Assembly (NCBI RefSeq): GCF_014138625.1
Contig: NZ_JACJHY010000005.1
Location: 1-64,000 of the forward strand
Reading direction: 5' to 3'
Length of the DNA stretch: 64,000 bases
DNA from: Aminobacter ciceronei
GTDB taxonomy: Bacteria; Pseudomonadota; Alphaproteobacteria; Rhizobiales; Rhizobiaceae
How positions within the stretch are numbered: the stretch's first letter is position 1; each line of letters opens with the position of its first letter. The notes under the pieces are model-generated. The model worked only from the letters and a program-made list of their open reading frames with translations, had not been told where the DNA came from and searched no databases. Below, one piece after another: positions 1-64,000 of this stretch. The translations under genes and the position numbers were made by a program.

Positions 1-539
1 TCGATCGCCCGGTCGAGCTCGCCCCAGTAGTCGGCACGCGACTTGGCGACCATGGCAAGGTCGTACTTGCCCTTGTTGGCATTGGCCTTCAGGTGCGTGC
101 TGTCGGTGTAGAGCACCGTGCCGTCGACCAAGCCTGCCCCGATCGCCTGCTCGACAATGCGGTCGAAGATCGCCTGCGCGATCGTCTCGTCCTGGTAGCG
201 CCGGCGTCGGTTCTGCGACAATGTCGAGGCGTCGAACACCTTGTCCGTCAGCTTCAGCCGCAGGAACCACCGGTAGGCGACATTGACCTCGATCTCTCGC
301 ACCAATTGCCGCTCCGAGCGCACCCCGAACAGGTAGCCGATGAACAGCGCCTTGAACATCAAGGTCGGATCAAGTGGCGGGCGACCATTGTCGGCGCAGT
401 AAAGCGGCGCTGTCAGATCGTGGATGAACGAGAAATCGATAACACCATCGATCTTGCGCAGAAGGTGATCAACTGGAACCAGTTGATCGAGCGTGACGAT
501 CTCAAGTGCGGTTTGTTCAGGGCCGGCTCGCTTCAACAT
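1..539 (-). CDS. IS1182-type transposase, N-terminal part
   Basis: DDE transposase of an insertion sequence. The minus strand is open without a stop from an ATG at 539 to the window edge (179 codons), so the C-terminal half lies outside. The translation begins MLKRAGPEQ and carries stretches typical of the IS1182 family: LDQLVPVDHLLRKID, the FIGYLFGVRSERQL block, LSQNRRRRY, and TDSTHLKANANK, which should hold the first catalytic Asp. No frameshift or internal stop is visible, so the copy may be intact, but its second half and far inverted repeat cannot be seen. A hairpin and terminator-like sequence lie just upstream of the start and probably mark the element end. Family assignment is from remembered motif similarity. 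Confidence 0.85.
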   Translation of the reverse strand, partial: MLKRAGPEQTALEIVTLDQLVPVDHLLRKIDGVIDFSFIHDLTAPLYCADNGRPPLDPTLMFKALFIGYLFGVRSERQLVREIEVNVAYRWFLRLKLTDKVFDASTLSQNRRRRYQDETIAQAIFDRIVEQAIGAGLVDGTVLYTDSTHLKANANKGKYDLAMVAKSRADYWGELDRAI

Positions 540-592
540 CACCCACTGAATCACAAACCCCCAACTCTCGCCAGGGGTTTGTCAGCAGTCTG
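1..592 (-). mobile_element. IS1182-family insertion sequence, one end
   Basis: The element comprises the transposase and about 50 bp of upstream DNA. Within that DNA, aaaccccc and ggggttt form a short hairpin at 555-580, followed by gtcagcagtctg. The right boundary near 592 is an estimate. It rests on the switch to a terminator hairpin and an unrelated gene. No target duplication can be checked because the other end is off the window. Confidence 0.6.
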
Positions 593-616
593 ACCCGCCT
601 TCATGGCGGGTTTTTT
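593..616 (+). terminator. hairpin with T-run next to the IS end
   Basis: acccgcc (593-599), loop ttcat, ggcgggt (605-611), then six T (611-616). It looks like a factor-independent terminator reading rightward, at the junction between the insertion sequence and the next gene. Confidence 0.55.
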
Positions 617-662
617 GTTGCCGGCGGACGGGATATTCATCTCGCTTCACGGGGTGAACGTC

Positions 663-1166
663 ATGCTGAAGTCGAGTGATGAACGATGGTCTCGCCTGAC
701 TGGCGGATACAAAGTCGCTTATGACGCCCGTCAAGCCTTCGCTGCACTTTCCAGGAACTACCGCGACAGCGCCGCCTGGGAGGAACTTCTGAATGAGCTG
801 CATCATCAGGGGGATGTCGGGGAGGCGTCCTACGCAGCTATTCCTGAGCTTGTCGGCATCTCTGCCCAACACCGTCCTGCACACTGGGCGCTTTACGGTC
901 TGGCGGCAACGGTCGAGGAAGCGCGGCTGGTCTTTCCACGAAATCCACCGGTTCCCGAATGGCTGGAACGCGACTATGCCGAGGCATGGCAACGTCTCTT
1001 TGAGTTCGCCTTGCGCGACTTGGGGACCGAGTCGGAGCCAACGATCGTGACCTGCGCGCTGGCCGTCGTCGCGTTGCACCGCAAGCAGTTGTCACTGGGA
1101 CGCCTTGCTCTTTGTGACGACGATGAACGAACCGAAATGCTTCAGCACCAGTTCGGCGCGGTCTAG
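663..1166 (+). CDS. conserved hypothetical protein
   Basis: Predicted soluble protein of 167 residues. The start at 663 (MLKSSDERWSRL) is preferred over an in-frame upstream ATG at 603, because that one lies inside the terminator hairpin. Tracts such as ELLNELHHQGDVGEASYAA and the Trp/Leu-rich middle (HWALYGLA) resemble uncharacterised proteins of soil bacteria. I recognise no catalytic motif, signal peptide or membrane segment. It lies between the insertion sequence and a TetR gene on the other strand, so it appears to be a stand-alone gene. No function is proposed. Confidence 0.6.
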   Translation: MLKSSDERWSRLTGGYKVAYDARQAFAALSRNYRDSAAWEELLNELHHQGDVGEASYAAIPELVGISAQHRPAHWALYGLAATVEEARLVFPRNPPVPEWLERDYAEAWQRLFEFALRDLGTESEPTIVTCALAVVALHRKQLSLGRLALCDDDERTEMLQHQFGAV

Positions 1167-1193
1167 TCGCAGTTCCACCAGCGTCTTCTCAGG

Positions 1194-1820
1194 CTAGGTC
1201 GCCCCGATCTCCCGCAGTGCCATCGCCTTGTAGTCGGCCACCAGCGTGTCGCCTTCGGCGCGGTCGACCGAAATCGCCAGCCGCATCGTGGCCTCGCCCA
1301 GCGACATGATCAGGAACGCCTTGCGCTCTATGCCGGCAGCATCTGAAGCGGGCGCGACCCGCTGCCACGCCTTTGCCAGCAGCGCGCCATTGGCCCTGGA
1401 ATCGCGCAGGTCGATGTCGCGCAGCGCCTTGTCGGCCTGGGTGCCCGACCAGATGTCGCGCATCACCGGTTCAGCGAGGAAGATGCCGTAATAGACGTCG
1501 ATCAGCCCGCCGAAGGCGTTGATCAGCCCCTTCATGTCGTCCACGCCCGCCAGCCCGTTTGAAATGCAGGCGCGGCCTTCGGCGTTGTAGCGCTCGGCCA
1601 GGGTGCGGATGATCGCGCCCTTGTCGGGAAAGTACTGGTAGAGCGAGCCGATCGACACGCCGGCGCGTTCGGCCACCTCGCCCATGCGCATGGCGTCGCT
1701 GCCGCCTTCCGAGATGAGCGCGCTCGCAGCCTGCAGCATGCGCTCGACGCGCTCCTGGCTGCGCTTCTGGCTCGGCGCGCGCCGCAGCGCCTGGCCCGAA
1801 CTGTCTTCGATCGCTTCCAT
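1194..1820 (-). CDS. TetR family transcriptional regulator
   Basis: Repressor-type regulator of 208 residues. An N-terminal TetR DNA-binding domain spans about residues 20-70, with the helix-turn-helix around GVSIGSLYQYFPDK (54-67). A variable ligand-binding domain follows. It is transcribed away from an NmrA-like gene and a DUF1772 gene. The 99-bp gap holds a perfect 18-bp palindrome (1872-1889), the obvious operator. The likely role is repression of itself and the divergent pair, released by an unknown small molecule. The ligand cannot be inferred. Confidence 0.9.
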   Translation of the reverse strand: MEAIEDSSGQALRRAPSQKRSQERVERMLQAASALISEGGSDAMRMGEVAERAGVSIGSLYQYFPDKGAIIRTLAERYNAEGRACISNGLAGVDDMKGLINAFGGLIDVYYGIFLAEPVMRDIWSGTQADKALRDIDLRDSRANGALLAKAWQRVAPASDAAGIERKAFLIMSLGEATMRLAISVDRAEGDTLVADYKAMALREIGAT

Positions 1821-1871
1821 GGTTCTTCCGCCCGCTGCGAATCCGCTTGACCGCCATAATATGAGGGTTTA

Positions 1872-1889
1872 TCACATTTGCAAATGTGA
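1872..1889. promoter_or_regulatory. TetR operator candidate
   Basis: tcacatttgcaaatgtga is a perfect 18-bp palindrome midway between the TetR start (1820) and the NmrA-like start (1920). A second overlapping inverted pair, gtgag(gatta)ctcac at 1886-1900, extends it toward the target genes. Position and symmetry fit a TetR dimer site. Binding is inferred. Confidence 0.7.
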
Positions 1890-1919
1890 GGATTACTCAC
1901 GTTAACGAAGGAGGCCAAG

Positions 1920-2765
1920 ATGACCGCATTTCAGCATGACCTGAAGCCCATTCTCATCCTTGGCGGCACCGGCAAGACCGGCCGCCGCATTGCCGAACAG
2001 CTTGCGCAGCGCAATCTGCCTGTTCGTATCGGTTCGCGCGGCGCCATCGCCTCCTTCGACTGGGAGAACCGCGCCAGCTGGGCAGGCGCAGTCGAGGGCG
2101 CCTGTGCCGTCTACATCTCCTACTATCCCGACCTCGCGGCCCCCGGCGCTGCCGAAGCCATCGGTGCCTTCGCCGACCTCGCCGTCGGCATGGGTGTCAA
2201 GCGCCTGGTGCTTCTGTCCGGTCGCGGCGAACCCGAGGCGCAGCGCGCGGAGGAAAGGGTCCAGCAATCCGGCGCCGACTGGACGATCCTGCGCTGCAGC
2301 TGGTTCATGCAGAACTTCAGCGAGAGCTTCCTGCTCGACGCCGTGCTTTCAGGCGAGGTGGCGCTGCCGGTGGGCGGCGTCCGCGAGCCCTTCGTCGATA
2401 CCGACGACATCGCCGATGCCGCGGTCGCCGCCTTGTCGGACGACCGCCATATCGGCCAGCTCTATGAACTCACCGGGCCGCGCATGCTGACCTTCGCCGA
2501 GGCAGTCGCCGAGATATCAGCCGCCGCCGGCCGCGAGATCCGCTTCGTCGAGATCAGCGCTGCCGACTTCAAGGCCGGCCTCACCGAACAGCAACTGCCC
2601 GCGGAGCTCATCGACCTGTTGATGATGCTGTTCACCGAGGTGCTCGACGGCCGCAACCAGCATGTTGTGGACGGTGTCAGCCGGGCGCTCGGCCGGCCCG
2701 CGCGCGACTTCACCTGTTATGCCAAGACTGTCGCTGCAACCGGTATCTGGGGAGACAAGACATGA
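1920..2765 (+). CDS. NmrA/NAD(P)-binding family protein
   Basis: Atypical short-chain dehydrogenase of the NmrA/isoflavone-reductase type, 281 residues. A Rossmann dinucleotide motif, GGTGKTG, lies at residues 15-21. The middle tracts WTILRCSWFMQNFSE and VDTDDIADAAVAAL are typical of NAD(P)-binding sensor or ergot-alkaloid-reductase-like proteins. A strong ribosome site (aaggagg) precedes the ATG. The stop overlaps the next start (ATGA), so it forms an operon with the DUF1772 gene under the divergent TetR. Such proteins either reduce small substrates or sense redox state. The substrate is unknown. Confidence 0.85.
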   Translation: MTAFQHDLKPILILGGTGKTGRRIAEQLAQRNLPVRIGSRGAIASFDWENRASWAGAVEGACAVYISYYPDLAAPGAAEAIGAFADLAVGMGVKRLVLLSGRGEPEAQRAEERVQQSGADWTILRCSWFMQNFSESFLLDAVLSGEVALPVGGVREPFVDTDDIADAAVAALSDDRHIGQLYELTGPRMLTFAEAVAEISAAAGREIRFVEISAADFKAGLTEQQLPAELIDLLMMLFTEVLDGRNQHVVDGVSRALGRPARDFTCYAKTVAATGIWGDKT

Positions 2766-3250
2766 TCGCTGCCGCCTTCACCGCTCTCATCTTTCTTGCA
2801 GCGCTCGGCAGCGGCATCGCCGCCGGCCTGTTCTTCATCTTCTCCAACACCATCATGGCGTCGTTTGCCAAATTGCCGGTGCCCCAGGGCATCGCCGCCA
2901 TGCAGCAGATCAACGTCACCATCATCAACCCGCTGTTCATGCTGGTATTCATGGGGATGGTCGTACTGTCGCTGGTTCTCGGCGCCAAGGCGATCTTTAG
3001 CTGGAGCGAGGCGGGCGCGGCCTGGCTGCTTGCCGGCAGCGTTGCCTATCTCGTGGGCTGCTTCCTGGTGACGATGGTCTTCAACGTGCCGCTCAACGAT
3101 GCGATCGCCGCCGTCGACCCGGCAAGTGCTGAAGGTGCCGCCATGTGGACGCGCTATCTCAAGGAATGGCTGCCGTGGAATCACGTGCGCACGGTTGCCT
3201 GCCTGGTGTCGCTGGCCTCGTTCGTCATGGCCTTTGCCCGCACCGCTTGA
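2762..3250 (+). CDS. DUF1772 (anthrone oxygenase-like) membrane protein
   Basis: Small membrane protein of 162 residues with about four hydrophobic helices, near residues 2-24, 50-72, 84-106 and 140-160. It has the conserved NVPLNDAI tract of the DUF1772 family, which includes fungal anthrone oxygenases. It is translationally coupled to the NmrA-like gene by a 4-bp overlap. The pair recurs with TetR-type regulators in proteobacteria and is usually read as a detoxification or redox module, but no substrate is established. A bidirectional terminator follows at 3307-3331. Confidence 0.8.
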   Translation: MIAAAFTALIFLAALGSGIAAGLFFIFSNTIMASFAKLPVPQGIAAMQQINVTIINPLFMLVFMGMVVLSLVLGAKAIFSWSEAGAAWLLAGSVAYLVGCFLVTMVFNVPLNDAIAAVDPASAEGAAMWTRYLKEWLPWNHVRTVACLVSLASFVMAFARTA

Positions 3251-3306
3251 CGCATCGGCTCGGAGCTCGCGTTCGATCTTCGCCAATGCGCAAAGCAGGA
3301 AACGAA

Positions 3307-3331
3307 AAAGGCCGGGCGTGTCCCGGCCTTT
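3307..3331. terminator. bidirectional terminator between convergent genes
   Basis: A 10-bp perfect stem, aaaggccggg (3307-3316) and cccggccttt (3322-3331), with a 5-nt loop. A-rich and T-rich flanks let it serve both the DUF1772 gene (+) and ddl (-). Confidence 0.75.
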
Positions 3332-3337
3332 GCTGTT

Positions 3338-4414
3338 TCAAGCCTGGCGCTGCCAGCGCGCCACGGCGTGTTCGATCAGCTTTCCGACCAGATCGGGGTA
3401 GGGCACGCCGGAGGCTGCCATGGTCTTCGGATACATGCTTATGTTGGTGAAGCCGGGGATGGTGTTGACCTCGTTGACCAGCGCCGACCCGTCCGCCTTC
3501 ACAAAGAAGTCGACGCGCGCCATGCTCTCGCAGCCGAGCGCCAGGAAGGCGCTGCGGGCAACCTCCTGCAGCCTGGCCTTGGCCGCATCGGGCAGGTCCG
3601 CCGGGATGCGCAAGGCAGCGCCGTCGGCATCGATGTACTTGGCCTCATAGGTGTAGAAGCCGTGGCTCGCCGCTGGTGCGATCTCGCCCGGCACGGAGAC
3701 GGAGAGCGATCCATCGGGCGCCTCGAGCACGGCGAATTCGACCTCACGGCCGTCGACGAACTCCTCGATCAACACCTTGCGGTCATATCTGAAGGCCTCG
3801 GCCAGCGCCTTGTCCAGCTGTTCCGCCGTCTCGGCCTTGCTGACGCCGACGGATGAGCCTTGCCGTGCCGGCTTGACGAAAACAGGCAGTCCGAGCTCGG
3901 CCTTGATGGCGTCGAACGTGGGACGGACACCGAAATGCACGGTCACGCCACGCGCCACCGGCACCCCGGCCTCTCTCATCAGCCGTTTGGCGACGTCCTT
4001 GTCCATTGCGTTGGCCGAGCCGAGCACGCCCGAGCCGACATAAGGAATGTCGGCCACCTCGGCCAAACCTTGGACCGCGCCATCCTCGCCGAACGGGCCA
4101 TGTAGCACCGGAAACAGCACGTCGACCCTGGGCAGCTCGAACGGCACTTCGCCGGCTGGCAGGGCGATCAGCCGCCCTTTGCCGCCCGGCACCAGCGCCA
4201 CCTCGGCGCCCCCGATGGGCACGGCCTTGGGCAGTGCGCCGTCGCGGTCGAGTTGGGCCAGGAACCAGCGGCCGTCGCGGGCGACGCCGATGGGCACGAC
4301 CTCGTATCTGGACCCGTCGATCGCCTTGACGACGTTGCTTGCCGACATGAGCGAGACGTCGTGCTCGGAGGAGCGTCCGCCGAAAAGAACTGCGATGCGT
4401 GGTTTGGTGGTCAT
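3338..4414 (-). CDS. ddl: D-alanine--D-alanine ligase
   Basis: ATP-grasp ligase of 358 residues that joins two D-alanines for peptidoglycan precursor synthesis in the cytoplasm. The N-terminal FGGRSSEHDVSL is the family signature. HGPFGEDG (about 105-112) is the catalytic and D-Ala-binding region, and NEVNTIPGFT (from about 314) is the metal/ATP site. The length is usual. It stands alone rather than in a mur/fts cell-division cluster, so it may be a second, DdlA-like copy. That depends on the rest of the genome. Confidence 0.95.
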   Translation of the reverse strand: MTTKPRIAVLFGGRSSEHDVSLMSASNVVKAIDGSRYEVVPIGVARDGRWFLAQLDRDGALPKAVPIGGAEVALVPGGKGRLIALPAGEVPFELPRVDVLFPVLHGPFGEDGAVQGLAEVADIPYVGSGVLGSANAMDKDVAKRLMREAGVPVARGVTVHFGVRPTFDAIKAELGLPVFVKPARQGSSVGVSKAETAEQLDKALAEAFRYDRKVLIEEFVDGREVEFAVLEAPDGSLSVSVPGEIAPAASHGFYTYEAKYIDADGAALRIPADLPDAAKARLQEVARSAFLALGCESMARVDFFVKADGSALVNEVNTIPGFTNISMYPKTMAASGVPYPDLVGKLIEHAVARWQRQA

Positions 4415-4549
4415 GGGTGCTTTCCGCTCTGCCGCCAGGTTCGCGCCATGCCGCGGCGCGATGTCCCTGCTTGCTCAGCAATTCGAGTTTATCTGTGGCG
4501 CCGTTTCAGGGCGCGGTGTTCTTGCGCGATTTTCGCCGTGGGCATGCGC

Positions 4550-4861
4550 TCAGGCCTGGTCCTTGGCCTTGTGACCCTTCCTGTCGGAATGGCCGAGATC
4601 GCGCTCGGGGTCGATGATGTCGCGCACCAGCTGTTTCAGCTTGGCCGCATCGGGGAAGCCGCCATCGCGCTTACGGTCCCACACCAACGTGTCATTGCAG
4701 GTGATGGTAAACACGCCGCCTGTGCCCGGCACCAGCGTCACCTCGCCAAGCTCGGTGCCGAATGTCGACAACAGCTCCTGCGCCATCCAGCCGGCACGAA
4801 GCAGCCACATGCACTGGGTGCAGTAGGTGATGCGGATCTGGGGCAGGAGGGAGTCGGTCAT
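4550..4861 (-). CDS. SelT/SelW/SelH (Rdx) family protein
   Basis: Thioredoxin-like Rdx-family protein of 103 residues. The CxxC redox pair lies at C14-C17 (ITYCTQCMW), where the selenoprotein homologues have CxxU, so this is the cysteine form. The family tract ELLSTFGTELGEVTLVPG follows. The ATG at 4861 is chosen over an in-frame TTG two codons upstream. The C-terminus is a charged tail rich in Lys and Asp. A role in thiol-disulfide exchange is inferred from the fold, and no partner gene is adjacent. Confidence 0.85.
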   Translation of the reverse strand: MTDSLLPQIRITYCTQCMWLLRAGWMAQELLSTFGTELGEVTLVPGTGGVFTITCNDTLVWDRKRDGGFPDAAKLKQLVRDIIDPERDLGHSDRKGHKAKDQA

Positions 4862-4892
4862 TCGCAACCCGGTGCTGTGTTGTGCGTCTTAC

Positions 4893-5028
4893 GAGCCCCG
4901 CTTCGCGGCACCTCAGGATGAGGGAGGTTCGTGCCATCCGCCCACTCTTCGACGTTCGGACAACTGGCAGCGCATAGTCGTGCCGGACGCCGCGGTCCTC
5001 TTCCTGAGGTGCCCGCGGAGCGGGCCTC
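4893..5028. repeat. long imperfect inverted repeat, rhizobial intergenic type
   Basis: The left arm (4893-4923) reads in reverse complement as cctcatcctgaggtgccgcg and onward. The right arm (4997-5028) begins cctcttcctgaggtgcccgc, matching with a few mismatches over about 31 bp. This resembles the cctcatcctgaggtg repeats I know from Bradyrhizobium and Mesorhizobium intergenic regions. About 75 bp of non-repeated DNA lies between the arms, so it could fold into one large stem-loop. Confidence 0.6.
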
Positions 5029-5059
5029 GAAGGAGGCTGGAGAAAGGCCTCAAACGAAA

Positions 5060-5082
5060 ACGCCCCGGGTTTGCCGGGGCGT
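5060..5082 (-). terminator. terminator of yebC
   Basis: Nine-bp stem acgccccgg (5060-5068) and ccggggcgt (5074-5082) with loop gtttg. Read on the minus strand it is followed by ttttcgttt. It lies just after the yebC stop at 5091. Confidence 0.7.
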
Positions 5083-5090
5083 GTCAAAAA

Positions 5091-5840
5091 TCAAGCCGCG
5101 CTGAGCTTGGCCATCGTCGCCTCGTCGACCTCGAAGTTGGCGTAGACGTTCTGCACGTCGTCGTCGTCTTCGAGCGTGCCGACCAGCTTCATCAGCGACT
5201 GGGCGCGTTCTTCGTCGACGGGGATGTTGTTCTGCGGCTTCCAGATGATCTTCACCGACTCGGCGTCGCCGAGCGAGCTTTCGAGCGCCTTGGACACTTC
5301 GCCGAGGTTTTCGAAAGCGCAGGTGATGGTGTGGCCGTCTTCATCCGACTGCACGTCGTCGGCACCGGCTTCGATGGCCGCGTCCATGACCTTGTCGGCG
5401 TCGCCGGCGCCTGCCGGATAGACGATTTCACCGACGCGGTCCCACATGAACGACACCGAACCTGTTTCGCCCAGTGCCCCGCCGGCCTTGGTGAAGGCTG
5501 CGCGCACGTTGGACGCCGAACGGTTGCGGTTGTCGGTCAGCGCCTCGACGATGAGGGCCACGCCACCCGGGCCATAACCTTCGTAGCGCACTTCTTCGTA
5601 GTTCTCGGCGTCGCCCATCGAGGCCTTGGAGATGGCGCGGGCAATGTTGTCCTTGGGCATCGACACCGCCTTGGCGTTCTGGACGGCAAGGCGAAGGCGC
5701 GGGTTCATCGAGGGGTCGGGCACGCCGGTCTTTGCTGCAACGGTGATTTCGCGTGCAAGCTTGGAGAACATCTTGGACCGCACCGCATCCTGGCGGCCCT
5801 TGCGGTGCATGATGTTCTTGAACTGTGAATGGCCGGCCAT
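5091..5840 (-). CDS. yebC: YebC/PmpR family protein
   Basis: Protein of 249 residues that begins [18 protein letters not shown], the invariant start of YebC/PmpR proteins. This fixes the ATG at 5840 rather than an upstream start. The family includes DNA-binding regulators such as PmpR and, by more recent work, ribosome-associated factors that relieve stalling. The acidic tail [22 protein letters not shown] is typical. In many alphaproteobacteria it lies near ruvCAB, but not here. The length matches the family. Confidence 0.95.
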
Positions 5841-6005
5841 GGGACCCCTGTTTGTCGCTTCGGCAGTGTTTGAATGGGCCGCCTTATAGATAAATCGGCT
5901 CAATACGTCCAGACTTCAAGGCTTCCCGGCCCTCGCGAAAACGTGACTCCGCGCGTCACGCCGCTGCTGGGATAGTGCGTTTCGCCCCGAACGCCCGAGA
6001 GCGCC

Positions 6006-6812
6006 ATGCCCCTTCGCCTGTTCGCCGCCTGTCTTGCCACCCTGCTTTTAGCGTCGATCCCGACATGGGCGGCGGACGATCCGGTGCCGAGCAAATGCAT
6101 GGCTATCGCGCAGGCGCTGCCCGACGTCACCTATGCCAGCTTCTATCAGGCCCAGACGTTCGTCGATGGCGACGTCTCCATCACCTATGCCGGCCACTCG
6201 ACCTATGTCATCGAGACGCCTGGCGGCGTCCGCATCGCCACCGATTACAGCGGTATTTACGGCTCGAGTCCGTTGCCGCGCATCGTCACCATGAACAAGG
6301 CACACCGCACCCACTACACCGACATGCCGGACCAGGCCATCGACCATGTCCTGCGCGGCTGGAACCCCGAGGGCGGGCCGGCCAGGCATGCGCTGGTCGT
6401 CGACGATGTCTATGTCCGCAACGTGCCGACCGATATCAGGCGCTTTGGCGAGATGGAGCGCGACGGCAATTCGATCTTCATCTTCGAGGTCGCCGGCCTG
6501 TGCATAGGCCATCTCGGCCATCTGCATCACCGGCTCGAGGACGCACATTATGGTGCCATCGGCCGGCTCGACGTCGTCATGGTGCCGATCGACGGCGGCA
6601 TGACCTTGTCGATCGATGCGATGACCGAGATCACGACCAGGCTCTATTCGTCGATGATCCTTCCGATGCATCGGCATTCCACCCCGATTGGCGAGTTCAC
6701 CGGCATGATGGGTGATGGTTTTGCCGTCGAATTCCGCAACAGCCGTTCGCTCACCGTGTCACTGAGGTCGCTGCCATCGCGGCCAACCATCGTCATTCTC
6801 GACGGTGTCTGA
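6006..6812 (+). CDS. secreted MBL-fold metallo-hydrolase
   Basis: Metallo-beta-lactamase-fold protein of 268 residues with an N-terminal signal peptide (hydrophobic core 5-20, cleavage after TWA). YAGHSTYVIE (near 61-70), THYTD (102-106) and GHLGHLHH (168-175) are the likely metal-ligand regions, resembling UlaG-like hydrolases. The usual HxHxDH motif is degenerate (HRTHYTD), so activity may differ. It probably acts in the periplasm. Neighbours are unrelated genes on the other strand. Confidence 0.75.
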   Translation: MPLRLFAACLATLLLASIPTWAADDPVPSKCMAIAQALPDVTYASFYQAQTFVDGDVSITYAGHSTYVIETPGGVRIATDYSGIYGSSPLPRIVTMNKAHRTHYTDMPDQAIDHVLRGWNPEGGPARHALVVDDVYVRNVPTDIRRFGEMERDGNSIFIFEVAGLCIGHLGHLHHRLEDAHYGAIGRLDVVMVPIDGGMTLSIDAMTEITTRLYSSMILPMHRHSTPIGEFTGMMGDGFAVEFRNSRSLTVSLRSLPSRPTIVILDGV

Positions 6813-6821
6813 CCTCAGCGT

Positions 6822-8273
6822 TCAGTTCAAGGTCGGCGATGTTGCCTCGGGCTGCCGGGCGCCGACCCGAACCATGTTGCGTCCAGCTTCCTTGGCTTCG
6901 TAGAGGGCGCGGTCGGCGGCCAGCATCATGTCGTCGAAATCAGTGTATTCCCCCGGCGCGCGCGTCGCCACGCCGATACTGACGGTGGCCCACACCTCGC
7001 CGCCCGACGGCATCTCGATCGCCCGCATTTCAAGTGCCTGGCGGATGCGCTCGGCGACGGAGGTTGCCGCGATCATGTCGAGGCCCGGCAGCACCACGGC
7101 GAACTCTTCGCCACCCATGCGGCCGAACAGGTCGGCCGGGCGCAGCAGACGGGAGATCAGGACGACAAATTCCTTCAGCATCGCGTCGCCGCCGGCATGG
7201 CCGAATCGGTCGTTGATGTTCTTGAAGTGATCGATGTCGAGCATCAGCAGCGCCGTGCCTTGGTCCCGGTTCGCTTGCAGGCAGGCTTCGCTTCGCTCAA
7301 TGAAGGCACCGCGTGACAGCGCGCCGGTCAGCGAGTCGTGGTTGGCCGCGCGCGACAGTCGTTCGATCAGCTCGACGCGGGCGGCGTTGATGCTGGCAAC
7401 AGTCAGCGGGCAGAGCGCCATCAGGGCGATGCCGAGCCGCAGCGGGTCGAGCGAGCGCAGCGGGTCGGGCAGTTCCGGCAACGGGATGAGGTTTGCCGGG
7501 ATCGAGATCAGCAACCACACGCTCAGCAGCATGGTCAGCACCGAGGTGGTGAACGTCTTGTAGGTCAGCGAGCACCAGAGCAGGGCAGGGATGGGCATCG
7601 CTAGAGCACCTGGTCCGCCCAGCATGATGGCAAGCCCAACCGAAGCCACCAGCACCAGCGCCGGCAAGGCATGCTGGAAGAGCGCGGGCGAAAGACCGGC
7701 CGGCCAATGCTCGCGCAGCCTGCGGAAGCCGGGGAAGGTCAGCAGCACCGGAAGGATGATCAGGCTGTTGACCAGTTCGGTGATGAACCAGAAGGTGATG
7801 CCGCTGAAGAAGTCCTTGCCAAACAAAAGGCGTGCCGCGCCGCCGCCGGCGATCGAGGCGGCCAGTGCCACCGCGCAGCAGATGGCGAAGAGGTGCAGCA
7901 CCGATGACGGCCGTTGCAGCCAGCGGTCGCTCTCCGGCACCAGCCGGAACAGCAGGTACCCGGTCAGCGCACCGGTGATGTTGGCAGTCGTCAGCCACAG
8001 CGTGACGAAGAAGTTTCCACCTGTTGAAAGGTCAGCCACGATGTAGCCGACGAAGGCGGCGAGCCAGCCCAGTGGCGTGGCGTAGCTCGGGTTGCGCACC
8101 ATCATGCCGAGCAGGATGGCGTTCGCCGGCCAGACCGCGGCGAGGAAGCCGACCGGCCGCGTCAGTATGCCGAAGAACGATGCGAGGAAGACGATGCCGG
8201 CAACGATCAGAGCAATCGCAAGTTGCGGTTGTGTGTCTGGCCTGACAGGCAGTTCCCGGGTGGCAGTCAGCAT
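6822..8273 (-). CDS. MASE1-GGDEF diguanylate cyclase
   Basis: Membrane-bound enzyme of 483 residues that makes cyclic di-GMP from two GTP. About eight hydrophobic helices (residues 15-300) form a MASE1-type sensor. The C-terminal GGDEF domain has the active-site motif GGEEF (387-391), preceded by RPAD (378-381), the spacing of a product-inhibition I-site. LMLDIDHFKNINDRFGH supplies the metal- and substrate-binding Asp and Asn. No EAL domain is present. The sensed signal is unknown. Confidence 0.9.
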   Translation of the reverse strand: MLTATRELPVRPDTQPQLAIALIVAGIVFLASFFGILTRPVGFLAAVWPANAILLGMMVRNPSYATPLGWLAAFVGYIVADLSTGGNFFVTLWLTTANITGALTGYLLFRLVPESDRWLQRPSSVLHLFAICCAVALAASIAGGGAARLLFGKDFFSGITFWFITELVNSLIILPVLLTFPGFRRLREHWPAGLSPALFQHALPALVLVASVGLAIMLGGPGALAMPIPALLWCSLTYKTFTTSVLTMLLSVWLLISIPANLIPLPELPDPLRSLDPLRLGIALMALCPLTVASINAARVELIERLSRAANHDSLTGALSRGAFIERSEACLQANRDQGTALLMLDIDHFKNINDRFGHAGGDAMLKEFVVLISRLLRPADLFGRMGGEEFAVVLPGLDMIAATSVAERIRQALEMRAIEMPSGGEVWATVSIGVATRAPGEYTDFDDMMLAADRALYEAKEAGRNMVRVGARQPEATSPTLN

Positions 8274-8435
8274 TCCCCGTCCGTATGCAAGTTCCTGTTC
8301 GGATTGTTGGCCAACAAGCGTTTATCCGAGCTTAATAAGTTCCTTCTGATGTACATTGAGATGCTGGCCACGTCCAAGCATTTCGCTGGCCGCGTTGATG
8401 CCTCCGCAACCGATGGGTGCGAGAGACGTGACAGG

Positions 8436-9140
8436 TCAAGCGGCGATGCGCGGCTCCAGCTCCTCGACCGTGGCGTGACCGCGGAACCCGCCCAATGACA
8501 CGGCTTCCCGCTCCTCCTCGATGGCATGGGCGAAGATCACCGCCGGGTCGGCTTCGAGTTTTTGCATGTGCTTGTGGATGCCGGGGAACTCGCTCGCCAT
8601 GTCGAACAAGTCGAGATCCGAGCCCCAGCGCGCGATGCCGATGAAGTAGGCGTCGGCCACGGTTCTGTGGTCGCCAATCAGCCATTCGCTGTTTTCGAGC
8701 ACGCGCTGCAGGAAGGCGAAGTCCATGGCTGCCTTTTCGCGCGCCATCTTGCGCAGCATGTTGCGCCCGGCGTCGTCGTCTTCGACCAGCTTGAAGGCGT
8801 TCCAGCCATAGCCGAGATCGGAATGCAGCGTGGTGTGCAGGTGGGACAGCATCCAGTTCAGCCGGTCGAATTCCTTGCTGCCCTGGGCAAAGCCGAGGCC
8901 ATTGTCGAGGTCGCGCGCGGCGATGTTGTGCAGGATCGCCAGGCTCTCGGTCAGCGTGCCGCCATCCTCGGTGACCATCGCCGGCGTCTGGCCGAGCGGG
9001 TTGACCCTGGCGAAGGTGCGGGAATGCTTGGCTGTCATGTCTATGCGGTGCAGGCGGTAGGGCTGGCCGAGCCATTCGAGTGCCACGATCGAGCCGAACG
9101 AGCAACCATGCGGCACGCCGTAAAAGAGCACAGGTTCCAT
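8436..9140 (-). CDS. glutathione S-transferase family protein
   Basis: Protein of 234 residues. The N-terminal thioredoxin-like domain (MEPVLFYGVPHGCSFGSIVALEWLG) and GQTPAMVTEDGGTLTESLAI supply the glutathione-binding cis-Pro and Glu-Ser features. A helical C-terminal domain follows from about residue 90. The start at 9140 is chosen because the family begins there; the upstream reading frame is not conserved-looking. It is divergent from an HxlR regulator 110 bp away, with an inverted repeat between them. The usual role is conjugation or reduction of electrophiles; the substrate is unknown. Confidence 0.85.
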   Translation of the reverse strand: MEPVLFYGVPHGCSFGSIVALEWLGQPYRLHRIDMTAKHSRTFARVNPLGQTPAMVTEDGGTLTESLAILHNIAARDLDNGLGFAQGSKEFDRLNWMLSHLHTTLHSDLGYGWNAFKLVEDDDAGRNMLRKMAREKAAMDFAFLQRVLENSEWLIGDHRTVADAYFIGIARWGSDLDLFDMASEFPGIHKHMQKLEADPAVIFAHAIEEEREAVSLGGFRGHATVEELEPRIAA

Positions 9141-9216
9141 GTCATATCCTCTTGAAATCGGACCGCGAGACAGTCGCGGCGTGCCGCAGAACCTATGCAT
9201 TGAACTCGTTCCAACA

Positions 9217-9241
9217 AGTACCTACATTTCGGTAAGGTACT
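9217..9241. promoter_or_regulatory. HxlR operator candidate
   Basis: agtacct (9217-9223) and aggtact (9235-9241) are perfect inverted 7-mers, spaced by 11 bp, immediately upstream of the HxlR start and inside the GST promoter gap. Spacing of about one helical turn between half-sites suits a winged-helix dimer. Confidence 0.6.
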
Positions 9242-9250
9242 GACTTCAAA

Positions 9251-9619
9251 GTGAGAATTGAGGATTTCTTGGCGAAGACGCAGCCAGAAAGTTGTGGCCT
9301 CGGCCCCGCCTTCCAGGTCATTGGCGGCAAATGGAAGGCGTTGATCCTGTGGCTGGTGCACACCGAGCCGCGCCGCTTCGGCGAGCTCAAGCGGCTGGTG
9401 CCCGACATCAGCGAGAAGATGCTGATCCAACAATTGCGCGAAATGGAGGCCGACGGTCTCGTCCACCGCGAGATCTTTCATGAGGTGCCGCCGCGCGTCG
9501 AGTATTCGGCGACGCCGCTCGGCCAGTCGCTCGATGAAGCGCTCGGACCGCTCGCCAGCTGGGGCAAGGAGCATGGCGCCGCCATCGAGGCGCGGAAGGC
9601 GAAATCGCCTGGTCACTAG
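9251..9619 (+). CDS. HxlR family transcriptional regulator
   Basis: Winged-helix regulator of 122 residues. The family signature GGKWKALILWLV is followed by RFGELKRLVPDISEKMLIQQLREMEADGLV, the recognition-helix and wing region. The proposed start is GTG at 9251; no ATG is available upstream in frame. A conserved cysteine near the N-terminus (ESCGLG) could be a redox or electrophile sensor, as in related HxlR proteins. It probably controls the divergent GST gene. Confidence 0.85.
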   Translation: MRIEDFLAKTQPESCGLGPAFQVIGGKWKALILWLVHTEPRRFGELKRLVPDISEKMLIQQLREMEADGLVHREIFHEVPPRVEYSATPLGQSLDEALGPLASWGKEHGAAIEARKAKSPGH

Positions 9620-9644
9620 CTGACATCAAAGCACGGGACGCGCC

Positions 9645-9968
9645 TCAGCCTTCCAGGTCGAGCTTCAGCCGATCGAGAATGCTCATCGCGTGGCTGGCAT
9701 ATTCGCTGATCCAGCGGTCGTGAATCTCTTTGATCGGCATCGAGTTGAGGTGGTTCCAGCGTTCGCGGCCTTCGCGCCGGGCGACCACCAGCTCGGCCTC
9801 CTCCAGAACCTTCAGATGCTGCATCACGGTGCAGCGGTCCATGTCGTCGAAACGCTCGCACAGGGCGCCCGTCGTCAGCGCGCCATCCTTCAGCACGTCC
9901 AGCATCAATCGCCGGCGCGGATGCGCCAGAGCCTTGAAAACATTGTCGTCTTTCGAATCGCTTGACAT
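9645..9968 (-). CDS. ArsR family transcriptional regulator
   Basis: Winged-helix repressor of 107 residues (FKALAHPRRRLMLDVLKDG, then CTVMQHLKVLEEAELV as the recognition region). There is no obvious metal-binding Cys cluster, so it probably belongs to the ArsR subgroup paired with SRPBCC/AHSA1 genes. It is divergent from such a gene, 51 bp away. A perfect palindrome overlaps its own start codon, consistent with autoregulation. Confidence 0.88.
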   Translation of the reverse strand: MSSDSKDDNVFKALAHPRRRLMLDVLKDGALTTGALCERFDDMDRCTVMQHLKVLEEAELVVARREGRERWNHLNSMPIKEIHDRWISEYASHAMSILDRLKLDLEG

Positions 9969-9985
9969 GTTATAATTTTATAACA
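9968..9985. promoter_or_regulatory. ArsR operator candidate overlapping its start
   Basis: tgttataattttataaca is a perfect inverted repeat with 8-bp arms and a 2-bp spacer. Its left end is the first base of the ArsR start codon, and it lies about 35 bp before the divergent SRPBCC start. Confidence 0.7.
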
Positions 9986-10019
9986 CATTGTTGCCGCGTG
10001 CAAGCATAGGAGGCTGACA

Positions 10020-10505
10020 ATGTCCTTGGGGTTCAAGGTTTCGGGACGTATCGCCAAGCCCGTCCACGAGGTGTTCGACGCGGTCGTCAATCCGAAGAAG
10101 CTGAGCGGCTATTTCACCACGCTGAACGGCGCCAGCGCGCCGCTGGTCGCCGGAACCACCGTCACCTGGTGGGGTTCGGTGCCGGTCGAGGTCGACGAGA
10201 TCGAGTTGGACAAGCGTATCGTACTGCGCTGGGACGCCGAGGTGGCCGAGGGCCAGCCGGCCTACAAAACCCGGATCGAGATGGGCTTCGACGTGCTCGA
10301 GGACGGCTCGACCTTCGTTACCATCGGCGAATCCGGCTGGGTCGAGGACGCGGTCGGGCGCAAGGCGTCCTACGGCAACTGCGAGGGCTGGGCGGAAATG
10401 CTGTCGGCGATGAAGGCCTGGCTCGAATACGGCATCAATCTGCGCGAGGGTTTCTACCCCTCAGAGATGCGCGGCGAGTTGCCGACGACAAGCGAACGCA
10501 AGTGA
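10020..10505 (+). CDS. SRPBCC / AHSA1-like domain protein
   Basis: Protein of 161 residues of the START/Bet v1 fold. It opens with GFKVSGRIAKPVHEVFDAVVNPKKLSGYF, and GWAEMLSAMKAWLEYG near the end is the typical C-terminal helix. The family binds hydrophobic ligands. Members beside ArsR regulators have no settled function. It is followed after 11 bp by a VOC-fold gene, so the two are likely cotranscribed under the divergent ArsR. Confidence 0.85.
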   Translation: MSLGFKVSGRIAKPVHEVFDAVVNPKKLSGYFTTLNGASAPLVAGTTVTWWGSVPVEVDEIELDKRIVLRWDAEVAEGQPAYKTRIEMGFDVLEDGSTFVTIGESGWVEDAVGRKASYGNCEGWAEMLSAMKAWLEYGINLREGFYPSEMRGELPTTSERK

Positions 10506-10516
10506 GGAGAAAGACA

Positions 10517-10879
10517 ATGGGTGCCAAGATCGAAGGCGGCATGAACATCGCCATGAAGGTGCCGAGCCACCAGTACGAGGCGACCATCGCCTTTTACCGC
10601 GACGTGGTCGGCCTCGAGGGTATCCCGGAGAAGCTGCCCGCGGTTGGCTTCAAGCTCGGCCCGAACCAGCTCTGGATCGACGAGGCCCCGACCATGAGCC
10701 AGGCTGAGGTCTGGCTGGAGCTGTTCACGCCCGATTTTGCCGGCACGCTCAAGCAACTCGGCGATGCCGGTGTGGTGCGCTGCGACCCGATCGAGCCGCT
10801 CGGCGAAACCTTCCGTGGCGGCTGGATCATGAACCCGGCCAACATCGTGCACATGGTGCGCGAACCCGACGCCTGGTGA
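10517..10879 (+). CDS. VOC family (glyoxalase/dioxygenase-fold) protein
   Basis: Small protein of 120 residues with the paired beta-alpha-beta-beta-beta pattern of the vicinal-oxygen-chelate fold (MNIAMKVPSHQYEATIAFYRDVVGLE; WIMNPANIVHMVREP). The start is the ATG at 10517 after an aggag ribosome site. Metal ligands are not obvious: the usual first His is replaced in this tract, so it may be a binding rather than catalytic member. It is the second gene of the ArsR-controlled pair. Confidence 0.8.
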   Translation: MGAKIEGGMNIAMKVPSHQYEATIAFYRDVVGLEGIPEKLPAVGFKLGPNQLWIDEAPTMSQAEVWLELFTPDFAGTLKQLGDAGVVRCDPIEPLGETFRGGWIMNPANIVHMVREPDAW

Positions 10880-10893
10880 GGCTGGAACAGTTC

Positions 10894-10917
10894 GGGCGGC
10901 GGGCATTCCCGCCGCCC
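10894..10917 (+). terminator. hairpin after the VOC gene
   Basis: Ten-bp perfect GC stem gggcggcggg / cccgccgccc with loop catt, followed by ggtcttg. There is no real T-run, so termination efficiency is uncertain. Confidence 0.45.
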
Positions 10918-10924
10918 GGTCTTG

Positions 10925-11635
10925 TCAAACCGAGTGGATTCGCACTTCGCCATTGGCTAGGAAGCAGGCCTTGTCGAACAGCTTGAGATCCAGCGGATTG
11001 GGCAGCCTGACGTCGCCGAGGTCGGGCATCGTCTTCGTTGCCGGGTCGTAGGAGCGGTCGATCTGCGAGATCATCACGACGATCAGCCCCTTGTCGCGCG
11101 CCAGTGCTCTCAGCGCCCGCACCTGTTCCATCAGCTTCGGATTGTCGCGCTTCTGGTCGAGCAGTTGCAGGTAATCGACCACCACCATCGTGCCGCGCGG
11201 CGCCGAAGCCATGCGCCCGGCGATATGGGCCGCGCTGATGATGTCGGAGCTGTCGAGCTCAAACAGGCTGCCAAACTGCGCCCGGTCGGCGCCGATGGCG
11301 CGGAAGCGATCGAGCACTTCCTTTTCAGTGTATTCGAGCGTGAAGAAGCTGCCGCGATGGCCCGATTTCATCGCCTCGACGGCGAGTTCGAGACCCATCA
11401 GCGTCTTGCCCTGGCCGGGCCGCGCGCCGAGCAGGACCATGTCGCCGGGAGCGAGCCGTGCGAACAGTCTTGCCGCCGGGCGCACGGCAGCGGCCTTGGC
11501 GGCAAGCAGGCTCCAGCCGGCAATGCCTTCGCTGGCTGCCACTTCGTCGAGTGCCTGATGAAGTGGGATCGTCTTCGTCCTGGCCAGAAGCCTGGCCTTG
11601 CGCTTCAGCACAGGAATGGGCGCGGATAGTTTCAT
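10925..11635 (-). CDS. DnaB-core-like RecA-fold ATPase
   Basis: Protein of 236 residues resembling only the C-terminal motor of replicative helicase DnaB. Walker A is GARPGQGKT (70-78); VVVDYLQLLDQKR (151-163) matches DnaB Walker B; SQIDRSYD (190-197) corresponds to the DnaB SQLNR motif. The N-terminal primase-interacting domain of DnaB is absent; residues 1-60 are Arg/Lys/Ala-rich. Start chosen at MKLSAPIP (11635) because the upstream extension is low-complexity. It may be a chromosomal DnaB paralogue or a phage-derived ATPase. It is not the main helicase. Confidence 0.75.
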   Translation of the reverse strand: MKLSAPIPVLKRKARLLARTKTIPLHQALDEVAASEGIAGWSLLAAKAAAVRPAARLFARLAPGDMVLLGARPGQGKTLMGLELAVEAMKSGHRGSFFTLEYTEKEVLDRFRAIGADRAQFGSLFELDSSDIISAAHIAGRMASAPRGTMVVVDYLQLLDQKRDNPKLMEQVRALRALARDKGLIVVMISQIDRSYDPATKTMPDLGDVRLPNPLDLKLFDKACFLANGEVRIHSV

Positions 11636-11822
11636 TGTGCGAACCTCCAGATACGAGCTGTCGTCGCAACCCCTCCTTATGCACGTGCTCGAACAGATGG
11701 TTCGGTGATTTAGGCACCCTGCACGATCAGTACTTTCCCGCTGGAGGGGGGAGGCGTGGGCCGCGCCAGAATCAGATGATAGCCCGGTTCCGGTCGGTGT
11801 GAAATCGCTGGCCGAGACGAAA

Positions 11823-11845
11823 ACGGCGGGCTTTTGGCCCGCCGT
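11823..11845 (-). terminator. terminator of the TerC gene
   Basis: Nine-bp stem acggcgggc (11823-11831) and gcccgccgt (11837-11845). On the minus strand it is followed by ttttcgt. It lies 12 bp after the TerC stop. Confidence 0.7.
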
Positions 11846-11856
11846 CGTCATGTTCA

Positions 11857-12612
11857 TCAGTGGCCGCCACTTTTCCTGCGGCGGTTCCGCTGCAGCATGT
11901 TGAGGCCCTCGACCAGCGCCGAGAAGCCCATGGCGGCGTAGATGTAGCCCTTGGGCACATGATAGCCGAAACCATCGGCAATCAGCGTCATGCCGATCAT
12001 CAAGAGGAAGCCGAGCGCCAGCATGACGATCGTCGGGTTCTTCTCGATGAAGGTCGCGAGCGGCGTTGCAGCCAAAAGCATCACGGTCACGGCGACGATC
12101 ACGGCGATGTACATGATGCCGATCTCGTCGGTCATGCCGACAGCGGTGATGATCGAGTCGATCGAGAACACCAGGTCGAGCAGCAGGATCTGGAAGATCG
12201 CAGCGCCCATCGAAAGCTGCAGCGTACGCGATACCATCTCGTCCTTGTGGTCCTCGGGATCGACCGAGTGGTGGATTTCCTTGGTCGCCTTCCAGACCAG
12301 GAACAGGCCGCCAGCGATCAGGATCAAGTCGCGCCAGGAGAAGCCGTGGCCGAAGGCCGTGAAGACGGGTGCCGTCAGCGCGACGATGAAGGAGATGGTG
12401 GCCAAAAGCACCAGGCGCATGATCAGGGCCGCCCCGATGCCGAGCCGCCGCGCCTTGGCGCGCTGGTGCTCAGGCAATTTGTTGGTCAGGATCGAGATGA
12501 AGATCAAATTGTCGATGCCGAGCACAACTTCGAGCGCGATCAGGGTCAGCAGTGCCACCCAGGCGGTCGGGTCGTTGATGAAGCCGAAATACGGCGCCAG
12601 GAATTCGATCAT
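11857..12612 (-). CDS. TerC family integral membrane protein
   Basis: Inner-membrane protein of 251 residues with about seven helices. The two TerC signatures are present: [15 protein letters not shown] (28-42) and [14 protein letters not shown] (near 147-160), whose acidic residues lie in helices and are implicated in metal binding. TerC proteins export manganese or other cations or are linked to tellurite resistance. The leader upstream contains two palindromes but not a convincing yybP-ykoY manganese riboswitch. The ion is not determined. Confidence 0.9.
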
Positions 12613-12688
12613 CTAAGTGTCCCCGTTGTTCTTCTGGATACGATGCGAGCGGCCGGCGGCCGCTCGTTCACATGCTACAGTGCCGAGA

Positions 12689-12716
12689 CATGGTGCATCC
12701 GGATAGATGCATCATG
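12689..12716. promoter_or_regulatory. palindrome in the TerC leader
   Basis: catggtgcatc (12689-12699) and gatgcatcatg (12706-12716) pair at 10 of 11 positions around cggata. A second, 19-bp GC palindrome (12647-12665, gagcggccg and its complement) lies nearer the start. Either could be an operator or an RNA hairpin of the TerC transcript. Confidence 0.4.
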
Positions 12717-12774
12717 CTCTAACATATGCTGACGTGCGGCGGGCAAGTAGGTTTCGACTGGCCCCACGTCAATG

Positions 12775-13599
12775 TCAGGACCAGAAGGATGGGACGGTTT
12801 CTTCGAGCCTAGGCCCGCGACGCAATGGCGCAACCCGTTCGGCGAGGCCGGTGCGGTCGGAAATGTCGACGCCGACGCCGCAGATGGTGGCCGGGCCGTT
12901 GGCCGCCTCGAAGCGGCCCTTCGGCACCTTGGACAGGAACCGGTTGAGCGGTTCTTCCTTGTCCATGCCGAGCGAGGAGTCGTAGTCACCGCACATGCCG
13001 GCGTCGGTCAGATAGGCGGTGCCGCCATTGAGGATCTGGTGGTCGGCTGTTGGCTGGTGGGTATGCGTGCCGACAACCAGGCTGGCGCGGCCGTCGACGA
13101 AATGGGCAAAGCACATCTTCTCGCTCGTCGCCTCGGCGTGGAAGTCGATCACCACCGCATCCGCCTGTTCGCCCAATGGGCAGGCGGCCAGTTCCCGCTC
13201 GCCGGCCTGGAACGGGTCGTCGAGTTCAGGATGCATGAACACCCGGCCCATGATGTTCGAGACGAGAACGCGGGCGCCGTTCCTGGCGATGTAGAGGCCG
13301 GAGCCGCGCCCCGGCGTGCCCTTCGGGAAATTGGCCGGGCGCAAGAAGCGTTCCTCACGCGGCGCAAAGGCCAGCGCCTCGCGCTGGTCCCAGACGTGAT
13401 TGCCCGTCGTCACCACATCGGCGCCGGCAGCAAGCGTTTCGCGGAAAATCTCCTCGGTGATGCCGAAGCCGCCGGCGGCGTTCTCACCGTTGACGATGAC
13501 AAAATCGAGCCGGAAATCAGAAATCAGGCCGGGCAGCTGATTCCACACCGCAGTGCGTCCGGCCTTGCCCACCATGTCGCCAAGAAAAAGAAGTCTCAT
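12775..13599 (-). CDS. YmdB-type metallophosphoesterase (TIGR00282 family)
   Basis: Calcineurin-like phosphoesterase of 274 residues. It starts MRLLFLGDMVGKAGR (metal Asp). VNGENAAGGFG, TGNHVWDQ (the GNH metal motif) and VGTHTHQPTAD follow in family order. YmdB homologues hydrolyse 2',3'-cyclic nucleotides and influence global gene expression in Bacillus. It lies between TerC and fau in the same direction; in alphaproteobacteria it commonly sits just downstream of fau. Confidence 0.92.
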   Translation of the reverse strand: MRLLFLGDMVGKAGRTAVWNQLPGLISDFRLDFVIVNGENAAGGFGITEEIFRETLAAGADVVTTGNHVWDQREALAFAPREERFLRPANFPKGTPGRGSGLYIARNGARVLVSNIMGRVFMHPELDDPFQAGERELAACPLGEQADAVVIDFHAEATSEKMCFAHFVDGRASLVVGTHTHQPTADHQILNGGTAYLTDAGMCGDYDSSLGMDKEEPLNRFLSKVPKGRFEAANGPATICGVGVDISDRTGLAERVAPLRRGPRLEETVPSFWS

Positions 13600-13686
13600 G
13601 AAAAATGCTTCTACAGGGCCATTGCGAAATCATGCAAGTGGAGCCGGCCGAATTTGCCCGGAGCGGATTCGCGCCGGCTGATCACC

Positions 13687-14271
13687 TCACGCCGGCTCGA
13701 AACGGCGCAGCCCGCTTTCCGTCAGTATTTCGGGGATGATGACGTCGTGGTTCTCGTCGGGAACGCGCTCGACCTCCTGGCAGTCGAAGGCGATGCCGAT
13801 CAGCCTGGGCTCTATGCCCTTGTCCTGCAGCTTGGAGATCGCCCGGTCGTAATAGCCGGCGCCATAGCCGATGCGGTGGCCGCGTTTGTCGAAAGCCGCC
13901 AGCGGCACCAGCATGATCTGGGGATCCAGCACCTCGGCTTCCTCATGCGGCCCGACGGTGCCAAAACCCATATCGACCATCGGTGCGCCGCGCACCAGTT
14001 CGCGGAAGACGATCGTGTGCTTGTCGAGGATCGCCGGCAGGCAGAGCCGTGCACCATGCTCGCGCAGGGCAAACATCATCGGCCTGACGTCCACCTCCGA
14101 TCGCATCGGCCAGAAGCCCGAGACGATCGTGCCGGGCTCGAACTGCAGATTGTCGCGCGCCGTCTCCGCCATCTCCAGCGACGCTTCGATGCGCCAGAAC
14201 TGATCGAGCGCGTCGCGCCGGGCCAGCGCTTCCTTGCGCAGCTGCTTCTTGATTTCGCGATGGGAAGTCAT
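13687..14271 (-). CDS. 5-formyltetrahydrofolate cyclo-ligase
   Basis: Enzyme of 194 residues (MTHFS/YgfA) that converts 5-formyl-THF to 5,10-methenyl-THF using ATP. The start MTSHREIKKQLRKEALARRDAL at 14271 matches family N-termini. The signature GHRIGYGAGYYDRAIS lies near residue 140, and FWPMRSEVD is the substrate-side region. It is preceded by a 6S RNA gene on the same strand, the arrangement conserved from E. coli (ssrS-ygfA) to alphaproteobacteria. Confidence 0.93.
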   Translation of the reverse strand: MTSHREIKKQLRKEALARRDALDQFWRIEASLEMAETARDNLQFEPGTIVSGFWPMRSEVDVRPMMFALREHGARLCLPAILDKHTIVFRELVRGAPMVDMGFGTVGPHEEAEVLDPQIMLVPLAAFDKRGHRIGYGAGYYDRAISKLQDKGIEPRLIGIAFDCQEVERVPDENHDVIIPEILTESGLRRFEPA

Positions 14272-14344
14272 GCCGGTGTTCGCCCGTTCTGCTGTCGTTC
14301 GCCACGTGTTTGGCACATTGGCCGTTGCACCGGCAACGCGGAAA

Positions 14345-14364
14345 CCGACGCTTTCAGGCGTCGG
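14345..14364 (-). terminator. terminator after 6S RNA
   Basis: ccgacgc (14345-14351) and gcgtcgg (14358-14364) form a 7-bp stem followed by ttt on the minus strand, between the 6S gene and fau. Confidence 0.55.
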
Positions 14365-14390
14365 GTGGGCAGGTTTTATCCTGACAGGGA

Positions 14391-14551
14391 GGTGACGATC
14401 CACACAACCGGTGAAGAAGTCGATCCCGGAGACCTACAAAGTAGGTGGGCGCCGTATGGAAGAACCCACGGGTCCTCCCAGGGACAGCTCCCTAAGGATC
14501 GTTAAGGCCCCGGGGAAAATGCTCTCCTGCCGGGAAGCGCAGACCGTCACC
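14391..14551 (-). ncRNA. ssrS: 6S RNA (SsrS)
   Basis: Global regulatory RNA that binds the sigma-70 RNA polymerase holoenzyme. Several facts agree. The region is immediately upstream of fau on the same strand. The minus-strand 5' end ggtgacggtc (14551-14542) pairs perfectly, with one G-U, to the 3' end gatcgtcacc (14400-14391), giving a closed RNA of about 161 nt, the normal size. Internally there is a large open bulge rich in unpaired bases and a small hairpin cctac(ttt)gtagg. A TATATT box (14560-14555) sits 4-7 bp before the predicted 5' end. Exact ends are estimates. zapA, often the next gene, is not here. Confidence 0.82.
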
Positions 14552-14788
14552 GCCAATATAGGCGCTGTGGCCGCAATGCGCCATGGCAGTGGGACGCTTC
14601 GTGCAAGGATATTTGCGGAGCTGTGGTGTGGAGGGGTTTTTTCATGCTCATGCGCTTTGTTGTCTGTTCGAGCGAGAGCTCTGCCTCCTGTACCGCGGCG
14701 GCCCCGAACGCCTATCACGACGGGACGTCCCGCTTGCCCCACCGGCCACACCTCCCTAGTGTCGGCGCCGACGAATTTGGAGTTTCGC

Positions 14789-15628
<840 letters not shown>

Positions 15629-15632
15629 AATT

Positions 15633-15990
15633 TTGGCGGCATCGTCCGGTGACCTCAGGGAAGTCGAGGTCTCGATCATTCGCTGGGTTGACGACGAACC
15701 GCAGCCGGGAATCATTGAATTCGTCTTGAGCGACCGATCTGGGCGCCAATGGCATTTCCATGAACATGCGCAGTGATTTCGGGAGAGTTGGTGGATGCGG
15801 CCAGCGTCCGTCCGAAACCCGGCACATTGCGTTGCACGGTATTGTCTCAAGGCTGCGATCCGGAAGGACGATCAATAGCGGAAATCGATACGTATCGACC
15901 CTGGTTTGTGGAATCTCTGGAGGGCACCAGTCGATTTGAAGTCATTTCCAGCCAACTGTTGCCCGAAAGCCAGGAGCAGCGATTTGGCAG
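15633..15990 (+). pseudogene. hypothetical protein gene with a frameshift
   Basis: Two reading frames together resemble one small protein. Frame one (from a TTG at 15633) gives REVEVSIIRWVDDEPQPG and WHFHEHAQ, then stops at 15774. Frame two resumes at 15773 with VISGELVDAASV, GTLRCTVLSQGC, YRPWFVESLEGTSRFEVIS. One missing base near 15772 would join them as HAQVISGEL. The second frame then has no stop of its own before the GNAT gene. The intact family is uncharacterised. The 3' end is approximate. A sequencing error is the alternative. Confidence 0.6.
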
Positions 15991-16054
15991 CCTTGGACCC
16001 TTGTCCCATCAGAGATTTCTGAGGACGCTGGTGAATCCAAGGAGAGAGAGCTTC

Positions 16055-16501
16055 ATGACCGACATCACCATCCGCCCGCTCGAGCTTGCCGACCACGAGG
16101 ACTGGCGCCGACTGTGGACCGCCTATCTCGATTTCTACAACACGGTCCTGCCTGAACACATCTACAAGCTCGCCTGGAAGCGCCTGTTCACCGAGGGCGA
16201 GTTCGAGCCCAAGGGGCTGATCGCTCTCGTCGACGGCAAGGCGGTCGGCCTGACGCACTATCTCTACCACCGCTCGGGCTGGTCCGAGGCCAACAATTGC
16301 TACCTGCAGGATTTGTTCGCCGACCCGGAGGCGCGCGGCAAGGGCGTCGGCGCCGCCCTGATCGAAGCCGTGAAGCAGGAGGCCGGCAAGCTCGGCGTTA
16401 CCAATGTCTACTGGATGACCCACGAGACCAACGCCACGGCGCGCAAGCTCTACGATCGCGTCGCTCGCCGCACCGGGTTCATCGAGTACGACCTGCTCTG
16501 A
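16055..16501 (+). CDS. GNAT family N-acetyltransferase
   Basis: Acetyl-CoA-dependent acyltransferase of 148 residues. ITIRPLELADHEDWRRLW opens the fold; LQDLFADPEARGKGVGAALIEAV (about 88-110) carries the R/Q-x-x-G-x-G/A acetyl-CoA loop. YWMTHETNATARKLYDRVA is typical of the subgroup acting on small amines. The ATG at 16055 follows a ggagagag ribosome site. The open frame continues upstream into the frameshifted gene, but the family begins at this ATG. The substrate is unknown. Confidence 0.87.
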   Translation: MTDITIRPLELADHEDWRRLWTAYLDFYNTVLPEHIYKLAWKRLFTEGEFEPKGLIALVDGKAVGLTHYLYHRSGWSEANNCYLQDLFADPEARGKGVGAALIEAVKQEAGKLGVTNVYWMTHETNATARKLYDRVARRTGFIEYDLL

Positions 16502-16537
16502 GGCGACAGGCAATCACTGGCCAGGACCCGCGGGCGA

Positions 16538-17611
16538 TCAGCCCGCGGTGCGTTCCAGCCACTGGTTCCACTGGGCTGCGCTGCCGCGGAAGACGTTGAG
16601 GTCGATCTTGCCCTCGACACCATGCGACAGGCCCGAGCCCGAATACTGCCAGAACACCCAGTTGCGGCCAGGATAGACCTTGGACGGCGGCTCGGCCACG
16701 GCGCGTAGCCAGAACGGATAGTTCTGGAAGTGGCCGCGCAGATTGTCCTTGTAGAAGTCGGGTGCGGTGTAGATGACCGGGCGCTGGCCGTAATGGCGCT
16801 CCAGCTTGTCCATGAAGACCTGCATCTTCTCGCGGATCTTTTCGGGGCTGTGGCGGCGCTTGCAGCTCGATTCGCCGTTATATTCGACGTCGATGACCGG
16901 TGGCAGCGCGCCGGGAACCTTGGGCACGTTGCGGATGAACCAGTCGGCCTGTTCGCCGGCGGTGCGGCACCAGTAGAAGAAGTGATAGGCGCCACGCCTC
17001 AGGCCGGCGGCCTCGGCCGCGCGCCAGTTCTTGCGGAACATCGGGTCGAGATGGTCGCCGCCGTCGGTGGCCTTGATGTAGGCGAAGTTGGCGCCCTGGG
17101 TGCGCAGCTTGGGCCAGTCGATCTCGCCCTGCCAGCGCGACACGTCGACGCCGTGAACGGCGAAATTCTTGGGCGACATCGTGCGGCCGAAATTGATCGG
17201 CTTGGCGTCGCGGAAGCGGCGGCCATAGATCTTGCCCGGCGCGAACGGCGTCGCCTTCATCGGGTTGGACGGCGCCACCAGCGCAATCGGCTTGGCGTCG
17301 GGCGTGGGCATGTCCTCAAGTTCGATGGCAGGCTCCATCGGCGCCCGCGGCATCGGTGTGGGCATTGCCATCGCCACCTGTACCGGCGCTGCCGTCATCG
17401 TGGTCACTTCGACCGGCGCTGCCATGACAGGCTGGGGCATTGGTGCCTGCGCGACCATTGGCGCGATGTCGGCCGAGGGCCGTATCACCGAACTCGTTGT
17501 TTCAGGAGATGGCGACGCCTGTTCCATCAGGCTACCGAGGCCCGAGCTCGAGGTGCAGCCGGCAAGGGCCAGGCTGGCGAGAACGATCGCTGACGCCGCT
17601 GAGAAACGCAT
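16538..17611 (-). CDS. GH25 lysozyme-like lipoprotein
   Basis: Secreted muramidase-type glycosidase of 357 residues. The N-terminus is a lipoprotein signal with lipobox LAGC (Cys19). Residues 20-130 are a Pro/Ala/Met-rich, probably disordered linker. The GH25 domain follows: HGVDVSRWQGEIDW with the first acidic residue, and PPVIDVEYNGES with the DxE pair expected for catalysis. It would cleave peptidoglycan from the outer-membrane or periplasmic side. It lies convergent to the GNAT gene. Confidence 0.88.
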   Translation of the reverse strand: MRFSAASAIVLASLALAGCTSSSGLGSLMEQASPSPETTSSVIRPSADIAPMVAQAPMPQPVMAAPVEVTTMTAAPVQVAMAMPTPMPRAPMEPAIELEDMPTPDAKPIALVAPSNPMKATPFAPGKIYGRRFRDAKPINFGRTMSPKNFAVHGVDVSRWQGEIDWPKLRTQGANFAYIKATDGGDHLDPMFRKNWRAAEAAGLRRGAYHFFYWCRTAGEQADWFIRNVPKVPGALPPVIDVEYNGESSCKRRHSPEKIREKMQVFMDKLERHYGQRPVIYTAPDFYKDNLRGHFQNYPFWLRAVAEPPSKVYPGRNWVFWQYSGSGLSHGVEGKIDLNVFRGSAAQWNQWLERTAG

Positions 17612-17836
17612 AGGTACCCGTACGCAAAACAAACTCGGATCGAAGGCAGACTCGGCCCTCGCCCCCACTGACGGCAATTGCTAACGGGAAATTACCAAGA
17701 AAGACTGAATCCGATTTTTACTTTAGTTAGATTTCGGGTGTTGCAACGCTGCCAATGCGCCCATCGCCTGATTGTCGGCACGGCTGCGGCATCGGCGGAC
17801 TTGCCTGCGCGAGCGCGCCGAAGCAAAGTGCCCGCC

Positions 17837-19027
17837 ATGTTCATACCCTTCTTTCTCGAGCTCAAGGCGGCCAAGGTTCCGGTGTCGCTGCGTGAATATC
17901 TGGCCTTGCTGGAGGCACTCGACGCCGACCTCGTCAGCTATGACGTCGAGGGTTTCTACTACCTCGCCCGTGCTGCGCTGGTGAAGGACGAGCGCCATAT
18001 CGATCGTTTCGACACGGTTTTTTCCCATTACTTCAAGGGGGTCGAGGCCGTTGCGGGCGAGGGCAGTGTCGACGTCGCCAACATCCCCGAGGAATGGCTG
18101 CGCCGGCTTGCCGAGAAGACGCTGACCGATGAAGAGAAGAAACTGGTCGAGGCGCTGGGCGGCTTCGACAAGCTGATGGAGACGTTGAAGCAGCGGCTCG
18201 AAGAGCAGAAAGGTCGCCACCAGGGCGGGTCGAAATGGATCGGCACCGCGGGCACTTCGCCTTTCGGCGCCTATGGCTACAATCCCGAGGGCGTGCGCAT
18301 CGGCCAGGAGGCGAGCCGCCATCGCCGCGCGGTGAAAGTGTGGGACAAGCGCGAGTTCCGCAATTTCGACGACTCCGTCGAGCTCGGCACTCGCAACATC
18401 AAGGTGGCGCTGAAGCGCCTGCGCCGCTGGGTGCGCGAGGGCGCCGAGGAAGAGCTCGACCTGCCCGGCACCATCCACGCCACCGCCGACCACGGCTATC
18501 TCGACGTCAAGACCAGGCCCGAGCGGCGCAACGCGGTGAAGCTCCTGATGTTCTTCGACGTCGGCGGCTCTATGGACGACCACATCAAGGTGGTGGAAGA
18601 GCTGTTTTCGGCGGCGCGCGTCGAGTTTCGCCAGCTCGAATATTTCTACTTCCACAACTGCCTCTACGAGGGCGTCTGGAAAGACAACCGCCGCCGCCAT
18701 GCCGAGGTCATCCCGACGCTCGACGTGCTCCACAAATATGGCCACGACTACAAAGTCATCTTTGTCGGCGACGCCTCGATGAGCCCCTATGAGATCGCTT
18801 ATGCCGGCGGTTCGGTCGAGCACTGGAACCCGGAGCCGGGTGCTATCTGGCTGCGCCGCGTGCTCGACCAGTGGCCGAACGCCGTCTGGCTCAATCCGAC
18901 ACAGGAAAAGCACTGGGGTTACACCAGTTCGATCAAGATGATCTCGGAGATCTTCGCCAACCGCATGTACCCGCTGACGCTGGCCGGGCTGGAAGCGGCG
19001 ACCAGGCAGCTGTCGCGGAAGCACTAG
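17837..19027 (+). CDS. CoxE-like VWA domain protein
   Basis: Protein of 396 residues with a von Willebrand factor A-like C-terminal half. The metal-ion-dependent adhesion motif is DVGGSM (in LLMFFDVGGSMDDH), a variant of DxSxS usual in this subfamily. The N-terminal half (MFIPFFLELKAAKVPVSLREYLALLEALDA) matches CoxE/YeaD-type proteins. Such proteins partner MoxR ATPases; the MoxR gene at 14789 is the natural candidate. The start is the ATG at 17837. Confidence 0.87.
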   Translation: MFIPFFLELKAAKVPVSLREYLALLEALDADLVSYDVEGFYYLARAALVKDERHIDRFDTVFSHYFKGVEAVAGEGSVDVANIPEEWLRRLAEKTLTDEEKKLVEALGGFDKLMETLKQRLEEQKGRHQGGSKWIGTAGTSPFGAYGYNPEGVRIGQEASRHRRAVKVWDKREFRNFDDSVELGTRNIKVALKRLRRWVREGAEEELDLPGTIHATADHGYLDVKTRPERRNAVKLLMFFDVGGSMDDHIKVVEELFSAARVEFRQLEYFYFHNCLYEGVWKDNRRRHAEVIPTLDVLHKYGHDYKVIFVGDASMSPYEIAYAGGSVEHWNPEPGAIWLRRVLDQWPNAVWLNPTQEKHWGYTSSIKMISEIFANRMYPLTLAGLEAATRQLSRKH

Positions 19028-19147
19028 CGGGCCGGGTTGCCCGAGCGTTGTGGCTCACCATCAAGTGATGCCCTGTCAGTCGGCACCTTTCGTAACTATC
19101 TGTGCGAAGACCACGAACAAGAAGAACAATCGAGGGAGATACCCAGA

Positions 19148-19552
19148 ATGGACGCCAAGACCTTCCCCGTCACCCGTACCGATGCCGAGTGGCGCGCGAT
19201 GCTGACGCCCGAGCAATACCAGGTGATGCGCCACCACGGCACCGAGCGGCCCGGCAGCTGTGCGCTTTTGTACGAGAAGCGCGCCGGCACCTTTGCCTGT
19301 GCCGGCTGCGATCAGCCGCTGTTTGAATCCAAGCTCAAATTCGAGAGCGGCACCGGCTGGCCGAGCTTCAACGACCCGGTCGAGGGTTCGGTCGAAACCA
19401 CCGTCGATCGCGGCTACGGCATGGTTCGCACCGAGGTGCATTGCGCCAATTGCGGCAGCCACCTCGGCCACGTCTTCCCCGACGGCCCGCCGCCCACCGG
19501 CCTGCGCTACTGCATCAACGGCGTGGCGCTGAATTTCGAGCCGGCAGCTTAA
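19148..19552 (+). CDS. msrB: peptide-methionine (R)-S-oxide reductase
   Basis: MsrB of 134 residues, which reduces methionine-R-sulfoxide in proteins. Two CxxC zinc pairs are present (CAGC and CANC). [20 protein letters not shown] and [11 protein letters not shown], with the catalytic Cys in RYCIN, are in the family order. There is no signal peptide, so it is cytoplasmic. A gggaga ribosome site precedes the ATG at 19148. A GC-rich 9-bp hairpin (19573-19595) follows. Confidence 0.95.
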
Positions 19553-19572
19553 TTCGCTCTTTTGACAAGAGA

Positions 19573-19595
19573 CGCCGCGGGTGCTGCCCGCGGCG
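19573..19595. terminator. GC hairpin after msrB
   Basis: cgccgcggg (19573-19581) and cccgcggcg (19587-19595) with loop tgctg, in the gap between convergent msrB and a small membrane-protein gene. It lacks a T-run. Confidence 0.4.
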
Positions 19596-19624
19596 CGATC
19601 GTCTGATGGCAGCACCAGTGTTGC

Positions 19625-19978
19625 TCAGAGCAGGCTGGCGAGGATGATCCACAATGTGGCGCTCAGCTTGACAGCATTGGCATTCGGCGTGCCAGCCATG
19701 TCAGCCGTCCTCAGTACGCTGCCATAGAGGAACAGATTGTAGGGCAGCGGGATCAGGTGGACGACGACTGCGAGCAGCGCTGACATTTTTGCGGCCAGGA
19801 TCAGCAGCGCGACGATCGTCGTGGCGACGTTGATGATGCTGCCAACCACCACCATGTCCCACCAGAACAGCTGGCCGAGCGGCACGTCGCCGTTCCAGCG
19901 GCGCGAAAAGAATGCGGAAAGTCCGCTCTGTCCGCCCAGGGGATTGTCGGAGGGGTGGAAGTGCCCGGTCTGTGTCAT
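19625..19978 (-). CDS. hypothetical membrane protein
   Basis: Protein of 117 residues with about three hydrophobic segments (near 38-62, 64-86, 102-117) after a hydrophilic N-terminus (MTQTGHFHPSDNPLGGQSG). I do not recognise a named family, though similar small proteins occur in rhizobia. The frame is GC3-rich and uninterrupted, which supports a real gene. No operon partner is evident. Confidence 0.6.
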   Translation of the reverse strand: MTQTGHFHPSDNPLGGQSGLSAFFSRRWNGDVPLGQLFWWDMVVVGSIINVATTIVALLILAAKMSALLAVVVHLIPLPYNLFLYGSVLRTADMAGTPNANAVKLSATLWIILASLL

Positions 19979-20114
19979 CGCTGGTGACCCCGCGCCATTG
20001 CCGCTGATGTGACAGTCTAGCTCACAAATAGGGCATCAAATCTGCCGTGTTTACAAGTGCGCCGATAGTCTCGTTTCACAACAAGGTGAACGCCGTACGA
20101 CGGCTGCAAGTTCC

Positions 20115-20939
20115 TCAGCCCGCCGCCTCAATCTCTGCAAGCAGTCGCTTCGATGTGGCCAGGCCGCGCCTCGCCCTCTCCTGCGGCAAAACCGTGTTCG
20201 CCAGCCGCAGCATCGGGATCTCGATGCTGAGTGGCCGGTCAGTTGGCAGAGCGGCGAGATAGGCCCTGAGCGGCAATGCCCCTTCGCCGGGCAGGTCGCG
20301 GTCGAAGGCCGAATGGCGCACCATCGTTTCAAGATCTGCTGGTTTGGGCGGGGCGTCGCACAGATGGACGTTGTTCAGCAGGCTACGGTCGAGCATCGCC
20401 AGCTCAGCTGGCGAAATGCCCATGCGGTCGATATGCAGCATGTCGAGGATCAGCCCGGCACCATGGGGTGCACCCGCCGCTACCACCGCCAGCGCCTCGT
20501 CGAGCGTTCCCGCCGCGCGATGGGCAATCGGCTCGAAGTCGACGCCGAGCCCAAAGCCCGAGGCCATTTCGGCGAGACCTGCGAACCTATCTTCGATCTC
20601 GGCCTGTTCGATCGCGCCGCGCATGTCAGCTACGGCGATCAGGCGTGGTGAACCGAGTTCCGCTGCAGCCTCCATGGCGCCGGCACTGTGCGACAGGTCG
20701 AAGCCTCGGCGGATCATCCAGCTTTCGACCTCCGTCACCGTCAGCCCGCTATTGTCGAGCCGCCGCCTGCACTCGGCGGCCAGCGCCTTGTTGCCGAGCA
20801 AGGGCGATGGCGCGTCGGCCGCCGCTGTCGGATGGATGCGCAACCCCAGATGATCGTAGCCAACGTCAGACGCGATGCGGATCGACTCGAGCGGCGAGAC
20901 GACTGGGGCCGTCAGATACGACATCGAAAATCGTCTCAT
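20115..20939 (-). CDS. sugar phosphate isomerase/epimerase-type TIM-barrel protein
   Basis: Xylose-isomerase-like TIM barrel of 274 residues. VDFEPIAHR, GLILDMLHIDRMG and NVHLCDAPP correspond to the metal-binding strands of this family. The start is the ATG at 20939 rather than a TTG two codons earlier. It lies 10 bp downstream of the flavin monooxygenase gene in the same direction, so it probably processes a product of that enzyme. The substrate is not predictable. Confidence 0.83.
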   Translation of the reverse strand: MRRFSMSYLTAPVVSPLESIRIASDVGYDHLGLRIHPTAAADAPSPLLGNKALAAECRRRLDNSGLTVTEVESWMIRRGFDLSHSAGAMEAAAELGSPRLIAVADMRGAIEQAEIEDRFAGLAEMASGFGLGVDFEPIAHRAAGTLDEALAVVAAGAPHGAGLILDMLHIDRMGISPAELAMLDRSLLNNVHLCDAPPKPADLETMVRHSAFDRDLPGEGALPLRAYLAALPTDRPLSIEIPMLRLANTVLPQERARRGLATSKRLLAEIEAAG

Positions 20940-20949
20940 GGCCAATATC

Positions 20950-22302
20950 CTATCTGCGATGCGTTGAAGCTGGATGATCGTGGGCCGTGCGCGGACCCGC
21001 GCCCGTCACCTTTTCGCGCAGGGTGCCTTTTGCGTATTCGGTCTTGAACATGCCGCGCCGCTGCAGTTCGGGAACCACCATGCCGATGAAGTTTTCCATC
21101 GTCTCGTGCGCCAGGATGCGGGCGATGTTGAAGCCGTCGACATCGGCGTGCTCGACCCATCTGGCGAGCTCGTCGACGACTTGTCCGGGTGTGCCGACCA
21201 CCAAGAGATTGCGGCCACTGACCACCATGCTTTCGGCTGCCTGGCGCACCGTCCAGCTGCCCTTGCGCGTCAGGATCTCCAGCTGCGAATGCGCCGCGTC
21301 CGTCTTTTCGTAGCGGATCGGCTCGTCCAACGGATATTTAGACAGGTCGATGCCGAGTGCTGCCGACAACTGGCTTAGCATGCCTTCGACGCTGGTGTGG
21401 CGCTTGTAGTCCTCATAGCGGGCGCGGGCGAGCGCTTCGGTTTCGTCGACGATGATGGTGGCGCCGGCGAAGAATTTCAGACTCCTGGGATCGCGGCCGA
21501 GCGCAGCGGCGCGCTTGCGCATGTCGGTCACCTGCGGCGCCACAAGCTCCAGCTTCGGCCCGTTGATGAAGATGCCCTCGGCATGGGTTGCTGCAAAGTG
21601 GCGGCCGCGCGGCGAGCCACCCGCCTGGAACAGCATCGGCGTGCGCTGCGGCGAGGGTTCGGCAGCACTCACCGCCCGGATTCTGTGATGCGGGCCGTCG
21701 TGATCGAGCTCGGAGATCAATGCCGGATCGGCATAGATGCTGCTCGCCTTGTCGCGCTTCAGCGCATCGTCGGCCCACGAGCCTTCCCACAGCCCGTACA
21801 TCACTTCCATGAATTCGTCGGCGGCGTCGTAGCGCGCGTCGTGCTCGGCCAGTTCGTCGCGGCCCATGGCGAGTGCGCCGCTGCGCAGGAAGGAGGTGAC
21901 GATGTTCCAGCCGATGCGTCCGCGTGTCATGTGGTCCAGGGTCGTCATGCGCCGGGCAAACAGATAGGGCGTCTCGTAGGAGGCGCTGCCGGTGATGGCG
22001 AAGCCGAGGTTTTTGGTCACCAGAGCCATGGCCGGTACGATCACCGCGGGATCGAGGCTCGGCGCCAGCGCGCCGCTGCGGAAAGCCGATGCGAAACTCT
22101 GCTTGTAGGTGTCGGGCACGCCAAGCGAGTCGGCCAGGAACAGCGCTTCGAACAAGCCTCGTTCCAGCAGGCGGGCATAGTCGGCCCAATAGTCGATGCT
22201 GGTGAAGTCGAGGGCCTTGTCGCGCGGATGGCTCCACAGGCCGAAGGCGAGGAAGCTCGGATTGCACTGGTCGAGCGCGTTGAGCCTGATTTCCCGGGTC
22301 AT
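20950..22302 (-). CDS. NtaA/DmoA-type FMN-dependent monooxygenase
   Basis: Bacterial-luciferase-like enzyme of 450 residues that oxidises a substrate with FMNH2 and O2. The N-terminal LNALDQCNPSFLAFGLWSHP and the tracts GRIGWNIVTSF, PMLFQAGGSPRGRHFAA and TPGQVVDELARWVEHADVDG are characteristic of the nitrilotriacetate/dimethylsulfide monooxygenase subgroup. It needs a separate flavin reductase; an FMN reductase gene lies divergently at 23519. The LysR gene upstream probably regulates it. Confidence 0.9.
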   Translation of the reverse strand: MTREIRLNALDQCNPSFLAFGLWSHPRDKALDFTSIDYWADYARLLERGLFEALFLADSLGVPDTYKQSFASAFRSGALAPSLDPAVIVPAMALVTKNLGFAITGSASYETPYLFARRMTTLDHMTRGRIGWNIVTSFLRSGALAMGRDELAEHDARYDAADEFMEVMYGLWEGSWADDALKRDKASSIYADPALISELDHDGPHHRIRAVSAAEPSPQRTPMLFQAGGSPRGRHFAATHAEGIFINGPKLELVAPQVTDMRKRAAALGRDPRSLKFFAGATIIVDETEALARARYEDYKRHTSVEGMLSQLSAALGIDLSKYPLDEPIRYEKTDAAHSQLEILTRKGSWTVRQAAESMVVSGRNLLVVGTPGQVVDELARWVEHADVDGFNIARILAHETMENFIGMVVPELQRRGMFKTEYAKGTLREKVTGAGPRTAHDHPASTHRR

Positions 22303-22393
22303 GCGGCGGTGTTCTCCACTTGCGTTTGTGGCACAACTTCCCGGAGGCGAGAGACTGGATCAAATGACCGTTTTCGACGAGGCGATCTCGAAA

Positions 22394-23377
22394 TCAGGCC
22401 ACACCTCCCGCGGTCCCGAACTGCGCCGCCAGTGTCTCGGCAAAACGCAGCAGCACCGGCGTCTCGATCTCCTCGCGCCAGAACAGCTTCAGCGGCAGCG
22501 GCACCGAAAATCCGGCGACGTCACGAATGATGACATTCGGCGGATGCCGCCCTGCCTGCGAGCGGTTGACGAAGGCGATGCCAAGCCCCGCGGCGACCAG
22601 GCTCAGCGTTGCTTCGGTGCTGCCGGTCTCCATCAACACGCGGATGGCGACGCCGCGTGAGTGCAGGGCCAGCGCGACCTTCTCCGCCATCAGGCCAGAC
22701 TGGGCGAGGTCCATGCCGATGAAGTCGGCACCCTCGAGGTCTTCGACCACAAGCTTTGGCCGTGAGGCGAGCGGATGATGCTCGGGCAAAGCGAGCGCCA
22801 GGTCGTCCAGCACAAGCTGTCGCGACTTCAGGCTGTGCGGGTAGCCGAGATCATAGGCCAGGCCGAGGTCGATTGTTCCCGCCGCCAGCGCTTGGAATGC
22901 CTGCTCGGACAGCATTGGCGTCAGTCGGAGTTCGACCGTCGGATTGGTGCTGCGGAACGCCTGCAGACCGTCGGGGACCGGCGCAAACATCATCGCAGCA
23001 CCATTGAAGCCGACGCGCAGCAGCGACACCTGGCCGCTGTCGATGAGGTCGAAGCGGCGGATGGCGAGGTCGACCTCGCGCAGGATACGCGATGCGTCTT
23101 CCAGCAGCGCTGCGCCGGCCAAGGTCAGCCGCACGCCGGTTGGCTCGCGTTCGAACAGCCTGCCGCCGAGCTGCGCCTCCAGATCGCCGATGCGCCGCGA
23201 CAGCGCCGACTGCACGATCGCCAGCCTATCGGCCGCCTTGTGGAAGCTGCCGAGTTCGGCGGCGACGACGAAGTGCTGCAGGTTCTTCAGGAGCTGGGCC
23301 CGGCGTATGCCGAGCCGGCCGAAGCTGAGGCTGTCGTTCGGGGTCTGAGCCTTTGGCTCGTCCGCACTGCCGGTCAT
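22394..23377 (-). CDS. LysR family transcriptional regulator
   Basis: Regulator of about 327 residues. Helix-turn-helix around LQHFVVAAELGSFHKAADRLAIVQSALSRRI; effector-binding domain from about residue 115 (LLRVGFNGAAMMF onward). The start is uncertain: MTGSADEP at 23377 is used, but an internal start nearer the HTH is possible. It is divergent from the FMN reductase gene and upstream of the flavin monooxygenase, placing it as regulator of both. Confidence 0.85.
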   Translation of the reverse strand: MTGSADEPKAQTPNDSLSFGRLGIRRAQLLKNLQHFVVAAELGSFHKAADRLAIVQSALSRRIGDLEAQLGGRLFEREPTGVRLTLAGAALLEDASRILREVDLAIRRFDLIDSGQVSLLRVGFNGAAMMFAPVPDGLQAFRSTNPTVELRLTPMLSEQAFQALAAGTIDLGLAYDLGYPHSLKSRQLVLDDLALALPEHHPLASRPKLVVEDLEGADFIGMDLAQSGLMAEKVALALHSRGVAIRVLMETGSTEATLSLVAAGLGIAFVNRSQAGRHPPNVIIRDVAGFSVPLPLKLFWREEIETPVLLRFAETLAAQFGTAGGVA

Positions 23378-23518
23378 CTGGGCACCACGCGCAAATGTTT
23401 GGTCGTACCGATTGTGCCGATGCCGAAACCAGATCGCCTCGTCCGAAAAGGTCATTTGCCGCTAAATGCCGTTGTCTGTCTCCTGAAGGCCGAAACAGAG
23501 ATGCCTCAGGAGGACAGA

Positions 23519-24097
23519 ATGGCTGCGAGACCCCTAATCGTCGGGATCGGCGGAACGACACGCAACGGCTCGTCTTCGGAGCAGCTGCTGCACCGGGCGC
23601 TGGCAGCGGCGCAGGCGGCAGGTGCCGATACGCTGGCCTTCAGCGGCGAAGGGCTGGTGTTTCCGATCTATGGCACTGTCACGCCCGGCGCGGCCGAGCT
23701 GGCGTTCGTCGAAACCCTGCGCCGCGCGGACGGCGTCGTCGTTGCATCACCGGGCTATCACGGCTCGGTGTCGGGCATGGTCAAGAATGCGCTGGATTAC
23801 GTCGAGGAGTTGCGCGGCGATATCAGGCCGTATCTCGAAGGGCGGCCCGTTGGGCTGATCGCCGCAGCCGCCGGCTGGCAGGCTGGCGGCTCAACGCTGC
23901 AGCATCTGCGCTCGATCGTGCACGCCCTGCGCGGTTGGCCGACGCCTTTGGGCGTCATTGCCAATTCGTCTCTGCCGGGCTGTGATTGTGGAGACCAGAT
24001 CGCGCTGATGGTCAATCAGGTCTTGAACTTCGCGGACGCGTTTGGCATGGGGAAAGCCAGTATGGCTGCGCCGTTGCAGTCCCGGATCGTGGCGTAG
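23519..24097 (+). CDS. NAD(P)H-dependent FMN reductase
   Basis: Flavodoxin-fold reductase of 192 residues. GIGGTTRNGSSSEQLL is the phosphate-binding loop, and SPGYHGSVSGMVKNALDYVEEL the second flavin loop. It reduces FMN for release to a partner monooxygenase; the NtaA-type enzyme 1.2 kb away on the other strand is the clear candidate. A strong ribosome site (aggaggac) precedes the ATG at 23519. The C-terminal tract LPGCDCGDQ has two cysteines. Confidence 0.9.
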   Translation: MAARPLIVGIGGTTRNGSSSEQLLHRALAAAQAAGADTLAFSGEGLVFPIYGTVTPGAAELAFVETLRRADGVVVASPGYHGSVSGMVKNALDYVEELRGDIRPYLEGRPVGLIAAAAGWQAGGSTLQHLRSIVHALRGWPTPLGVIANSSLPGCDCGDQIALMVNQVLNFADAFGMGKASMAAPLQSRIVA

Positions 24098-24110
24098 ATT
24101 GCTTGCCACG

Positions 24111-24148
24111 ATGGCTGCGGCGGGGTCGCTTGGATGCGCCGCAGCCAT
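24111..24148. terminator. hairpin between convergent genes
   Basis: An 11-bp perfect stem, atggctgcggc (24111-24121) and gccgcagccat (24138-24148), loop of 16 nt. It lies between the FMN reductase and gapR stops and may serve both. No T-run is present. Confidence 0.4.
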
Positions 24149-24155
24149 ATTGGCC

Positions 24156-24416
24156 TCAGCTCATGCCGAGAGCGGCTTTGTAGAGGTCGAGGATTGCTTC
24201 CGCCTCGTCGCGCTCGGCCTGGTCTTGCTTGCGCAGGCGGATCAGTGTGCGCAGCGCCTTGGTGTCGAAGCCGGTGCCCTTGGCCTCGGCGTAGACGTCC
24301 TTGATGTCGTCGGAGATGGTCTTCTTTTCTTCTTCAAGCCGCTCGATGCGCTCGATAAAGGCGCGCAACTGGCCGGCGGCAACGGTCTGGCTGGTATCGG
24401 TGATTTCGTCGGCCAT
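24156..24416 (-). CDS. gapR: GapR-like DUF2312 protein
   Basis: Small protein of 86 residues, DUF2312, the family of Caulobacter GapR. GapR clamps overtwisted DNA ahead of polymerases and is essential in Caulobacter. The sequence is a long coiled coil ([30 protein letters not shown]) followed by [17 protein letters not shown], the conserved basic half. The start at MADEITDT (24416) matches family length. Confidence is high for the family, lower for identical function. Confidence 0.9.
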
Positions 24417-24553
24417 GGGGCACTCCGCAATTGTGATTGGACCAGCGCGACTCGGCGCGCCATGGGGCATTTCGGCCCGGTTCGATGCCCGATGACGGCA
24501 GGAGGGTCAAGGGGACCTGGCGGCGCAGCTGACACGACGCGACGTAATATCGC

Positions 24554-24862
24554 CTAGTGATCCTTGGGTCGACTGGCCTCGAAGGCGGTCTTTTGCGCAT
24601 CGCTGGCGTCGCGCTGATACTTGGCCTGCCACTCGGCATAAGGCATGCCGTAGACGATCTCGCGCGATGCCTCCTTGGACAACTCGACGCCGGCGCCGGC
24701 GGCTGCGTCGCGATACCAGTTGGACAGGCAATTGCGGCAGAAACCGGCGAGATTCATCATGTCGATGTTCTGCACGTCGGAGCGCTCGCGCAAATGTTCG
24801 AGCAGGCGGCGAAAGGCAGCCGCCTCGAATTCGCGCTGCTGCGCCTCACTGAGTTCGGCCAT
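24554..24862 (-). CDS. DUF1244 family protein
   Basis: Protein of 102 residues. The conserved core VQNIDMMNLAGFCRNCLSNWY (two cysteines, CRNC) and EIVYGMPYAEWQAKYQ define DUF1244, common in alpha- and gammaproteobacteria and without known function. The start is MAELSEAQ at 24862. It is cotranscribed with the N-formylglutamate amidohydrolase gene, whose stop lies 11 bp upstream. Confidence 0.88.
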   Translation of the reverse strand: MAELSEAQQREFEAAAFRRLLEHLRERSDVQNIDMMNLAGFCRNCLSNWYRDAAAGAGVELSKEASREIVYGMPYAEWQAKYQRDASDAQKTAFEASRPKDH

Positions 24863-24873
24863 GGTAACCTCCT

Positions 24874-25671
24874 TCACAGCGGCCCGGTGCGCGAGCCGAA
24901 TTGTCTGACTTCGTGTATGTCGGCACGGCGGTTGATCGCGTCAACGATCGGCGCCAGCCGATCTGCCCAGGCTCCGGCTCCGGCGTCGTCGCCGATCAGG
25001 TCCTGCCTGATTTCGATCAGCGCATGGGCAAAGCCATTGACGATGCAGTGCTTGTACATGGTGTCGCCGCGCAGCGCCCCATCATAGGGCTCGTTGTCGC
25101 CGACGACCAAGCCGATGTCCTCGGCCAGCATCTCGATCAGCGGCCAGGCGGCACGATGGTCCATGTCCCACAGCACGCCGGCATGCCACGGCCGGATACG
25201 GCCCTGCATGACAGGCGTGAAGGAATGCACCGAGAGGATGAAGGGTGCCGTACCGGTCTGCCGGTGCACCGAGGCGATCATGGCGCCGACAGCGTCATGA
25301 TAGGGTCGGTAGAAAGTGTCGAGCCGGCGCTCGCGCTCTTCCCCGGGCATCGGGTAATTGCCCGGGATGACCGAGCCGTCATAGAGCTGGCGGATCAGGG
25401 TCGGGTCGTCCTCGCCGCGATTGGGGTCGATCAGAAGGCGCGAAAAATTGGCCATCACCGCCGGCGCGCCGATCATCGCCGCCAGCTTGCGGGTTACCTG
25501 TTCGGCGCCGATGTCATAGGCGATGTGGCGCTCGAACTCCTCGGGCGGCAGGCCGAGATCACCATATTCCTGCGGCAGGTCGCGCCGGGCATGGTCGCAC
25601 AAAAGCACCAGCCCCTGGGCGCGGTCGCCGTCGATGATTTCGAACGGGGCAAAGAGAGTGTTTCGCGTCAT
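24874..25671 (-). CDS. N-formylglutamate amidohydrolase family protein
   Basis: Zinc-type amidohydrolase of 265 residues (FGase/HutG2-like). LVLLCDHARRDLPQEYGDLG supplies the first metal region, NFSRLLIDPNRGEDD the substrate arginine region, and FILSVHSFTPVMQG the conserved histidine. The start MTRNTLFAPFEI is chosen on family length. It is not beside histidine-utilisation genes here, so the substrate may differ from N-formylglutamate. It precedes DUF1244 in an apparent operon. Confidence 0.88.
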   Translation of the reverse strand: MTRNTLFAPFEIIDGDRAQGLVLLCDHARRDLPQEYGDLGLPPEEFERHIAYDIGAEQVTRKLAAMIGAPAVMANFSRLLIDPNRGEDDPTLIRQLYDGSVIPGNYPMPGEERERRLDTFYRPYHDAVGAMIASVHRQTGTAPFILSVHSFTPVMQGRIRPWHAGVLWDMDHRAAWPLIEMLAEDIGLVVGDNEPYDGALRGDTMYKHCIVNGFAHALIEIRQDLIGDDAGAGAWADRLAPIVDAINRRADIHEVRQFGSRTGPL

Positions 25672-25886
25672 CGGAGGCAAATTGTCCTTCGGCACGGCTT
25701 CGGTGTAGGTTTTGACGCCGTTGCAGCTGTGGGGATATGTGCTAACGCCGTTGTTTTGCCAACCTTTTTTCGAATATGCCAGATGGGGCGGCAAATCACG
25801 GCGGCCGAGCGCATCTAAATCGATTGGATAAGCGCCGTGCCATGCGTTGACATGCGCTTGCACATTGCCGAAAAGGGCACCAGAAG

Positions 25887-26405
25887 ATGAAAAATACGTC
25901 GAAGAGGGGCTTGGGGATGGAACTTGCCGGGGGGCCGCGCGTACGCTCAGCCTTCGCATTGCTTTTCCTTTTCCTGGCGGTTCCCCTGTTTGCCTCCGTT
26001 GCCGCGACGCCTGCGCGTGCCGATTTCAGGGTCTGCAACGCGACGCAGAGCCTCGTCGGCGTCGGCATCGGCTATCGCGCCAAGGCGGGGTGGATCACCG
26101 AAGGCTGGTGGCACATCGAAGGGCAGACCTGCAAGACGCTGATCGAAGGCCCGCTGTCATCGAGGTTTTATTATCTCTATGCAGAAGATGCCGAGCGGGG
26201 CGGACGCTGGGACGGCCCCATCAACATGTGCGTGGCTGAAAAAGAGTTCAAGGTTGCCGGGGTCACCGATTGCGTAGCACGCGGTTTCCAGCGTGCCGGC
26301 TTCCAGGAATACGACACGGGCGAGCAGGCGAACTGGATGGTCCAGCTCACCGACGAGCCCGCAACGGGCGGCAATGCGGCCGCCTCGGGAACGAACGGTC
26401 AATGA
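25887..26405 (+). CDS. DUF1036 secreted protein
   Basis: Protein of 172 residues with an N-terminal signal (hydrophobic 22-42, cleavage after ARA) and the DUF1036 domain: FRVCNATQSLVGVGIGYRA, GWWHIEGQTCKTLI, FYYLYAEDAERGGRW. The family is periplasmic and of unknown function. Several Cys suggest disulfides. Its stop overlaps the pyk start by 4 bp (ATGA), a linkage typical of rhizobial pyk loci. Confidence 0.88.
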   Translation: MKNTSKRGLGMELAGGPRVRSAFALLFLFLAVPLFASVAATPARADFRVCNATQSLVGVGIGYRAKAGWITEGWWHIEGQTCKTLIEGPLSSRFYYLYAEDAERGGRWDGPINMCVAEKEFKVAGVTDCVARGFQRAGFQEYDTGEQANWMVQLTDEPATGGNAAASGTNGQ

Positions 26406-27838
26406 GACGTAGCCGCAAGGTCAAGATACTCGCCACACTCGGTCCGGCCTCTTCCGACGAGGTCATGATCCGCAAGCTCTTCGATGCGGGCGCCGATGTC
26501 TTCCGCATCAATATGAGTCATACCGACCACGATTCGATGCGCACGCTTGTTGGCCGTATCCGTTCGGTCGAAGAGGCGGTTGGCCGGCCCATCGGCATCC
26601 TCGCCGACCTGCAGGGACCCAAGCTCCGCGTCGGCAAGTTCGCCAATGGCAAGGAAGAGCTATCAGTCGGCCAGACCTTTACCCTCGACGACAACCCCGA
26701 CCTCGGCACGTCGAGCCGTGTCCACCTGCCGCATCCTGAAATCCTCAAGTCGGTCCAGACCGGCCACCGTCTGCTCATCGATGACGGCAAGCTGGAGCTC
26801 AGGGCAACCAAGACCGACGGCAAGTCGATCGTCTGCACGGTCGTTGCCGGCACCAAGATTTCCGACAAGAAGGGCGTCAGCCTGCCCGACACCGACCTGC
26901 CGGTCGGCGCGTTGACTGAAAAGGACCGCAAGGACCTCGACGCGGTGCTCGAAACCGGCGTCGACTGGGTCGCGCTGTCCTTCATCCAGCGTCCCGAGGA
27001 CCTCGCCGAGGCGCGCAAGATTGCCCAAGGGCGCGCGCTCCTGCTCTCCAAGATCGAGAAGCCGCAGGCGGTTGCCCGTCTGGCCGAAATCATCGAGCTG
27101 TCCGATGCCTTGATGGTCGCCCGTGGCGATCTCGGCGTCGAGATGCCGATCGAATCCGTGCCCGGCATCCAGAAACAGATCACCCGCGCGGCTCGCCGTG
27201 CCGGCAAGCCTGTGGTCGTCGCCACCCAGATGCTGGAATCGATGATCACGGCCCTGGTGCCGACCCGTGCTGAAGTTTCCGACGTCGCAACGGCGGTGTT
27301 CGAAGGCGCCGACGCCGTCATGTTGTCGGCCGAGTCGGCTGCCGGCCAGTACCCGGTCGAGTCGGTCGCGACCATGGACCGGATCGCCCAGCAGGTCGAA
27401 AAGGATCCGACCTATCCCGGCATCATCAACGCCCAGCGTTCGCAGCCGGAAGCGACCGGCGCCGACGCCATCTCACTTGCGGCGCGCGAAATCGCCGAGA
27501 CGCTGAAATTGTCGGCAATCGTCACCTACACCGCCTCGGGCACCACCGGGCTGCGCGCGGCGCGTGAACGGCCGCAGGTGCCTGTCATCGCGCTGTCGCC
27601 GATCCTCGCCACCGCGCGCCGCCTGTCGCTGCTCTGGGGCACGCATTGCGTCGTCTCGCCGGATGCGGTGGATCTCGACGACATGGTCGACCGCGCCTGC
27701 AACGTCGCCTTCAACGAAGGCTTTGCCGCTGGCGGCGATCGCGTCATCATCACCGCCGGCGTGCCGCTCCGTACCCCTGGTTCGACCAACATGCTGCGCA
27801 TCGCCTATGTCGGGCCGGAAGGCAAAGGCAGCAGGTAA
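26402..27838 (+). CDS. pyk: pyruvate kinase
   Basis: Glycolytic enzyme of 478 residues converting phosphoenolpyruvate and ADP to pyruvate and ATP. KILATLGPASSD opens the barrel; DVFRINMSH, ILADLQGPKLRVG, the active-site LLSKIEKPQAV (catalytic Lys) and ARGDLGVEMP follow; VVVATQMLESM is the family tract. The C-terminal domain carries ASGTTGLRAARERP, the expected effector phosphate-loop region. Translationally coupled to DUF1036. Confidence 0.97.
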   Translation: MRRSRKVKILATLGPASSDEVMIRKLFDAGADVFRINMSHTDHDSMRTLVGRIRSVEEAVGRPIGILADLQGPKLRVGKFANGKEELSVGQTFTLDDNPDLGTSSRVHLPHPEILKSVQTGHRLLIDDGKLELRATKTDGKSIVCTVVAGTKISDKKGVSLPDTDLPVGALTEKDRKDLDAVLETGVDWVALSFIQRPEDLAEARKIAQGRALLLSKIEKPQAVARLAEIIELSDALMVARGDLGVEMPIESVPGIQKQITRAARRAGKPVVVATQMLESMITALVPTRAEVSDVATAVFEGADAVMLSAESAAGQYPVESVATMDRIAQQVEKDPTYPGIINAQRSQPEATGADAISLAAREIAETLKLSAIVTYTASGTTGLRAARERPQVPVIALSPILATARRLSLLWGTHCVVSPDAVDLDDMVDRACNVAFNEGFAAGGDRVIITAGVPLRTPGSTNMLRIAYVGPEGKGSR

Positions 27839-27843
27839 TTCAT

Positions 27844-27919
27844 GGGAGTAGGGGAGTAGGCGGCTCAAGCCGTCCTCCTCGTTCTCGATGTTCCCTTACT
27901 CCCCTATTCCCCTACTCCC
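27844..27919. repeat. GGGAGTAG inverted repeat, left copy
   Basis: gggagtaggggagtagg (27844-27860) faces cccttactcccctattcccc and following bases (27892-27919), with a small hairpin cggct/agccg between. The reverse arm abuts the stop codon of the alpha/beta hydrolase. The element also closes the pyk transcript. A related element lies on the other side of that hydrolase (28982-29083). Confidence 0.75.
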
Positions 27920-28969
27920 TTAGTTTGGCGCCTTCTCGTTCACGCACATATCCGTCCCGAACGCGTCGCCGGCAATGCGGGCCTCGACCTGCCGCGCCAT
28001 CGCCTGCAGGTCACGTGGTTGGCCGGCGAGCCTTTCAACCGCTGCCGCGACCAGATCAGGTGCCACCCAGTCGGGTTTGTGGCCGAGGTTCCTGACCCAG
28101 ACCAGCTCGGCATCAGGAATGTCGCGGGCAAGGCCGATCGAATGGATCTCCTCGTAGACGACTGTGTCTGCGTCGCCCGACAGCACCACAGTCGGCGCCT
28201 TGATTTCGGGATAGCGAGGCGCCGTCTTCAGCGCGTGCCGGTACAAGCCCTCGACATCAATCGCATTGGCGCGAAACGGCTGCGGCCGCAGCACCAGCTT
28301 GATGGAGGCTTCGTCGACATAGACATCGGGCGCCTTGTTGGGCGAGAAGACGCAGGTCGTGGCCGCATCGATGTGCATCAGCCCGGCCGGATTGGCAACC
28401 ATCGCGGCGAACAGCCGCCCGACCACCGGCCTGGCGCTCAGGCTGTAGTACCAGGAGGTGTCGCCGCCCGGCCAAGGATGCGTTGCCGCCGACAGGAACA
28501 GCAGCCCGCGCGTCTTCTCAGGGTGCTCCAGGGCGAAGGTCGCCGCGATCGAGCCGCCGAACGAATGGCCGATAATGATGGCGTCCTTGACACCGAGCCT
28601 GTCCATCAGGGTAGCGATGGTCGCGGCCTGCCCTTCCTGCGTCTCGTTGCTGCCGGGCCCGCGTTCGGACCAGCCATGGCCGGGCCGGTCGAAAAACAGC
28701 ATCTCGGCGCGGCCTTCGAATTGTGGCCTGAGCGGCAGCATCTGGTCCTTCAGGTTGGCGGATGCGCCGTGGATGAAGACCAGCGGCGGCAGCTCCGCGC
28801 CAACAGGCGCCGGTACATGGACGTAATGGATGTTGGCGCCCGCAATGTCGATGAAGCTGCCCACCGGCGGATTGAGGCGCTCGATCAGCCATGAGGCCAC
28901 GCCGGTAAAGCCGGCAAGCGCAAGCACGATCGCAACGAGCAGGACCAGGACAAAGGTGAGGATGTTCAT
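27920..28969 (-). CDS. alpha/beta hydrolase
   Basis: Protein of 349 residues with one N-terminal membrane helix (residues 4-26) acting as anchor or signal. PPLVFIHGASANLKDQ is the oxyanion region, IIIGHSFGGSIAA carries the nucleophile Ser, VLSGDADTVV the acid and NLGHKPDW the His. The substrate is unknown; esterase or haloperoxidase-like activity is possible. The gene is bracketed at both ends by GGGAGTAG-type repeats, unlike other genes here. Confidence 0.85.
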   Translation of the reverse strand: MNILTFVLVLLVAIVLALAGFTGVASWLIERLNPPVGSFIDIAGANIHYVHVPAPVGAELPPLVFIHGASANLKDQMLPLRPQFEGRAEMLFFDRPGHGWSERGPGSNETQEGQAATIATLMDRLGVKDAIIIGHSFGGSIAATFALEHPEKTRGLLFLSAATHPWPGGDTSWYYSLSARPVVGRLFAAMVANPAGLMHIDAATTCVFSPNKAPDVYVDEASIKLVLRPQPFRANAIDVEGLYRHALKTAPRYPEIKAPTVVLSGDADTVVYEEIHSIGLARDIPDAELVWVRNLGHKPDWVAPDLVAAAVERLAGQPRDLQAMARQVEARIAGDAFGTDMCVNEKAPN

Positions 28970-28981
28970 GCGGCTCGTTGG

Positions 28982-29083
28982 AGGGGAGTAGCGAAGTAGG
29001 GGAGTAGGAGAATAGGGCAGTAAGGGAGTAGGGGGAATGGGGCATCAATCGGCGACTTACTGCCCTATTGCCTTACTCCCCTC
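28982..29083. repeat. GGGAGTAG inverted repeat, right copy
   Basis: The direct part (28982-29036) has five GGAGTAG/AAGTAGG/AATAGGG-like 7-8-mers in tandem; the reverse part (29056-29083) reads acttactgccctattgcctt and onward. The aatagggcagtaaggg segment pairs with its complement to give a stem of about 20 bp. The reverse arm abuts the stop codon of the TPR gene, mirroring the left copy. Confidence 0.75.
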
Positions 29084-29665
29084 TCAAATCCCTTCGCCCG
29101 CAAGCTCTTCCTCCAGCCGCGAAACCTCGTTTTGGGCATTTCGCAGCATCGGGTAGATGACCAGAACGCGCTGCCAGGCCTGCAGTGCCAGCTCGTTGTG
29201 GTTGGTGGCAGCCATGATCTGGGCCATGCCGGAGAGGGCGCCGAAATGGCGCGGCTCGAGCTCCAGCGTGCGTTCGATGTCGGTCATCGACTTGCGGAAG
29301 TTGCCCATCATGAAATGCACGGTGGCGCGGCGGTTCCAGCCTTCGGCATATTGGGGCTGCAGGGTCACGACCTGGTCGAGGAAATCGAGGGCAACGTCGA
29401 ACTTCTTGGCTTCCAGTGCCTGCTGCGCCCACAGCATCATGAGGTCGACGGAAGCGCTGCCAGACCTGTACCAGGCTTCCCAGATCCGGTTGGCGAGGCG
29501 TTCGGCGGCCTTTTCGTTGCGCTCACGCTTGAGGTCGGAAAACAGCGAATCGAGCTGGGTGTCGGCCTTGGCGACGACGGTATCGCCGCTCGTCTGGGCA
29601 AACGCCTGGAGCGGCAGCGGCGTTGCCGCGATGGTCAGGACAAAAAAGGCAAAAACGCTCCGCAT
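29084..29665 (-). CDS. secreted TPR-repeat protein
   Basis: Protein of 193 residues with a signal peptide (hydrophobic 4-22, cleavage near AFA). About three tetratricopeptide repeats cover residues 50-180 (WAQQALEAKKFDVALDFLDQ, AEGWNRRATVHFMMGNFRKS, FGALSGMAQIMAATNHNELA). It would act as a periplasmic scaffold. No partner is evident from context. Confidence 0.85.
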   Translation of the reverse strand: MRSVFAFFVLTIAATPLPLQAFAQTSGDTVVAKADTQLDSLFSDLKRERNEKAAERLANRIWEAWYRSGSASVDLMMLWAQQALEAKKFDVALDFLDQVVTLQPQYAEGWNRRATVHFMMGNFRKSMTDIERTLELEPRHFGALSGMAQIMAATNHNELALQAWQRVLVIYPMLRNAQNEVSRLEEELAGEGI

Positions 29666-29744
29666 GCGGAAATTCTAGACCCCCGCATGGGAACGTCAAA
29701 CTGAAATTGCCGTGATGCGCCGGCCGTGAGTGGCCGGGCGAGCA

Positions 29745-29870
29745 TCAGCCCTGGCGGGCCTTGTAGCGCGGCGCAGTCTTGTTGATGATGTAGATACGGC
29801 CCTTGCGACGAACCAGCTGGCAGTCACGATGGCGGCCCTTGAGCGCCTTGAGCGAATTCTTGATCTTCAT
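29745..29870 (-). CDS. rpmJ: 50S ribosomal protein L36, long form
   Basis: A 41-residue ribosomal protein. The translation starts [20 protein letters not shown] and ends [13 protein letters not shown], the standard alphaproteobacterial L36. It is the C-minus type: only one Cys (in RDCQLV) is present, so the four-ligand zinc site of C-plus L36 is lost. It lies alone, as usual for rpmJ in this group. Confidence 0.95.
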
Positions 29871-30113
29871 GTCACTAACCCGTCAGATGGGGCCCATCTT
29901 CCGGGCCGAAACCAAAAGCACGCCCAAAGTGCGCGCCCAATTTGTGTGAGTAGCTCTTAGACGAGGAGTCTTGGCCAGTCAACCGCGACAGGGCACAGCA
30001 TGGCGGATTGATTGGCTTTTTTGCCGGCAATGGTCGTGGCCGTGCCGGGACGGGGACTTGCCAGTGGACAGCCTCGCTGGAATCCTCCCGCTCGTCAGAC
30101 AACGGAGAGGCAG

Positions 30114-30521
30114 ATGCGGCATTCGATTCTCTTGATCTCAATGGCCGGCGTGATGGTGGCATCGGTGGCGTCGGCCGAGGAGTGCGACCGCAACGACCAG
30201 ACCCAGATGGGCATGAACATCTGTGCGGCCCAAGACTACGCGGCGTCAGACGCCAAGCTGAATGTCGCCTATGGTGACATCATGAAGCGCCTGTCCGACA
30301 ACGCCGGCGCGCGCAAGCTGTTACAGGATTCGCAGCGCGCCTGGATCGCCTTCCTCGATGCTGAATGCAAGTTCGCCTCCTCCGGCGTCGAAGGCGGATC
30401 GGTCCAGCCGATGATCCATTCCGGCTGCCTGCAGGGACTGACCGACGCGCGTGTGACGCAACTCGGCAGCTACCTCAAATGCGAGGAGGGCGACCTCAGC
30501 TGTCCAGTGCCGGGCCAGTAG
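30114..30521 (+). CDS. LprI-like (DUF1311) secreted protein
   Basis: Protein of 135 residues with a signal peptide (cleavage after ASA). The DUF1311 core is present: CDRNDQTQMGMNICAAQDY, then LLQDSQRAWIAFLDAECKF, with six or so Cys likely in disulfides. The family includes the lysozyme inhibitor LprI of Mycobacterium, so a periplasmic lysozyme-inhibitor role is possible but unproven. A ggagagg ribosome site fixes the start at 30114. Confidence 0.85.
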   Translation: MRHSILLISMAGVMVASVASAEECDRNDQTQMGMNICAAQDYAASDAKLNVAYGDIMKRLSDNAGARKLLQDSQRAWIAFLDAECKFASSGVEGGSVQPMIHSGCLQGLTDARVTQLGSYLKCEEGDLSCPVPGQ

Positions 30522-30549
30522 GCCGGTAGTCCGCGGCAGAGGTCTCGTC

Positions 30550-30891
30550 TCAGGCGTATTCGGCTTTGTTCTTGATATCGCAGGGAAGACCGAACTGCGC
30601 GCCCCAGCGGCATAGTGATTCTGCTGCCGCGTTGAGGGCTGCGCCGCGTTCGGTGAGCGAGTAGACAACCTTGGCCGGCAATTCCGAATAGACCTTCCGG
30701 TCGACGAGCCCATCGGCCTCCAGTTCGCGCAATTGTTGCGCCAGCATCTTTTCGCTGATCCCGGGAATCGACTGCCTCAACCGGCCGAATCGGCGTGATG
30801 CCGTTCCGAGCTGGCAAAGAATGTCTATCTTCCATTTGCCTTCGGTCATCCTGACAGCCGCTACAAAGCCATTGTCCGCCGTCTTGTCCAT
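30550..30891 (-). CDS. HxlR family transcriptional regulator
   Basis: Winged-helix regulator of 113 residues: RMTEGKWKIDILCQLG, RFGRLRQSIPGISEKMLAQQLRELEADGLV. Cysteines at three positions (ILCQL, LCRWG, LPCDI) could serve in redox sensing. It is divergent from the imine-reductase-like gene at 31022, with a nested direct/inverted repeat between them. Confidence 0.87.
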   Translation of the reverse strand: MDKTADNGFVAAVRMTEGKWKIDILCQLGTASRRFGRLRQSIPGISEKMLAQQLRELEADGLVDRKVYSELPAKVVYSLTERGAALNAAAESLCRWGAQFGLPCDIKNKAEYA

Positions 30892-30963
30892 GCTGCTCTC
30901 CTTACCGCCAGGTGACTACTTACGCCCGGGTTCGTATTGTGTGCCGCCCATCTCACCATACCT

Positions 30964-30994
30964 CCACGACGTCGCGACAGACGTCGCGTCGTGG
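30964..30994. promoter_or_regulatory. nested repeat, candidate HxlR operator
   Basis: ccacgacg (30964-30971) and cgtcgtgg (30987-30994) are inverted 8-mers enclosing two direct copies of gacgtcgcg (30968-30976 and 30980-30988), 12 bp apart. It lies about 28 bp before the start of the divergent target gene. Confidence 0.5.
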
Positions 30995-31021
30995 CGCCGC
31001 CAGTTGATATGGAGAGTTGGA

Positions 31022-31906
31022 ATGAAGCGTTCAATCGCCGTTTTGGGAACCGGACGCATGGGCTCGGCCCTTGCCCGCGCCCTGCTTGCATCGGATCATC
31101 GCATGACGGTCTGGAATCGTACAAAAGACAAGGCCGAACCGCTCGCCTTGCTCGGCGCAACTGTCGCATCTTCAGCACTTGAGGCCGTGACTTCAGCTGA
31201 AGTCATCATCGTGAATGTCAGCGACTACAAGGCGACTGCAGGCATCCTGCGCGACGATGCAGTCGCTTCCGCCGTCCGCGGCAAGCTGATCGTCGACCTG
31301 ACGTCGGGAACGCCACAGGGTGCGCGCGATGCCGCCGAGTGGTGTGGCAGGCACGGCGCCGGCTATCTCGATGGTGCGATCATGGCAACGCCTGACTTCA
31401 TCGGCACCGATGCGGGCACCATCCTGGTCTCGGGGCAGGGACAGGCCTTTCGGGACAACGAGGCCGTCTTTCGCGCGTTGGGCGGTAATGTCCAGCATGT
31501 CGGACAAGACCCTGGACGTGCCAATGCGCTTGATAGCGCTTTGCTGGCCCTGATGTGGGGTGCATTGTTCGGAGCGCTCAACGCCATTGCCGTGAGCCAG
31601 GCCGAAGACATCGATCTGGGCGAACTGAGCCGGCAGTGGACGGCGACAGCGCCCGTTGTCGAGGGGCTCGTCACTGACCTCATCAAGCGTACCGATGCCG
31701 GCCGTTTTGCCAGCGACGAGGAGACCCTTTCGTCGATTTCCATCCATCACAGTGCGTTCCAGCACCTCCTGGAACTCATGGATGCGCGTGGCATCGACCG
31801 CGCCGTGGTTGACGGTTACGGCTTCTTCTTTCAGCGGGCGATTGCAGCCGGCCAGTTGCATGGAGATTTCGCGGCGTTGTCGCAGTTCATGGGTAAGGCC
31901 GCCTGA
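31022..31906 (+). CDS. imine reductase-like NAD(P)-binding protein
   Basis: Beta-hydroxyacid-dehydrogenase-type protein of 294 residues. Rossmann motif VLGTGRMGSALARALL (6-21); VDLTSGTPQGARDAAEW and GYLDGAIMATPDFIG are typical of the imine reductase branch. The all-helical C-terminal domain (LLALMWGALFGALNAIAVSQA) forms the dimer interface. Substrate unknown. It is followed by a SnoaL-like gene, separated by a 10-bp-stem hairpin, and likely regulated by the divergent HxlR. Confidence 0.87.
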   Translation: MKRSIAVLGTGRMGSALARALLASDHRMTVWNRTKDKAEPLALLGATVASSALEAVTSAEVIIVNVSDYKATAGILRDDAVASAVRGKLIVDLTSGTPQGARDAAEWCGRHGAGYLDGAIMATPDFIGTDAGTILVSGQGQAFRDNEAVFRALGGNVQHVGQDPGRANALDSALLALMWGALFGALNAIAVSQAEDIDLGELSRQWTATAPVVEGLVTDLIKRTDAGRFASDEETLSSISIHHSAFQHLLELMDARGIDRAVVDGYGFFFQRAIAAGQLHGDFAALSQFMGKAA

Positions 31907-31922
31907 GAGCCAGCGCAGCGAG

Positions 31923-31949
31923 GAGGCTGGCCACCTGTCGGCCAGCCTC
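31923..31949 (+). terminator. intercistronic hairpin
   Basis: gaggctggcc (31923-31932) and ggccagcctc (31940-31949), a 10-bp perfect stem with a 7-nt loop, between the imine-reductase-like gene and the SnoaL-like gene. No T-run follows, so it may be a processing or attenuation hairpin. Confidence 0.4.
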
Positions 31950-31978
31950 ATGCCATCACTTGATATGAAGGAAACGGA

Positions 31979-32350
31979 ATGTCTCTGACGCTTCTCGTCG
32001 ACACCTATTGCTCTGCCTGGTCCACGGAGAATGCCGGGCAGCGGCGAGCCCTGCTGCTTTCGGTGTGGAGCGAGGGTGCAACCTACACCGACCCCTCGGT
32101 CCATGCCGAAGGCGTGGAAGAGCTGCTTGCGCATATCGCGGGAATTCAGGCCAGGCATCCCGGTGCCCGCATTCTGCGCACCAGTGACGTCGATGTTCAT
32201 CATGGCATCGCGCGCTTCGCGTGGCAGTTCGTGATGCCCGACGGATCATCGCCGCCCGAGGGCCTCGACATCGCCTTTGTCGATGGCGACCAGAAGCGCA
32301 TAACGCGCATCATCGGCTTCTTCGGTTCGATGCAAAGGCCTGCTGCGTGA
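31979..32350 (+). CDS. SnoaL-like / NTF2-fold protein
   Basis: Protein of 123 residues with the NTF2-like fold (LLVDTYCSAWSTENAGQRRALL, YTDPSVHAEGVEELLAHI, RITRIIGFFG). The family includes small polyketide cyclases and steroid isomerase-like enzymes, but many members have no known activity. Located 72 bp after the imine-reductase-like gene in the same direction, so it may share its transcript and HxlR control. Confidence 0.83.
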   Translation: MSLTLLVDTYCSAWSTENAGQRRALLLSVWSEGATYTDPSVHAEGVEELLAHIAGIQARHPGARILRTSDVDVHHGIARFAWQFVMPDGSSPPEGLDIAFVDGDQKRITRIIGFFGSMQRPAA

Positions 32351-32414
32351 GTTTGGCGGCACGACGAGCCGGCGCAGCCACAGGTGCAGTCAGCCCATTG
32401 CTGGCGGCTGTCTT

Positions 32415-33497
32415 TTAGCGGCGCGGCAACAGCCGGGTGAAATGGCCCATCTTGCGGCCGGGGCGGGCCTCGGCCTTGCCGTAGAGATGCACAGCGACGT
32501 CGGGCTCGGCCAGCAGGGCCGGCACCCTTTCGATGTCGTCGCCGATCAGGTTTTCCATGATGCAGTCGGAGTGGCGGTTGGCGTCGCCGAGCGGCAGGCC
32601 GGCGACGGCGCGGATGTGCTGCTCGAACTGCGAGACCACGCAGGCCGCCTCGGTCCAATGGCCTGAATTGTGTACCCGCGGCGCCATCTCGTTGACCAAT
32701 AGCGAGCCGTCGGCAAGGACAAAGAACTCGACGCCGATGACGCCGACATAATCGAGTGCCGTGAGGATCTTGCGTGCCGCGTCACGTGCTGCCATGGCTG
32801 TTTCGCTGCCGATCGTGGCCGGCAGCGTCGAGGTCGCCAGAATGCCGTTGCGGTGCACGTTCTCGGCCGGGTCGAAGACGGCGATGCTGCCATCGGTGCC
32901 GCGCGCCGCGATGATCGAGATTTCGCGCTCGAAGGCAACGAAGGATTCGAGCACCAGCGGCACATTGCCGAGCGAGGCGCAGGCGCCGTCGAAGCCGCCT
33001 GTCGTCACGTTGCGGAAGACCATCTGGCCCTTGCCGTCATAACCCATGCGGCAGGTCTTCAGCACGCCGCTGCCGTCGAAGGCCTTCAGCGCCTCCGCCA
33101 GCTCGGCATCGTTGTCCACAGGCCGGAAGCCGGCTGTGGATATCCCGATCCCGTTCATGAATGTCTTTTCGACGAGCCGGTCCTGGGCAACCTCGAGGGC
33201 GCGTGCTGGCGGGTGGACGGCGATCGTGCGGCCCAGCCGTTCGGCAGCGACAACCGGCACGTTTTCGAATTCATAGGTGACGACAGCACTTGCGCGCGCC
33301 AGTTCGTCGAGAGCGGCGGGGTCGTCATAGGCGGCGACGATCTGGCGATTGACGACCTGGGCTGCCGGGCAGTCGGCCTGGGGCTCCAGAACGATCGTCC
33401 GGTAGCCGAGGCGAGCCGCCGCCATGGCCAGCATGCGGCCGAGCTGGCCGCCGCCGATGATGCCGATGGTGGCGCCGAGGGGAAGGGGCGCGCTCAC
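32415..33497 (-). CDS. purK: 5-(carboxyamino)imidazole ribonucleotide synthase
   Basis: ATP-grasp enzyme of 360 residues that carboxylates AIR in purine synthesis. [21 protein letters not shown] is the N-terminal signature; [12 protein letters not shown] is the ATP-binding loop; [15 protein letters not shown] the catalytic region. The start is a GTG at 33497 whose bases overlap the purE stop (GTGA), so purE and purK are translationally coupled. Confidence 0.95.
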
Positions 33498-34000
33498 GCG
33501 TCGTCCGTCGGCTGTTCGGCGACCCGTGCGGTCTGGGCAGCGCGCCATTCGTCGAGCCTTGCGGCGAGCGCGTCGTCGGACAGGGCAAGCACGGCCGCGG
33601 CAAGCAGTGCCGCGTTGGCGGCACCGGCCTTGCCGATGGCAAGCGTGCCGACGGGGATGCCGGCCGGCATCTGGACGATGGAAAGCAGCGAATCCTGGCC
33701 CGACAAGGCCTTCGATTCGACCGGCACGCCGAACACCGGCAGAGAGGTCATGGCTGCAGTCATGCCGGGAAGATGGGCCGCACCGCCGGCGCCGGCGATG
33801 ATGACGCGGAAGCCTGCTGCCTTGGCGCCCTTGGCGAAGTCGTAAAGACGGTCGGGTGTGCGGTGGGCCGAGACGATGCGTGCCTCAAAGGCGATGCCAA
33901 GCACTTCGAGCAATTCGGCGGCATGGCGCATGGTCGCCCAGTCAGACTGGCTCCCCATGATGATGGCGACGTCGACCCTGTCTTTGCTCACGCGCGGCAC
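33494..34000 (-). CDS. purE: N5-carboxyaminoimidazole ribonucleotide mutase
   Basis: Class I PurE of about 168 residues, which moves the carboxyl group made by PurK to C4. [14 protein letters not shown] (phosphate site), VSAHRTPDR (catalytic His) and [20 protein letters not shown] are all present. Two GTG starts are possible, 34000 and 33991; the second has the better-spaced agggg ribosome site. First gene of the purEK operon. Confidence 0.95.
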
Positions 34001-34075
34001 CCCTGCTTGATAAGCCTGCGCTTAACCGAAATGCGCTGCCATCGCAACCAAAGGCCGTCCGAAAATGGCGGTTTC

Positions 34076-34279
34076 TCAGGCGATGATGTCGGGGATGATG
34101 CGGTCTTCGATCTGGCTGATCTTGTCCTTGAGGACCAGCTTCTTCTTCTTCATCCGCTGGATCTGCAACGTATCGCAGCCCATCGCGATCATCGCGTTGA
34201 TTGCGGCATCAAAATCCGCATGGTCCTGCTTCAAGCGTGCAAACTCGAGACGAATCTCGGCTTGTTCCTGTTCCGACAT
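34076..34279 (-). CDS. YdcH family (DUF465) protein, copy 1
   Basis: Helical protein of 67 residues: LEFARLKQDHADFDAAINAM, then QIQRMKKKKLVLKDKI, the basic DUF465 signature. Function unknown. A second, shorter YdcH gene lies divergently at 34518, so this is a paralogous pair about 240 bp apart. The start is MSEQEQAE; upstream frame is not conserved-looking. Confidence 0.88.
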   Translation of the reverse strand: MSEQEQAEIRLEFARLKQDHADFDAAINAMIAMGCDTLQIQRMKKKKLVLKDKISQIEDRIIPDIIA

Positions 34280-34517
34280 GTCTACCGTCTGCAAACTCAC
34301 TGGCGCACCCGGGGCGCTCCTAAGGCGGGGTCGGCGACTCCTTGTCACCGGCGCGAAGCCCTTATCACATTTCACGCTGTCAGGAAATGCTACCACACTT
34401 TATTCGACATCGCCGACGGGGGATGGCAGACTGTCATGGTTCCGTCACAGAGCACTGTCTGCGGTGGGCAGGGCTGTGCCCGGAGCATCGAGGAAACCAT
34501 GAAAGGGAGAACCAATC

Positions 34518-34697
34518 ATGTCTCTTGCTTCCCATCTTGAAGAACTCCAGCGCAAACATGGTGACGTCGAGCGCCAGCTCGGCGAAGCAATGAATCATCC
34601 ATCCATGGACGACCTGCAAATCGTAGCGCTGAAGCGTCGCAAGCTGGCTCTCAAGGACGAGATTGAAAAGCTGAAAGGTGACCCGACGCAGCACTAG
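34518..34697 (+). CDS. YdcH family (DUF465) protein, copy 2
   Basis: Protein of 59 residues: MSLASHLEELQRKHGDVE, then LQIVALKRRKLALKDEIEKL, the same basic signature as copy 1. A ribosome site (aagggaga) precedes the ATG at 34518. The stop lies inside a tandem 15-bp duplication. Function unknown. Confidence 0.88.
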   Translation: MSLASHLEELQRKHGDVERQLGEAMNHPSMDDLQIVALKRRKLALKDEIEKLKGDPTQH

Positions 34698-34721
34698 GCT
34701 CAGTCACAGCACTAGGCTCAG
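34689..34721. repeat. short tandem duplication over the YdcH stop
   Basis: cagcactaggctcag occurs at 34689-34703 and again at 34707-34721, period 18. The first copy holds the stop codon of YdcH copy 2; the second is non-coding. Looks like a recent slip duplication. Confidence 0.8.
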
Positions 34722-35008
34722 GCACGAGGTCTCCAGCAAGGCCCTGATTTTCGGCAAGGGCCCGACAGCCGGCGGCGAAGCAACATCGCCGCCGGATCAG
34801 GGTGATCTTTATCAGCCAAATCATCGCATGACCGGAACAGCGCATCCGCAGCGGGATGCTCGTGCGTATCGGTGGTTGAGCCGGCGGTGCCGCCAGGCCA
34901 TTGCCGCGATCAGCCACATCATTGGTACGTCGCGTTATTGCCCGGCATAGGACTGGCGCATCCATTCTCCTGGGCATGACCGCCTCCGAGGCGGCACCGG
35001 ACAAAGCC
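34722..35008. other. intergenic DNA without a recognised gene
   Basis: Between YdcH copy 2 and the ArsR gene. Frames here are only shadows with no family resemblance. gccggcggcgaa and ttcgccgccgg-like short repeats occur, but there is no clear terminator or promoter. Confidence 0.4.
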
Positions 35009-35272
35009 TCAGGCGTCCCAGAACTGGTCCAGCCAGATGTTGAGCTTGCGGAAGCCGGCAACGCTGACCGCATAGACCCGGCGCGTGCCTTCGGCGCGGG
35101 CGCTGACAAGGCCGGCGTCGAGCAAGACCTTGAGGTGTTGTGACACCGCCGGGCGTGAAACCGGCAGGCCGGCGGCAAGTTCGCTGACGGTCTTGGGGCC
35201 ACGCCGCAATTCTTCCAGCAGATGGCGCCGGTTGGCATCCGATATGGCGAGGAAGGGCGCGTCAGTTGTCAT
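35009..35272 (-). CDS. ArsR family transcriptional regulator
   Basis: Winged-helix regulator of 87 residues, short for the family: FLAISDANRRHLLEELRRGPKT, then VSRPAVSQHLKVLLDAGLV (recognition helix) and EGTRRVYAVS (wing). There is no metal-binding Cys pair. It belongs to the ArsR subgroup usually linked to an SRPBCC gene, but no such gene is next to it here, so its target is unclear. Confidence 0.85.
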   Translation of the reverse strand: MTTDAPFLAISDANRRHLLEELRRGPKTVSELAAGLPVSRPAVSQHLKVLLDAGLVSARAEGTRRVYAVSVAGFRKLNIWLDQFWDA

Positions 35273-35355
35273 GGCTCATTTGTGCCGCAACATCGGCGAA
35301 ATCTCAACTACCGGTCGCAATCGCCGTACTGGCGTCTCGTCGCACCACCTTGCTG

Positions 35356-36597
35356 TCAGGCGGCGTCCTCGTGCCTGGGGTCGAGGCGCAGCGATTCCGG
35401 CGTCGCGCTGCGGTCGGCCGGCTGAGTCTTGAAGGCCTCGCGATCCTCGATCGGCACCGGCGCACGCCGCTTGATGCGCAGCGCGGTGTAGCCGGCGAGC
35501 ATGAAATGCGCGGCAGCTGTCGCGAGGAAAAGCGCTTCCGGCCGCATGTAATCCATCAGGCCGGCGCCAAGCAGCGGCCCGACCATGGTGCCGAAGCCGT
35601 AGAGCAGCAGCAGCCCGCCCGAAACCTTGACGAAATCCTCAGGCTTGGCGTGGTCGTTGGCATGTGCCACCGCCAGCGAATAAAGCGTGTAGGCAAAGGC
35701 GCCGTAGCAGGCGGTCATGGCGATGACGAAGGCGCCTGAGCGCGGCGCCATCAGGAAGATCAGCACGGCGGCTACCGCCGAGGCGAGCGAGGCGCCGATC
35801 AGCACATAACGACGGTCGGTTCGGTCGGAGACCTTGCCGATCGGGATCTGCAGTGCTGCGCCGGCGACGACCACGAGGCTCATCATCAGCGCGATCTCAG
35901 GTGTCGAAATGCCGATGCGTGCGCCATAGACGGCGCCGAGCGTGCCCCAGTCGCCATTGGCGACACCAATGAGGAAGCAGGCGACGGAGGCGACCGGCGA
36001 ATTGGCGTAAAGCCCCTTGATGTCGAGCGAGACGTCCTGCAGCGGCTTGGGGTGGGCGGCGCTGGAGACGGCTGTCGGGATCAGCGACAGGCAGAACAGG
36101 ATGCCCGTCACCATGAACAGCGAGGCGCTGGTAACGTCGCCGCCGGCGACCATCATCTGGCCGGCCATGATCGAGGCATAAGTGACCATCATGTAGAGGC
36201 CGAAGACGGTGCCGCGGTTCTCGTTGGTGGCGCGCTCGTTGAGCCAGCTCTCGATGACCATGAAGGCGCCGGCCATGGCGAAGCCGGTGAAGGCGCGCAG
36301 CAGGATCCAGACATATTCGTTGACGATCAGGCCGGTCAGCAGCGCAATGATGGCGGCCGATGCGGCGAAGGTGCCGAAGGCGCGTACATGGCCGGCGCGG
36401 CGGACGACACGCGGGGCAAAATAGCAGCCGGCAACAAAACCACCGGCCCAGGCAGTGCCCATCAGGCCAAGTGCGGTGGTGGAAAAACCTTCTTCCTGGC
36501 CGCGCAGCGGCAGCAGCAGGCCATGCAGGCCCGATGCTGCGAGCAGGAAGGCGGTGCCGCGGAGCAACGACAGGATCGGCCGGTAGGTTGCGAGCAT
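35356..36597 (-). CDS. MFS transporter
   Basis: Twelve-helix major facilitator transporter of 413 residues, resembling the YcaD/Cmx-like group. GTVFGLYMMVTYASIMAGQ and the loop GKVSDRTDRRYVL (the A-like motif between helices 8 and 9) are visible; RVVRRAGHVRAFG is the first cytoplasmic loop. The start MLATYRP (36597) is preferred over two GTG codons just upstream. Substrate unknown. Confidence 0.87.
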   Translation of the reverse strand: MLATYRPILSLLRGTAFLLAASGLHGLLLPLRGQEEGFSTTALGLMGTAWAGGFVAGCYFAPRVVRRAGHVRAFGTFAASAAIIALLTGLIVNEYVWILLRAFTGFAMAGAFMVIESWLNERATNENRGTVFGLYMMVTYASIMAGQMMVAGGDVTSASLFMVTGILFCLSLIPTAVSSAAHPKPLQDVSLDIKGLYANSPVASVACFLIGVANGDWGTLGAVYGARIGISTPEIALMMSLVVVAGAALQIPIGKVSDRTDRRYVLIGASLASAVAAVLIFLMAPRSGAFVIAMTACYGAFAYTLYSLAVAHANDHAKPEDFVKVSGGLLLLYGFGTMVGPLLGAGLMDYMRPEALFLATAAAHFMLAGYTALRIKRRAPVPIEDREAFKTQPADRSATPESLRLDPRHEDAA

Positions 36598-36676
36598 CTG
36601 AAGTCCCACCACGAATCAATTAGGCACTGGCACCTGATGATAACCCGTTTGGGGCATATCGGTGGCGGTGCGCGGT

Positions 36677-36871
36677 TCAGCCGCGCTTGAACAGCGCCTC
36701 GGCGGCCGATTTGGTCGAGCCCTTGACGGTGAGCTCGGCCTCGAGCCGCCCGATCTCGGCGCGCAGGGCCGCGATGCGCTCGCTGAGCTCGCCGACCGAC
36801 AGCAGCGACAGATCCTGGCCGATCTCATGGACGGTTTTCTTCTTCACCGGCTCGTCGTCGAACAGCGCCAT
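36677..36871 (-). CDS. DUF1192 family protein
   Basis: Protein of 64 residues. MALFDDEPVKKKTVHEIGQDL and LSVGELSERIAALRAEIGRLE (coiled coil) are the DUF1192 signature, an alphaproteobacterial family of unknown function. It is divergent from the quinone oxidoreductase gene, the arrangement often seen in rhizobia. Confidence 0.9.
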   Translation of the reverse strand: MALFDDEPVKKKTVHEIGQDLSLLSVGELSERIAALRAEIGRLEAELTVKGSTKSAAEALFKRG

Positions 36872-36984
36872 CTCGCACACCTCCATCGCAGACAGGCGTT
36901 TGCCTGACTTGCCAATCCGAATACATAGTGCGTTCAACCACATGTAAAGTCCGGGGCGCGCCGGACCAGCGGAGACCGAAAGAC

Positions 36985-37995
36985 ATGGCCAAGCCTGCCA
37001 AACTTCCCGAAAAGATGCTGGCCGTGGCGATCAGCCAGCCGGGCGGGCCCCGCGTGCTCAAGGCCGAGAAGCGCGACCTGCCGGAATTGGGCGCCGGCGA
37101 GATCCTGATCCGGGTGCATGCGGCGGGGGTCAACCGACCCGACGTCCAGCAGCGCAAGGGCGCCTATCCCGCGCCGCCGGGCGCCTCCGACCTGCCCGGG
37201 CTCGAAGTGTCGGGCGAGGTAGCAGCACTTGGCGAGGGTGCCACGCGCTGGCGCATCGGCGACGCGGTCTGTGCGCTGACGCCGGGCGGCGGCTATGCCG
37301 AATATGCCAGGGTGCACGAGACCAACGCGCTTCCCATGCCCACGGGCTTCACCTTCACCGAAGCTGCGGCGGTGCCCGAAACCTTCTTCACCGTCTGGCA
37401 CAACGTGTTCGAGCGTGGTGCGCTGAAGGCGGGTGAGACGCTTTTGATCCATGGCGGCTCGTCGGGCATTGGCACCACCGCGATCCAGCTCGCTTCGGCC
37501 TTCGGCGCTTATGTCATCGTCACCGCCGGCTCCGACGACAAATGCGCCGCCTGCCTCAAGCTCGGGGCTGACCGGGCGATCAACTACCGCAACGAGGATT
37601 TCGTCGAGGCGGTGAAGGATGCCACCGGCGGCAAGGGTGCCGACGTCATCCTCGACATGGTCGGTGGCGACTATGTCGGCCGCAATTACAATGCCGCTGC
37701 CGTCGACGGCCGCATCGTCCAGATCGCGACGCAAGGCGGGGCGGTGGCGAGCGCCGATTTCTCGAAGCTGATGGTCAAAAGGCTGACCCATACCGGCTCG
37801 ACGCTGAGGCCGCGCACGACCGAGTTCAAGGCCGGCATCGCCGCAGCTCTCGAAGCCCAGGTGTGGCCGCTGCTGGCCGTCCGCCGCGTCGCGCCTGTCA
37901 TGGACATGATCTTCCCGCTCAAGGAAGCCTGGCGGGCGCATGAACGCATGGAAGAGGGCGAGCACATCGGCAAGATCGTGCTGGATGTCGGTTGA
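36985..37995 (+). CDS. NAD(P)H quinone oxidoreductase (zeta-crystallin type)
   Basis: Medium-chain reductase of 336 residues without zinc ligands. AGVNRPDVQQRKGAYPAPPG marks the quinone oxidoreductase branch; LIHGGSSGIGTTAIQLASAFG is the NADPH-binding loop; GADVILDMVGGDYV follows. It reduces quinones or enones in the cytoplasm. Resembles the PIG3 group. Start at 36985; an internal Met (MLAVAISQP) is also possible. Confidence 0.9.
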   Translation: MAKPAKLPEKMLAVAISQPGGPRVLKAEKRDLPELGAGEILIRVHAAGVNRPDVQQRKGAYPAPPGASDLPGLEVSGEVAALGEGATRWRIGDAVCALTPGGGYAEYARVHETNALPMPTGFTFTEAAAVPETFFTVWHNVFERGALKAGETLLIHGGSSGIGTTAIQLASAFGAYVIVTAGSDDKCAACLKLGADRAINYRNEDFVEAVKDATGGKGADVILDMVGGDYVGRNYNAAAVDGRIVQIATQGGAVASADFSKLMVKRLTHTGSTLRPRTTEFKAGIAAALEAQVWPLLAVRRVAPVMDMIFPLKEAWRAHERMEEGEHIGKIVLDVG

Positions 37996-38200
37996 AGGGG
38001 CTTCGCCCTCCCTTTTGTCGGGAGGGCGGCGACGCCCTGCGTTCCCAAGAGCGACCAGCGCGTCGCCGGTGTTTGCCCTACCCTCATGGTCAGTCCGCCG
38101 AACCAGGTGGTTCCGTGTCGGCAAGGCAGCCTTGTGGTGCGACAGTACTTTAAGGACTGAGGAAAGCCTCTGTCGCCCCGTTGTATCTGCCGGCGTCGAT

Positions 38201-39001
38201 TCAGCTCACAGTCCCGCGCACGGCCCAGGCGATGTTGGCAAAGGAGCGCGGGCCGTCGGGGCGGCCGGCCTCGTAGGCATCGCGAACGGCAGCTTCGGCG
38301 CTCGCCTTGTCCGCCTGGTCGAGCATGGCGATAAATTTGCCGATCGGACCTTCGCCTGCGCCGATGGGCGCCCAGAGATCGTCGAAGTCCGCATAGTCCA
38401 TGCGCAGCAAAAGCTGGGATTCCTCGACGCCTGACAGCCGCTGCGCGGCGAAGGCGGCTTTCATTTCGCCCGGCTGCATCATCGGTTGGAAGCAGTAGCG
38501 GGCGCGCAGTTGCCGGCCGGCTTCGCTGAGCGCTGCCAGCGAGTCGACGACCATGCGCATGCCGGGCATGCCGCCATAATGATCCCACACCGCGGCCGCG
38601 ACCACCCCGCCCGGCCGCGTCACCCTGGCCATCTCCGCGATCGCCTTGGGCGCCTCGGGCACGAAATGCAGCACCAGAAGCGCGAGCGTGCGGTCGAAGC
38701 TGTTGTCCGGGAAGGGCAGGGCGCAGGCATCGGCCTGGCTGATCTTTATGCGCGGATCCGTATTGCGCGCCTGAGCCGCAGCGACAAAGACCGGCGAGAA
38801 GTCGATGGCCGCGATTTCCCCGAGATTTGCAGCCTTGGCCAGCACGAAGGTCAGGCTGCCGGTACCACAGCCGACGTCGAGCACTTTCTCGCCATCGGCG
38901 AGGCCGGCAAAGTCGATGAAGGGGATTGCGAGTTTCTGGCTCCAGCGGCCCATCAACTGCTCATAGCCGGCCGCATCCTGCACGTTGAAGCTTGATGTCA
39001 T
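38201..39001 (-). CDS. class I SAM-dependent methyltransferase
   Basis: Protein of 266 residues. KVLDVGCGTGSLTFVLAKA is motif I (SAM binding); ISQADACALPFPDNSFD and LLVLHFVPEAPKAIAEMARVTRPGG are motifs II-III of the UbiE/Methyltransf_11 type. The start MTSSFNVQDAAGYEQLMGRWS is typical of a rhizobial subgroup. The methyl acceptor is unknown. Confidence 0.9.
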   Translation of the reverse strand: MTSSFNVQDAAGYEQLMGRWSQKLAIPFIDFAGLADGEKVLDVGCGTGSLTFVLAKAANLGEIAAIDFSPVFVAAAQARNTDPRIKISQADACALPFPDNSFDRTLALLVLHFVPEAPKAIAEMARVTRPGGVVAAAVWDHYGGMPGMRMVVDSLAALSEAGRQLRARYCFQPMMQPGEMKAAFAAQRLSGVEESQLLLRMDYADFDDLWAPIGAGEGPIGKFIAMLDQADKASAEAAVRDAYEAGRPDGPRSFANIAWAVRGTVS

Positions 39002-39298
39002 CGAAGCCTCCTATGCCAAAAGGCATGGTAAGCCGCCGCGAAAGAGATGGGAAGAAAGACTGTCGACTGATCCACACAGGCTAGCTCGTGAATGACCTGC
39101 GCCCATTCTCGCCGTTCAGGCAGACGCTGCAATTTCCAGTCATCGGCTGACAGCCTTGGCACACCACTAGGTCGGTGTGGAAAGCAGCCATTGCGATGGT
39201 TCAAAGCCAACAGCATTTGGTAAACTAGGAGTGCTCGCAATCAATCCCGCCGACGCGGCAAGCGCGCAGTGGCGCTGGAATGCCGGGCGTCCCGCCTG

Positions 39299-40003
39299 CT
39301 AGGGCTGGACTCCAGTCTTGAATGGAGAGGCGGGTGCCGAACACATCAGGTGGCCGACCCAGTCGATCGCAATGTCTTTGGTCCTGGCGCGCCATGTGCG
39401 GAAAGGCTCGCCGTCTTCGGCCATGCCGACGCGAGCCCAGTCGCTCCATTCCCGCATGGCCCAGATAAGCACGACCTCGGAATCATTGCGCATGGCGGTG
39501 CGAAAGGCGCCGACAAGCTGCAGCCCCAATTCCATTGCCTGGCCAAGCCAATGCTCCGACACCAGCCGCAAATAATCCTGCGCCAGGCCTGGCTTGATAT
39601 TGACTGTCTCGTGCAGGAATACCTTGGCGCCGACCACACTGCCGTCGGCACAAAGTTGCTCTATGTCGGGTGAGTAAGGGGCTGCGATCAACAATCGGTC
39701 GAGGCCCCCACTGCGGTAATTTTGAGCCGTGAGCCACCACATCTCAAGCGACTTGTCCTGCATCGTGTCCGTGCCGGTCTCATGCGCGAAACTGGCAGCC
39801 AGGCTGTCCCAGTCTTCGTACTCCCACAGGTTCACCACTTGTGGCCAACGGCCCGTGCTGCCGAGCGTCCCCCAGACGCCGAAGCATTTTTGAAGGCGTT
39901 CGGCACTGTGCCGACCCCAGTCGGTCGTCATGTGTTTGAAGTAGTTAGCCCGGTTGGCGCCGATGATGTCGATATATTCGTGGATATAGATCTTGGAATT
40001 CAT
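39299..40003 (-). CDS. NIPSNAP-like family protein
   Basis: Protein of 234 residues built of two ferredoxin-like halves: the first from MNSKIYIHEYIDIIGANRANY, the second from FLHETVNIKPGLAQDYLRLV. Both resemble NIPSNAP/DABB dimeric alpha-beta barrel domains. Trp-rich tracts (VVNLWEYEDWDSL, IWAMREWSDWARVG) are typical. Function unknown; such proteins occur in degradation loci and may bind or isomerise substrates. It lies at the edge of the catabolic cluster, downstream of the ABC permease gene on the same strand. Confidence 0.7.
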   Translation of the reverse strand: MNSKIYIHEYIDIIGANRANYFKHMTTDWGRHSAERLQKCFGVWGTLGSTGRWPQVVNLWEYEDWDSLAASFAHETGTDTMQDKSLEMWWLTAQNYRSGGLDRLLIAAPYSPDIEQLCADGSVVGAKVFLHETVNIKPGLAQDYLRLVSEHWLGQAMELGLQLVGAFRTAMRNDSEVVLIWAMREWSDWARVGMAEDGEPFRTWRARTKDIAIDWVGHLMCSAPASPFKTGVQP

Positions 40004-40142
40004 TCGGGCCTCCCAAAGGTCAGCTAGCTGCCACGCCCTGCCGGGTGGCACTACAAGGGCAGACGAAGAATGATGCCCATCTCGCCGAACGGCCCCGAAG
40101 CGCGCTATCGCATTTCGGGGCAGTTCGGATGCTGCGTTGGAT

Positions 40143-40979
40143 CTAGCGGGATCCTTTGGTCGAGGACGCCGTCCAGGGCAGCATCAACCGTCCGAGCCAG
40201 CGGACCAGCGAGCTGAACAGGAAACCCATGAGGGCTACGGTGCAGATACCGACATACATCCGGTTGGCCTGAAACAGCGACCACGAATGCCAGATGCGAT
40301 AGCCTATGCCCTGGCTTGCCTGGACGAACTCGACGCCGACGATGACCAGCACCGCCGTGCCGATGGCGATGCGCATGGAAATGAACAGCTGTGGCAAAAG
40401 TGCCGGCCAGGTGACGTGCCTGAACATATTCCAGCCCTTGGCGCCGAAGGAGCGGGCGGCCTCGTGATAGTTCTCGGGGATGGCAAGCACTGCCTCCATG
40501 CACTGGATCCAGACCAGGAAGAACACGGTCATGCCGACAAGCAGCACGCTCGGCAGTTCGCCAAGTCCGAAGATCAACAGCAGCAACGGCAGCAGGGCGA
40601 GCTTTGGCACCGTGTAGAGCGCGGTAAGGAACGGCTCCAGCGCGGCGCGTGTCAGGCGCGACAGGCCGAGCAACAGGGCGGCGCCAAGGCCTGATGTGAC
40701 GCCGATGGCGAAGCCGGCGAGCACACGCAGAGCACTCGCGATCACATCCTGCTGCAGCATTCCTGTGCGCAGCATTTCGACCGCTGACAGGAAGATCGCG
40801 CTCGGGGCGGGAAAAAAGCGTGAATCGAGAAGGCCGGCGCGGGCGCAGATCTCCCACAGGATGAAGAACACGACGGGCGTCGCCATCGCCAGCACCTTTT
40901 CCTGCCTTCGCGCCCGCAGCGCATAACCACGTGGGTCGCGCTCGGCTTCGCCCGGTCTGATAGCGATGGTCTTTTCCAT
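40143..40979 (-). CDS. ABC transporter permease, SsuC/TauC type
   Basis: Inner-membrane subunit of 278 residues with about six helices. The ATPase-contacting EAA loop is HEAARSFGAKGWNMFRHVTWPALLP. TVPKLALLPLLLLIFGLGE is characteristic of the sulfonate/nitrate/taurine/thiamine-precursor importers. It is preceded by its ATPase gene (31-bp gap). Its binding protein is probably the one at 49065, on the other side of the divergent operon. Confidence 0.92.
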   Translation of the reverse strand: MEKTIAIRPGEAERDPRGYALRARRQEKVLAMATPVVFFILWEICARAGLLDSRFFPAPSAIFLSAVEMLRTGMLQQDVIASALRVLAGFAIGVTSGLGAALLLGLSRLTRAALEPFLTALYTVPKLALLPLLLLIFGLGELPSVLLVGMTVFFLVWIQCMEAVLAIPENYHEAARSFGAKGWNMFRHVTWPALLPQLFISMRIAIGTAVLVIVGVEFVQASQGIGYRIWHSWSLFQANRMYVGICTVALMGFLFSSLVRWLGRLMLPWTASSTKGSR

Positions 40980-41010
40980 GCTCGTCGCCTCCTCCGCGTC
41001 GATGTCTGTT

Positions 41011-41832
41011 TCAGGCAGCGTGCTTGCCGACCTGCTCTCGCAACAGGTTCCAGATTTCCTGCTCGAGCTTGGCGAACATGGGCTCTCCGCGGATTTCCGG
41101 CGCGCGTGGTCGGGCGAAAGGCACCTCGAATTCGGCGATGATGCGACCTGGCCGCGCCGACATCACCACGACCCGGTCGCCGAGCAGCAACGCTTCTTCA
41201 AGGCTGTGGGTGACGAAGACGACTGAGCGTCTGTCTTCTTGCCAGAGCGTCAGCAACTCGTCCTGCAGGATGCGACGGTGCTGGGCGTCGAGCGCGGCGA
41301 AAGGTTCATCCATCAGAAGGATTTCAGGCTCGACCGCCATGGCGCGAGCGATGGCGACACGTTGCAACATGCCGCCGGAAAGAGCCGGCGGATATGCATT
41401 GGCGAAGTCGGCGAGGCCCATCTTGCCGAGCCAGGCCGTCGCGCGCCTGTCGGCCTCGGCGCCAGACATGCCTGTCATCTCCAGACCGAAGCGGACATTG
41501 GCCTGGATCGTCTTCCACGGAAACACATTGTAACTCTGGAACACCATGGCGGTGGGAACCGCGCGCGTGCCACTGGCATGGACGAGGACCTCGCCCTCGC
41601 TCGGCCTGTGCAGGCCGGCAATCATCCTGAGTACCGTCGACTTGCCGCAACCCGACGGACCGACGAGGCAGACGAATTCGCCACTCCTCACCTTGAGATC
41701 GACACCGGCAAGCGCTTCGACATTGCCGTTGGCGTCATAACGCTTGCGCACCCCTCGCACTTCTATCTTGGCAGGGGCCTCGGCGACCAATGGCATGGCA
41801 GCTGATATGTCGGTTCTGCGCAATGAGTTCAT
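41011..41832 (-). CDS. ABC transporter ATP-binding protein, SsuB/TauB type
   Basis: ATPase subunit of 273 residues. Walker A GPSGCGKST, signature LSGGMLQR, Walker B ILLMDEPFAALD and the switch His in VFVTHSLEEALLLGDR are all present. The start MNSLRRTD (41832) is used; MPLVAEAPAK is a possible internal start. First gene of the leftward operon, divergent from the HyuA-like gene. Confidence 0.93.
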   Translation of the reverse strand: MNSLRRTDISAAMPLVAEAPAKIEVRGVRKRYDANGNVEALAGVDLKVRSGEFVCLVGPSGCGKSTVLRMIAGLHRPSEGEVLVHASGTRAVPTAMVFQSYNVFPWKTIQANVRFGLEMTGMSGAEADRRATAWLGKMGLADFANAYPPALSGGMLQRVAIARAMAVEPEILLMDEPFAALDAQHRRILQDELLTLWQEDRRSVVFVTHSLEEALLLGDRVVVMSARPGRIIAEFEVPFARPRAPEIRGEPMFAKLEQEIWNLLREQVGKHAA

Positions 41833-42175
41833 CTGTCGCTCCGTGAGGAAGTGCAATCCAGCGAGCGCCAAGGGCATCCGCGGACGGGAGGCTAGGCCGA
41901 TAGGCGAAATCAAAACAATCGCTTCCGCAGATTTTCCGGATAGCCGGAAAAGTGCCGGTTGCGTTTGACAGCTTGTTCCGTTCGACGCCTAATCGACGTG
42001 TCTCAAGTGGCGGAAATCGTTGCCGCCTTGGAGAGCGGCGGCGGCTTTCGTTCCCCGCAGGATTGTTTCAATTCCGTGCCGGATTTCCGGCGTTCACGGC
42101 AGGCCACCAACGGCGAGCGCCATGCGTTCGACGGACGGTGGACTGCGTCCTGAAGAGTGATTTGCGAGTTTGCAT
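41833..42175. other. divergent promoter region of the catabolic cluster
   Basis: This 343-bp region separates the leftward ABC genes from the rightward HyuA operon and holds no recognised gene. Its main feature is the perfect palindrome at 41932-41951. Confidence 0.5.
41932..41951. promoter_or_regulatory. operator candidate, CCGGAA type, site 1
   Basis: ttttccgg(atag)ccggaaaa, 8-bp perfect arms with a 4-bp spacer, between the divergent ABC and HyuA operons. The same half-site recurs upstream of the binding-protein gene and the acyl-CoA synthetase gene. IclR at 50053 is the candidate ligand. Confidence 0.6.
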
Positions 42176-44290
42176 ATGCAGATCGTCGGCATCGACACTG
42201 GCGGCACCTTTACCGATACGGTCATTCTTACCGGCGACGGCAGGATCGGGGTCGGCAAGGCACTGACGACGCACGGCCGCCTGATGGAAGGTGTGATCGC
42301 CTCGCTTGCTGTCGCCTCCCGCTCGCTTGGCAAGAGCCTGCGCGAAATCCTCGAGGTGACCGACATCCTGTCGCACGGCACCACCGTCGGCCTCAATGCC
42401 CTGCTCACCAACGCCGGCGCCAAGGTTGGCCTGCTTGTGACCTCAGGCTTTGAGGCGACACTGCCGATGGCGCGTTCCAACAAGGTGCACGGCCTGCCCG
42501 ACGAGGACAGCATCAATGCGCTCAAATGGCGCAAGCCGGATCTGCTCGTTCCCCGCCGCCGCATCATCGGTGTACGCGAACGCATCGACGTCGATGGCAA
42601 CATCATCGTGCCGCTGGATGAAGAGCAGGCCCGGCAGTCGATCCGCCAACTGGTCGCGCGCGGTGCCGAGGCGATCGGCATCGCGCTGATGTGGTCGCCG
42701 GTCAATGGCAGTCACGAGCGCCGTCTCGCCGAACTCGTTGCCGAGGAGGCACCTGGCCTGCATGTGACGTTGTCGAGCGAGCTCGCGCCACGTATCGGCG
42801 AATATGAGCGCACCGCGACCGTTGCCATGAATGCCTATGTCGCACCTCTTGTCGGCGACTACCTGACCTCGCTCGACGAGGCGTTGCGCGATGAGGGATT
42901 TTCGGGCCTGTTCCTGATCGTGACCATGGGCGGCGGCGCGCGTCGCGCGAGTTCGCTGCACGACGCCCCGATACATCTGCTTCAATCCGGACCCGTCGGC
43001 GGCATCATGGCCGCCCGCCAGATCGGCGCGCGGCTTGGGCATGCCGACGTGCTTGCCACCGACGTCGGCGGCACGAGCTTCGATGTCGGCCTCGTCGTCG
43101 GTGGTGCCCTGCCGACCGCTTCCCGACCACGCATCGACCGGCATAGCCTGGCCGTTCCCGTCATAGACCTGGCCTCTATCGGAACGGGTGGAGGCAGCAT
43201 TGCCTATGCCGATCCCGAACTCGGCGTGTTGCGGGTCGGACCGCAAAGCGCCGGTTCGATGCCCGGCCCGGCCTGCTACGGCCGCGGCGGCACGCAGCCT
43301 ACAGTGACGGATGCCGCTGTCGTTCTGGGCCATCTCGATCACCTCGGCGGCGCGCTCATCCTGGATCGCGACGCTGCGCGGTCGGCGCTTGCGCCGCTTG
43401 CCGGCAAGCTCGGCCTTGAAATCGAAGAGGCGGCCGAGGGGATCTTGCGCGTCGCCAATGCACAGATGGCCGATCTCGTCCGCCGCGCCAGCGTGCAACG
43501 CGGCCATGATCCTCGCAACTTCGTGCTTTATGCCTATGGCGGGGCAGCACCTCAGCATGTCGGGCGCTATGCCGCCGAGATCGGTGTGAAGGCAATCGTC
43601 ATACCGCGGCTGGCGCCGGAGTTCTCCGCCTGGGGGGCAGCCTCCAGCGACATGCGGACCTCCTATGAAATCGAGCTGCCCGCCCGGCCGCTGCAGGACT
43701 TCCGTGATGGCGAGATCGACGCCTTCGGTCGGCTTGAGCAGCGCGCCCGAGGCGAATTCGAGGGGCTGGCGGAGGCGAGCCTGGCAGGTGCCGTTGAGAT
43801 ACGGCGCAAGATCGGTCTGAAATTTTCTCGCCAGCTGCACCGGATCGACATCGAAGTGCCGTCGTCACGGCTTGGTAGAGCCGAGATTGCCGCTGCCGAG
43901 GCCGCGTTCCGGTCCCGCTACGAGCAGATCGTTGGTCGGGGTTCGGCCCATGCAAAAAGCACGATCGAACTTGCGGCCGTCGTCGTTGAAGCGCGTATGC
44001 CGATCGTCATGCCCGACAGCGCCCCGACGGGGATGCGCGGCGCGCTCCGGCCCAGCCGGCAACGGCGGGCCTGGTTCGGGGGGCGTGAGCAGGAGACGCC
44101 GGTCTTCCTGTGGGCCGAGCTTGGCGTGGGTGTCGTGATATCGGGACCTGCCTTCATCGAATCCGACCAGACAACGGCAGTCATCTATCCCGGCCAGACG
44201 GTGACGACCGACGTGGACGGCAACCTAACCATGACCGTGCCTGCGGTGCACAAGCGCTCGCCTTCGCCCAGCATCGGGGAATTCGCATGA
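42176..44290 (+). CDS. hydantoinase A / acetone carboxylase beta-like protein
   Basis: Large ATP-dependent subunit of 704 residues. VGIDTGGTFTDTVIL (3-17) is the actin-fold phosphate-1 loop; HGTTVGLNALLTNAGAKVGLL, LATDVGGTSFDVGLV (phosphate-2) and ASIGTGGGSIAYAD follow; AYGGAAPQHVGRYA is the adenosine region. Family members open hydantoins or oxoproline, or carboxylate ketones (acetone, acetophenone). The next gene's zinc tail favours the carboxylase reading. The 4-bp ATGA overlap couples it to the HyuB-like gene. Confidence 0.9.
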   Translation: MQIVGIDTGGTFTDTVILTGDGRIGVGKALTTHGRLMEGVIASLAVASRSLGKSLREILEVTDILSHGTTVGLNALLTNAGAKVGLLVTSGFEATLPMARSNKVHGLPDEDSINALKWRKPDLLVPRRRIIGVRERIDVDGNIIVPLDEEQARQSIRQLVARGAEAIGIALMWSPVNGSHERRLAELVAEEAPGLHVTLSSELAPRIGEYERTATVAMNAYVAPLVGDYLTSLDEALRDEGFSGLFLIVTMGGGARRASSLHDAPIHLLQSGPVGGIMAARQIGARLGHADVLATDVGGTSFDVGLVVGGALPTASRPRIDRHSLAVPVIDLASIGTGGGSIAYADPELGVLRVGPQSAGSMPGPACYGRGGTQPTVTDAAVVLGHLDHLGGALILDRDAARSALAPLAGKLGLEIEEAAEGILRVANAQMADLVRRASVQRGHDPRNFVLYAYGGAAPQHVGRYAAEIGVKAIVIPRLAPEFSAWGAASSDMRTSYEIELPARPLQDFRDGEIDAFGRLEQRARGEFEGLAEASLAGAVEIRRKIGLKFSRQLHRIDIEVPSSRLGRAEIAAAEAAFRSRYEQIVGRGSAHAKSTIELAAVVVEARMPIVMPDSAPTGMRGALRPSRQRRAWFGGREQETPVFLWAELGVGVVISGPAFIESDQTTAVIYPGQTVTTDVDGNLTMTVPAVHKRSPSPSIGEFA

Positions 44291-46482
44291 CAATCGGTCC
44301 GATCGAGCTCGAAATCATCCGCCACCGACTTGAAGCCATCAACGCGGATGCAGGCGAGACGCTGGTCCGTGTCTCGGGTTCGCAGATCGCCTCCGAGGCG
44401 AGTGATTTCAACACCGCGATCATGACGGCCGACGGCACCGTGATCTCGTGCAGCAAGTTCATTCTGGTGCAGTCGACATCGCTCAACCTTATCGTTCGCG
44501 ACATCCTCGATCGCTATGGCGAAAACCCGGGTATTGGTCGCGGTGACCAGTTTCTTACCAACGATCCCTATCTCGGGACGCTGCATCAGCCCGATGTGAC
44601 GCTGGTGGCACCGATCTTTCACGGCGACAGGCTGATTGCCTGGGCGGGGTCGACGGTGCACGAACCGGATGTCGGCGGCCCGGTCAGTGGCGGCTTCAAC
44701 TATGCAGCCCGCTCGATCTTCGACGAAGCGATCCCGATCCCGCCGGTCAAGATCGTCGAGGCAGGCAGCGTCCGCCGCGACATCGAGCGCGACTACCTTG
44801 CCCGCACCCGAACACCCGAGCTCAACGCGCTCGATTTGCTCGGCCAGATCGCGGCGAACCGCGCATCCGAACGTCAGGTGCTGGAACTCTGCGCCGCCTA
44901 TGGCACCGATGGTCTCGTGCACGCGATGGACAGGCTGCTTGCTTCGACGGAGGCAGCCTTCCGGCGCCGCCTCATTGAGCTGCCAGATGGCATTTGGCGC
45001 GAGAACTCGTTCATTCAGCATGAGCAGCGTAGCGGCGCCGACTATTTGCCGAACCAAGTCTACGCCGTCCGCCTCGCCATGGCCAAGGCAGGCGACAAGC
45101 TCAGCTTCGACTTCACCGCCAGCGACGACCAGGCTCCTGGCGCGGTCAACTCCACCTATCCGACGCTGGCCAACTTCACCATGGCGGCGGTGCTCGTCCA
45201 CATCTGCCAGGGCCTGCCCTGGATGCCCGGCGCCATATGGCGCACCATCGACATACATACTCGAAAGGCTTCGATCGTTGATGCCGAGTGGCCGGCCGGC
45301 GTCGCGATGAGCACAGGCACCTCGGCACAAGCGATCCGCAACTGCGTCAGCGGTTGCCTCGCGCGCCTGCTCGACGGATCGGCGGCGCATGCGCACATGG
45401 CCATGGCCTCGTCGCAGTCCTCGGGCGCCGGCGGCATGTCGATTTCGGGACACCGGCGCGACGGCACCCCGTTCACCACGCTGTTTCTGGATGAGCTGAG
45501 CGGCGGCGGCGGCGCCACCGTCCGTGCCGACGGGAGCGACACGTCGGGTACGGCGACGTCGCCGGGCGCGACGCCGTCGAACCTCGAAACCAACGAAGCA
45601 TACTATCCCGTGCTCTATCTGACGCGCCGCGAGTTGGCCGATTCCGGCGGTCCCGGCATGCGACGCGGTGGCGTCGGCGCAATGCATGCCTATCGCCCGC
45701 ACCAGACCGACCGATCGATCGCACTCTTGTCCATGGCGCAAGGCTTGCAGCATCCGGCGACAATGGGCGCAGCAGGCGGTGAACCCGGTTTGCCCAGCGG
45801 CTTCGCCATCATGAGTTGTGACGTGCCGGTGGCCGTTTCAAGCGGCTGGGCGGAGCTTGCTGATGCCACTGATTTTCGGCTGCCCGATGCTGCAACCAGG
45901 CTCTATCCGGATCAGATATTGGTCACGTCCTCGCAAGGGGGCGGCGGCTTTGGCGATCCGCTCGAACGCGATCCGGCTGCGGTTGCCATGGATGTGCTCG
46001 ATGGTCTCGTCAGTGTGGGCAATGCCTTGCGCGACTTTGGCGTGGTCCTGCGTCTCGACGGCGACCAGGTAGAGATCGACCGTGACGCGTCAGAGGCCGC
46101 GCGAAAAGCACGGCTCAAGGTTCGGCTCGGCGGTCGCGATCCGCGCACGATTGAAGGTCCGGTCAGCGGACGTCGCCTGTCCAGCCATTTCCGGGCCGTC
46201 GCAGTCTCCGGTGGCGAGCAGGTCGTATGCGCCGTCTGCGGCCATGGTATCTGCGACGCTGGCGAGGACATCTACGCATCCCTTGCCGTCCATGAAGCCG
46301 TCGCCGGCGAGCGATCAGCCATCACCGACCGCTATCCCGGCAGCGAACGCTTCCGCATCCGCCATTTCTATTGTCCCGGTTGCGCCCGACAGGTCGACGT
46401 CCAGGTCGCGCTTTCAGGCGATCCGGTGCTTGAGGCGATTGAATTGCCGTTTCCCCGCAATCCGACAGAGACAAGACCATGA
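44287..46482 (+). CDS. hydantoinase B-like protein with acetone carboxylase gamma-like tail
   Basis: Protein of 731 residues. Residues 1-550 are HyuB/AcxA-like: IELEIIRHRLEAINADAGETL, FLTNDPYLGTLHQPDV, STYPTLANFTMAA, LETNEAYYPVLYLTRRELA, TSSQGGGGFGDPLERDP. The C-terminal 90 residues add Cys pairs CAVC (648, 651) and CPGC (696, 699) in RHFYCPGCARQVDVQ, resembling the gamma subunit of acetone carboxylase. So two subunits seem fused. Coupled to both neighbours by ATGA overlaps. Family is sure, reaction inferred. Confidence 0.85.
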   Translation: MTIGPIELEIIRHRLEAINADAGETLVRVSGSQIASEASDFNTAIMTADGTVISCSKFILVQSTSLNLIVRDILDRYGENPGIGRGDQFLTNDPYLGTLHQPDVTLVAPIFHGDRLIAWAGSTVHEPDVGGPVSGGFNYAARSIFDEAIPIPPVKIVEAGSVRRDIERDYLARTRTPELNALDLLGQIAANRASERQVLELCAAYGTDGLVHAMDRLLASTEAAFRRRLIELPDGIWRENSFIQHEQRSGADYLPNQVYAVRLAMAKAGDKLSFDFTASDDQAPGAVNSTYPTLANFTMAAVLVHICQGLPWMPGAIWRTIDIHTRKASIVDAEWPAGVAMSTGTSAQAIRNCVSGCLARLLDGSAAHAHMAMASSQSSGAGGMSISGHRRDGTPFTTLFLDELSGGGGATVRADGSDTSGTATSPGATPSNLETNEAYYPVLYLTRRELADSGGPGMRRGGVGAMHAYRPHQTDRSIALLSMAQGLQHPATMGAAGGEPGLPSGFAIMSCDVPVAVSSGWAELADATDFRLPDAATRLYPDQILVTSSQGGGGFGDPLERDPAAVAMDVLDGLVSVGNALRDFGVVLRLDGDQVEIDRDASEAARKARLKVRLGGRDPRTIEGPVSGRRLSSHFRAVAVSGGEQVVCAVCGHGICDAGEDIYASLAVHEAVAGERSAITDRYPGSERFRIRHFYCPGCARQVDVQVALSGDPVLEAIELPFPRNPTETRP

Positions 46483-46934
46483 CAGCCATCCCTTTGCCCT
46501 ATGCTGACGATCCCGACACGGCGGGCTTCTGGGACGCGGCACGCGAGAGTCGCCTCGTCGTCCAGCGCTGCAAGGCCTGCGGCCATTGTCAATTTCCACC
46601 ACATCCGTTCTGCGCCGCCTGCGCCCATGCCGAGACGGAATGGGCCGAAACGTCCGGTCGAGGTTCTGTCTGGTCGTACGGTGTTGCGCATGGTCCGACG
46701 CTGCCTGGTTTCCAGGATGTGGTGCCGTATCCAATGATCGTCGTCGAATTCGAAGACCATCCGCATATCCGCATGGTCGGCAGCCTGGTTGCGGCACCCA
46801 ACGCTGCCATCAACAGCGTACCAGTTTCGGCAATCCGCATCGGCATGCCAGTCGACGTCACCTTTGCTGCCGTCTCCGACGACATCACCCTGCCGCGCTG
46901 GATGCCGCGCGTTTCCGAGAGCCTGAAGCCATGA
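46479..46934 (+). CDS. DUF35 zinc-ribbon/OB-fold protein
   Basis: Protein of 151 residues. The zinc ribbon has C31-x2-C34 and C45-x2-C48 (RCKACGHCQF, FCAACAH), followed by an OB-fold (GRGSVWSYGVAH, YPMIVVEFEDHP). DUF35 proteins pair with thiolase-like enzymes and hand over acyl-CoA substrates, as in PhlACB and ChsH2-Ltp2. Its partner is the next gene, overlapping by 4 bp. Confidence 0.92.
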   Translation: MTAIPLPYADDPDTAGFWDAARESRLVVQRCKACGHCQFPPHPFCAACAHAETEWAETSGRGSVWSYGVAHGPTLPGFQDVVPYPMIVVEFEDHPHIRMVGSLVAAPNAAINSVPVSAIRIGMPVDVTFAAVSDDITLPRWMPRVSESLKP

Positions 46935-48094
46935 GCGATATGATCTCCCTCAAGGACCGGACTGCGATTGTCGGTATTGGCGAGACCGCCTTTGGCAAGG
47001 CCATGGTGCAAAGCGAGGAGCAGCTTGCCTGCATGGCGATCAAGGCGGCGCTCGACGACGCCGGCATCTCGCCGTCGGAGGTCGACGGCCTCTGCTCGCT
47101 CAATATGGAGAACGTCTTCCAGCACGACATCGCGCGTGATCTCGGCATGAAGGAGGTGACCTATTATTCGCAGATGCCCGCCGGCGGACATGGCGGCTGC
47201 GGTACCGTCGGCCATGCGGCCATGGCGATTGCCACCGGCCAGGCCAAGGTGGTCGTCGGCTGGCGCTCGCGCAAGCGGAGCGGCCGTGCAAGCCGTGTCT
47301 GGGCGCAACTGGAGCAGCGCATTCAGGGCAGCCGTGACACCTGGCTGAGACCCTGGGGCATCATCCGGCCTGTCGACGAGGTCGGCGTGATGTACACCCG
47401 CTATATGCACGAATTCGGCGCCACCCGCGATCATCTCGCCAATGTCGCATTGGCGTTCCGAAGCCATGCCAACCGCAATCCCAAGGCCTTCATGCATGCC
47501 AAGCCGATGAGCCGCGAAGACTATTTCGCAGCGCGCTGGATCAGCGAGCCGCTTTGCCTATTCGATTGCTGCCTCGAGACGGACGGCGCGATCGCCTTCG
47601 TCGTCACAGCAGTGGATCGCGCCAGGGATTGCCGCAACAGGCCCGTCTACGTCCACGCCGCAGCCCAGGGGTTCGATGGCGGCAGCGCCATCCTTGCCAA
47701 CTACTTCACGGCCGATCCGATGCGCTCGCAGGCTGCGACCTGCGCGAAGTCCCTGTGGCGCCAGAGCGACTTCCGCGCTGCCGACATCAAGGTGGCGCAG
47801 TTCTACGACGCCTTCACGCCGGAGGTGTTCTTCACCCTCGAAGGCTACGGCTTCTGTGGGCGAGGTGAAGGCGCTGCCTTCACCGAGGATGGGGGCGTCG
47901 CGCTCGGTGGACGCCTGCCGGTAAACACCGGCGGCGGCAGCCTCTCCGAGGTCTATCTGCATGGTTTCAACATGATCACCGAAGGCGTGAAGCAGATGCG
48001 CGGCACCTCCACCGGTCAGGTCGAGCAAGCCGACTGCTGCTTCGTGAGCTCGAGCGATCTGGGCCCGACCTGTGCGGTCGTGTTGCGCAACTGA
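46931..48094 (+). CDS. SCP2-thiolase-like (lipid-transfer-type) protein
   Basis: Thiolase-fold protein of 387 residues. AIVGIGETAFGK opens the domain. GGHGGCGTVGHAAMAIATG places a Cys at 90, about the position of the nucleophile. The classic GHP histidine motif is replaced by NTGGGSLSEVYLHGFN (from 332), as in the Ltp group, whose DUF35-bound members perform retro-aldol cleavage rather than thiolysis. It could therefore be an acyl-CoA aldolase or acyltransferase. Coupled to the DUF35 gene. Confidence 0.87.
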   Translation: MSDMISLKDRTAIVGIGETAFGKAMVQSEEQLACMAIKAALDDAGISPSEVDGLCSLNMENVFQHDIARDLGMKEVTYYSQMPAGGHGGCGTVGHAAMAIATGQAKVVVGWRSRKRSGRASRVWAQLEQRIQGSRDTWLRPWGIIRPVDEVGVMYTRYMHEFGATRDHLANVALAFRSHANRNPKAFMHAKPMSREDYFAARWISEPLCLFDCCLETDGAIAFVVTAVDRARDCRNRPVYVHAAAQGFDGGSAILANYFTADPMRSQAATCAKSLWRQSDFRAADIKVAQFYDAFTPEVFFTLEGYGFCGRGEGAAFTEDGGVALGGRLPVNTGGGSLSEVYLHGFNMITEGVKQMRGTSTGQVEQADCCFVSSSDLGPTCAVVLRN

Positions 48095-48107
48095 GAGGGG
48101 GGCATTG

Positions 48108-48905
48108 ATGCACGATACCATTGTCTGGATCAGCGGCGCGACGCAGGGTGTGGGCCTCGGGCTTGCTCGCAACGTTCCGTTCAAGAATGCCCGCGTCATC
48201 AATCTGTCGCGTCGGAAGCACCCCGACTATGAGAGCGTCACCTTCGACCTGACCGACCCCGCGTCATGGGATCGCGTCCGTGGGCATTTCATCCGGGAGC
48301 TGGCTGCCTTTCGCGGCAAGCGCGCCATATTCATTCACAACGCATACTATTCCGAAGCGATCGGCGTGGTCGGCAAGGTCTCCTCTGAGACATACGAGAA
48401 GGGCGTTCTTGCCAATCTCGCTGCACCCTTCGTGCTTGCTGAAGCGTTTCTCGACGCTTGTCGTCCCGGCTATGAGGCAGGGCTGGTGATGCTCTCTTCC
48501 GGAGCCGCAGTGGCAGCGCTCGAAGGGCTGGCCACCTACTGTGCGTCCAAGGTTGCGGTCGAACACTGGGTCGAAGTCGTCGCACGCGAACGCGAAAGCC
48601 GCGGCGGAACCGGGCCATGGGTGGTGGCGGTACGGCCGGGCGGCGTCGATACGCCGGCCCTGCGCGCGGCAGCCGAAGTCGATCCCGAACTCTATCCGCG
48701 CGTGGCGAGCCTCAAGCGCAACATTCCAAATCGCGTCGACATAGACACGGCGGGCAGACGGATCTGGGCAGCACTGCCGCCGGCTCCGGATACCGCGGTC
48801 ATCTCATTCGCCGAGCCGCCTGATGACCCGGCATTCCAGTTTGGTGGTCCGCGCATAAGGCAACTCGCCGGGTCGAGCTGGAAGCTGGTCTACGACGCGG
48901 GCTGA
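48108..48905 (+). CDS. short-chain dehydrogenase/reductase
   Basis: SDR of 265 residues. ISGATQGVGLGLAR (8-21) is the cofactor loop (GxxxGxG). IFIHNAYYSEAIG replaces the usual NNAG. Catalytic Ser in VMLSSGAAVAAL and the YxxxK motif in TYCASKVAVEHW are present. WVVAVRPGGVDTPALR follows. It would oxidise or reduce a hydroxyl/keto group of the pathway intermediate. The ATG at 48108 follows gaggggg, a strong ribosome site, 13 bp after the thiolase-like stop. Confidence 0.9.
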   Translation: MHDTIVWISGATQGVGLGLARNVPFKNARVINLSRRKHPDYESVTFDLTDPASWDRVRGHFIRELAAFRGKRAIFIHNAYYSEAIGVVGKVSSETYEKGVLANLAAPFVLAEAFLDACRPGYEAGLVMLSSGAAVAALEGLATYCASKVAVEHWVEVVARERESRGGTGPWVVAVRPGGVDTPALRAAAEVDPELYPRVASLKRNIPNRVDIDTAGRRIWAALPPAPDTAVISFAEPPDDPAFQFGGPRIRQLAGSSWKLVYDAG

Positions 48906-48923
48906 CAAGCGCATCGGTCCGAA

Positions 48924-48941
48924 TCCGGAACGCTTTCCGGA
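48924..48941. promoter_or_regulatory. operator candidate, CCGGAA type, site 2
   Basis: tccggaa(cgct)ttccgga, 7-bp perfect arms with a 4-bp spacer, 124 bp before the binding-protein start. Half-sites are those of site 1 (41932-41951) but in the opposite arrangement. Confidence 0.5.
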
Positions 48942-49064
48942 GAGCACGAGGTGCAGGGGCAATGGATCAGGGCGTCCTCTTGCGTCCGTTCGGACGCACG
49001 ACGCTCCAGGAGGTTGCCGACCGGTGGAGGACCGGCGGCGAAAAGAAGCAACAGGGAGGAAGCA

Positions 49065-50090
49065 ATGAAATCTCTATGGAAGAAACTGGCACTCGCCGCC
49101 GCCGTGATCGGGGCAAGCTTCGGCGCCCGTGCCGAAGGCTCCGACGCGCCGAAGCCACTACCGCAGCGTGAGAAGGTGATCGTCGCCATGACCGCCAAGG
49201 TCGAGGCCTACATACCGATGCTGCTTGCCGACCGGATGGGGGAGTTCGACAAGGAGAACATCGACATCGAATACACCTTCGCCAAGTCGAGCGACGGCAT
49301 CGTGCTCCTGTCCACGGGGCGCGCAGACGTGCTCGGCGGCCAGCCGAGTGCGGCCATCTTCAACGCCATTGCCAGTGGCGCAGACATTCGTGTCGTGGCG
49401 CCGCTCTTCGTCCAGTCGCCCGGCTCGAAACAGGGCATCTGGGCCAATAATGCCTTTCTCAACGGCCGCAAATTCACCGTCGACCTGTTCAAGGATCAGA
49501 CGGTTGCCAGCGCCATCGGCCTCGGCTCGACGGCCTCCTACTTCCTGCAGACAGAGCTGGAAAAGGTCGGCCTGTCGCTCAAGGACGTGAAATTCCAGAC
49601 CATGGCTTCTGCCGACATTCTCGTGGCCCTGGAAAACGGTGCCGTCAATTTTGGCTACCTGATCGATTCCATCTGGCAGAAGGCCGACGAATCCAAAGTG
49701 TCTTTGGCCTTCGTCCAGGGGCCTGAGATGTCAGCAGGCTCGTGGAGCTTCGGTCCGCGCCTGCTCAAGGAGCGGCGCGACGTGGGCGAGGCGGTGATGC
49801 GGGCACTGGTGCGCACGACGCGCACCTACCTGCAGGGCGACTACCACGCCAATCCCGCGGTCATGAAGATCATGCTCGAGGAACTGCAACTGCCCGAGGA
49901 GACGCTGAAGAAGGGCGTATCGCTGACCTTCGATCCCAATCTGTACATGCCGGCCGATCTCGCCGCGCGCCTGCAGAAGACCTACGCGCTCATTCCCGAG
50001 GTGCTGTCCTACACCGAATTGATGCCGGAAGACCGTGTCGTCGACCAAGGCTTCATTGCTGCCGCGGGAATTCCCATTCCGGCGAAATAG
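49065..50090 (+). CDS. ABC transporter substrate-binding protein, NMT1/SsuA type
   Basis: Periplasmic binding protein of 341 residues with a signal peptide (cleavage after GARA, near residue 23). VIVAMTAKVEAYIPMLLADRMGEFDKENIDIEY, in two lobes, and SADILVALENGAVNFGYLID are typical of the nitrate/sulfonate/taurine/pyrimidine-precursor family. Probably supplies the SsuC/SsuB-type permease and ATPase at 40143-41832. A gggagga ribosome site precedes the ATG. Its 3' end overlaps the IclR gene tail to tail by 38 bp. Confidence 0.9.
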   Translation: MKSLWKKLALAAAVIGASFGARAEGSDAPKPLPQREKVIVAMTAKVEAYIPMLLADRMGEFDKENIDIEYTFAKSSDGIVLLSTGRADVLGGQPSAAIFNAIASGADIRVVAPLFVQSPGSKQGIWANNAFLNGRKFTVDLFKDQTVASAIGLGSTASYFLQTELEKVGLSLKDVKFQTMASADILVALENGAVNFGYLIDSIWQKADESKVSLAFVQGPEMSAGSWSFGPRLLKERRDVGEAVMRALVRTTRTYLQGDYHANPAVMKIMLEELQLPEETLKKGVSLTFDPNLYMPADLAARLQKTYALIPEVLSYTELMPEDRVVDQGFIAAAGIPIPAK

Positions 50091-50949
50091 GCAGGTCGTC
50101 ATTGGCCCGGTGCAATTCCGCAAGGCGTTGATGCCGGGAAGCTATCTGCCGGAGGGCGGATCCCAAGGCCGCCGTGGCGGGACTTTCCTCGGGATCGGCA
50201 CTGACGAGCCCGACGGCGACCGGAACACGCATGAACTTCGACTGGAAGGGTGCAGCCACTGCGGTAGCCCCTTCCGCCGAGAAGCCGCGGGAGGTGGCAT
50301 AGCCTTGTTTGCGAACCGATCTGACCTTGTCGAGCAACGTGGCCACACTGGCCACGCGCCTTGCCGGCGGTTCGGTGCGAAACATGCGCTTGGCAATCTC
50401 CACCACCACCTCCTGCGGCTTGCCAGACAAAAGCGCCATGCCGGCCGCTGTCGACCAGTCGTAGTCGGTGAAGCCTTCGACATGGACGCCGGCGTGAAAG
50501 TCAGAGCCGGCGATGATCGCCGAGCACTGGACCCAGCGATCGTTCTGCATGCACAGCCATACCGTCAGGCCGGTGTGGCGATGCACTTCGTCCATCAGGT
50601 CGGAGACTGCCGTGCCGCCGAAGAAGGAACCTTCGATGCGCCGGGCCAGAGTGACGATCCGGTAGGAAGGCAGGTAAACCTTCTGACGCGGGTCGAAGGC
50701 GAGGTAGCCGGTGCGCACCAGCGTCTTCAGAATGTCGTCGGCGCTGGAATTGGGAATGGCAAGCGCACGGCTGATCTCGGTCGTACGCGCCGGCCGCGGA
50801 TTGGCCTGGAAGTATTCGAGCACGGACAGCACGCGCAGGCTGGATTTCACCACGCCGCCAGAGCGGTCATTGGTGACGCCCCGCAGCAATTCGTTGGGCT
50901 CCTCGAATCCCAACTCCGCCCGTCTCGCCGTGTTGGCCGCGGTTCCCAT
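50053..50949 (-). CDS. IclR family transcriptional regulator
   Basis: Regulator of 298 residues. The N-terminal winged helix is around KSSLRVLSVLEYFQANPRPARTT, ISRALAIPNSSADDILKTLV; the GAF-like effector domain spans about 100-280 (VWLCMQNDRWVQCSAIIAG, GMALLSGKPQEVV). Start at MGTAANTARR (50949). Divergent from the acyl-CoA synthetase gene. The ligand is probably the substrate or a CoA/acid intermediate of the cluster. Confidence 0.9.
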   Translation of the reverse strand: MGTAANTARRAELGFEEPNELLRGVTNDRSGGVVKSSLRVLSVLEYFQANPRPARTTEISRALAIPNSSADDILKTLVRTGYLAFDPRQKVYLPSYRIVTLARRIEGSFFGGTAVSDLMDEVHRHTGLTVWLCMQNDRWVQCSAIIAGSDFHAGVHVEGFTDYDWSTAAGMALLSGKPQEVVVEIAKRMFRTEPPARRVASVATLLDKVRSVRKQGYATSRGFSAEGATAVAAPFQSKFMRVPVAVGLVSADPEESPATAALGSALRQIASRHQRLAELHRANDDLPISPEWEFPRQQ

Positions 50950-51036
50950 GGCGCTCTCCTCTCCTTGCGCCGGCGTGCCGGCACAGAGCGTTTCGCCGCC
51001 AGTTTGGCACCTTGCCGAGAAGCTGAATTCGGCCAT

Positions 51037-51065
51037 TTGGCCTAGGCCAATCGCCCGGAAATCCG
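51037..51065. promoter_or_regulatory. palindromes before the acyl-CoA synthetase gene
   Basis: ttggcctaggccaa (51037-51050) is a perfect 14-bp palindrome. It is followed by ccggaaatccg (51055-51065), containing cgga-aa-tccg and the CCGGAA half-site seen at the other two cluster promoters. Both lie in the IclR/acyl-CoA synthetase gap. Confidence 0.5.
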
Positions 51066-51087
51066 ACAAACCGAAAGACCCGACATC

Positions 51088-53220
51088 ATGCAGACCATCC
51101 CAAAGGCAATCCAGCACGCCCGCGAAGAACTCGACCGCAGCCTGGTCGATCTCCAGCGCATGTTTCGCAAGAAGAGCGGCATTGCCTATGTCGGCCGTGT
51201 CGACGCGTCGCCGCAAGCGCATAGCTGGTTTCGCCGCTTCGGCGATGACGTGCGGTTTTGCTACGTCAATCCGCGCGGCGGTGAGGCCGGTGGTGTGCCT
51301 GTCTTCACGTCGATGGCGGAGGTGCCTGATCATATCGACCTCGCCGTGGTCAAGGTGGCGCCGGCGATCGTTCCGCAGGTAATCGCCGATTGCGGTCGTC
51401 GCGGCGTGCGCGATGTCATCGTCTTCAGCTCCGGTTTTTCAGAAGTGGGTGCCGAGGGTGCCGCGCTCGAGGCCAAGGTCGCCGAGGTCGCACGTGAACA
51501 TGGCGTGCGTGTCATCGGGCCGAACACCAACGACAACACATTCGAGCAGTTTCCCGTGCCGGAGCATCATCGCGGCGGCCTCGTCGGGTTGGTCACCCAG
51601 AGCGGCTTCAACGGCCGGCCCATCGTCGAAGGCATCGCCATGGGTGCTGCCTTCCGGCGTTGGGTGACGGTGGGCAACGAGGTCGATCTCGAGGTTGCCG
51701 ACTTCATCAACTACTTTGCCCATGATCCGCAGACGTCCGTCATCGCAGCCTATGTCGAAGGCTTCAAGTCGATCGCTAAGCTCAGGCTGGCGCTTGAGGC
51801 TGCCAATGCAATGAAGAAGCCAGTGGTCATGCTCAAGATGGGATCGACCGAGCGTGGTGCGCGCATGGCCGCGTCGCATACAGGCCACCTCGCTGGAGCG
51901 GATGCGGTCATCAACGGCTTGTTCCGGCAGTATGGGGTGATCCGAGTCCGCGATCTCGACGAGTTGCTCGAGACGGCCAACCTGCTCGCCAAGCTGCCGG
52001 CGGGCACCGGCCCGAACTGTGCGCTCTACTCGGTTTCGGGAGGCTCGACGACGCTGATGGCCGAGCTGGCCGACAGCTATGGCGTGAGCTTTCCCGATCT
52101 GTCGCAGGCGACGATCGAAAAGCTCTACGCCTACCTGCCCAACTACGTCACCGTCTCCAATCCGATCGACAATGGCGGCGGCTTTGTCATCGCTGCCCCG
52201 CAGCAGCAGCGTATCGAGGTGCTTGAAGCCATTGCCGCCGACGCAAACGTCGATGTCATCGTGGTCGGGCTGACGGCGGCCCTTGGCCTGCTGTCCGACA
52301 GCTTTGCCGCCGACGTGCTGGCTTTCGCACCACGTTCGCCCAAGCCTGTGGTCGCGGTGTGGGGGTCGGTGCTGACCGACAGTCCCGGCTATCGCGACCT
52401 GGTCAAGTCAGGCGTGCCGATCTTCCGCTCATTCCGCAAATGCTTCCGCGCCATGCGCGCGCACGCTGACTACGAGGCCGCAAAGGCGGCGTTCCGCAGC
52501 CGCTCCTGGGATGCAGCAGCATTGTCGGCCAGCCAGCAAGGCGCGCTGAAGCAGGATGGAATTCTCGACAGCGGACAGGTGGCCGCATTGCTCGACGGCT
52601 CAGGCATCTGCCGTGCTGGCGAGCGCCTGGTTACCTCGTCCTCCGAGGCAGCAGAAGCGTTCGCGGCCTGGGGAGGGCGCGTCGTCATGAAGCTGGCTTC
52701 GCCCGACATCGCCCATAAGTCAGATGCGGGTTTGGTGCTGCTCGACATCGGTGACGCTGTGACTGCCGCAAGCACTTACGAGAGCCTGGTGGCAAAGGCG
52801 AAGACCCATTTTCCGGCGGCTCGGATCGAGGGTGTGCTGATGCAGGAACTGATCGGCACCGGCGTCGAGATGATCGTCGGACTGACGCAGGATCGCGATC
52901 TTGGCCCAACCATCACCGTCGGCGCCGGGGGCATCTATGCCGAAATCCTGAAGGATGCGGCTACGCGACCGTTGCCTGTCGACAAGGACGATATCAGCGA
53001 CATGATCGCCAGCCTGAGGCTCTCCCCTTTGCTCGATGGCGCCCGCGGCGCGGAACCCTCGGACAAGGAAGCCCTTGTCGATCTGGTTTTCAAGCTGGCG
53101 CAACTGGGGCTGGCCGCCGGTTCCGCGATAGCCGAGCTTGACCTGAATCCGGTTATCGTGCTGCCGGACCGGGCTGTGGCTGTCGATGCGCTTGTCATCG
53201 CGGCCAACTCATCGACATAG
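51088..53220 (+). CDS. ADP-forming acyl-CoA synthetase (fused alpha-beta)
   Basis: Acetate--CoA ligase (ADP-forming) family protein of 710 residues. The order is a CoA-binding Rossmann domain (about 25-150), succinyl-CoA-ligase-like domains (about 155-460, with GLVGLVTQSGF and the phospho-His candidate H264 in SHTGHLAG) and a C-terminal ATP-grasp domain (about 490-710, with VVMKLASPDIAHKSDAG and GVEMIVGLTQDRDLGP). It converts an acid, ATP and CoA to acyl-CoA, ADP and Pi. Here it probably activates the acid formed by the HyuAB-like enzyme. Confidence 0.9.
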   Translation: MQTIPKAIQHAREELDRSLVDLQRMFRKKSGIAYVGRVDASPQAHSWFRRFGDDVRFCYVNPRGGEAGGVPVFTSMAEVPDHIDLAVVKVAPAIVPQVIADCGRRGVRDVIVFSSGFSEVGAEGAALEAKVAEVAREHGVRVIGPNTNDNTFEQFPVPEHHRGGLVGLVTQSGFNGRPIVEGIAMGAAFRRWVTVGNEVDLEVADFINYFAHDPQTSVIAAYVEGFKSIAKLRLALEAANAMKKPVVMLKMGSTERGARMAASHTGHLAGADAVINGLFRQYGVIRVRDLDELLETANLLAKLPAGTGPNCALYSVSGGSTTLMAELADSYGVSFPDLSQATIEKLYAYLPNYVTVSNPIDNGGGFVIAAPQQQRIEVLEAIAADANVDVIVVGLTAALGLLSDSFAADVLAFAPRSPKPVVAVWGSVLTDSPGYRDLVKSGVPIFRSFRKCFRAMRAHADYEAAKAAFRSRSWDAAALSASQQGALKQDGILDSGQVAALLDGSGICRAGERLVTSSSEAAEAFAAWGGRVVMKLASPDIAHKSDAGLVLLDIGDAVTAASTYESLVAKAKTHFPAARIEGVLMQELIGTGVEMIVGLTQDRDLGPTITVGAGGIYAEILKDAATRPLPVDKDDISDMIASLRLSPLLDGARGAEPSDKEALVDLVFKLAQLGLAAGSAIAELDLNPVIVLPDRAVAVDALVIAANSST

Positions 53221-54245
53221 CCGCACGATGGCGCAATTCTGCGGCGTTTGAAGGGAGAATTGGGATGCGCATCCAACAAGGGTAGGAGGTCTTCAAATGC
53301 GATCGGGCGACCGACCGCGAGCCTCGTGTTGACCCCCACGCCGGTGATCGACGGTCAAGTTAGCCCCTGCCGGCTACCTGATGTGCCAGCATTGCGCCCC
53401 AACTCGCCGCAACCGGACCGACTGGTATTAGCGCCAAGCAGGGCATCGCGCCATCGCTTGATAAGGTAACCCTTTTCGTTGACAGACGCGCCGTTCCCTT
53501 CTGCTTATCGCGTAACCATGGTGGTGCCGACTTATGCCCATGCCGACACCCCTCCATCCCTGCCTCTTCGGCCTCGCGCATTGGCTCGCCGCACTTATGG
53601 CCTTCGTCGTCGTGTCGATGGAGAGGTGACGGGGCGGACGCTGCACCGACCTGATCTCGCAGCGTGCGGCGCAGCCCTGTCTGACCACGCTGATCGCGCT
53701 GTCGAGCGGGGCCGAGTCTATGGCTGAAAGGGATGTGCGCCGTTGATGGCTAGCATCCCACAGTCTTATCCGCGCATCGTGTGGCGCTACTTTCGCTTCA
53801 GCGCGAGAGGTAGCGTTGCCGAGGAGCCTGAGCCCGAAGAGCTTGGAGCGTTTTCGTTAGTCGGTGATCAGGAACGTCCTGTTGCTGGCCACGTCGAGCA
53901 AGGGCAGTTCCTTGTTGCCGGTGACACTCTTGCTCGCCGCGTTGCCGCCAAAGCAGGCAATGCCGACAGAAGCGCTGAACTGCTCCTGGCCTGAGCCGAG
54001 TGGGCCGGAGGGCGTGCGTGGCGCCAGAAGGCGCAATTATCGCTTCTTCCCGCGCTTGCACCCGCACTCCCGTTGGTCAAACAGAGCCCTCAAACGACAG
54101 CTAACGCTTGGTCTTCGAATGGAAGCTTCCAGTCCCCTCCCGGCCCAATCTGATCATTCCGATGCGAAGTCCTCTTGTCCTGCAAGCATCCAGCAATCGC
54201 AGCCGGGGTGCGGAGCAACATAAGTACGAAAGAGACTTGCGTGAT
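53221..54245. other. about 1 kb without an intact gene, probably decayed
   Basis: No frame is convincingly coding across this stretch. Short coding-like pieces appear on the minus strand, for example the segment ending ELPLLDVASNRTFLITD (stop near 53858) and HPNSPFKRRRIAPS (53240-53290), each broken by stops or frame changes. A gttgacccccac...ggtcaagttagcccc tract (53328-53367) looks like transposon-end debris. It separates the carboxylase-like locus from the next accessory block. Confidence 0.5.
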
Positions 54246-55640
54246 CTAGCGATCCCCCGAACAAGATTGGGATAGCGACCGCTGTATCGTCTCGAAAACC
54301 CTGCTGTTGCCGATTTGTGAGACGTTGAACCTCATCAGGTCTCCTGCCGTCTGGGCAGGGCTGAAAGCGTTCCCGGGCGCCAGGACGACACCATCGACAA
54401 GTGCTGCCCTTGCCACTTGTGCCGACGATCGAGGACCAGGAACTCTACACCAGAGAAACATCCCCGCCTGCGGTTCCAGCAAGGGCACGATGCCTATCTC
54501 CCGCAACTTCGCTCCGACTTCGTGGCGTGCTCGAGCAAGGCGCATCCGCAGTCCCTCGAGATACTTACGATGGCCACCGTCACTGAGCACGCTGAGGACG
54601 AGCTCCGCGTTGAGACGCCCGCCGCCGAATGTTGTCGCAATTTTCAGGTCGACGATCCCGTCTATCCAATCCTTTTTCGCGGCAATGAACCCGCATCGGG
54701 CTGAAGCAGAGAGGGTTTTCGAGAAGCTGCCGATGTGGATGACTCGGTTCAAGCCGTCGAACGCGGCGAGCCGCGGTCCGGGCACGTGCTCAAAGTCGGC
54801 GAATATGTCGTCCTCGACGATTGTCAGACCATGCTGTTCGGCCAGCATCAGGACACGATGGGCGATAACAGGAGAAAGCGTCGCTCCCGTCGGATTATGG
54901 ACCGCCGAGTTCGTGATGTAGAGGCGTGGCCGATGCTCTGCGAGCACGGACGCGAACACCTCGATATCGGGCCCATTTGGGGTGTAGGGAACGCTGACGA
55001 CCTGAACCCGGTGCGCTCTCAACAGCGCCTGGAAGTTGAAGTAGCAGGGATCGTCGAGAAGCACGGTATCGCCAGGGTCGATGAGATAGCGACAGAGAAG
55101 GTCGATGGCCTGGGTGCCGCTTTCGGTCAGGATGACCTGGTCCGGTGGCGCCTCAATGCCCTTCTCTGCCATTCGCCGGGTGATCAATTGCCGAAGGGGT
55201 GGCAAGCCCAATGGCGATCCATATTCGGCCAGGGCAATCCCCGAAGCCCTGGAAAGTGCGCGTAGACCGCGCCGGAGGCCAGCCTCGGGAAGCCAGTCAG
55301 GGGGCAGCCACCCGCAGCCCGGCTTCTCGGTATTGTCGGTGGCTTCCAGCGATTGGCGGGACACCCAGAACGGATCGATAGCTCGGTCGAGCTTCGGACC
55401 AACCTCGGACAGCAACAGTGGGGCGGTCTGTGTCGCCACGTAGAAACCGGAACCAGGACGGGATAGCACCACCCCCTCGGCAACGAGGCGGTCATAGGCT
55501 TCTACGACTGTCGAAACCGAGACGCCTGACGTCTTGGCGTGTGCCCGTACGGACGGAAGCTTGCTGCCTGGCAAGAGGCTGCGTCCGGCGATTCGACGCC
55601 TGATCTGCTCCATCACCATTTCGATACGGGTTGTGTCCAT
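54246..55640 (-). CDS. MocR/PdxR-type regulator (GntR-aminotransferase fusion)
   Basis: Protein of 464 residues. N-terminal GntR winged helix (VMEQIRRRIAGRSLLPGSK, SVSTVVEAYDRLVAEGVV) joined to a fold-type I aminotransferase domain with HNPTGA (249-254) and the PLP lysine K308 in GSFSKTLSA. Such proteins are regulators that sense PLP adducts or amino acids. The ATG at 55640 has an aaagg ribosome site; an in-frame ATG at 55661 lacks one. Divergent from an EamA transporter, its likely target. Confidence 0.9.
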   Translation of the reverse strand: MDTTRIEMVMEQIRRRIAGRSLLPGSKLPSVRAHAKTSGVSVSTVVEAYDRLVAEGVVLSRPGSGFYVATQTAPLLLSEVGPKLDRAIDPFWVSRQSLEATDNTEKPGCGWLPPDWLPEAGLRRGLRALSRASGIALAEYGSPLGLPPLRQLITRRMAEKGIEAPPDQVILTESGTQAIDLLCRYLIDPGDTVLLDDPCYFNFQALLRAHRVQVVSVPYTPNGPDIEVFASVLAEHRPRLYITNSAVHNPTGATLSPVIAHRVLMLAEQHGLTIVEDDIFADFEHVPGPRLAAFDGLNRVIHIGSFSKTLSASARCGFIAAKKDWIDGIVDLKIATTFGGGRLNAELVLSVLSDGGHRKYLEGLRMRLARARHEVGAKLREIGIVPLLEPQAGMFLWCRVPGPRSSAQVARAALVDGVVLAPGNAFSPAQTAGDLMRFNVSQIGNSRVFETIQRSLSQSCSGDR

Positions 55641-55743
55641 CTGTATTGCCTTTGTGGCCATAACAGTAATGTCAAACTGTACCTTACCGTATCTGGCGGT
55701 TGCAAGCGGCTGCCTGCATAGGTCCATGGACAAAGGGGGTGCC

Positions 55744-56607
55744 ATGGAACGGTCGACAAGCGGTTGGTTGTACGGATTGATAGGTGTGATCATCTTCAGC
55801 GGGTCACTGCCCGCCACGCGCGTTGCCGTGCAGTCTCTTGATCCGGTTTTTCTGACGGTTGCTCGTGCGGCAATTGCCGGCATTCTCGGAGTTGTCTTAC
55901 TAGCCGCCTTCAGGGAGCGCCGCCCGGAACGTCGCGATCTTGTTTCCCTGGTGGTCGTTGCCCTCGGCGTGGTGGTTGGTTTTCCGCTTTTGACGGCTTT
56001 TGCCCTTCAGCATGTCACGTCGGCCCACTCGATCGTGTTCATCGGCCTCCTTCCGCTCTGCACTGCGATCTTCGCCGTGATCCGCGGCAATGAGCGACCC
56101 AAGCCGATCTTCTGGCTCTTCTCGGTTCTCGGAAGCGCATTGGTCGCCGGGTTTGCGATTAGCCAGGGGCTGTCTGCCTCGCCTGTCGGCGACGCGCTCA
56201 TGCTGGCCGCGATCATCGCTTGCGGGCTCGGTTACGCCGAAGGGGCGACGCTCTCGCGCAAGCTCGGTGGATGGCAGGTCATCTGCTGGGCGCTGGTGAT
56301 ATCCCTTCCGGTGATGCTGATGCTCACGGCGATCTATTGGCCTGCCACATTTGAGAACGTGACGATTCCGGCATGGACAAGCCTGGCCTACGTTTCCCTG
56401 TTCAGCATGCTCATCGGCTTCGTCTTCTGGTATCGCGGCCTTGCGCTTGGCGGCATCGCCTCGGTCGGACAACTTCAGCTCCTGCAGCCATTCTTTGGCC
56501 TCGTGCTTGCCGCCACATTGCTCCGCGAGCCCGTGACCCCCGTGATGTTGGTCGTCACCGTCGCTGTCATCTGCTGCGTCTTCGGGGCGCGCAGATTCGG
56601 CAAATGA
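55744..56607 (+). CDS. EamA/DMT family transporter
   Basis: Ten-helix drug/metabolite transporter of 287 residues with two EamA repeats (GVIIFSGSLPATRVAVQSLDP start, and SLAYVSLFSMLIGFVFWYRGLALGG in the second). Usually exports amino acids or metabolites. The ATG at 55744 follows aaaggggg, better than the ATG at 55726. Divergent from the MocR gene, a common pairing for amino-acid-type exporters. Confidence 0.9.
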   Translation: MERSTSGWLYGLIGVIIFSGSLPATRVAVQSLDPVFLTVARAAIAGILGVVLLAAFRERRPERRDLVSLVVVALGVVVGFPLLTAFALQHVTSAHSIVFIGLLPLCTAIFAVIRGNERPKPIFWLFSVLGSALVAGFAISQGLSASPVGDALMLAAIIACGLGYAEGATLSRKLGGWQVICWALVISLPVMLMLTAIYWPATFENVTIPAWTSLAYVSLFSMLIGFVFWYRGLALGGIASVGQLQLLQPFFGLVLAATLLREPVTPVMLVVTVAVICCVFGARRFGK

Positions 56608-56982
56608 GGAAGAGTTGGATGTGTGCGCCAGCCGCTGCAAGGAGGCTGCTCTGCCGGGCGTTCATCGTAGGGCATACCGCAGTCGGCCCCATGGTGGCCG
56701 CGCAGTGGCGCTGTTGATCAAGGCCAACCCCATTCCGACCAGCGATACCGCCGTTGTATCCATCAACACTGCGAAAAGAGCCGACAACGCATACGAGGCG
56801 AACTCGCACCGCGCTGTCGGCAGGCGGGGGCCGAGGCGAACGGGCTTGGCCCAAGTTAGTCAAGGCTGCGTCCAGCCCGTCGATGCTGCCTGGCGGATCA
56901 ACGGAACGGCTGCAGGTGCAATTGCGATGCCCGCGCAGCCAGGGGGCGCCAGCCCCGCTGGAGTGCGCTTGTCATGCTCTGA
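56608..56982. other. intergenic DNA with a possible membrane-protein remnant
   Basis: No intact gene. On the minus strand, about 56690-56840, a frame reads FASYALSALFAVLMDTTAVS then LVGMGLALINSAT, coding-like and hydrophobic, but has stops on both sides and no start. It may be a remnant of a small membrane protein. Confidence 0.35.
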
Positions 56983-57990
56983 CTACCAGAGCGGCTTATC
57001 CAGCTTCGTGCAGGCTATGGAGTTTGCCTGGCTTTCAGGCAGATGCTTGAAGAAATTCAGGTTGGTCACGCAGATGTCGCCATTGCCGAAGGCGATGCTT
57101 GCGGGTGCCCCGAGAGGCGCCTGGAGCGGGTTGCCCAGCTGCTGCCGCTTCTTGGCGTCGGCACTGACCTTCCAGACTTCGCTGCGCGTGGTCTCAGTCA
57201 GGTAGAAATTGCCGTCCTTGTCGACCTCCAGGCCATCCATGTTGTCGTAGCCGAAGGCGAGCATTTCAGCCTTTCCGGCACTGCCGTCATCCTGGATCGG
57301 CACCTTGACCAGCAGCGGGATGCCGCCTGTCACGCCGTAGAGCGACTTGCCGTCCGGCGCCAGCGCTATGCCATTGACGCCCACCGGATAGCCGCTGAGA
57401 GAGCGGTCTCCCGGACTGAACAGTGGGTCCTTCGACCACAACTCAGCTGATTTCTGCTCGGGGTCTATTTTCCAGATGGCCTGGAGGCTGAGATCTGACA
57501 AGTAGATCTTGCCGTCCGATGCTATGACCGGGTCGTCGGGGAAGCAGAACGGATATCCGTCGGCCCGTGTCACCACCGGCTCGACCTTGCCCGTCGAGAT
57601 CGTGACCTGGTACAGGCCGGACTTGGTGACCGTTGCATCGCCGCACCCCTCGACCGCCAAATCGGCCTTGGCAGGCCACGGAAAGCGTTTGGAGTATTCG
57701 GAAAAGGCGACGTAGAGGTGATCTTTGCCGTCCCAGTCGATGCCGACGGTGCTTCCTTTGGCATCTCCGATCACCGTCCTCAGATCGGCGATCTTGGTCG
57801 AGGTGCCGTCGGTTGCGACCTTCATGACCAGCGCGGAATGAAACAGGCTGACATAGAAATTGCCGTTGGTGTCGCCGACGAGCCCTTCGGGCGCATCGTT
57901 GAACTGTGCAAGAATTCGCCAATCTGCTGCCATTGTCTGTGATGCAAGAGACGATGCAAAAAATGTCAGAAGTGCGCCACGACGCAACAT
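56983..57990 (-). CDS. secreted SMP-30/gluconolactonase-like beta-propeller protein
   Basis: Protein of 335 residues with a signal peptide (MLRRGALLTFFASSLASQTMA). Repeated propeller blades follow: DAPEGLVGDTNGNFYVSLF, VGIDWDGKDHLYVAFSE, VNGIALAPDGKSLYGVTGG, MDGLEVDKDGNFYLTETT. Resembles SMP-30/strictosidine-synthase-like proteins, often lactonases or metal-dependent hydrolases. Periplasmic. The start is at MLRRG (57990). Substrate unknown. Confidence 0.8.
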   Translation of the reverse strand: MLRRGALLTFFASSLASQTMAADWRILAQFNDAPEGLVGDTNGNFYVSLFHSALVMKVATDGTSTKIADLRTVIGDAKGSTVGIDWDGKDHLYVAFSEYSKRFPWPAKADLAVEGCGDATVTKSGLYQVTISTGKVEPVVTRADGYPFCFPDDPVIASDGKIYLSDLSLQAIWKIDPEQKSAELWSKDPLFSPGDRSLSGYPVGVNGIALAPDGKSLYGVTGGIPLLVKVPIQDDGSAGKAEMLAFGYDNMDGLEVDKDGNFYLTETTRSEVWKVSADAKKRQQLGNPLQAPLGAPASIAFGNGDICVTNLNFFKHLPESQANSIACTKLDKPLW

Positions 57991-58169
57991 TTCTCTCTCC
58001 CATTTTGTAGATGATAGGTCCTCGCCCAATAAAGGGTGGCCGCGTTCAAATGCTCTGCATCGTCTGTTCGGACTAATGTTCTGACGTGCTTTCGCAGCTC
58101 CGCCTTGTTCCGAAGCGCATGAATATTTGCTTCGTCACGACTGCCCGGCAGCTGTTTCGGTGGGCGTCC

Positions 58170-59081
58170 TCAGATCGCCGTTGCGAACTTCCAGGCGGGA
58201 TCGGCCGCGCGCCCCCGGGCAAAAACAAGCAGGTCCTCGGCCACCTGGCTGACGGCGGCGGAATGCACGCGATATCGGTTGACCGCGAGTGCCCAGGTGA
58301 CATCGAAGCCCTGGATCACCGCCATCGAAACCTTGTCGTCGCGCTTGTGTTCGTAAATGGACGAATAGGGCAGCATGGTGTAGCCGACGCCGGCGCGCGC
58401 AAGCTCGTAGCACATGGCAACCGACTCGACTTCGACAACAGTGTTGATCGAGAGATTTCCGGTTCCGAGCTTCTGCTCGAGATATCGCCGTATCGGATTG
58501 CCGGACTCAGGCAGCACCAGCTTGTGCTGCACCACGAAGTCGGCCGACACCATCCCTTCGACGCCCAGTTCCGCGCTTTCGGTTCCGAGAAGCATCATCG
58601 GCTCGCGAACAAGCGGCGTCAGGCTGAAACGCTGCGTTCGCGGCTGCAGCGCAGTGATGGCAACGTCGAGGGTCCGCCGCTGCATCCACACCTCGAGTGC
58701 GTTGGAGACGATTTCGCTGACACGCAACGTGTAATGCGGATGTTCGCGGACGACCTTCTCCAGAAAGGGGATGGCCAGCAGGCGGTTCAGCGAAGAGGGC
58801 AACGCCAGCGACACGGACGTCGAGCTTTCCTGGGCGATCTCCTCCTTGATCAGGACGGCCTCGCGCAAAAGCTGCGGCGCACGTCCGGCGAGCAGCAAGC
58901 CGGCCTCGGTCAGCTTGGTTCCTGTCGTGTCCCGGCGGAACAGCGAGGCTCCGATTTCGCCCTCGAGAAGGGCAATCTTTCGGGAAAGCGAGGGTTGGGA
59001 CAGGTTCAGATCGGCAGCCGCACGGTTCATGCTGCCGAATTCGGCGACACGCAAGAAGCACTCGAGAAGCCTGAGATCCAT
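58170..59081 (-). CDS. LysR family transcriptional regulator
   Basis: Regulator of 303 residues. Helix-turn-helix in FLRVAEFGSMNRAAADLNLSQ, PSLSRKIALLE; effector domain from about 92. Divergent from a thiolase gene 110 bp away, with a near-palindrome ccattat(agga)atagtgg at 59119-59136 between them as the likely site. It could control the thiolase and perhaps the downstream halogenase-like gene. Confidence 0.9.
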   Translation of the reverse strand: MDLRLLECFLRVAEFGSMNRAAADLNLSQPSLSRKIALLEGEIGASLFRRDTTGTKLTEAGLLLAGRAPQLLREAVLIKEEIAQESSTSVSLALPSSLNRLLAIPFLEKVVREHPHYTLRVSEIVSNALEVWMQRRTLDVAITALQPRTQRFSLTPLVREPMMLLGTESAELGVEGMVSADFVVQHKLVLPESGNPIRRYLEQKLGTGNLSINTVVEVESVAMCYELARAGVGYTMLPYSSIYEHKRDDKVSMAVIQGFDVTWALAVNRYRVHSAAVSQVAEDLLVFARGRAADPAWKFATAI

Positions 59082-59118
59082 TTGTCCTCGTTATTCAGAA
59101 ACCGTTGAAGTCATATGA

Positions 59119-59136
59119 CCATTATAGGAATAGTGG
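59119..59136. promoter_or_regulatory. LysR operator candidate
   Basis: ccattat (59119-59125) and atagtgg (59130-59136) are inverted with one mismatch and a 4-bp spacer, between the LysR start (59081) and the thiolase start (59192). Confidence 0.45.
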
Positions 59137-59191
59137 AGGATAGGTTCTCGCGCTAGCCTCCGGGACAGTTGAAATCGCTGAGCCTTTTCCG

Positions 59192-60346
59192 ATGCCTGAA
59201 GCCTACATCATCGATGCCGTGCGCACGCCCGTTGGGCGCAAGAAGGGTGCTCTCGCCAGCATTCACTCAGCCGATCTTGGCGCCCATCCGATCAGGGAAC
59301 TGGTCAAGCGCAGCGACATAGATCCGGCAGGCATCGACGACGTCATCTTCGGCTGTACGGAAACCATCGGTCCGCAGGCCGGCGACATTGCTCGAACCTG
59401 CGCTCTGGTGGCCGGCCTCCCCGAACATGTGCCGGGGGTGACAATCGACAGGCAATGCGGATCGTCGCAGCAGGCAATCCACTTCGCCGCCCAGGCCGTC
59501 ATGAGCGGAACCCAGGATCTTGTCGTTGCCGGCGGCGTGCAGAACCTCAACCTCATTCCGATGGGGGCGGCCATGTCGGTCGGCACGCAGTTCGGTTTCG
59601 ACGACCCGTTCAGCAGCTCGCCGGGCTGGCAGGCACGCTACGGTCAGCAGGAAGTCAGCCAGTTCAGGGCCGCCGACATGATCGCTCAGAGGTGGAGCTG
59701 CAGCCGCGAAGACATGGAACGATTTGCGCTTGAAAGCCACAGGCGCGCCATCGATGCCATCGATCGGGGACTCTTCCAATCCGAAATCGTTCCCATCGGC
59801 AGCTTTTCCGTCGACGAGGCGCCACGCGGTGATACCAGCCTCGCTAAGATGGCTGCCCTGGCTCCACTGCGCGCCGGCGGCCGGGTCCATGCTGGTGTCG
59901 CCAGCCAGAACACCGACGCTGCCGCTGCCATACTGATTGCGTCCGAACAGGCCGTGAAGGACCACCGGCTCAAACCGCGCGCACGAATCCACCACATCTC
60001 GGTCCGCGCTGCCGATCCTGTCTGGATGCTGACCGCCCCTATCCCGGCCACCCGGCATGCGCTGGCCAAGACGGGTATGCGGATCGACGACTTCGACCTG
60101 TTCGAATGCAACGAGGCTTTCGCTTCCATCCCCATGGCCTGGATGCGCGAGCTCGAAGTGCCGCACGAAAAGATGAACGTCAATGGCGGCGCGATCGCGC
60201 TCGGTCATCCGCTCGGTGCCACCGGGGCGCGCATCATGACTTCGATGTTGTTCGAGTTGGAACGACGCAACGGCAAGTTCGCCCTGCAGACCATGTGCGA
60301 GGGCGGAGGGCAGGCAAACGTCACCATCATTGAGAGGATGAACTAA
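59192..60346 (+). CDS. acetyl-CoA C-acyltransferase (thiolase)
   Basis: Thiolase of 384 residues, slightly short for the family. Nucleophile C89 in TIDRQCGSSQQAIH; NVNGGAIALGHPLGATGARIM with the catalytic His; CEGGGQANVTIIERM with the second Cys. It cleaves or forms beta-ketoacyl-CoA. AYIIDAVRTPVGRKKGALASIHSADL is the family N-terminus. It precedes the halogenase-like gene by 251 bp. Confidence 0.93.
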   Translation: MPEAYIIDAVRTPVGRKKGALASIHSADLGAHPIRELVKRSDIDPAGIDDVIFGCTETIGPQAGDIARTCALVAGLPEHVPGVTIDRQCGSSQQAIHFAAQAVMSGTQDLVVAGGVQNLNLIPMGAAMSVGTQFGFDDPFSSSPGWQARYGQQEVSQFRAADMIAQRWSCSREDMERFALESHRRAIDAIDRGLFQSEIVPIGSFSVDEAPRGDTSLAKMAALAPLRAGGRVHAGVASQNTDAAAAILIASEQAVKDHRLKPRARIHHISVRAADPVWMLTAPIPATRHALAKTGMRIDDFDLFECNEAFASIPMAWMRELEVPHEKMNVNGGAIALGHPLGATGARIMTSMLFELERRNGKFALQTMCEGGGQANVTIIERMN

Positions 60347-60597
60347 GCAGAATCAATAGAGCACCACTTCAGCACGAGCAACATGAGTGATCCGACCAGG
60401 TTTTGTCGGAGATGTATTTCTTTTATTGCTTGAATTTATTTAAGTAATGTCAAATATATCGTCCAAATAGACGATTTATGATTAGATGTAGGAAAATATT
60501 GTCGTCGATGGCATCCCGAATATTCCGAGTCCCGATTGGAGACTTGCCTACTCGCCCACATCCACATCTGGCCTCGTCAATCGCTTAGGAGACCTTG
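60347..60597. promoter_or_regulatory. AT-rich promoter region of the halogenase-like gene
   Basis: This is the most AT-rich stretch in the window (about 60410-60520: tttattgcttgaatttattt, aagtaatgtcaaatatatcg). It contains the inverted repeat atcgtc(caaata)gacgat at 60458-60475. No gene. It likely holds the halogenase promoter. Confidence 0.5.
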
Positions 60598-62034
60598 ATG
60601 ATTTCGAATACCACGGACGTACTTGTCATCGGCGGCGGACCGGCCGGTTCCACTGTCGCAACCATCCTTGCCCGGCAAGGGATCAAGACCACTGTTCTGG
60701 AACGCGACGTGTTCCCGAGATATCACATCGGCGAGTCGCTTCTTGCCTCGCTGATGCCGATGCTCGACGCGATCGGCGCCGGGGAAAAGATGAAGAAGCA
60801 TGGCTTCGTCGAGAAGCCTGGCGGCTACTTCAACTGGGGTAACGAAAAGTGGTCGTTCCGCTTCGACGAGATCGAGGGCGCACCGAACCACTCCTACCAG
60901 GTCAAGCGCTCGGAGTTCGACAAGCTGCTGCTCGACCACGCTGCGGAAAATGGCGCGAGCGTTCACCAGAACGTCAAGGTCAGCAAGATCGAGTTCGACA
61001 ATGGCCGGGCGGTCTCGGCGAGCTACCTCGACCGAACCTCAGAGACGAGAGGCAACATCAGCTTCAAGTACCTGGTCGACTGCTCCGGCCGCAGCGGCGT
61101 TATCGCCAACGAGTATGCGAAGGACCGGCATTTCCACAACGTCTTCAAGAACGTCGCCATCTGGTCCTACTGGTCCGGGACCAACCTCTTTTACGACGAT
61201 CTGCCCGCCGGCTCGACCCGTATCATCTCGGTGGAGGCCGGCTGGATCTGGTTCATTCCGCTCAACGACGGCACGGTCAGCGTCGGTACGGTGATCACCC
61301 GCGATCAGCTGCGCAAGGAACGCGATGCCGGGCATAGCGCCGAACAGGTCTATGACCGGTTGCTTGCCGACAATGAGGAGGCGCGCATCATCCTGAAGGA
61401 TGCCAAGCGCACCGACATCAAGATGGAGACGGATTATTCGTACACGTCGGAGCGCTTCTCGGGGCCGGGCTACTTCATGTGCGGCGATGCCGCGTGCTTT
61501 CTCGACCCGCTGCTCTCGAGCGGCGTACACCTTGCGATGGTCTCGAGCCTTGTTGCCGCCGCGTCGATTGCGAGCATCCTGAAAGGCCATGTCGACGAGG
61601 CGCGGGCGGTCAATTTCTTCGAGACCAGCTACCGGCAGGCCTATCTCAGATTCCTGATGATGGTTTCCTCCTTCTATGACCTCAACAGAGGACAGGCAGG
61701 CTACTTCTGGGAAGCGCAGCGGCTGACCTCCAAGGACTATTCGGACCGCGACATGAAGAAGGCGTTCGTCAGCATCGTGTCTGGCGGCGCCGACTACACC
61801 GAGGTCAGTGATGGCCGCTACGGCGAAATCGTTGCCAAGCAGGTTGCCGAAAAGCTGAGGCAAGGTGTCGATATGCGCCGCGGAACGGGCCAGATCGGCG
61901 ACGAGACCAAGCGCGAGAACATGCAGTTCATGGATGCTCTCAACGGACTGCAGTTCCTGCAGGCCAACGCGGCGATCGACGGCCTTTATGTGGTGACGCA
62001 GCCAGAGATCATGCTGGCTCAGACCGCAGCCTAA
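60598..62034 (+). CDS. flavin-dependent halogenase-like FAD enzyme
   Basis: FAD-dependent protein of 478 residues. VIGGGPAGSTVATILARQG (10-28) is the FAD loop. WxWxIP, signature of flavin-dependent halogenases, is WIWFIP (216-221). K73 in FVEKPGGYFNWG matches the catalytic-lysine position of phenolic/pyrrole halogenases (K-x-G-x-x-F-x-W-G). YFMCGDAACFLDPLLSSGVH is the second FAD region. A geranylgeranyl-reductase-like oxidase is the alternative. FADH2 would come from an unlinked reductase. Start ATG 60598 after taggaga. Confidence 0.82.
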   Translation: MISNTTDVLVIGGGPAGSTVATILARQGIKTTVLERDVFPRYHIGESLLASLMPMLDAIGAGEKMKKHGFVEKPGGYFNWGNEKWSFRFDEIEGAPNHSYQVKRSEFDKLLLDHAAENGASVHQNVKVSKIEFDNGRAVSASYLDRTSETRGNISFKYLVDCSGRSGVIANEYAKDRHFHNVFKNVAIWSYWSGTNLFYDDLPAGSTRIISVEAGWIWFIPLNDGTVSVGTVITRDQLRKERDAGHSAEQVYDRLLADNEEARIILKDAKRTDIKMETDYSYTSERFSGPGYFMCGDAACFLDPLLSSGVHLAMVSSLVAAASIASILKGHVDEARAVNFFETSYRQAYLRFLMMVSSFYDLNRGQAGYFWEAQRLTSKDYSDRDMKKAFVSIVSGGADYTEVSDGRYGEIVAKQVAEKLRQGVDMRRGTGQIGDETKRENMQFMDALNGLQFLQANAAIDGLYVVTQPEIMLAQTAA

Positions 62035-62040
62035 AGAGCC

Positions 62041-62064
62041 AGGGCCGGGCAACAGCCCGGCCCT
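62041..62064 (+). terminator. terminator of the halogenase-like gene
   Basis: agggccgggc (62041-62050) and gcccggccct (62055-62064), a 10-bp perfect stem with loop aaca, then ttcccc, six bp after the stop at 62034. Confidence 0.65.
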
Positions 62065-62127
62065 TTCCCCGACATCTGTCCTGGGCGCCGAGGCGACCAG
62101 GATCTTGCGATGCTATGAGGTCTTGCG

Positions 62128-62727
62128 ATGGAGAATTGGCTCGCATTTTCGGCCGCTACGATAACGTTGCTTTTCGTTCCAGGACCGACCAACACGCTGA
62201 TTGCAAGCAACGGTGCGCTGCTCGGCTGGAAATCTGCGCTCAGGCTTTTGCCTGCAGAGCTGGTCGGATACCTCTGCGCCATCCTTGGCTGGTCGCTCGG
62301 CCTGTCGCTCGCCACCGGCTTCGTTCATTCGGCCGCATCGTTTGCTGCAATAATCGCTGCGGCTGCACTGCTTGTGTCGGCGCGCAAGCTTTGGAGCTGG
62401 GATATGGCGCGTCAGAGCCGTCGCGGCTCACGAGCCCTCGACATCTTCATCGTAACGCTTTGCAATCCCAAGGCGCTGCTGTTTGCACTCACCATCGTTC
62501 CACACCTGCGTGAAGGCGATGTTCCGGCCGCGCTGCCATATCTGGCGTACCTGTCGCTGCTGATCCTGACCATCGGGTCCATCTGGACCCTGATCGGTGC
62601 AGGGATCGCCCGACGCTTCCGGCATTTTGCCTCGTCTCGGCTTTTCGCCCGCTTGGGGGCGGCCGTGCTGGTGTTTTTCGCCACTTCGCTTTTCGTGACG
62701 ACCCTTCTGCGGGCCTTCGAGCTCTAG
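62128..62727 (+). CDS. LysE/RhtB family exporter
   Basis: Membrane protein of 199 residues with six helices. ITLLFVPGPTNTLIASNGALLGW (12-34) is the LysE/RhtB signature tract; LCNPKALLFALTIVPHL is the second. The family exports amino acids and related small molecules. It sits between the halogenase-like gene and an acyl-CoA ligase gene, so it might export a product of that block. Confidence 0.87.
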   Translation: MENWLAFSAATITLLFVPGPTNTLIASNGALLGWKSALRLLPAELVGYLCAILGWSLGLSLATGFVHSAASFAAIIAAAALLVSARKLWSWDMARQSRRGSRALDIFIVTLCNPKALLFALTIVPHLREGDVPAALPYLAYLSLLILTIGSIWTLIGAGIARRFRHFASSRLFARLGAAVLVFFATSLFVTTLLRAFEL

Positions 62728-62817
62728 CAGCCCATCGATCCTCACGACAATTTCCAACCAGACTCGTTCGCCCCGCGTGGGGCCAACGACGACCTTCATC
62801 GTACCCAAGGCAATCAG

Positions 62818-64000
62818 ATGATCTCAGAAGACGCCGACTGGAAGTTCACCACCATTCCTGCCCTCTGCGCGCGGGCGGCCGAGCTCTATGGCACACGCAC
62901 GGCCGTTGAAGACAACGGCGTCGTGCTGAACTTCATTGAGCTCGACACGATGCGCAAGCGCGTCGCCAAGGCGATGATCGCAGCCGGTGTCGAGAAGGGC
63001 GACCGCATCATGGTCTGGGCGCCCAACACCTGGAAATGGTTCGCCACAGCCCTTGGCCTCGTCACCGCAGGCGCCGTGCTCATTCCCGCCAGCACCCGCT
63101 TCAAGGGCGCGGAAATCGCCGAGCTGGTGAAGCGCAGCGGCACCTCGGTGCTGTTTTCGGTCGGCGACTTCCTGGGCACCTATTACCCTGACCAGCTCCG
63201 TGCCGAGACGCGCGACCTGCTGCGCGAAGTGGTCGTCATCGGCGACGGCAGCAAAGGCGATCGCGACTGGGAGAGCTTCGTTGCATCGGGCGACAGCATC
63301 AGCGATGCCGAGCTTGCCGCACGCGAGGCCACTGTCGGCCCGGACGATCTCTGCGACATGCTGTTCACCTCGGGCACCACGGGTTATCCCAAGGGCGTCA
63401 TGTACGGTCACCAGCAGTGCCTTCGGGCGATCGATGCCTGGGCGACGCGTGTCGGTATCCGCGAGCATGACCGCATCCTGGTCATCCCGCCGCTTTTCCA
63501 CGTCTTCGGCTATCGTGCCGGGGCAATGGTGGCACTTATGCGCGGCGCCGTCTTCATGCCGCATCTCACCTATGATGCCGGCGAAATTCTCAAGCGCGTC
63601 GCCGAAGAGAAGATCAGCGTCATCCCCGGTCCGCCCGCCATCTTCCAGGGCATGCTCCAGCATCCGGGACTGGCAAAATTCGACACCTCCAGCCTGCGTC
63701 TGGCCGTTACGGGAAGCACGACAATTCCGCCTATTCTGGTCCATCGGATGCGAACAGAACTTGGCATAGCGGGCGTGGTGACAGGCTATGGCCTGACCGA
63801 ATGCGGCGGCTATGGCACGATGTGCCTGGCGACCGATCCGGATGAGGTGATTGCCAACACCGCCGGCAAGGCGGCTCCCGGCGTCGAAGTCCGTATCATG
63901 GCCGACGACGGCCATTTCCTGCCCGACGGCAAGCCCGGCGAAGTGGTGATCCGCGGCTACATCGTCATGAAGGGTTACTTCAACGATCTGGAAGCCACTG
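62818..64000 (+). CDS. AMP-binding acyl-CoA synthetase, C-terminus missing
   Basis: ANL-family enzyme; 394 residues are in the window and the C-terminal domain lies beyond it. MLFTSGTTGYPKGVMY (181-196) is the ATP-binding P-loop; VTGYGLTECGG is the A5 motif; GEVVIRGYIVMKGYF is A7-like. It activates a carboxylic acid to acyl-AMP then acyl-CoA. Start at ATG 62818 (MISEDADW). With the thiolase, halogenase and LysE genes it may form a metabolite or fatty-acid pathway. Confidence 0.93.
   Translation, partial: MISEDADWKFTTIPALCARAAELYGTRTAVEDNGVVLNFIELDTMRKRVAKAMIAAGVEKGDRIMVWAPNTWKWFATALGLVTAGAVLIPASTRFKGAEIAELVKRSGTSVLFSVGDFLGTYYPDQLRAETRDLLREVVVIGDGSKGDRDWESFVASGDSISDAELAAREATVGPDDLCDMLFTSGTTGYPKGVMYGHQQCLRAIDAWATRVGIREHDRILVIPPLFHVFGYRAGAMVALMRGAVFMPHLTYDAGEILKRVAEEKISVIPGPPAIFQGMLQHPGLAKFDTSSLRLAVTGSTTIPPILVHRMRTELGIAGVVTGYGLTECGGYGTMCLATDPDEVIANTAGKAAPGVEVRIMADDGHFLPDGKPGEVVIRGYIVMKGYFNDLEAT

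Follow-up and report, generated by a model that had tools for sequence, protein, structure and literature searches.

What do eleven neighboring genes do that combine an enzyme of the hydantoinase/ketone-carboxylase kind (HyuA and HyuB), an ADP-forming acyl-CoA synthetase (ACD) and a thiolase-like protein with a DUF35 partner? They occupy about 14 kb (39299-53220/53221, the extent given in the original prediction) of a 64,000-nucleotide stretch of Aminobacter ciceronei DNA, called the window here. The original prediction proposed ketone import, carboxylation, CoA activation and C-C cleavage. All the genes it named are present by family match: NIPSNAP, ABC permease and ATPase, HyuA, HyuB, DUF35, thiolase superfamily, SDR, NMT1-type binding protein, IclR and ACD. 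ATPase, permease and NIPSNAP lie on the minus strand; HyuA, HyuB, DUF35, Ltp, SDR and the binding protein lie on the plus strand, with IclR on the minus and ACD on the plus strand. The stop and start codons of neighbors overlap among the first four plus-strand genes, HyuA to Ltp. By their predicted products, the genes seem to serve together in importing and degrading a compound.

Results

HyuA and a gamma-fused HyuB

HyuA (42176..44290, plus strand; PF01968, PF05378, PF19278) is the predicted ATP-binding (ASKHA) subunit. Its motifs, of the type described in the accessible parts of PMC8453981 and PMC5214803, are intact (DTGGTFTD at 42194, RERIDVDG at 42575, DVGGTSFD at 43061, GSMPGP at 43253), and the ATP motifs among them (DxGGT, DxGGT, GxxPGP) are common to carboxylases and hydrolases. 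HyuB (44287..46482, plus strand; PF02538) retains the metal tetrad D40 (44404), H100 (44584), D103 (44593) and H125 (44659); in a 41-sequence alignment, the first two are invariant and the last two are at least 90% conserved. This Asp/Glu-His-Asp-His site is common to hydrolases and thus does not discriminate. Judging from the sequences, the pair is an ATP- and metal-dependent enzyme of the hydantoinase/ketone-carboxylase family.

The C-terminal "zinc tail" noticed earlier on HyuB is indeed a zinc ribbon, and we could correct its identity to a fused gamma-type domain (46147..46479, plus strand) that matches Acetone_carb_G (PF08882, 9e-8). Among its four cysteines, C696 is invariant and C648, C651 and C699 are at least 90% conserved in the 41 sequences. 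The top PDB sequence match of the tail is 5l9w_C (E 6e-5), with weak fold matches to 5svb_F/C, 5m45_C, 5svc_C and 5l9w_C. In the accessible text of the Apc structure paper (PMC5214803), the gamma domain is reported for Apc and Acx and as absent from hydantoinases, and the gamma subunit is thought not to be catalytic. The block carries the four-Cys gamma that marks ketone carboxylases and departs, by its fused gamma, from the gamma-less two-gene alpha-beta arrangement that marks hydantoinases and lactamases.

The strongest rival to carboxylation, to be taken seriously with chances below one half, is that HyuA/HyuB-gamma would be an ATP-dependent hydrolase of a cyclic amide, imide or hydantoin, whose freed acid would pass to CoA activation and aldolase cleavage. 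The NCBIfam comparison favors this rival, as caprolactamase profiles score highest (HyuA, 487 (486.8) bits versus 369 for acetophenone carboxylase; HyuB, 209 (209.4) versus 187), all of them far under the cut-offs; the two caprolactamase equivalogs, NF050156 and NF050157, have a curated cut-off of 1000. Structure models, a check suggested in the original prediction, gave a divided answer. The AF2 model of HyuB (pLDDT 88.8) found ketone carboxylases first (5l9w_A, 5m45_A), with TMq values of 0.74-0.77 for ApcD and AcxA chains and 0.70-0.71 for N-methylhydantoinase and CapB. The target-length-normalized TMt, however, was highest for CapB (0.89), followed by ApcD (0.81) and AcxA (0.72-0.74); differences in chain length alone may thus explain the TMq order. 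A polar substrate of a hydrolase would also suit the ABC importer. Moreover, RutB/biuret-hydrolase-like cysteine hydrolases share a stretch with HyuAB in 9 of 108 pooled loci or pieces, and ureide-type amidohydrolases occur near some gamma-bearing relatives; the cysteine-hydrolase genes are found near relatives only and are absent from the block.

Surveying 177 HyuB copies at 176 loci (some places counted twice), we find that the 34 copies (duplicates included) scoring under 410 bits with a profile built from gamma-bearing sequences, tails included, have no gamma nearby; many gamma-less loci have a flank of 1.5 kb only, and in L084 the locus ends within one gamma-less copy. This argues against the hydrolase, as does the reported lack of gamma in hydantoinases. 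Three loci at two distinct places (L128, L144, L155) combine a high profile score with no visible gamma. Gamma-bearing HyuAB is, on this profile-based evidence, a large set distinct from the gamma-less hydantoinases/lactamases, and we found no characterized member in the set.

In a 49-row HyuA tree, the two solved hydrolases, CapA and N-methylhydantoinase, fall into a clade with gamma-less rows (100/99), which again speaks against hydrolysis. The window HyuA lies outside that clade and outside the clade of AcxB and ApcC; L153, a row that does have gamma, is placed close to the hydrolases (90/89). AU tests rejected neither the placement of the window clade with hydrolases (p-AU 0.241) nor that with carboxylases (p-AU 0.298). 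The carboxylation proposed earlier gains from the gamma domain fused to HyuB and is left undecided by the trees. On balance, we consider carboxylation of an activated carbonyl compound slightly more probable than its opposite and ring opening of a cyclic amide or imide appreciably short of even odds, so that carboxylation is somewhat likelier.

A predicted aldolase behind a thiolase-family match

The DUF35 gene (46479..46934, plus strand; PF12172, PF01796) encodes a zf-ChsH2 zinc ribbon (CxxC..CxxC from 46569) and an OB fold (OB_ChsH2). It adjoins the Ltp gene (46931..48094, plus strand), overlapping its start, and its product is the probable partner of this Ltp2-type aldolase. Ltp scores above cut-off with PRK07855 ("lipid-transfer protein"), and its top PDB match is 6ok1, the Ltp2 of Thermomonospora curvata (TcLtp2).

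One alternative is a pathway for the side chains of steroids or terpenoids, in which the aldolase would free a ketone for carboxylation by HyuAB. Ltp matches occur in 178 plasmid records, of which we examined four (ES2-1, Vibrio alfacsensis, the ibuprofen plasmid pIBU218 and EbN1). The ES2-1 and V. alfacsensis relatives are surrounded by genes for acyl-CoA dehydrogenase, MaoC or OB-fold proteins, to which ES2-1 adds FadD3 and P450, and EbN1 has another acyl-CoA cluster. The block aldolase, however, is only 38-48% identical to these four, a block-like core in Nakamurella has no adjacent aldolase, and none of the eleven genes encodes a MaoC hydratase, an acyl-CoA dehydrogenase or an oxygenase. 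Lacking such genes, the block does not support a steroid pathway, which we regard as improbable even though clusters of that kind are among the four plasmid loci.

Still less credible is a true thiolase acting directly on a beta-ketoacyl-CoA, as the original prediction implied. Pfam finds thiolase domains in Ltp, and two other loci (L060, L114) do combine gamma-bearing HyuAB with thiolase-family genes, no more than 10 kb away, that carry the HDCF and Cys motifs. In Ltp itself, however (motifs GGHGGCG at 47183, YDAF at 47804, EVYLHG at 47948), the nucleophilic Cys of thiolases is replaced by Gly and the His of HDxF by Tyr, and the position of Tyr344 holds Tyr, all as in TcLtp2. We rejected thiolysis on these active-site residues. 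Thus, of the thiolase-DUF35 pair described earlier, the superfamily and the neighbor stand and the active site is of the aldolase type. Both catalytic tyrosines (294 and 344 of TcLtp2) are kept, their roles being described in the accessible part of PMC12329534. The His of the YDHF motif (His296) is Ala in the block, as in the homologs of ES2-1 and Nakamurella (L158); its replacement in TcLtp2 cost 14-fold according to that same part (PMC12329534), so this residue is not essential. With the Cys gone and both tyrosines retained, Ltp and DUF35 should form a retro-aldolase that is easily taken for a thiolase.

Importer, regulator, SDR and CoA ligase

The ABC importer consists of an SsuC/TauC-type permease (40143..40979, minus strand; PF00528; hits to the SsuC and TauC models stay under the cut-off), a nitrate/sulfonate/taurine-type ATPase (41011..41832, minus strand; the ORF can start at 41913; PF00005) and an NMT1/SsuA-type periplasmic binding protein (49065..50090, plus strand; PF09084 above cut-off). 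A PDB search with the binding protein at E 0.1 gave zero matches and hence no hint of its ligand. The NIPSNAP-family protein (39299..40003, minus strand; the ORF can start at 40051) passes PF07978 with 26.7 bits against a cut-off of 22.3; its structure model is poor (pLDDT 37.9) and its PDB matches are weak. The SDR oxidoreductase (48108..48905, plus strand; PF00106) has the motifs SGATQGVG and YCASK, and an IclR-type regulator (50053..50949, minus strand; PF09339, PF01614) follows the binding-protein gene. The ACD (51088..53220, plus strand), with alpha and beta parts fused, contains CoA-binding, ligase and ATP-grasp_5 domains (PF13380, PF13607, PF13549) and an SHTG motif (51874), whose His we take to be the functional His of ADP-forming acyl-CoA synthetases. 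Its top PDB matches are 9y43 and 8wzu.

The block recurs between different flanks

The same gene set, sought in other genomes as the original prediction had advised, was found with its order kept in two congeners. In G591, a 13,926-base segment matches window 39299-53221 at 96% DNA identity with the same two ends; in G530, nearly the whole block (window 40161-53195, 13 kb) is matched by two segments, with identities of 79 and 83%. The G591 copy sits on contig C3 together with repC, and the methyltransferase that flanks the block in the window is on C1 in G591, not C3. We compared the 64-kb window with the initial part of contig C3 in each congener (52.7 kb in G591, 47.6 kb in G530); with the threshold set at E 1e-5, a single 66-base piece matched outside the block. 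The dN/dS values are 0.03-0.24 (ten genes, both congeners; NIPSNAP left out). HyuB at >80% identity occurs in three of the five genomes listed under this genus, the window's own included; one of the two others holds all eleven genes and the other ten. Because it recurs with unrelated flanks, the block is, by all signs in its DNA, one inherited unit.

Beyond the genus, seven block genes cluster in the actinobacterium Nakamurella (L057): NIPSNAP (54% identity), binding protein (40%), permease (61%), ATPase (69%), ACD, HyuA and HyuB; the aldolase and SDR were not found at that place. The scan of genome contigs for relatives took the best 80 of 559, so closer ones may be missed. That the eleven genes are unrelated neighbors might be read from the 96 gamma-bearing loci of at least 10 kb, where ACD occurs in 3, DUF35 in 4 and Ltp-like genes in 5 (both congeners within each count; the control is only 11 gamma-less loci of that size, and near-duplicates such as L068 with L153 remain in both sets), but the same order between different flanks in two congeners rules out a chance neighborhood there, and the clustering in another phylum leaves this explanation scarcely any room.

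Discussion

We propose, with a probability of about 45% for the reading as a whole, that the block is a catabolic unit that has moved as one block between replicons and serves uptake, ATP-dependent carbonyl activation, CoA activation, reduction and retro-aldol cleavage. The importer, with its own binding protein, would bring in a carbonyl compound, which HyuA/HyuB-gamma would activate by ATP. ACD would turn the resulting acid into its CoA ester. The SDR would adjust the oxidation state; in the simplest case, it would turn a beta-ketoacyl-CoA into the beta-hydroxyacyl-CoA by reduction. Ltp/DUF35 would then cleave this product, yielding an acyl-CoA together with an aldehyde or a ketone. We infer the steps to run in this order. 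As the final step would be retro-aldol and not thiolytic, a beta-keto acid would have to be reduced beforehand, which the SDR could do; against this reading, a hydratase or an acyl-CoA dehydrogenase, the usual route to a beta-hydroxyacyl-CoA, is absent from the eleven genes. Of the pathway first envisaged, import, ATP-dependent catalysis by HyuAB, activation with CoA and C-C cleavage all have genes to match, and the implied thiolytic end is lost. A bolder version, speculative and probably not right in full, has an imported ketone carboxylated with bicarbonate by the gamma-fused HyuAB, converted by ACD to a beta-ketoacyl-CoA, reduced by the SDR and cleaved by the Ltp2-type enzyme to acyl-CoA and aldehyde, a thiolase-free and transferable route in which gamma-bearing HyuAB enzymes would be a large set of ketone carboxylases.

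This compact, conserved and transferable unit with a CoA ligase and an aldolase offers a testable handle on the function of gamma-bearing HyuAB. If carboxylation holds, the enzyme would fix CO2 without biotin, and ketone breakdown would gain a new route. The block also illustrates that an aldolase can hide behind a thiolase-family match. In the accessible portions of the open-license PMC literature, including work on Ltp2, Apc, Acx and caprolactamase (PMC12329534, PMC8453981, PMC5543143, PMC9195938, PMC5214803), we found no description of this gene set or of a gamma-fused HyuB.

Comparison with known systems

The acetone carboxylase AcxABC of Xanthobacter (5m45, 5svb) resembles the block in its alpha-beta-gamma order, ATP subunit, metal subunit and four-Cys zinc gamma, and neither shows an Apc alpha-prime. 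It differs in that gamma is fused to beta in the block and that Glu89 of the Acx metal site corresponds to an Asp (Hyd/Apc type) there; structural alignment gives 21-22% identity, and the two do not group in the tree. The acetophenone carboxylase ApcABCDE of Aromatoleum (5l9w) is the first match for the HyuB fold (5l9w_A) and for the tail sequence (5l9w_C), whereas the block has no alpha-prime/epsilon gene among the eleven and a different gene order. CapAB and N-methylhydantoinase (6yra, 7hk5/9h03) share the two core subunits, the ATP motifs and the metal site; caprolactamase is the top NCBIfam profile and CapB the best target-normalized fit to the block HyuB. Unlike the gamma-fused HyuB, however, these enzymes have no gamma, and the tree places them among gamma-less relatives. 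The ACD is like 3-hydroxypropionate or 4-hydroxybutyrate type synthetases (9y43, 8wzu) in domain content and SHTG loop, and differs in scoring under every NCBIfam cut-off. Finally, the steroid aldolase Ltp2-ChsH2(DUF35) of T. curvata (6ok1) differs in having His296, which is Ala in the block, and the block has no hydratase or steroid genes; the likeness lies in 41% identity, the retained Tyr294 and Tyr344, the missing thiolase Cys and the adjacent DUF35.

Organization of the eleven-gene block

The original prediction had combined a HyuAB-type enzyme with an ADP-forming acyl-CoA synthetase (ACD) and a DUF35-thiolase pair. We found a family match for every gene that it named, and the set is borne out as eleven genes between 39299 and 53220: NIPSNAP, ABC permease, ATPase, HyuA, HyuB-gamma, DUF35, Ltp, SDR, binding protein (SBP), IclR, and ACD. 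Since stop and start overlap at HyuA/HyuB, HyuB/DUF35, and DUF35/Ltp, HyuA-HyuB-DUF35-Ltp-SDR-SBP would form a single plus-strand operon. The ATPase-permease-NIPSNAP genes lie on the opposite (minus) strand, and IclR (minus) and ACD (plus) are divergent at the right end. A separate set at 56986-62034 comprises an SMP-30-type protein, a LysR regulator, an ordinary thiolase (Thiolase_N + Thiolase_C), and a tryptophan-halogenase-like FAD enzyme.

The block is conserved in two congeneric genomes

The family sample held 297 genomes, five of them listed as the window's genus, its own included. A close HyuB occurs in three of these five (100, 96, and 84% identity, own genome included), while G444 and G643 gave no HyuB at E 1e-60. 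Searching other genomes for the gene set, we found co-occurrence in two congeners: G591 carries all eleven genes in unchanged order, and G530 carries ten, NIPSNAP being absent from the stretch fetched. The G591 alignment covers 39299 to 53221 of the window at 96% and ends there; that of G530 covers 40161 to 53195 in two pieces (79 and 83%). We also aligned the whole 64-kb window to contig C3 of G591 (first 52.7 kb) and contig C3 of G530 (first 47.6 kb), and the one further match spanned 66 bases. To its left, the block in the window adjoins a methyltransferase gene that G591 has on a different contig, and the GntR/aminotransferase-type gene to its right was unmatched at E 1e-50 in the other four congeneric genomes. 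The dN/dS values were 0.03-0.24 for ten genes, each against both congeners, NIPSNAP being left out. By sequence comparison, the block is one unit. A repC gene is present on G591 contig C3 and was not found on the window's contig C5. The G591 locus (L148) sits with this gene on a 245-kb contig, by eye flanked by glycine-betaine ABC-like genes and, at its opposite end, by small plasmid-type genes.

HyuAB shares the domain layout of carboxylases

The ATP motifs are intact in HyuA, and the metal tetrad Asp-His-Asp-His is intact in HyuB (motifs as described in PMC8453981). The predicted 'zinc tail' of HyuB is present, and we could refine it to an Acetone_carb_G (gamma) domain by family match. This domain alone retrieved 5l9w_C (E 6e-5) as best PDB match and then, weakly, 5svb_C (0.077) and 5m45_C (0.25), the gamma chains of acetophenone (Apc) and acetone (Acx) carboxylases. 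The own genome has six HyuB genes, and gamma was found only at that of the window (at L001, little sequence follows the gene before the contig stops). PMC5214803 places gamma in Apc and Acx and describes it as absent from hydantoinases.

Performing a fold search with the predicted HyuB model (pLDDT 88.8), we obtained ApcD and AcxA chains as top matches (TM-score by query length 0.74-0.77), followed by N-methylhydantoinase and caprolactamase (0.70-0.71). This order does not decide between carboxylase and hydrolase because caprolactamase leads by target length (0.89 versus 0.81 for ApcD and 0.72-0.74 for AcxA). Gamma chains appeared as separate, weak matches (E 4e-5 to 3e-3).

We sorted the 177 HyuB copies of the fetched loci, counting duplicates, by their gamma state: 109 have it fused, 30 have it adjacent, and in 38 it was not found. 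Of the latter, 34 copies and one cut copy scored below 410 bits with the gamma-trained profile, yet L128, L144, and L155 scored 641-703 bits. Fused and separate gamma are both states within the gamma-bearing group; L045, L046, L040, and L043 encode gamma in its own frame immediately 3′ of HyuB. The HyuA tree (49 rows) placed the caprolactamase subunit CapA and N-methylhydantoinase among gamma-less rows (100/99), with the window outside, and Acx and Apc formed their own pair (98/98), the backbone being partly open. The gamma label needed three changes, and gamma-bearing L153 grouped with gamma-less L128, adjoining the hydrolases. The AU test rejected neither the window with the hydrolases (p 0.241) nor with the carboxylases (p 0.298). 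Thus, the window's HyuAB has the domain layout of the carboxylases but is only a putative member of them.

A uniform carboxylase reading is opposed by some relatives, whose RutB- and biuret-hydrolase-like enzymes would suit ring-opened ureides. A cysteine hydrolase of one cluster, with RutB and biuret hydrolase closest to its representative (L063), occurs in 9 of 108 pooled loci and pieces. It shares a stretch with gamma-bearing HyuAB in L045, L046, L059, L061, L062, L063, L065, L130, and L156; L045, L046, L062, and L156 also show, by eye, a nucleoside-type importer-like permease. Some members of the group may therefore act on ureides or cyclic amides. Other stretches hold, by representatives, gentisate-dioxygenase-like, salicylyl-CoA-hydroxylase-like, and acyl-adenylating enzymes, and the gamma-bearing group probably serves several pathways. 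In a recurrent cluster, gamma-bearing HyuAB accompanies an arylmalonate-decarboxylase/EutA-like protein (L077, L078, L082, L085, L087, L090, L093, L099, L105, and L184), with a DHB-AMP-ligase-like enzyme (10/10), a salicylyl-CoA-5-hydroxylase-like monooxygenase (9/10), and, both named by eye, VOC-type (9/10) and alpha/beta-hydrolase-type (10/10) proteins.

The DUF35-Ltp pair is a predicted aldolase

The 'thiolase' of the DUF35 pair did not hold: the window Ltp (motifs YDAF at 47804 and EVYLHG at 47948) has Gly at the position of the nucleophilic Cys. It is 41% identical to the steroid aldolase TcLtp2 (6ok1); Tyr294 and Tyr344 of TcLtp2 are common to both, but His296 is Ala in the window. In TcLtp2, these tyrosines act as base and acid, and replacing His296 cost 14-fold (PMC12329534). 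Ltp homologues occur in 178 plasmid records; the four viewed comprised two steroid-type gene clusters, the ibuprofen plasmid pIBU218, and another acyl-CoA cluster. The pIBU218 homologue is presumably ipfD. The ipfDE product is described in PMC9195938 as acting to yield propionyl-CoA. For DUF35-Ltp, we therefore predict retro-aldol cleavage of a beta-hydroxyacyl-CoA as the likeliest reaction. Among 249 genomes of the window's order, Ltp had one other match at E 1e-80 (42% identity).

Occurrence beyond the genus

Nakamurella lactea (Actinomycetota) has HyuA/HyuB-gamma 51-52% identical to the window's, adjoined by ACD (39%), ATPase (69%), permease (61%), binding protein (40%), and NIPSNAP (54%). 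A family III CoA-transferase (L181:2740-4041) directly follows its NIPSNAP and perhaps replaces or helps the ADP-forming synthetase. This HyuAB locus showed neither an aldolase nor DUF35 nor SDR. Another contig carries four Ltp-like genes (best two 42-45% identical, both tyrosines present), so a predicted aldolase may act from elsewhere in the genome. In G727, an actinobacterium of the same order, HyuA-HyuB-DUF35 (HyuB 54%) lies ∼8 kb from an Ltp-DUF35 pair with His at both catalytic positions.

Restricting the count to loci with a minimum length of 10 kb, we found ACD in 3, DUF35 in 4, Ltp-like in 5, and NIPSNAP in 2 of 96 gamma-bearing loci (both congeners included, one of them for NIPSNAP), against none of these in 11 gamma-less loci; near-duplicates remain in both sets (e.g. 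L068 with L153). Only the two congeners among the five Ltp-like loci have the tyrosine-type site, and the Ltp-like proteins of L060 and L114 resemble true thiolases. Close HyuB copies are rare: at E 1e-140, one genome among 346 from Nakamurella's phylum (Nakamurella itself) and one among 337 from the window's class (the own genome) had such a copy, and 2 of 298 genomes of Nakamurella's order (Nakamurella and G727) exceeded 50% identity.

Proposed pathway and known systems

Around the conserved residues observed, we infer the reaction order, the substrate, and either carboxylation or hydrolysis. The ABC importer would bring in the substrate, HyuAB would perform ATP-dependent carbonyl activation and carboxylation, or ring opening, and ACD would make the CoA ester. 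SDR would then adjust the oxidation state and DUF35-Ltp would carry out retro-aldol cleavage. Neither the beta-gamma fusion nor its pairing with both ACD and an Ltp2-type aldolase appeared in the open-licence PMC literature searched. Each enzyme class of the block is already known. Compared with Apc and Acx, the gamma domain is common to all, but in the window it is fused to HyuB.
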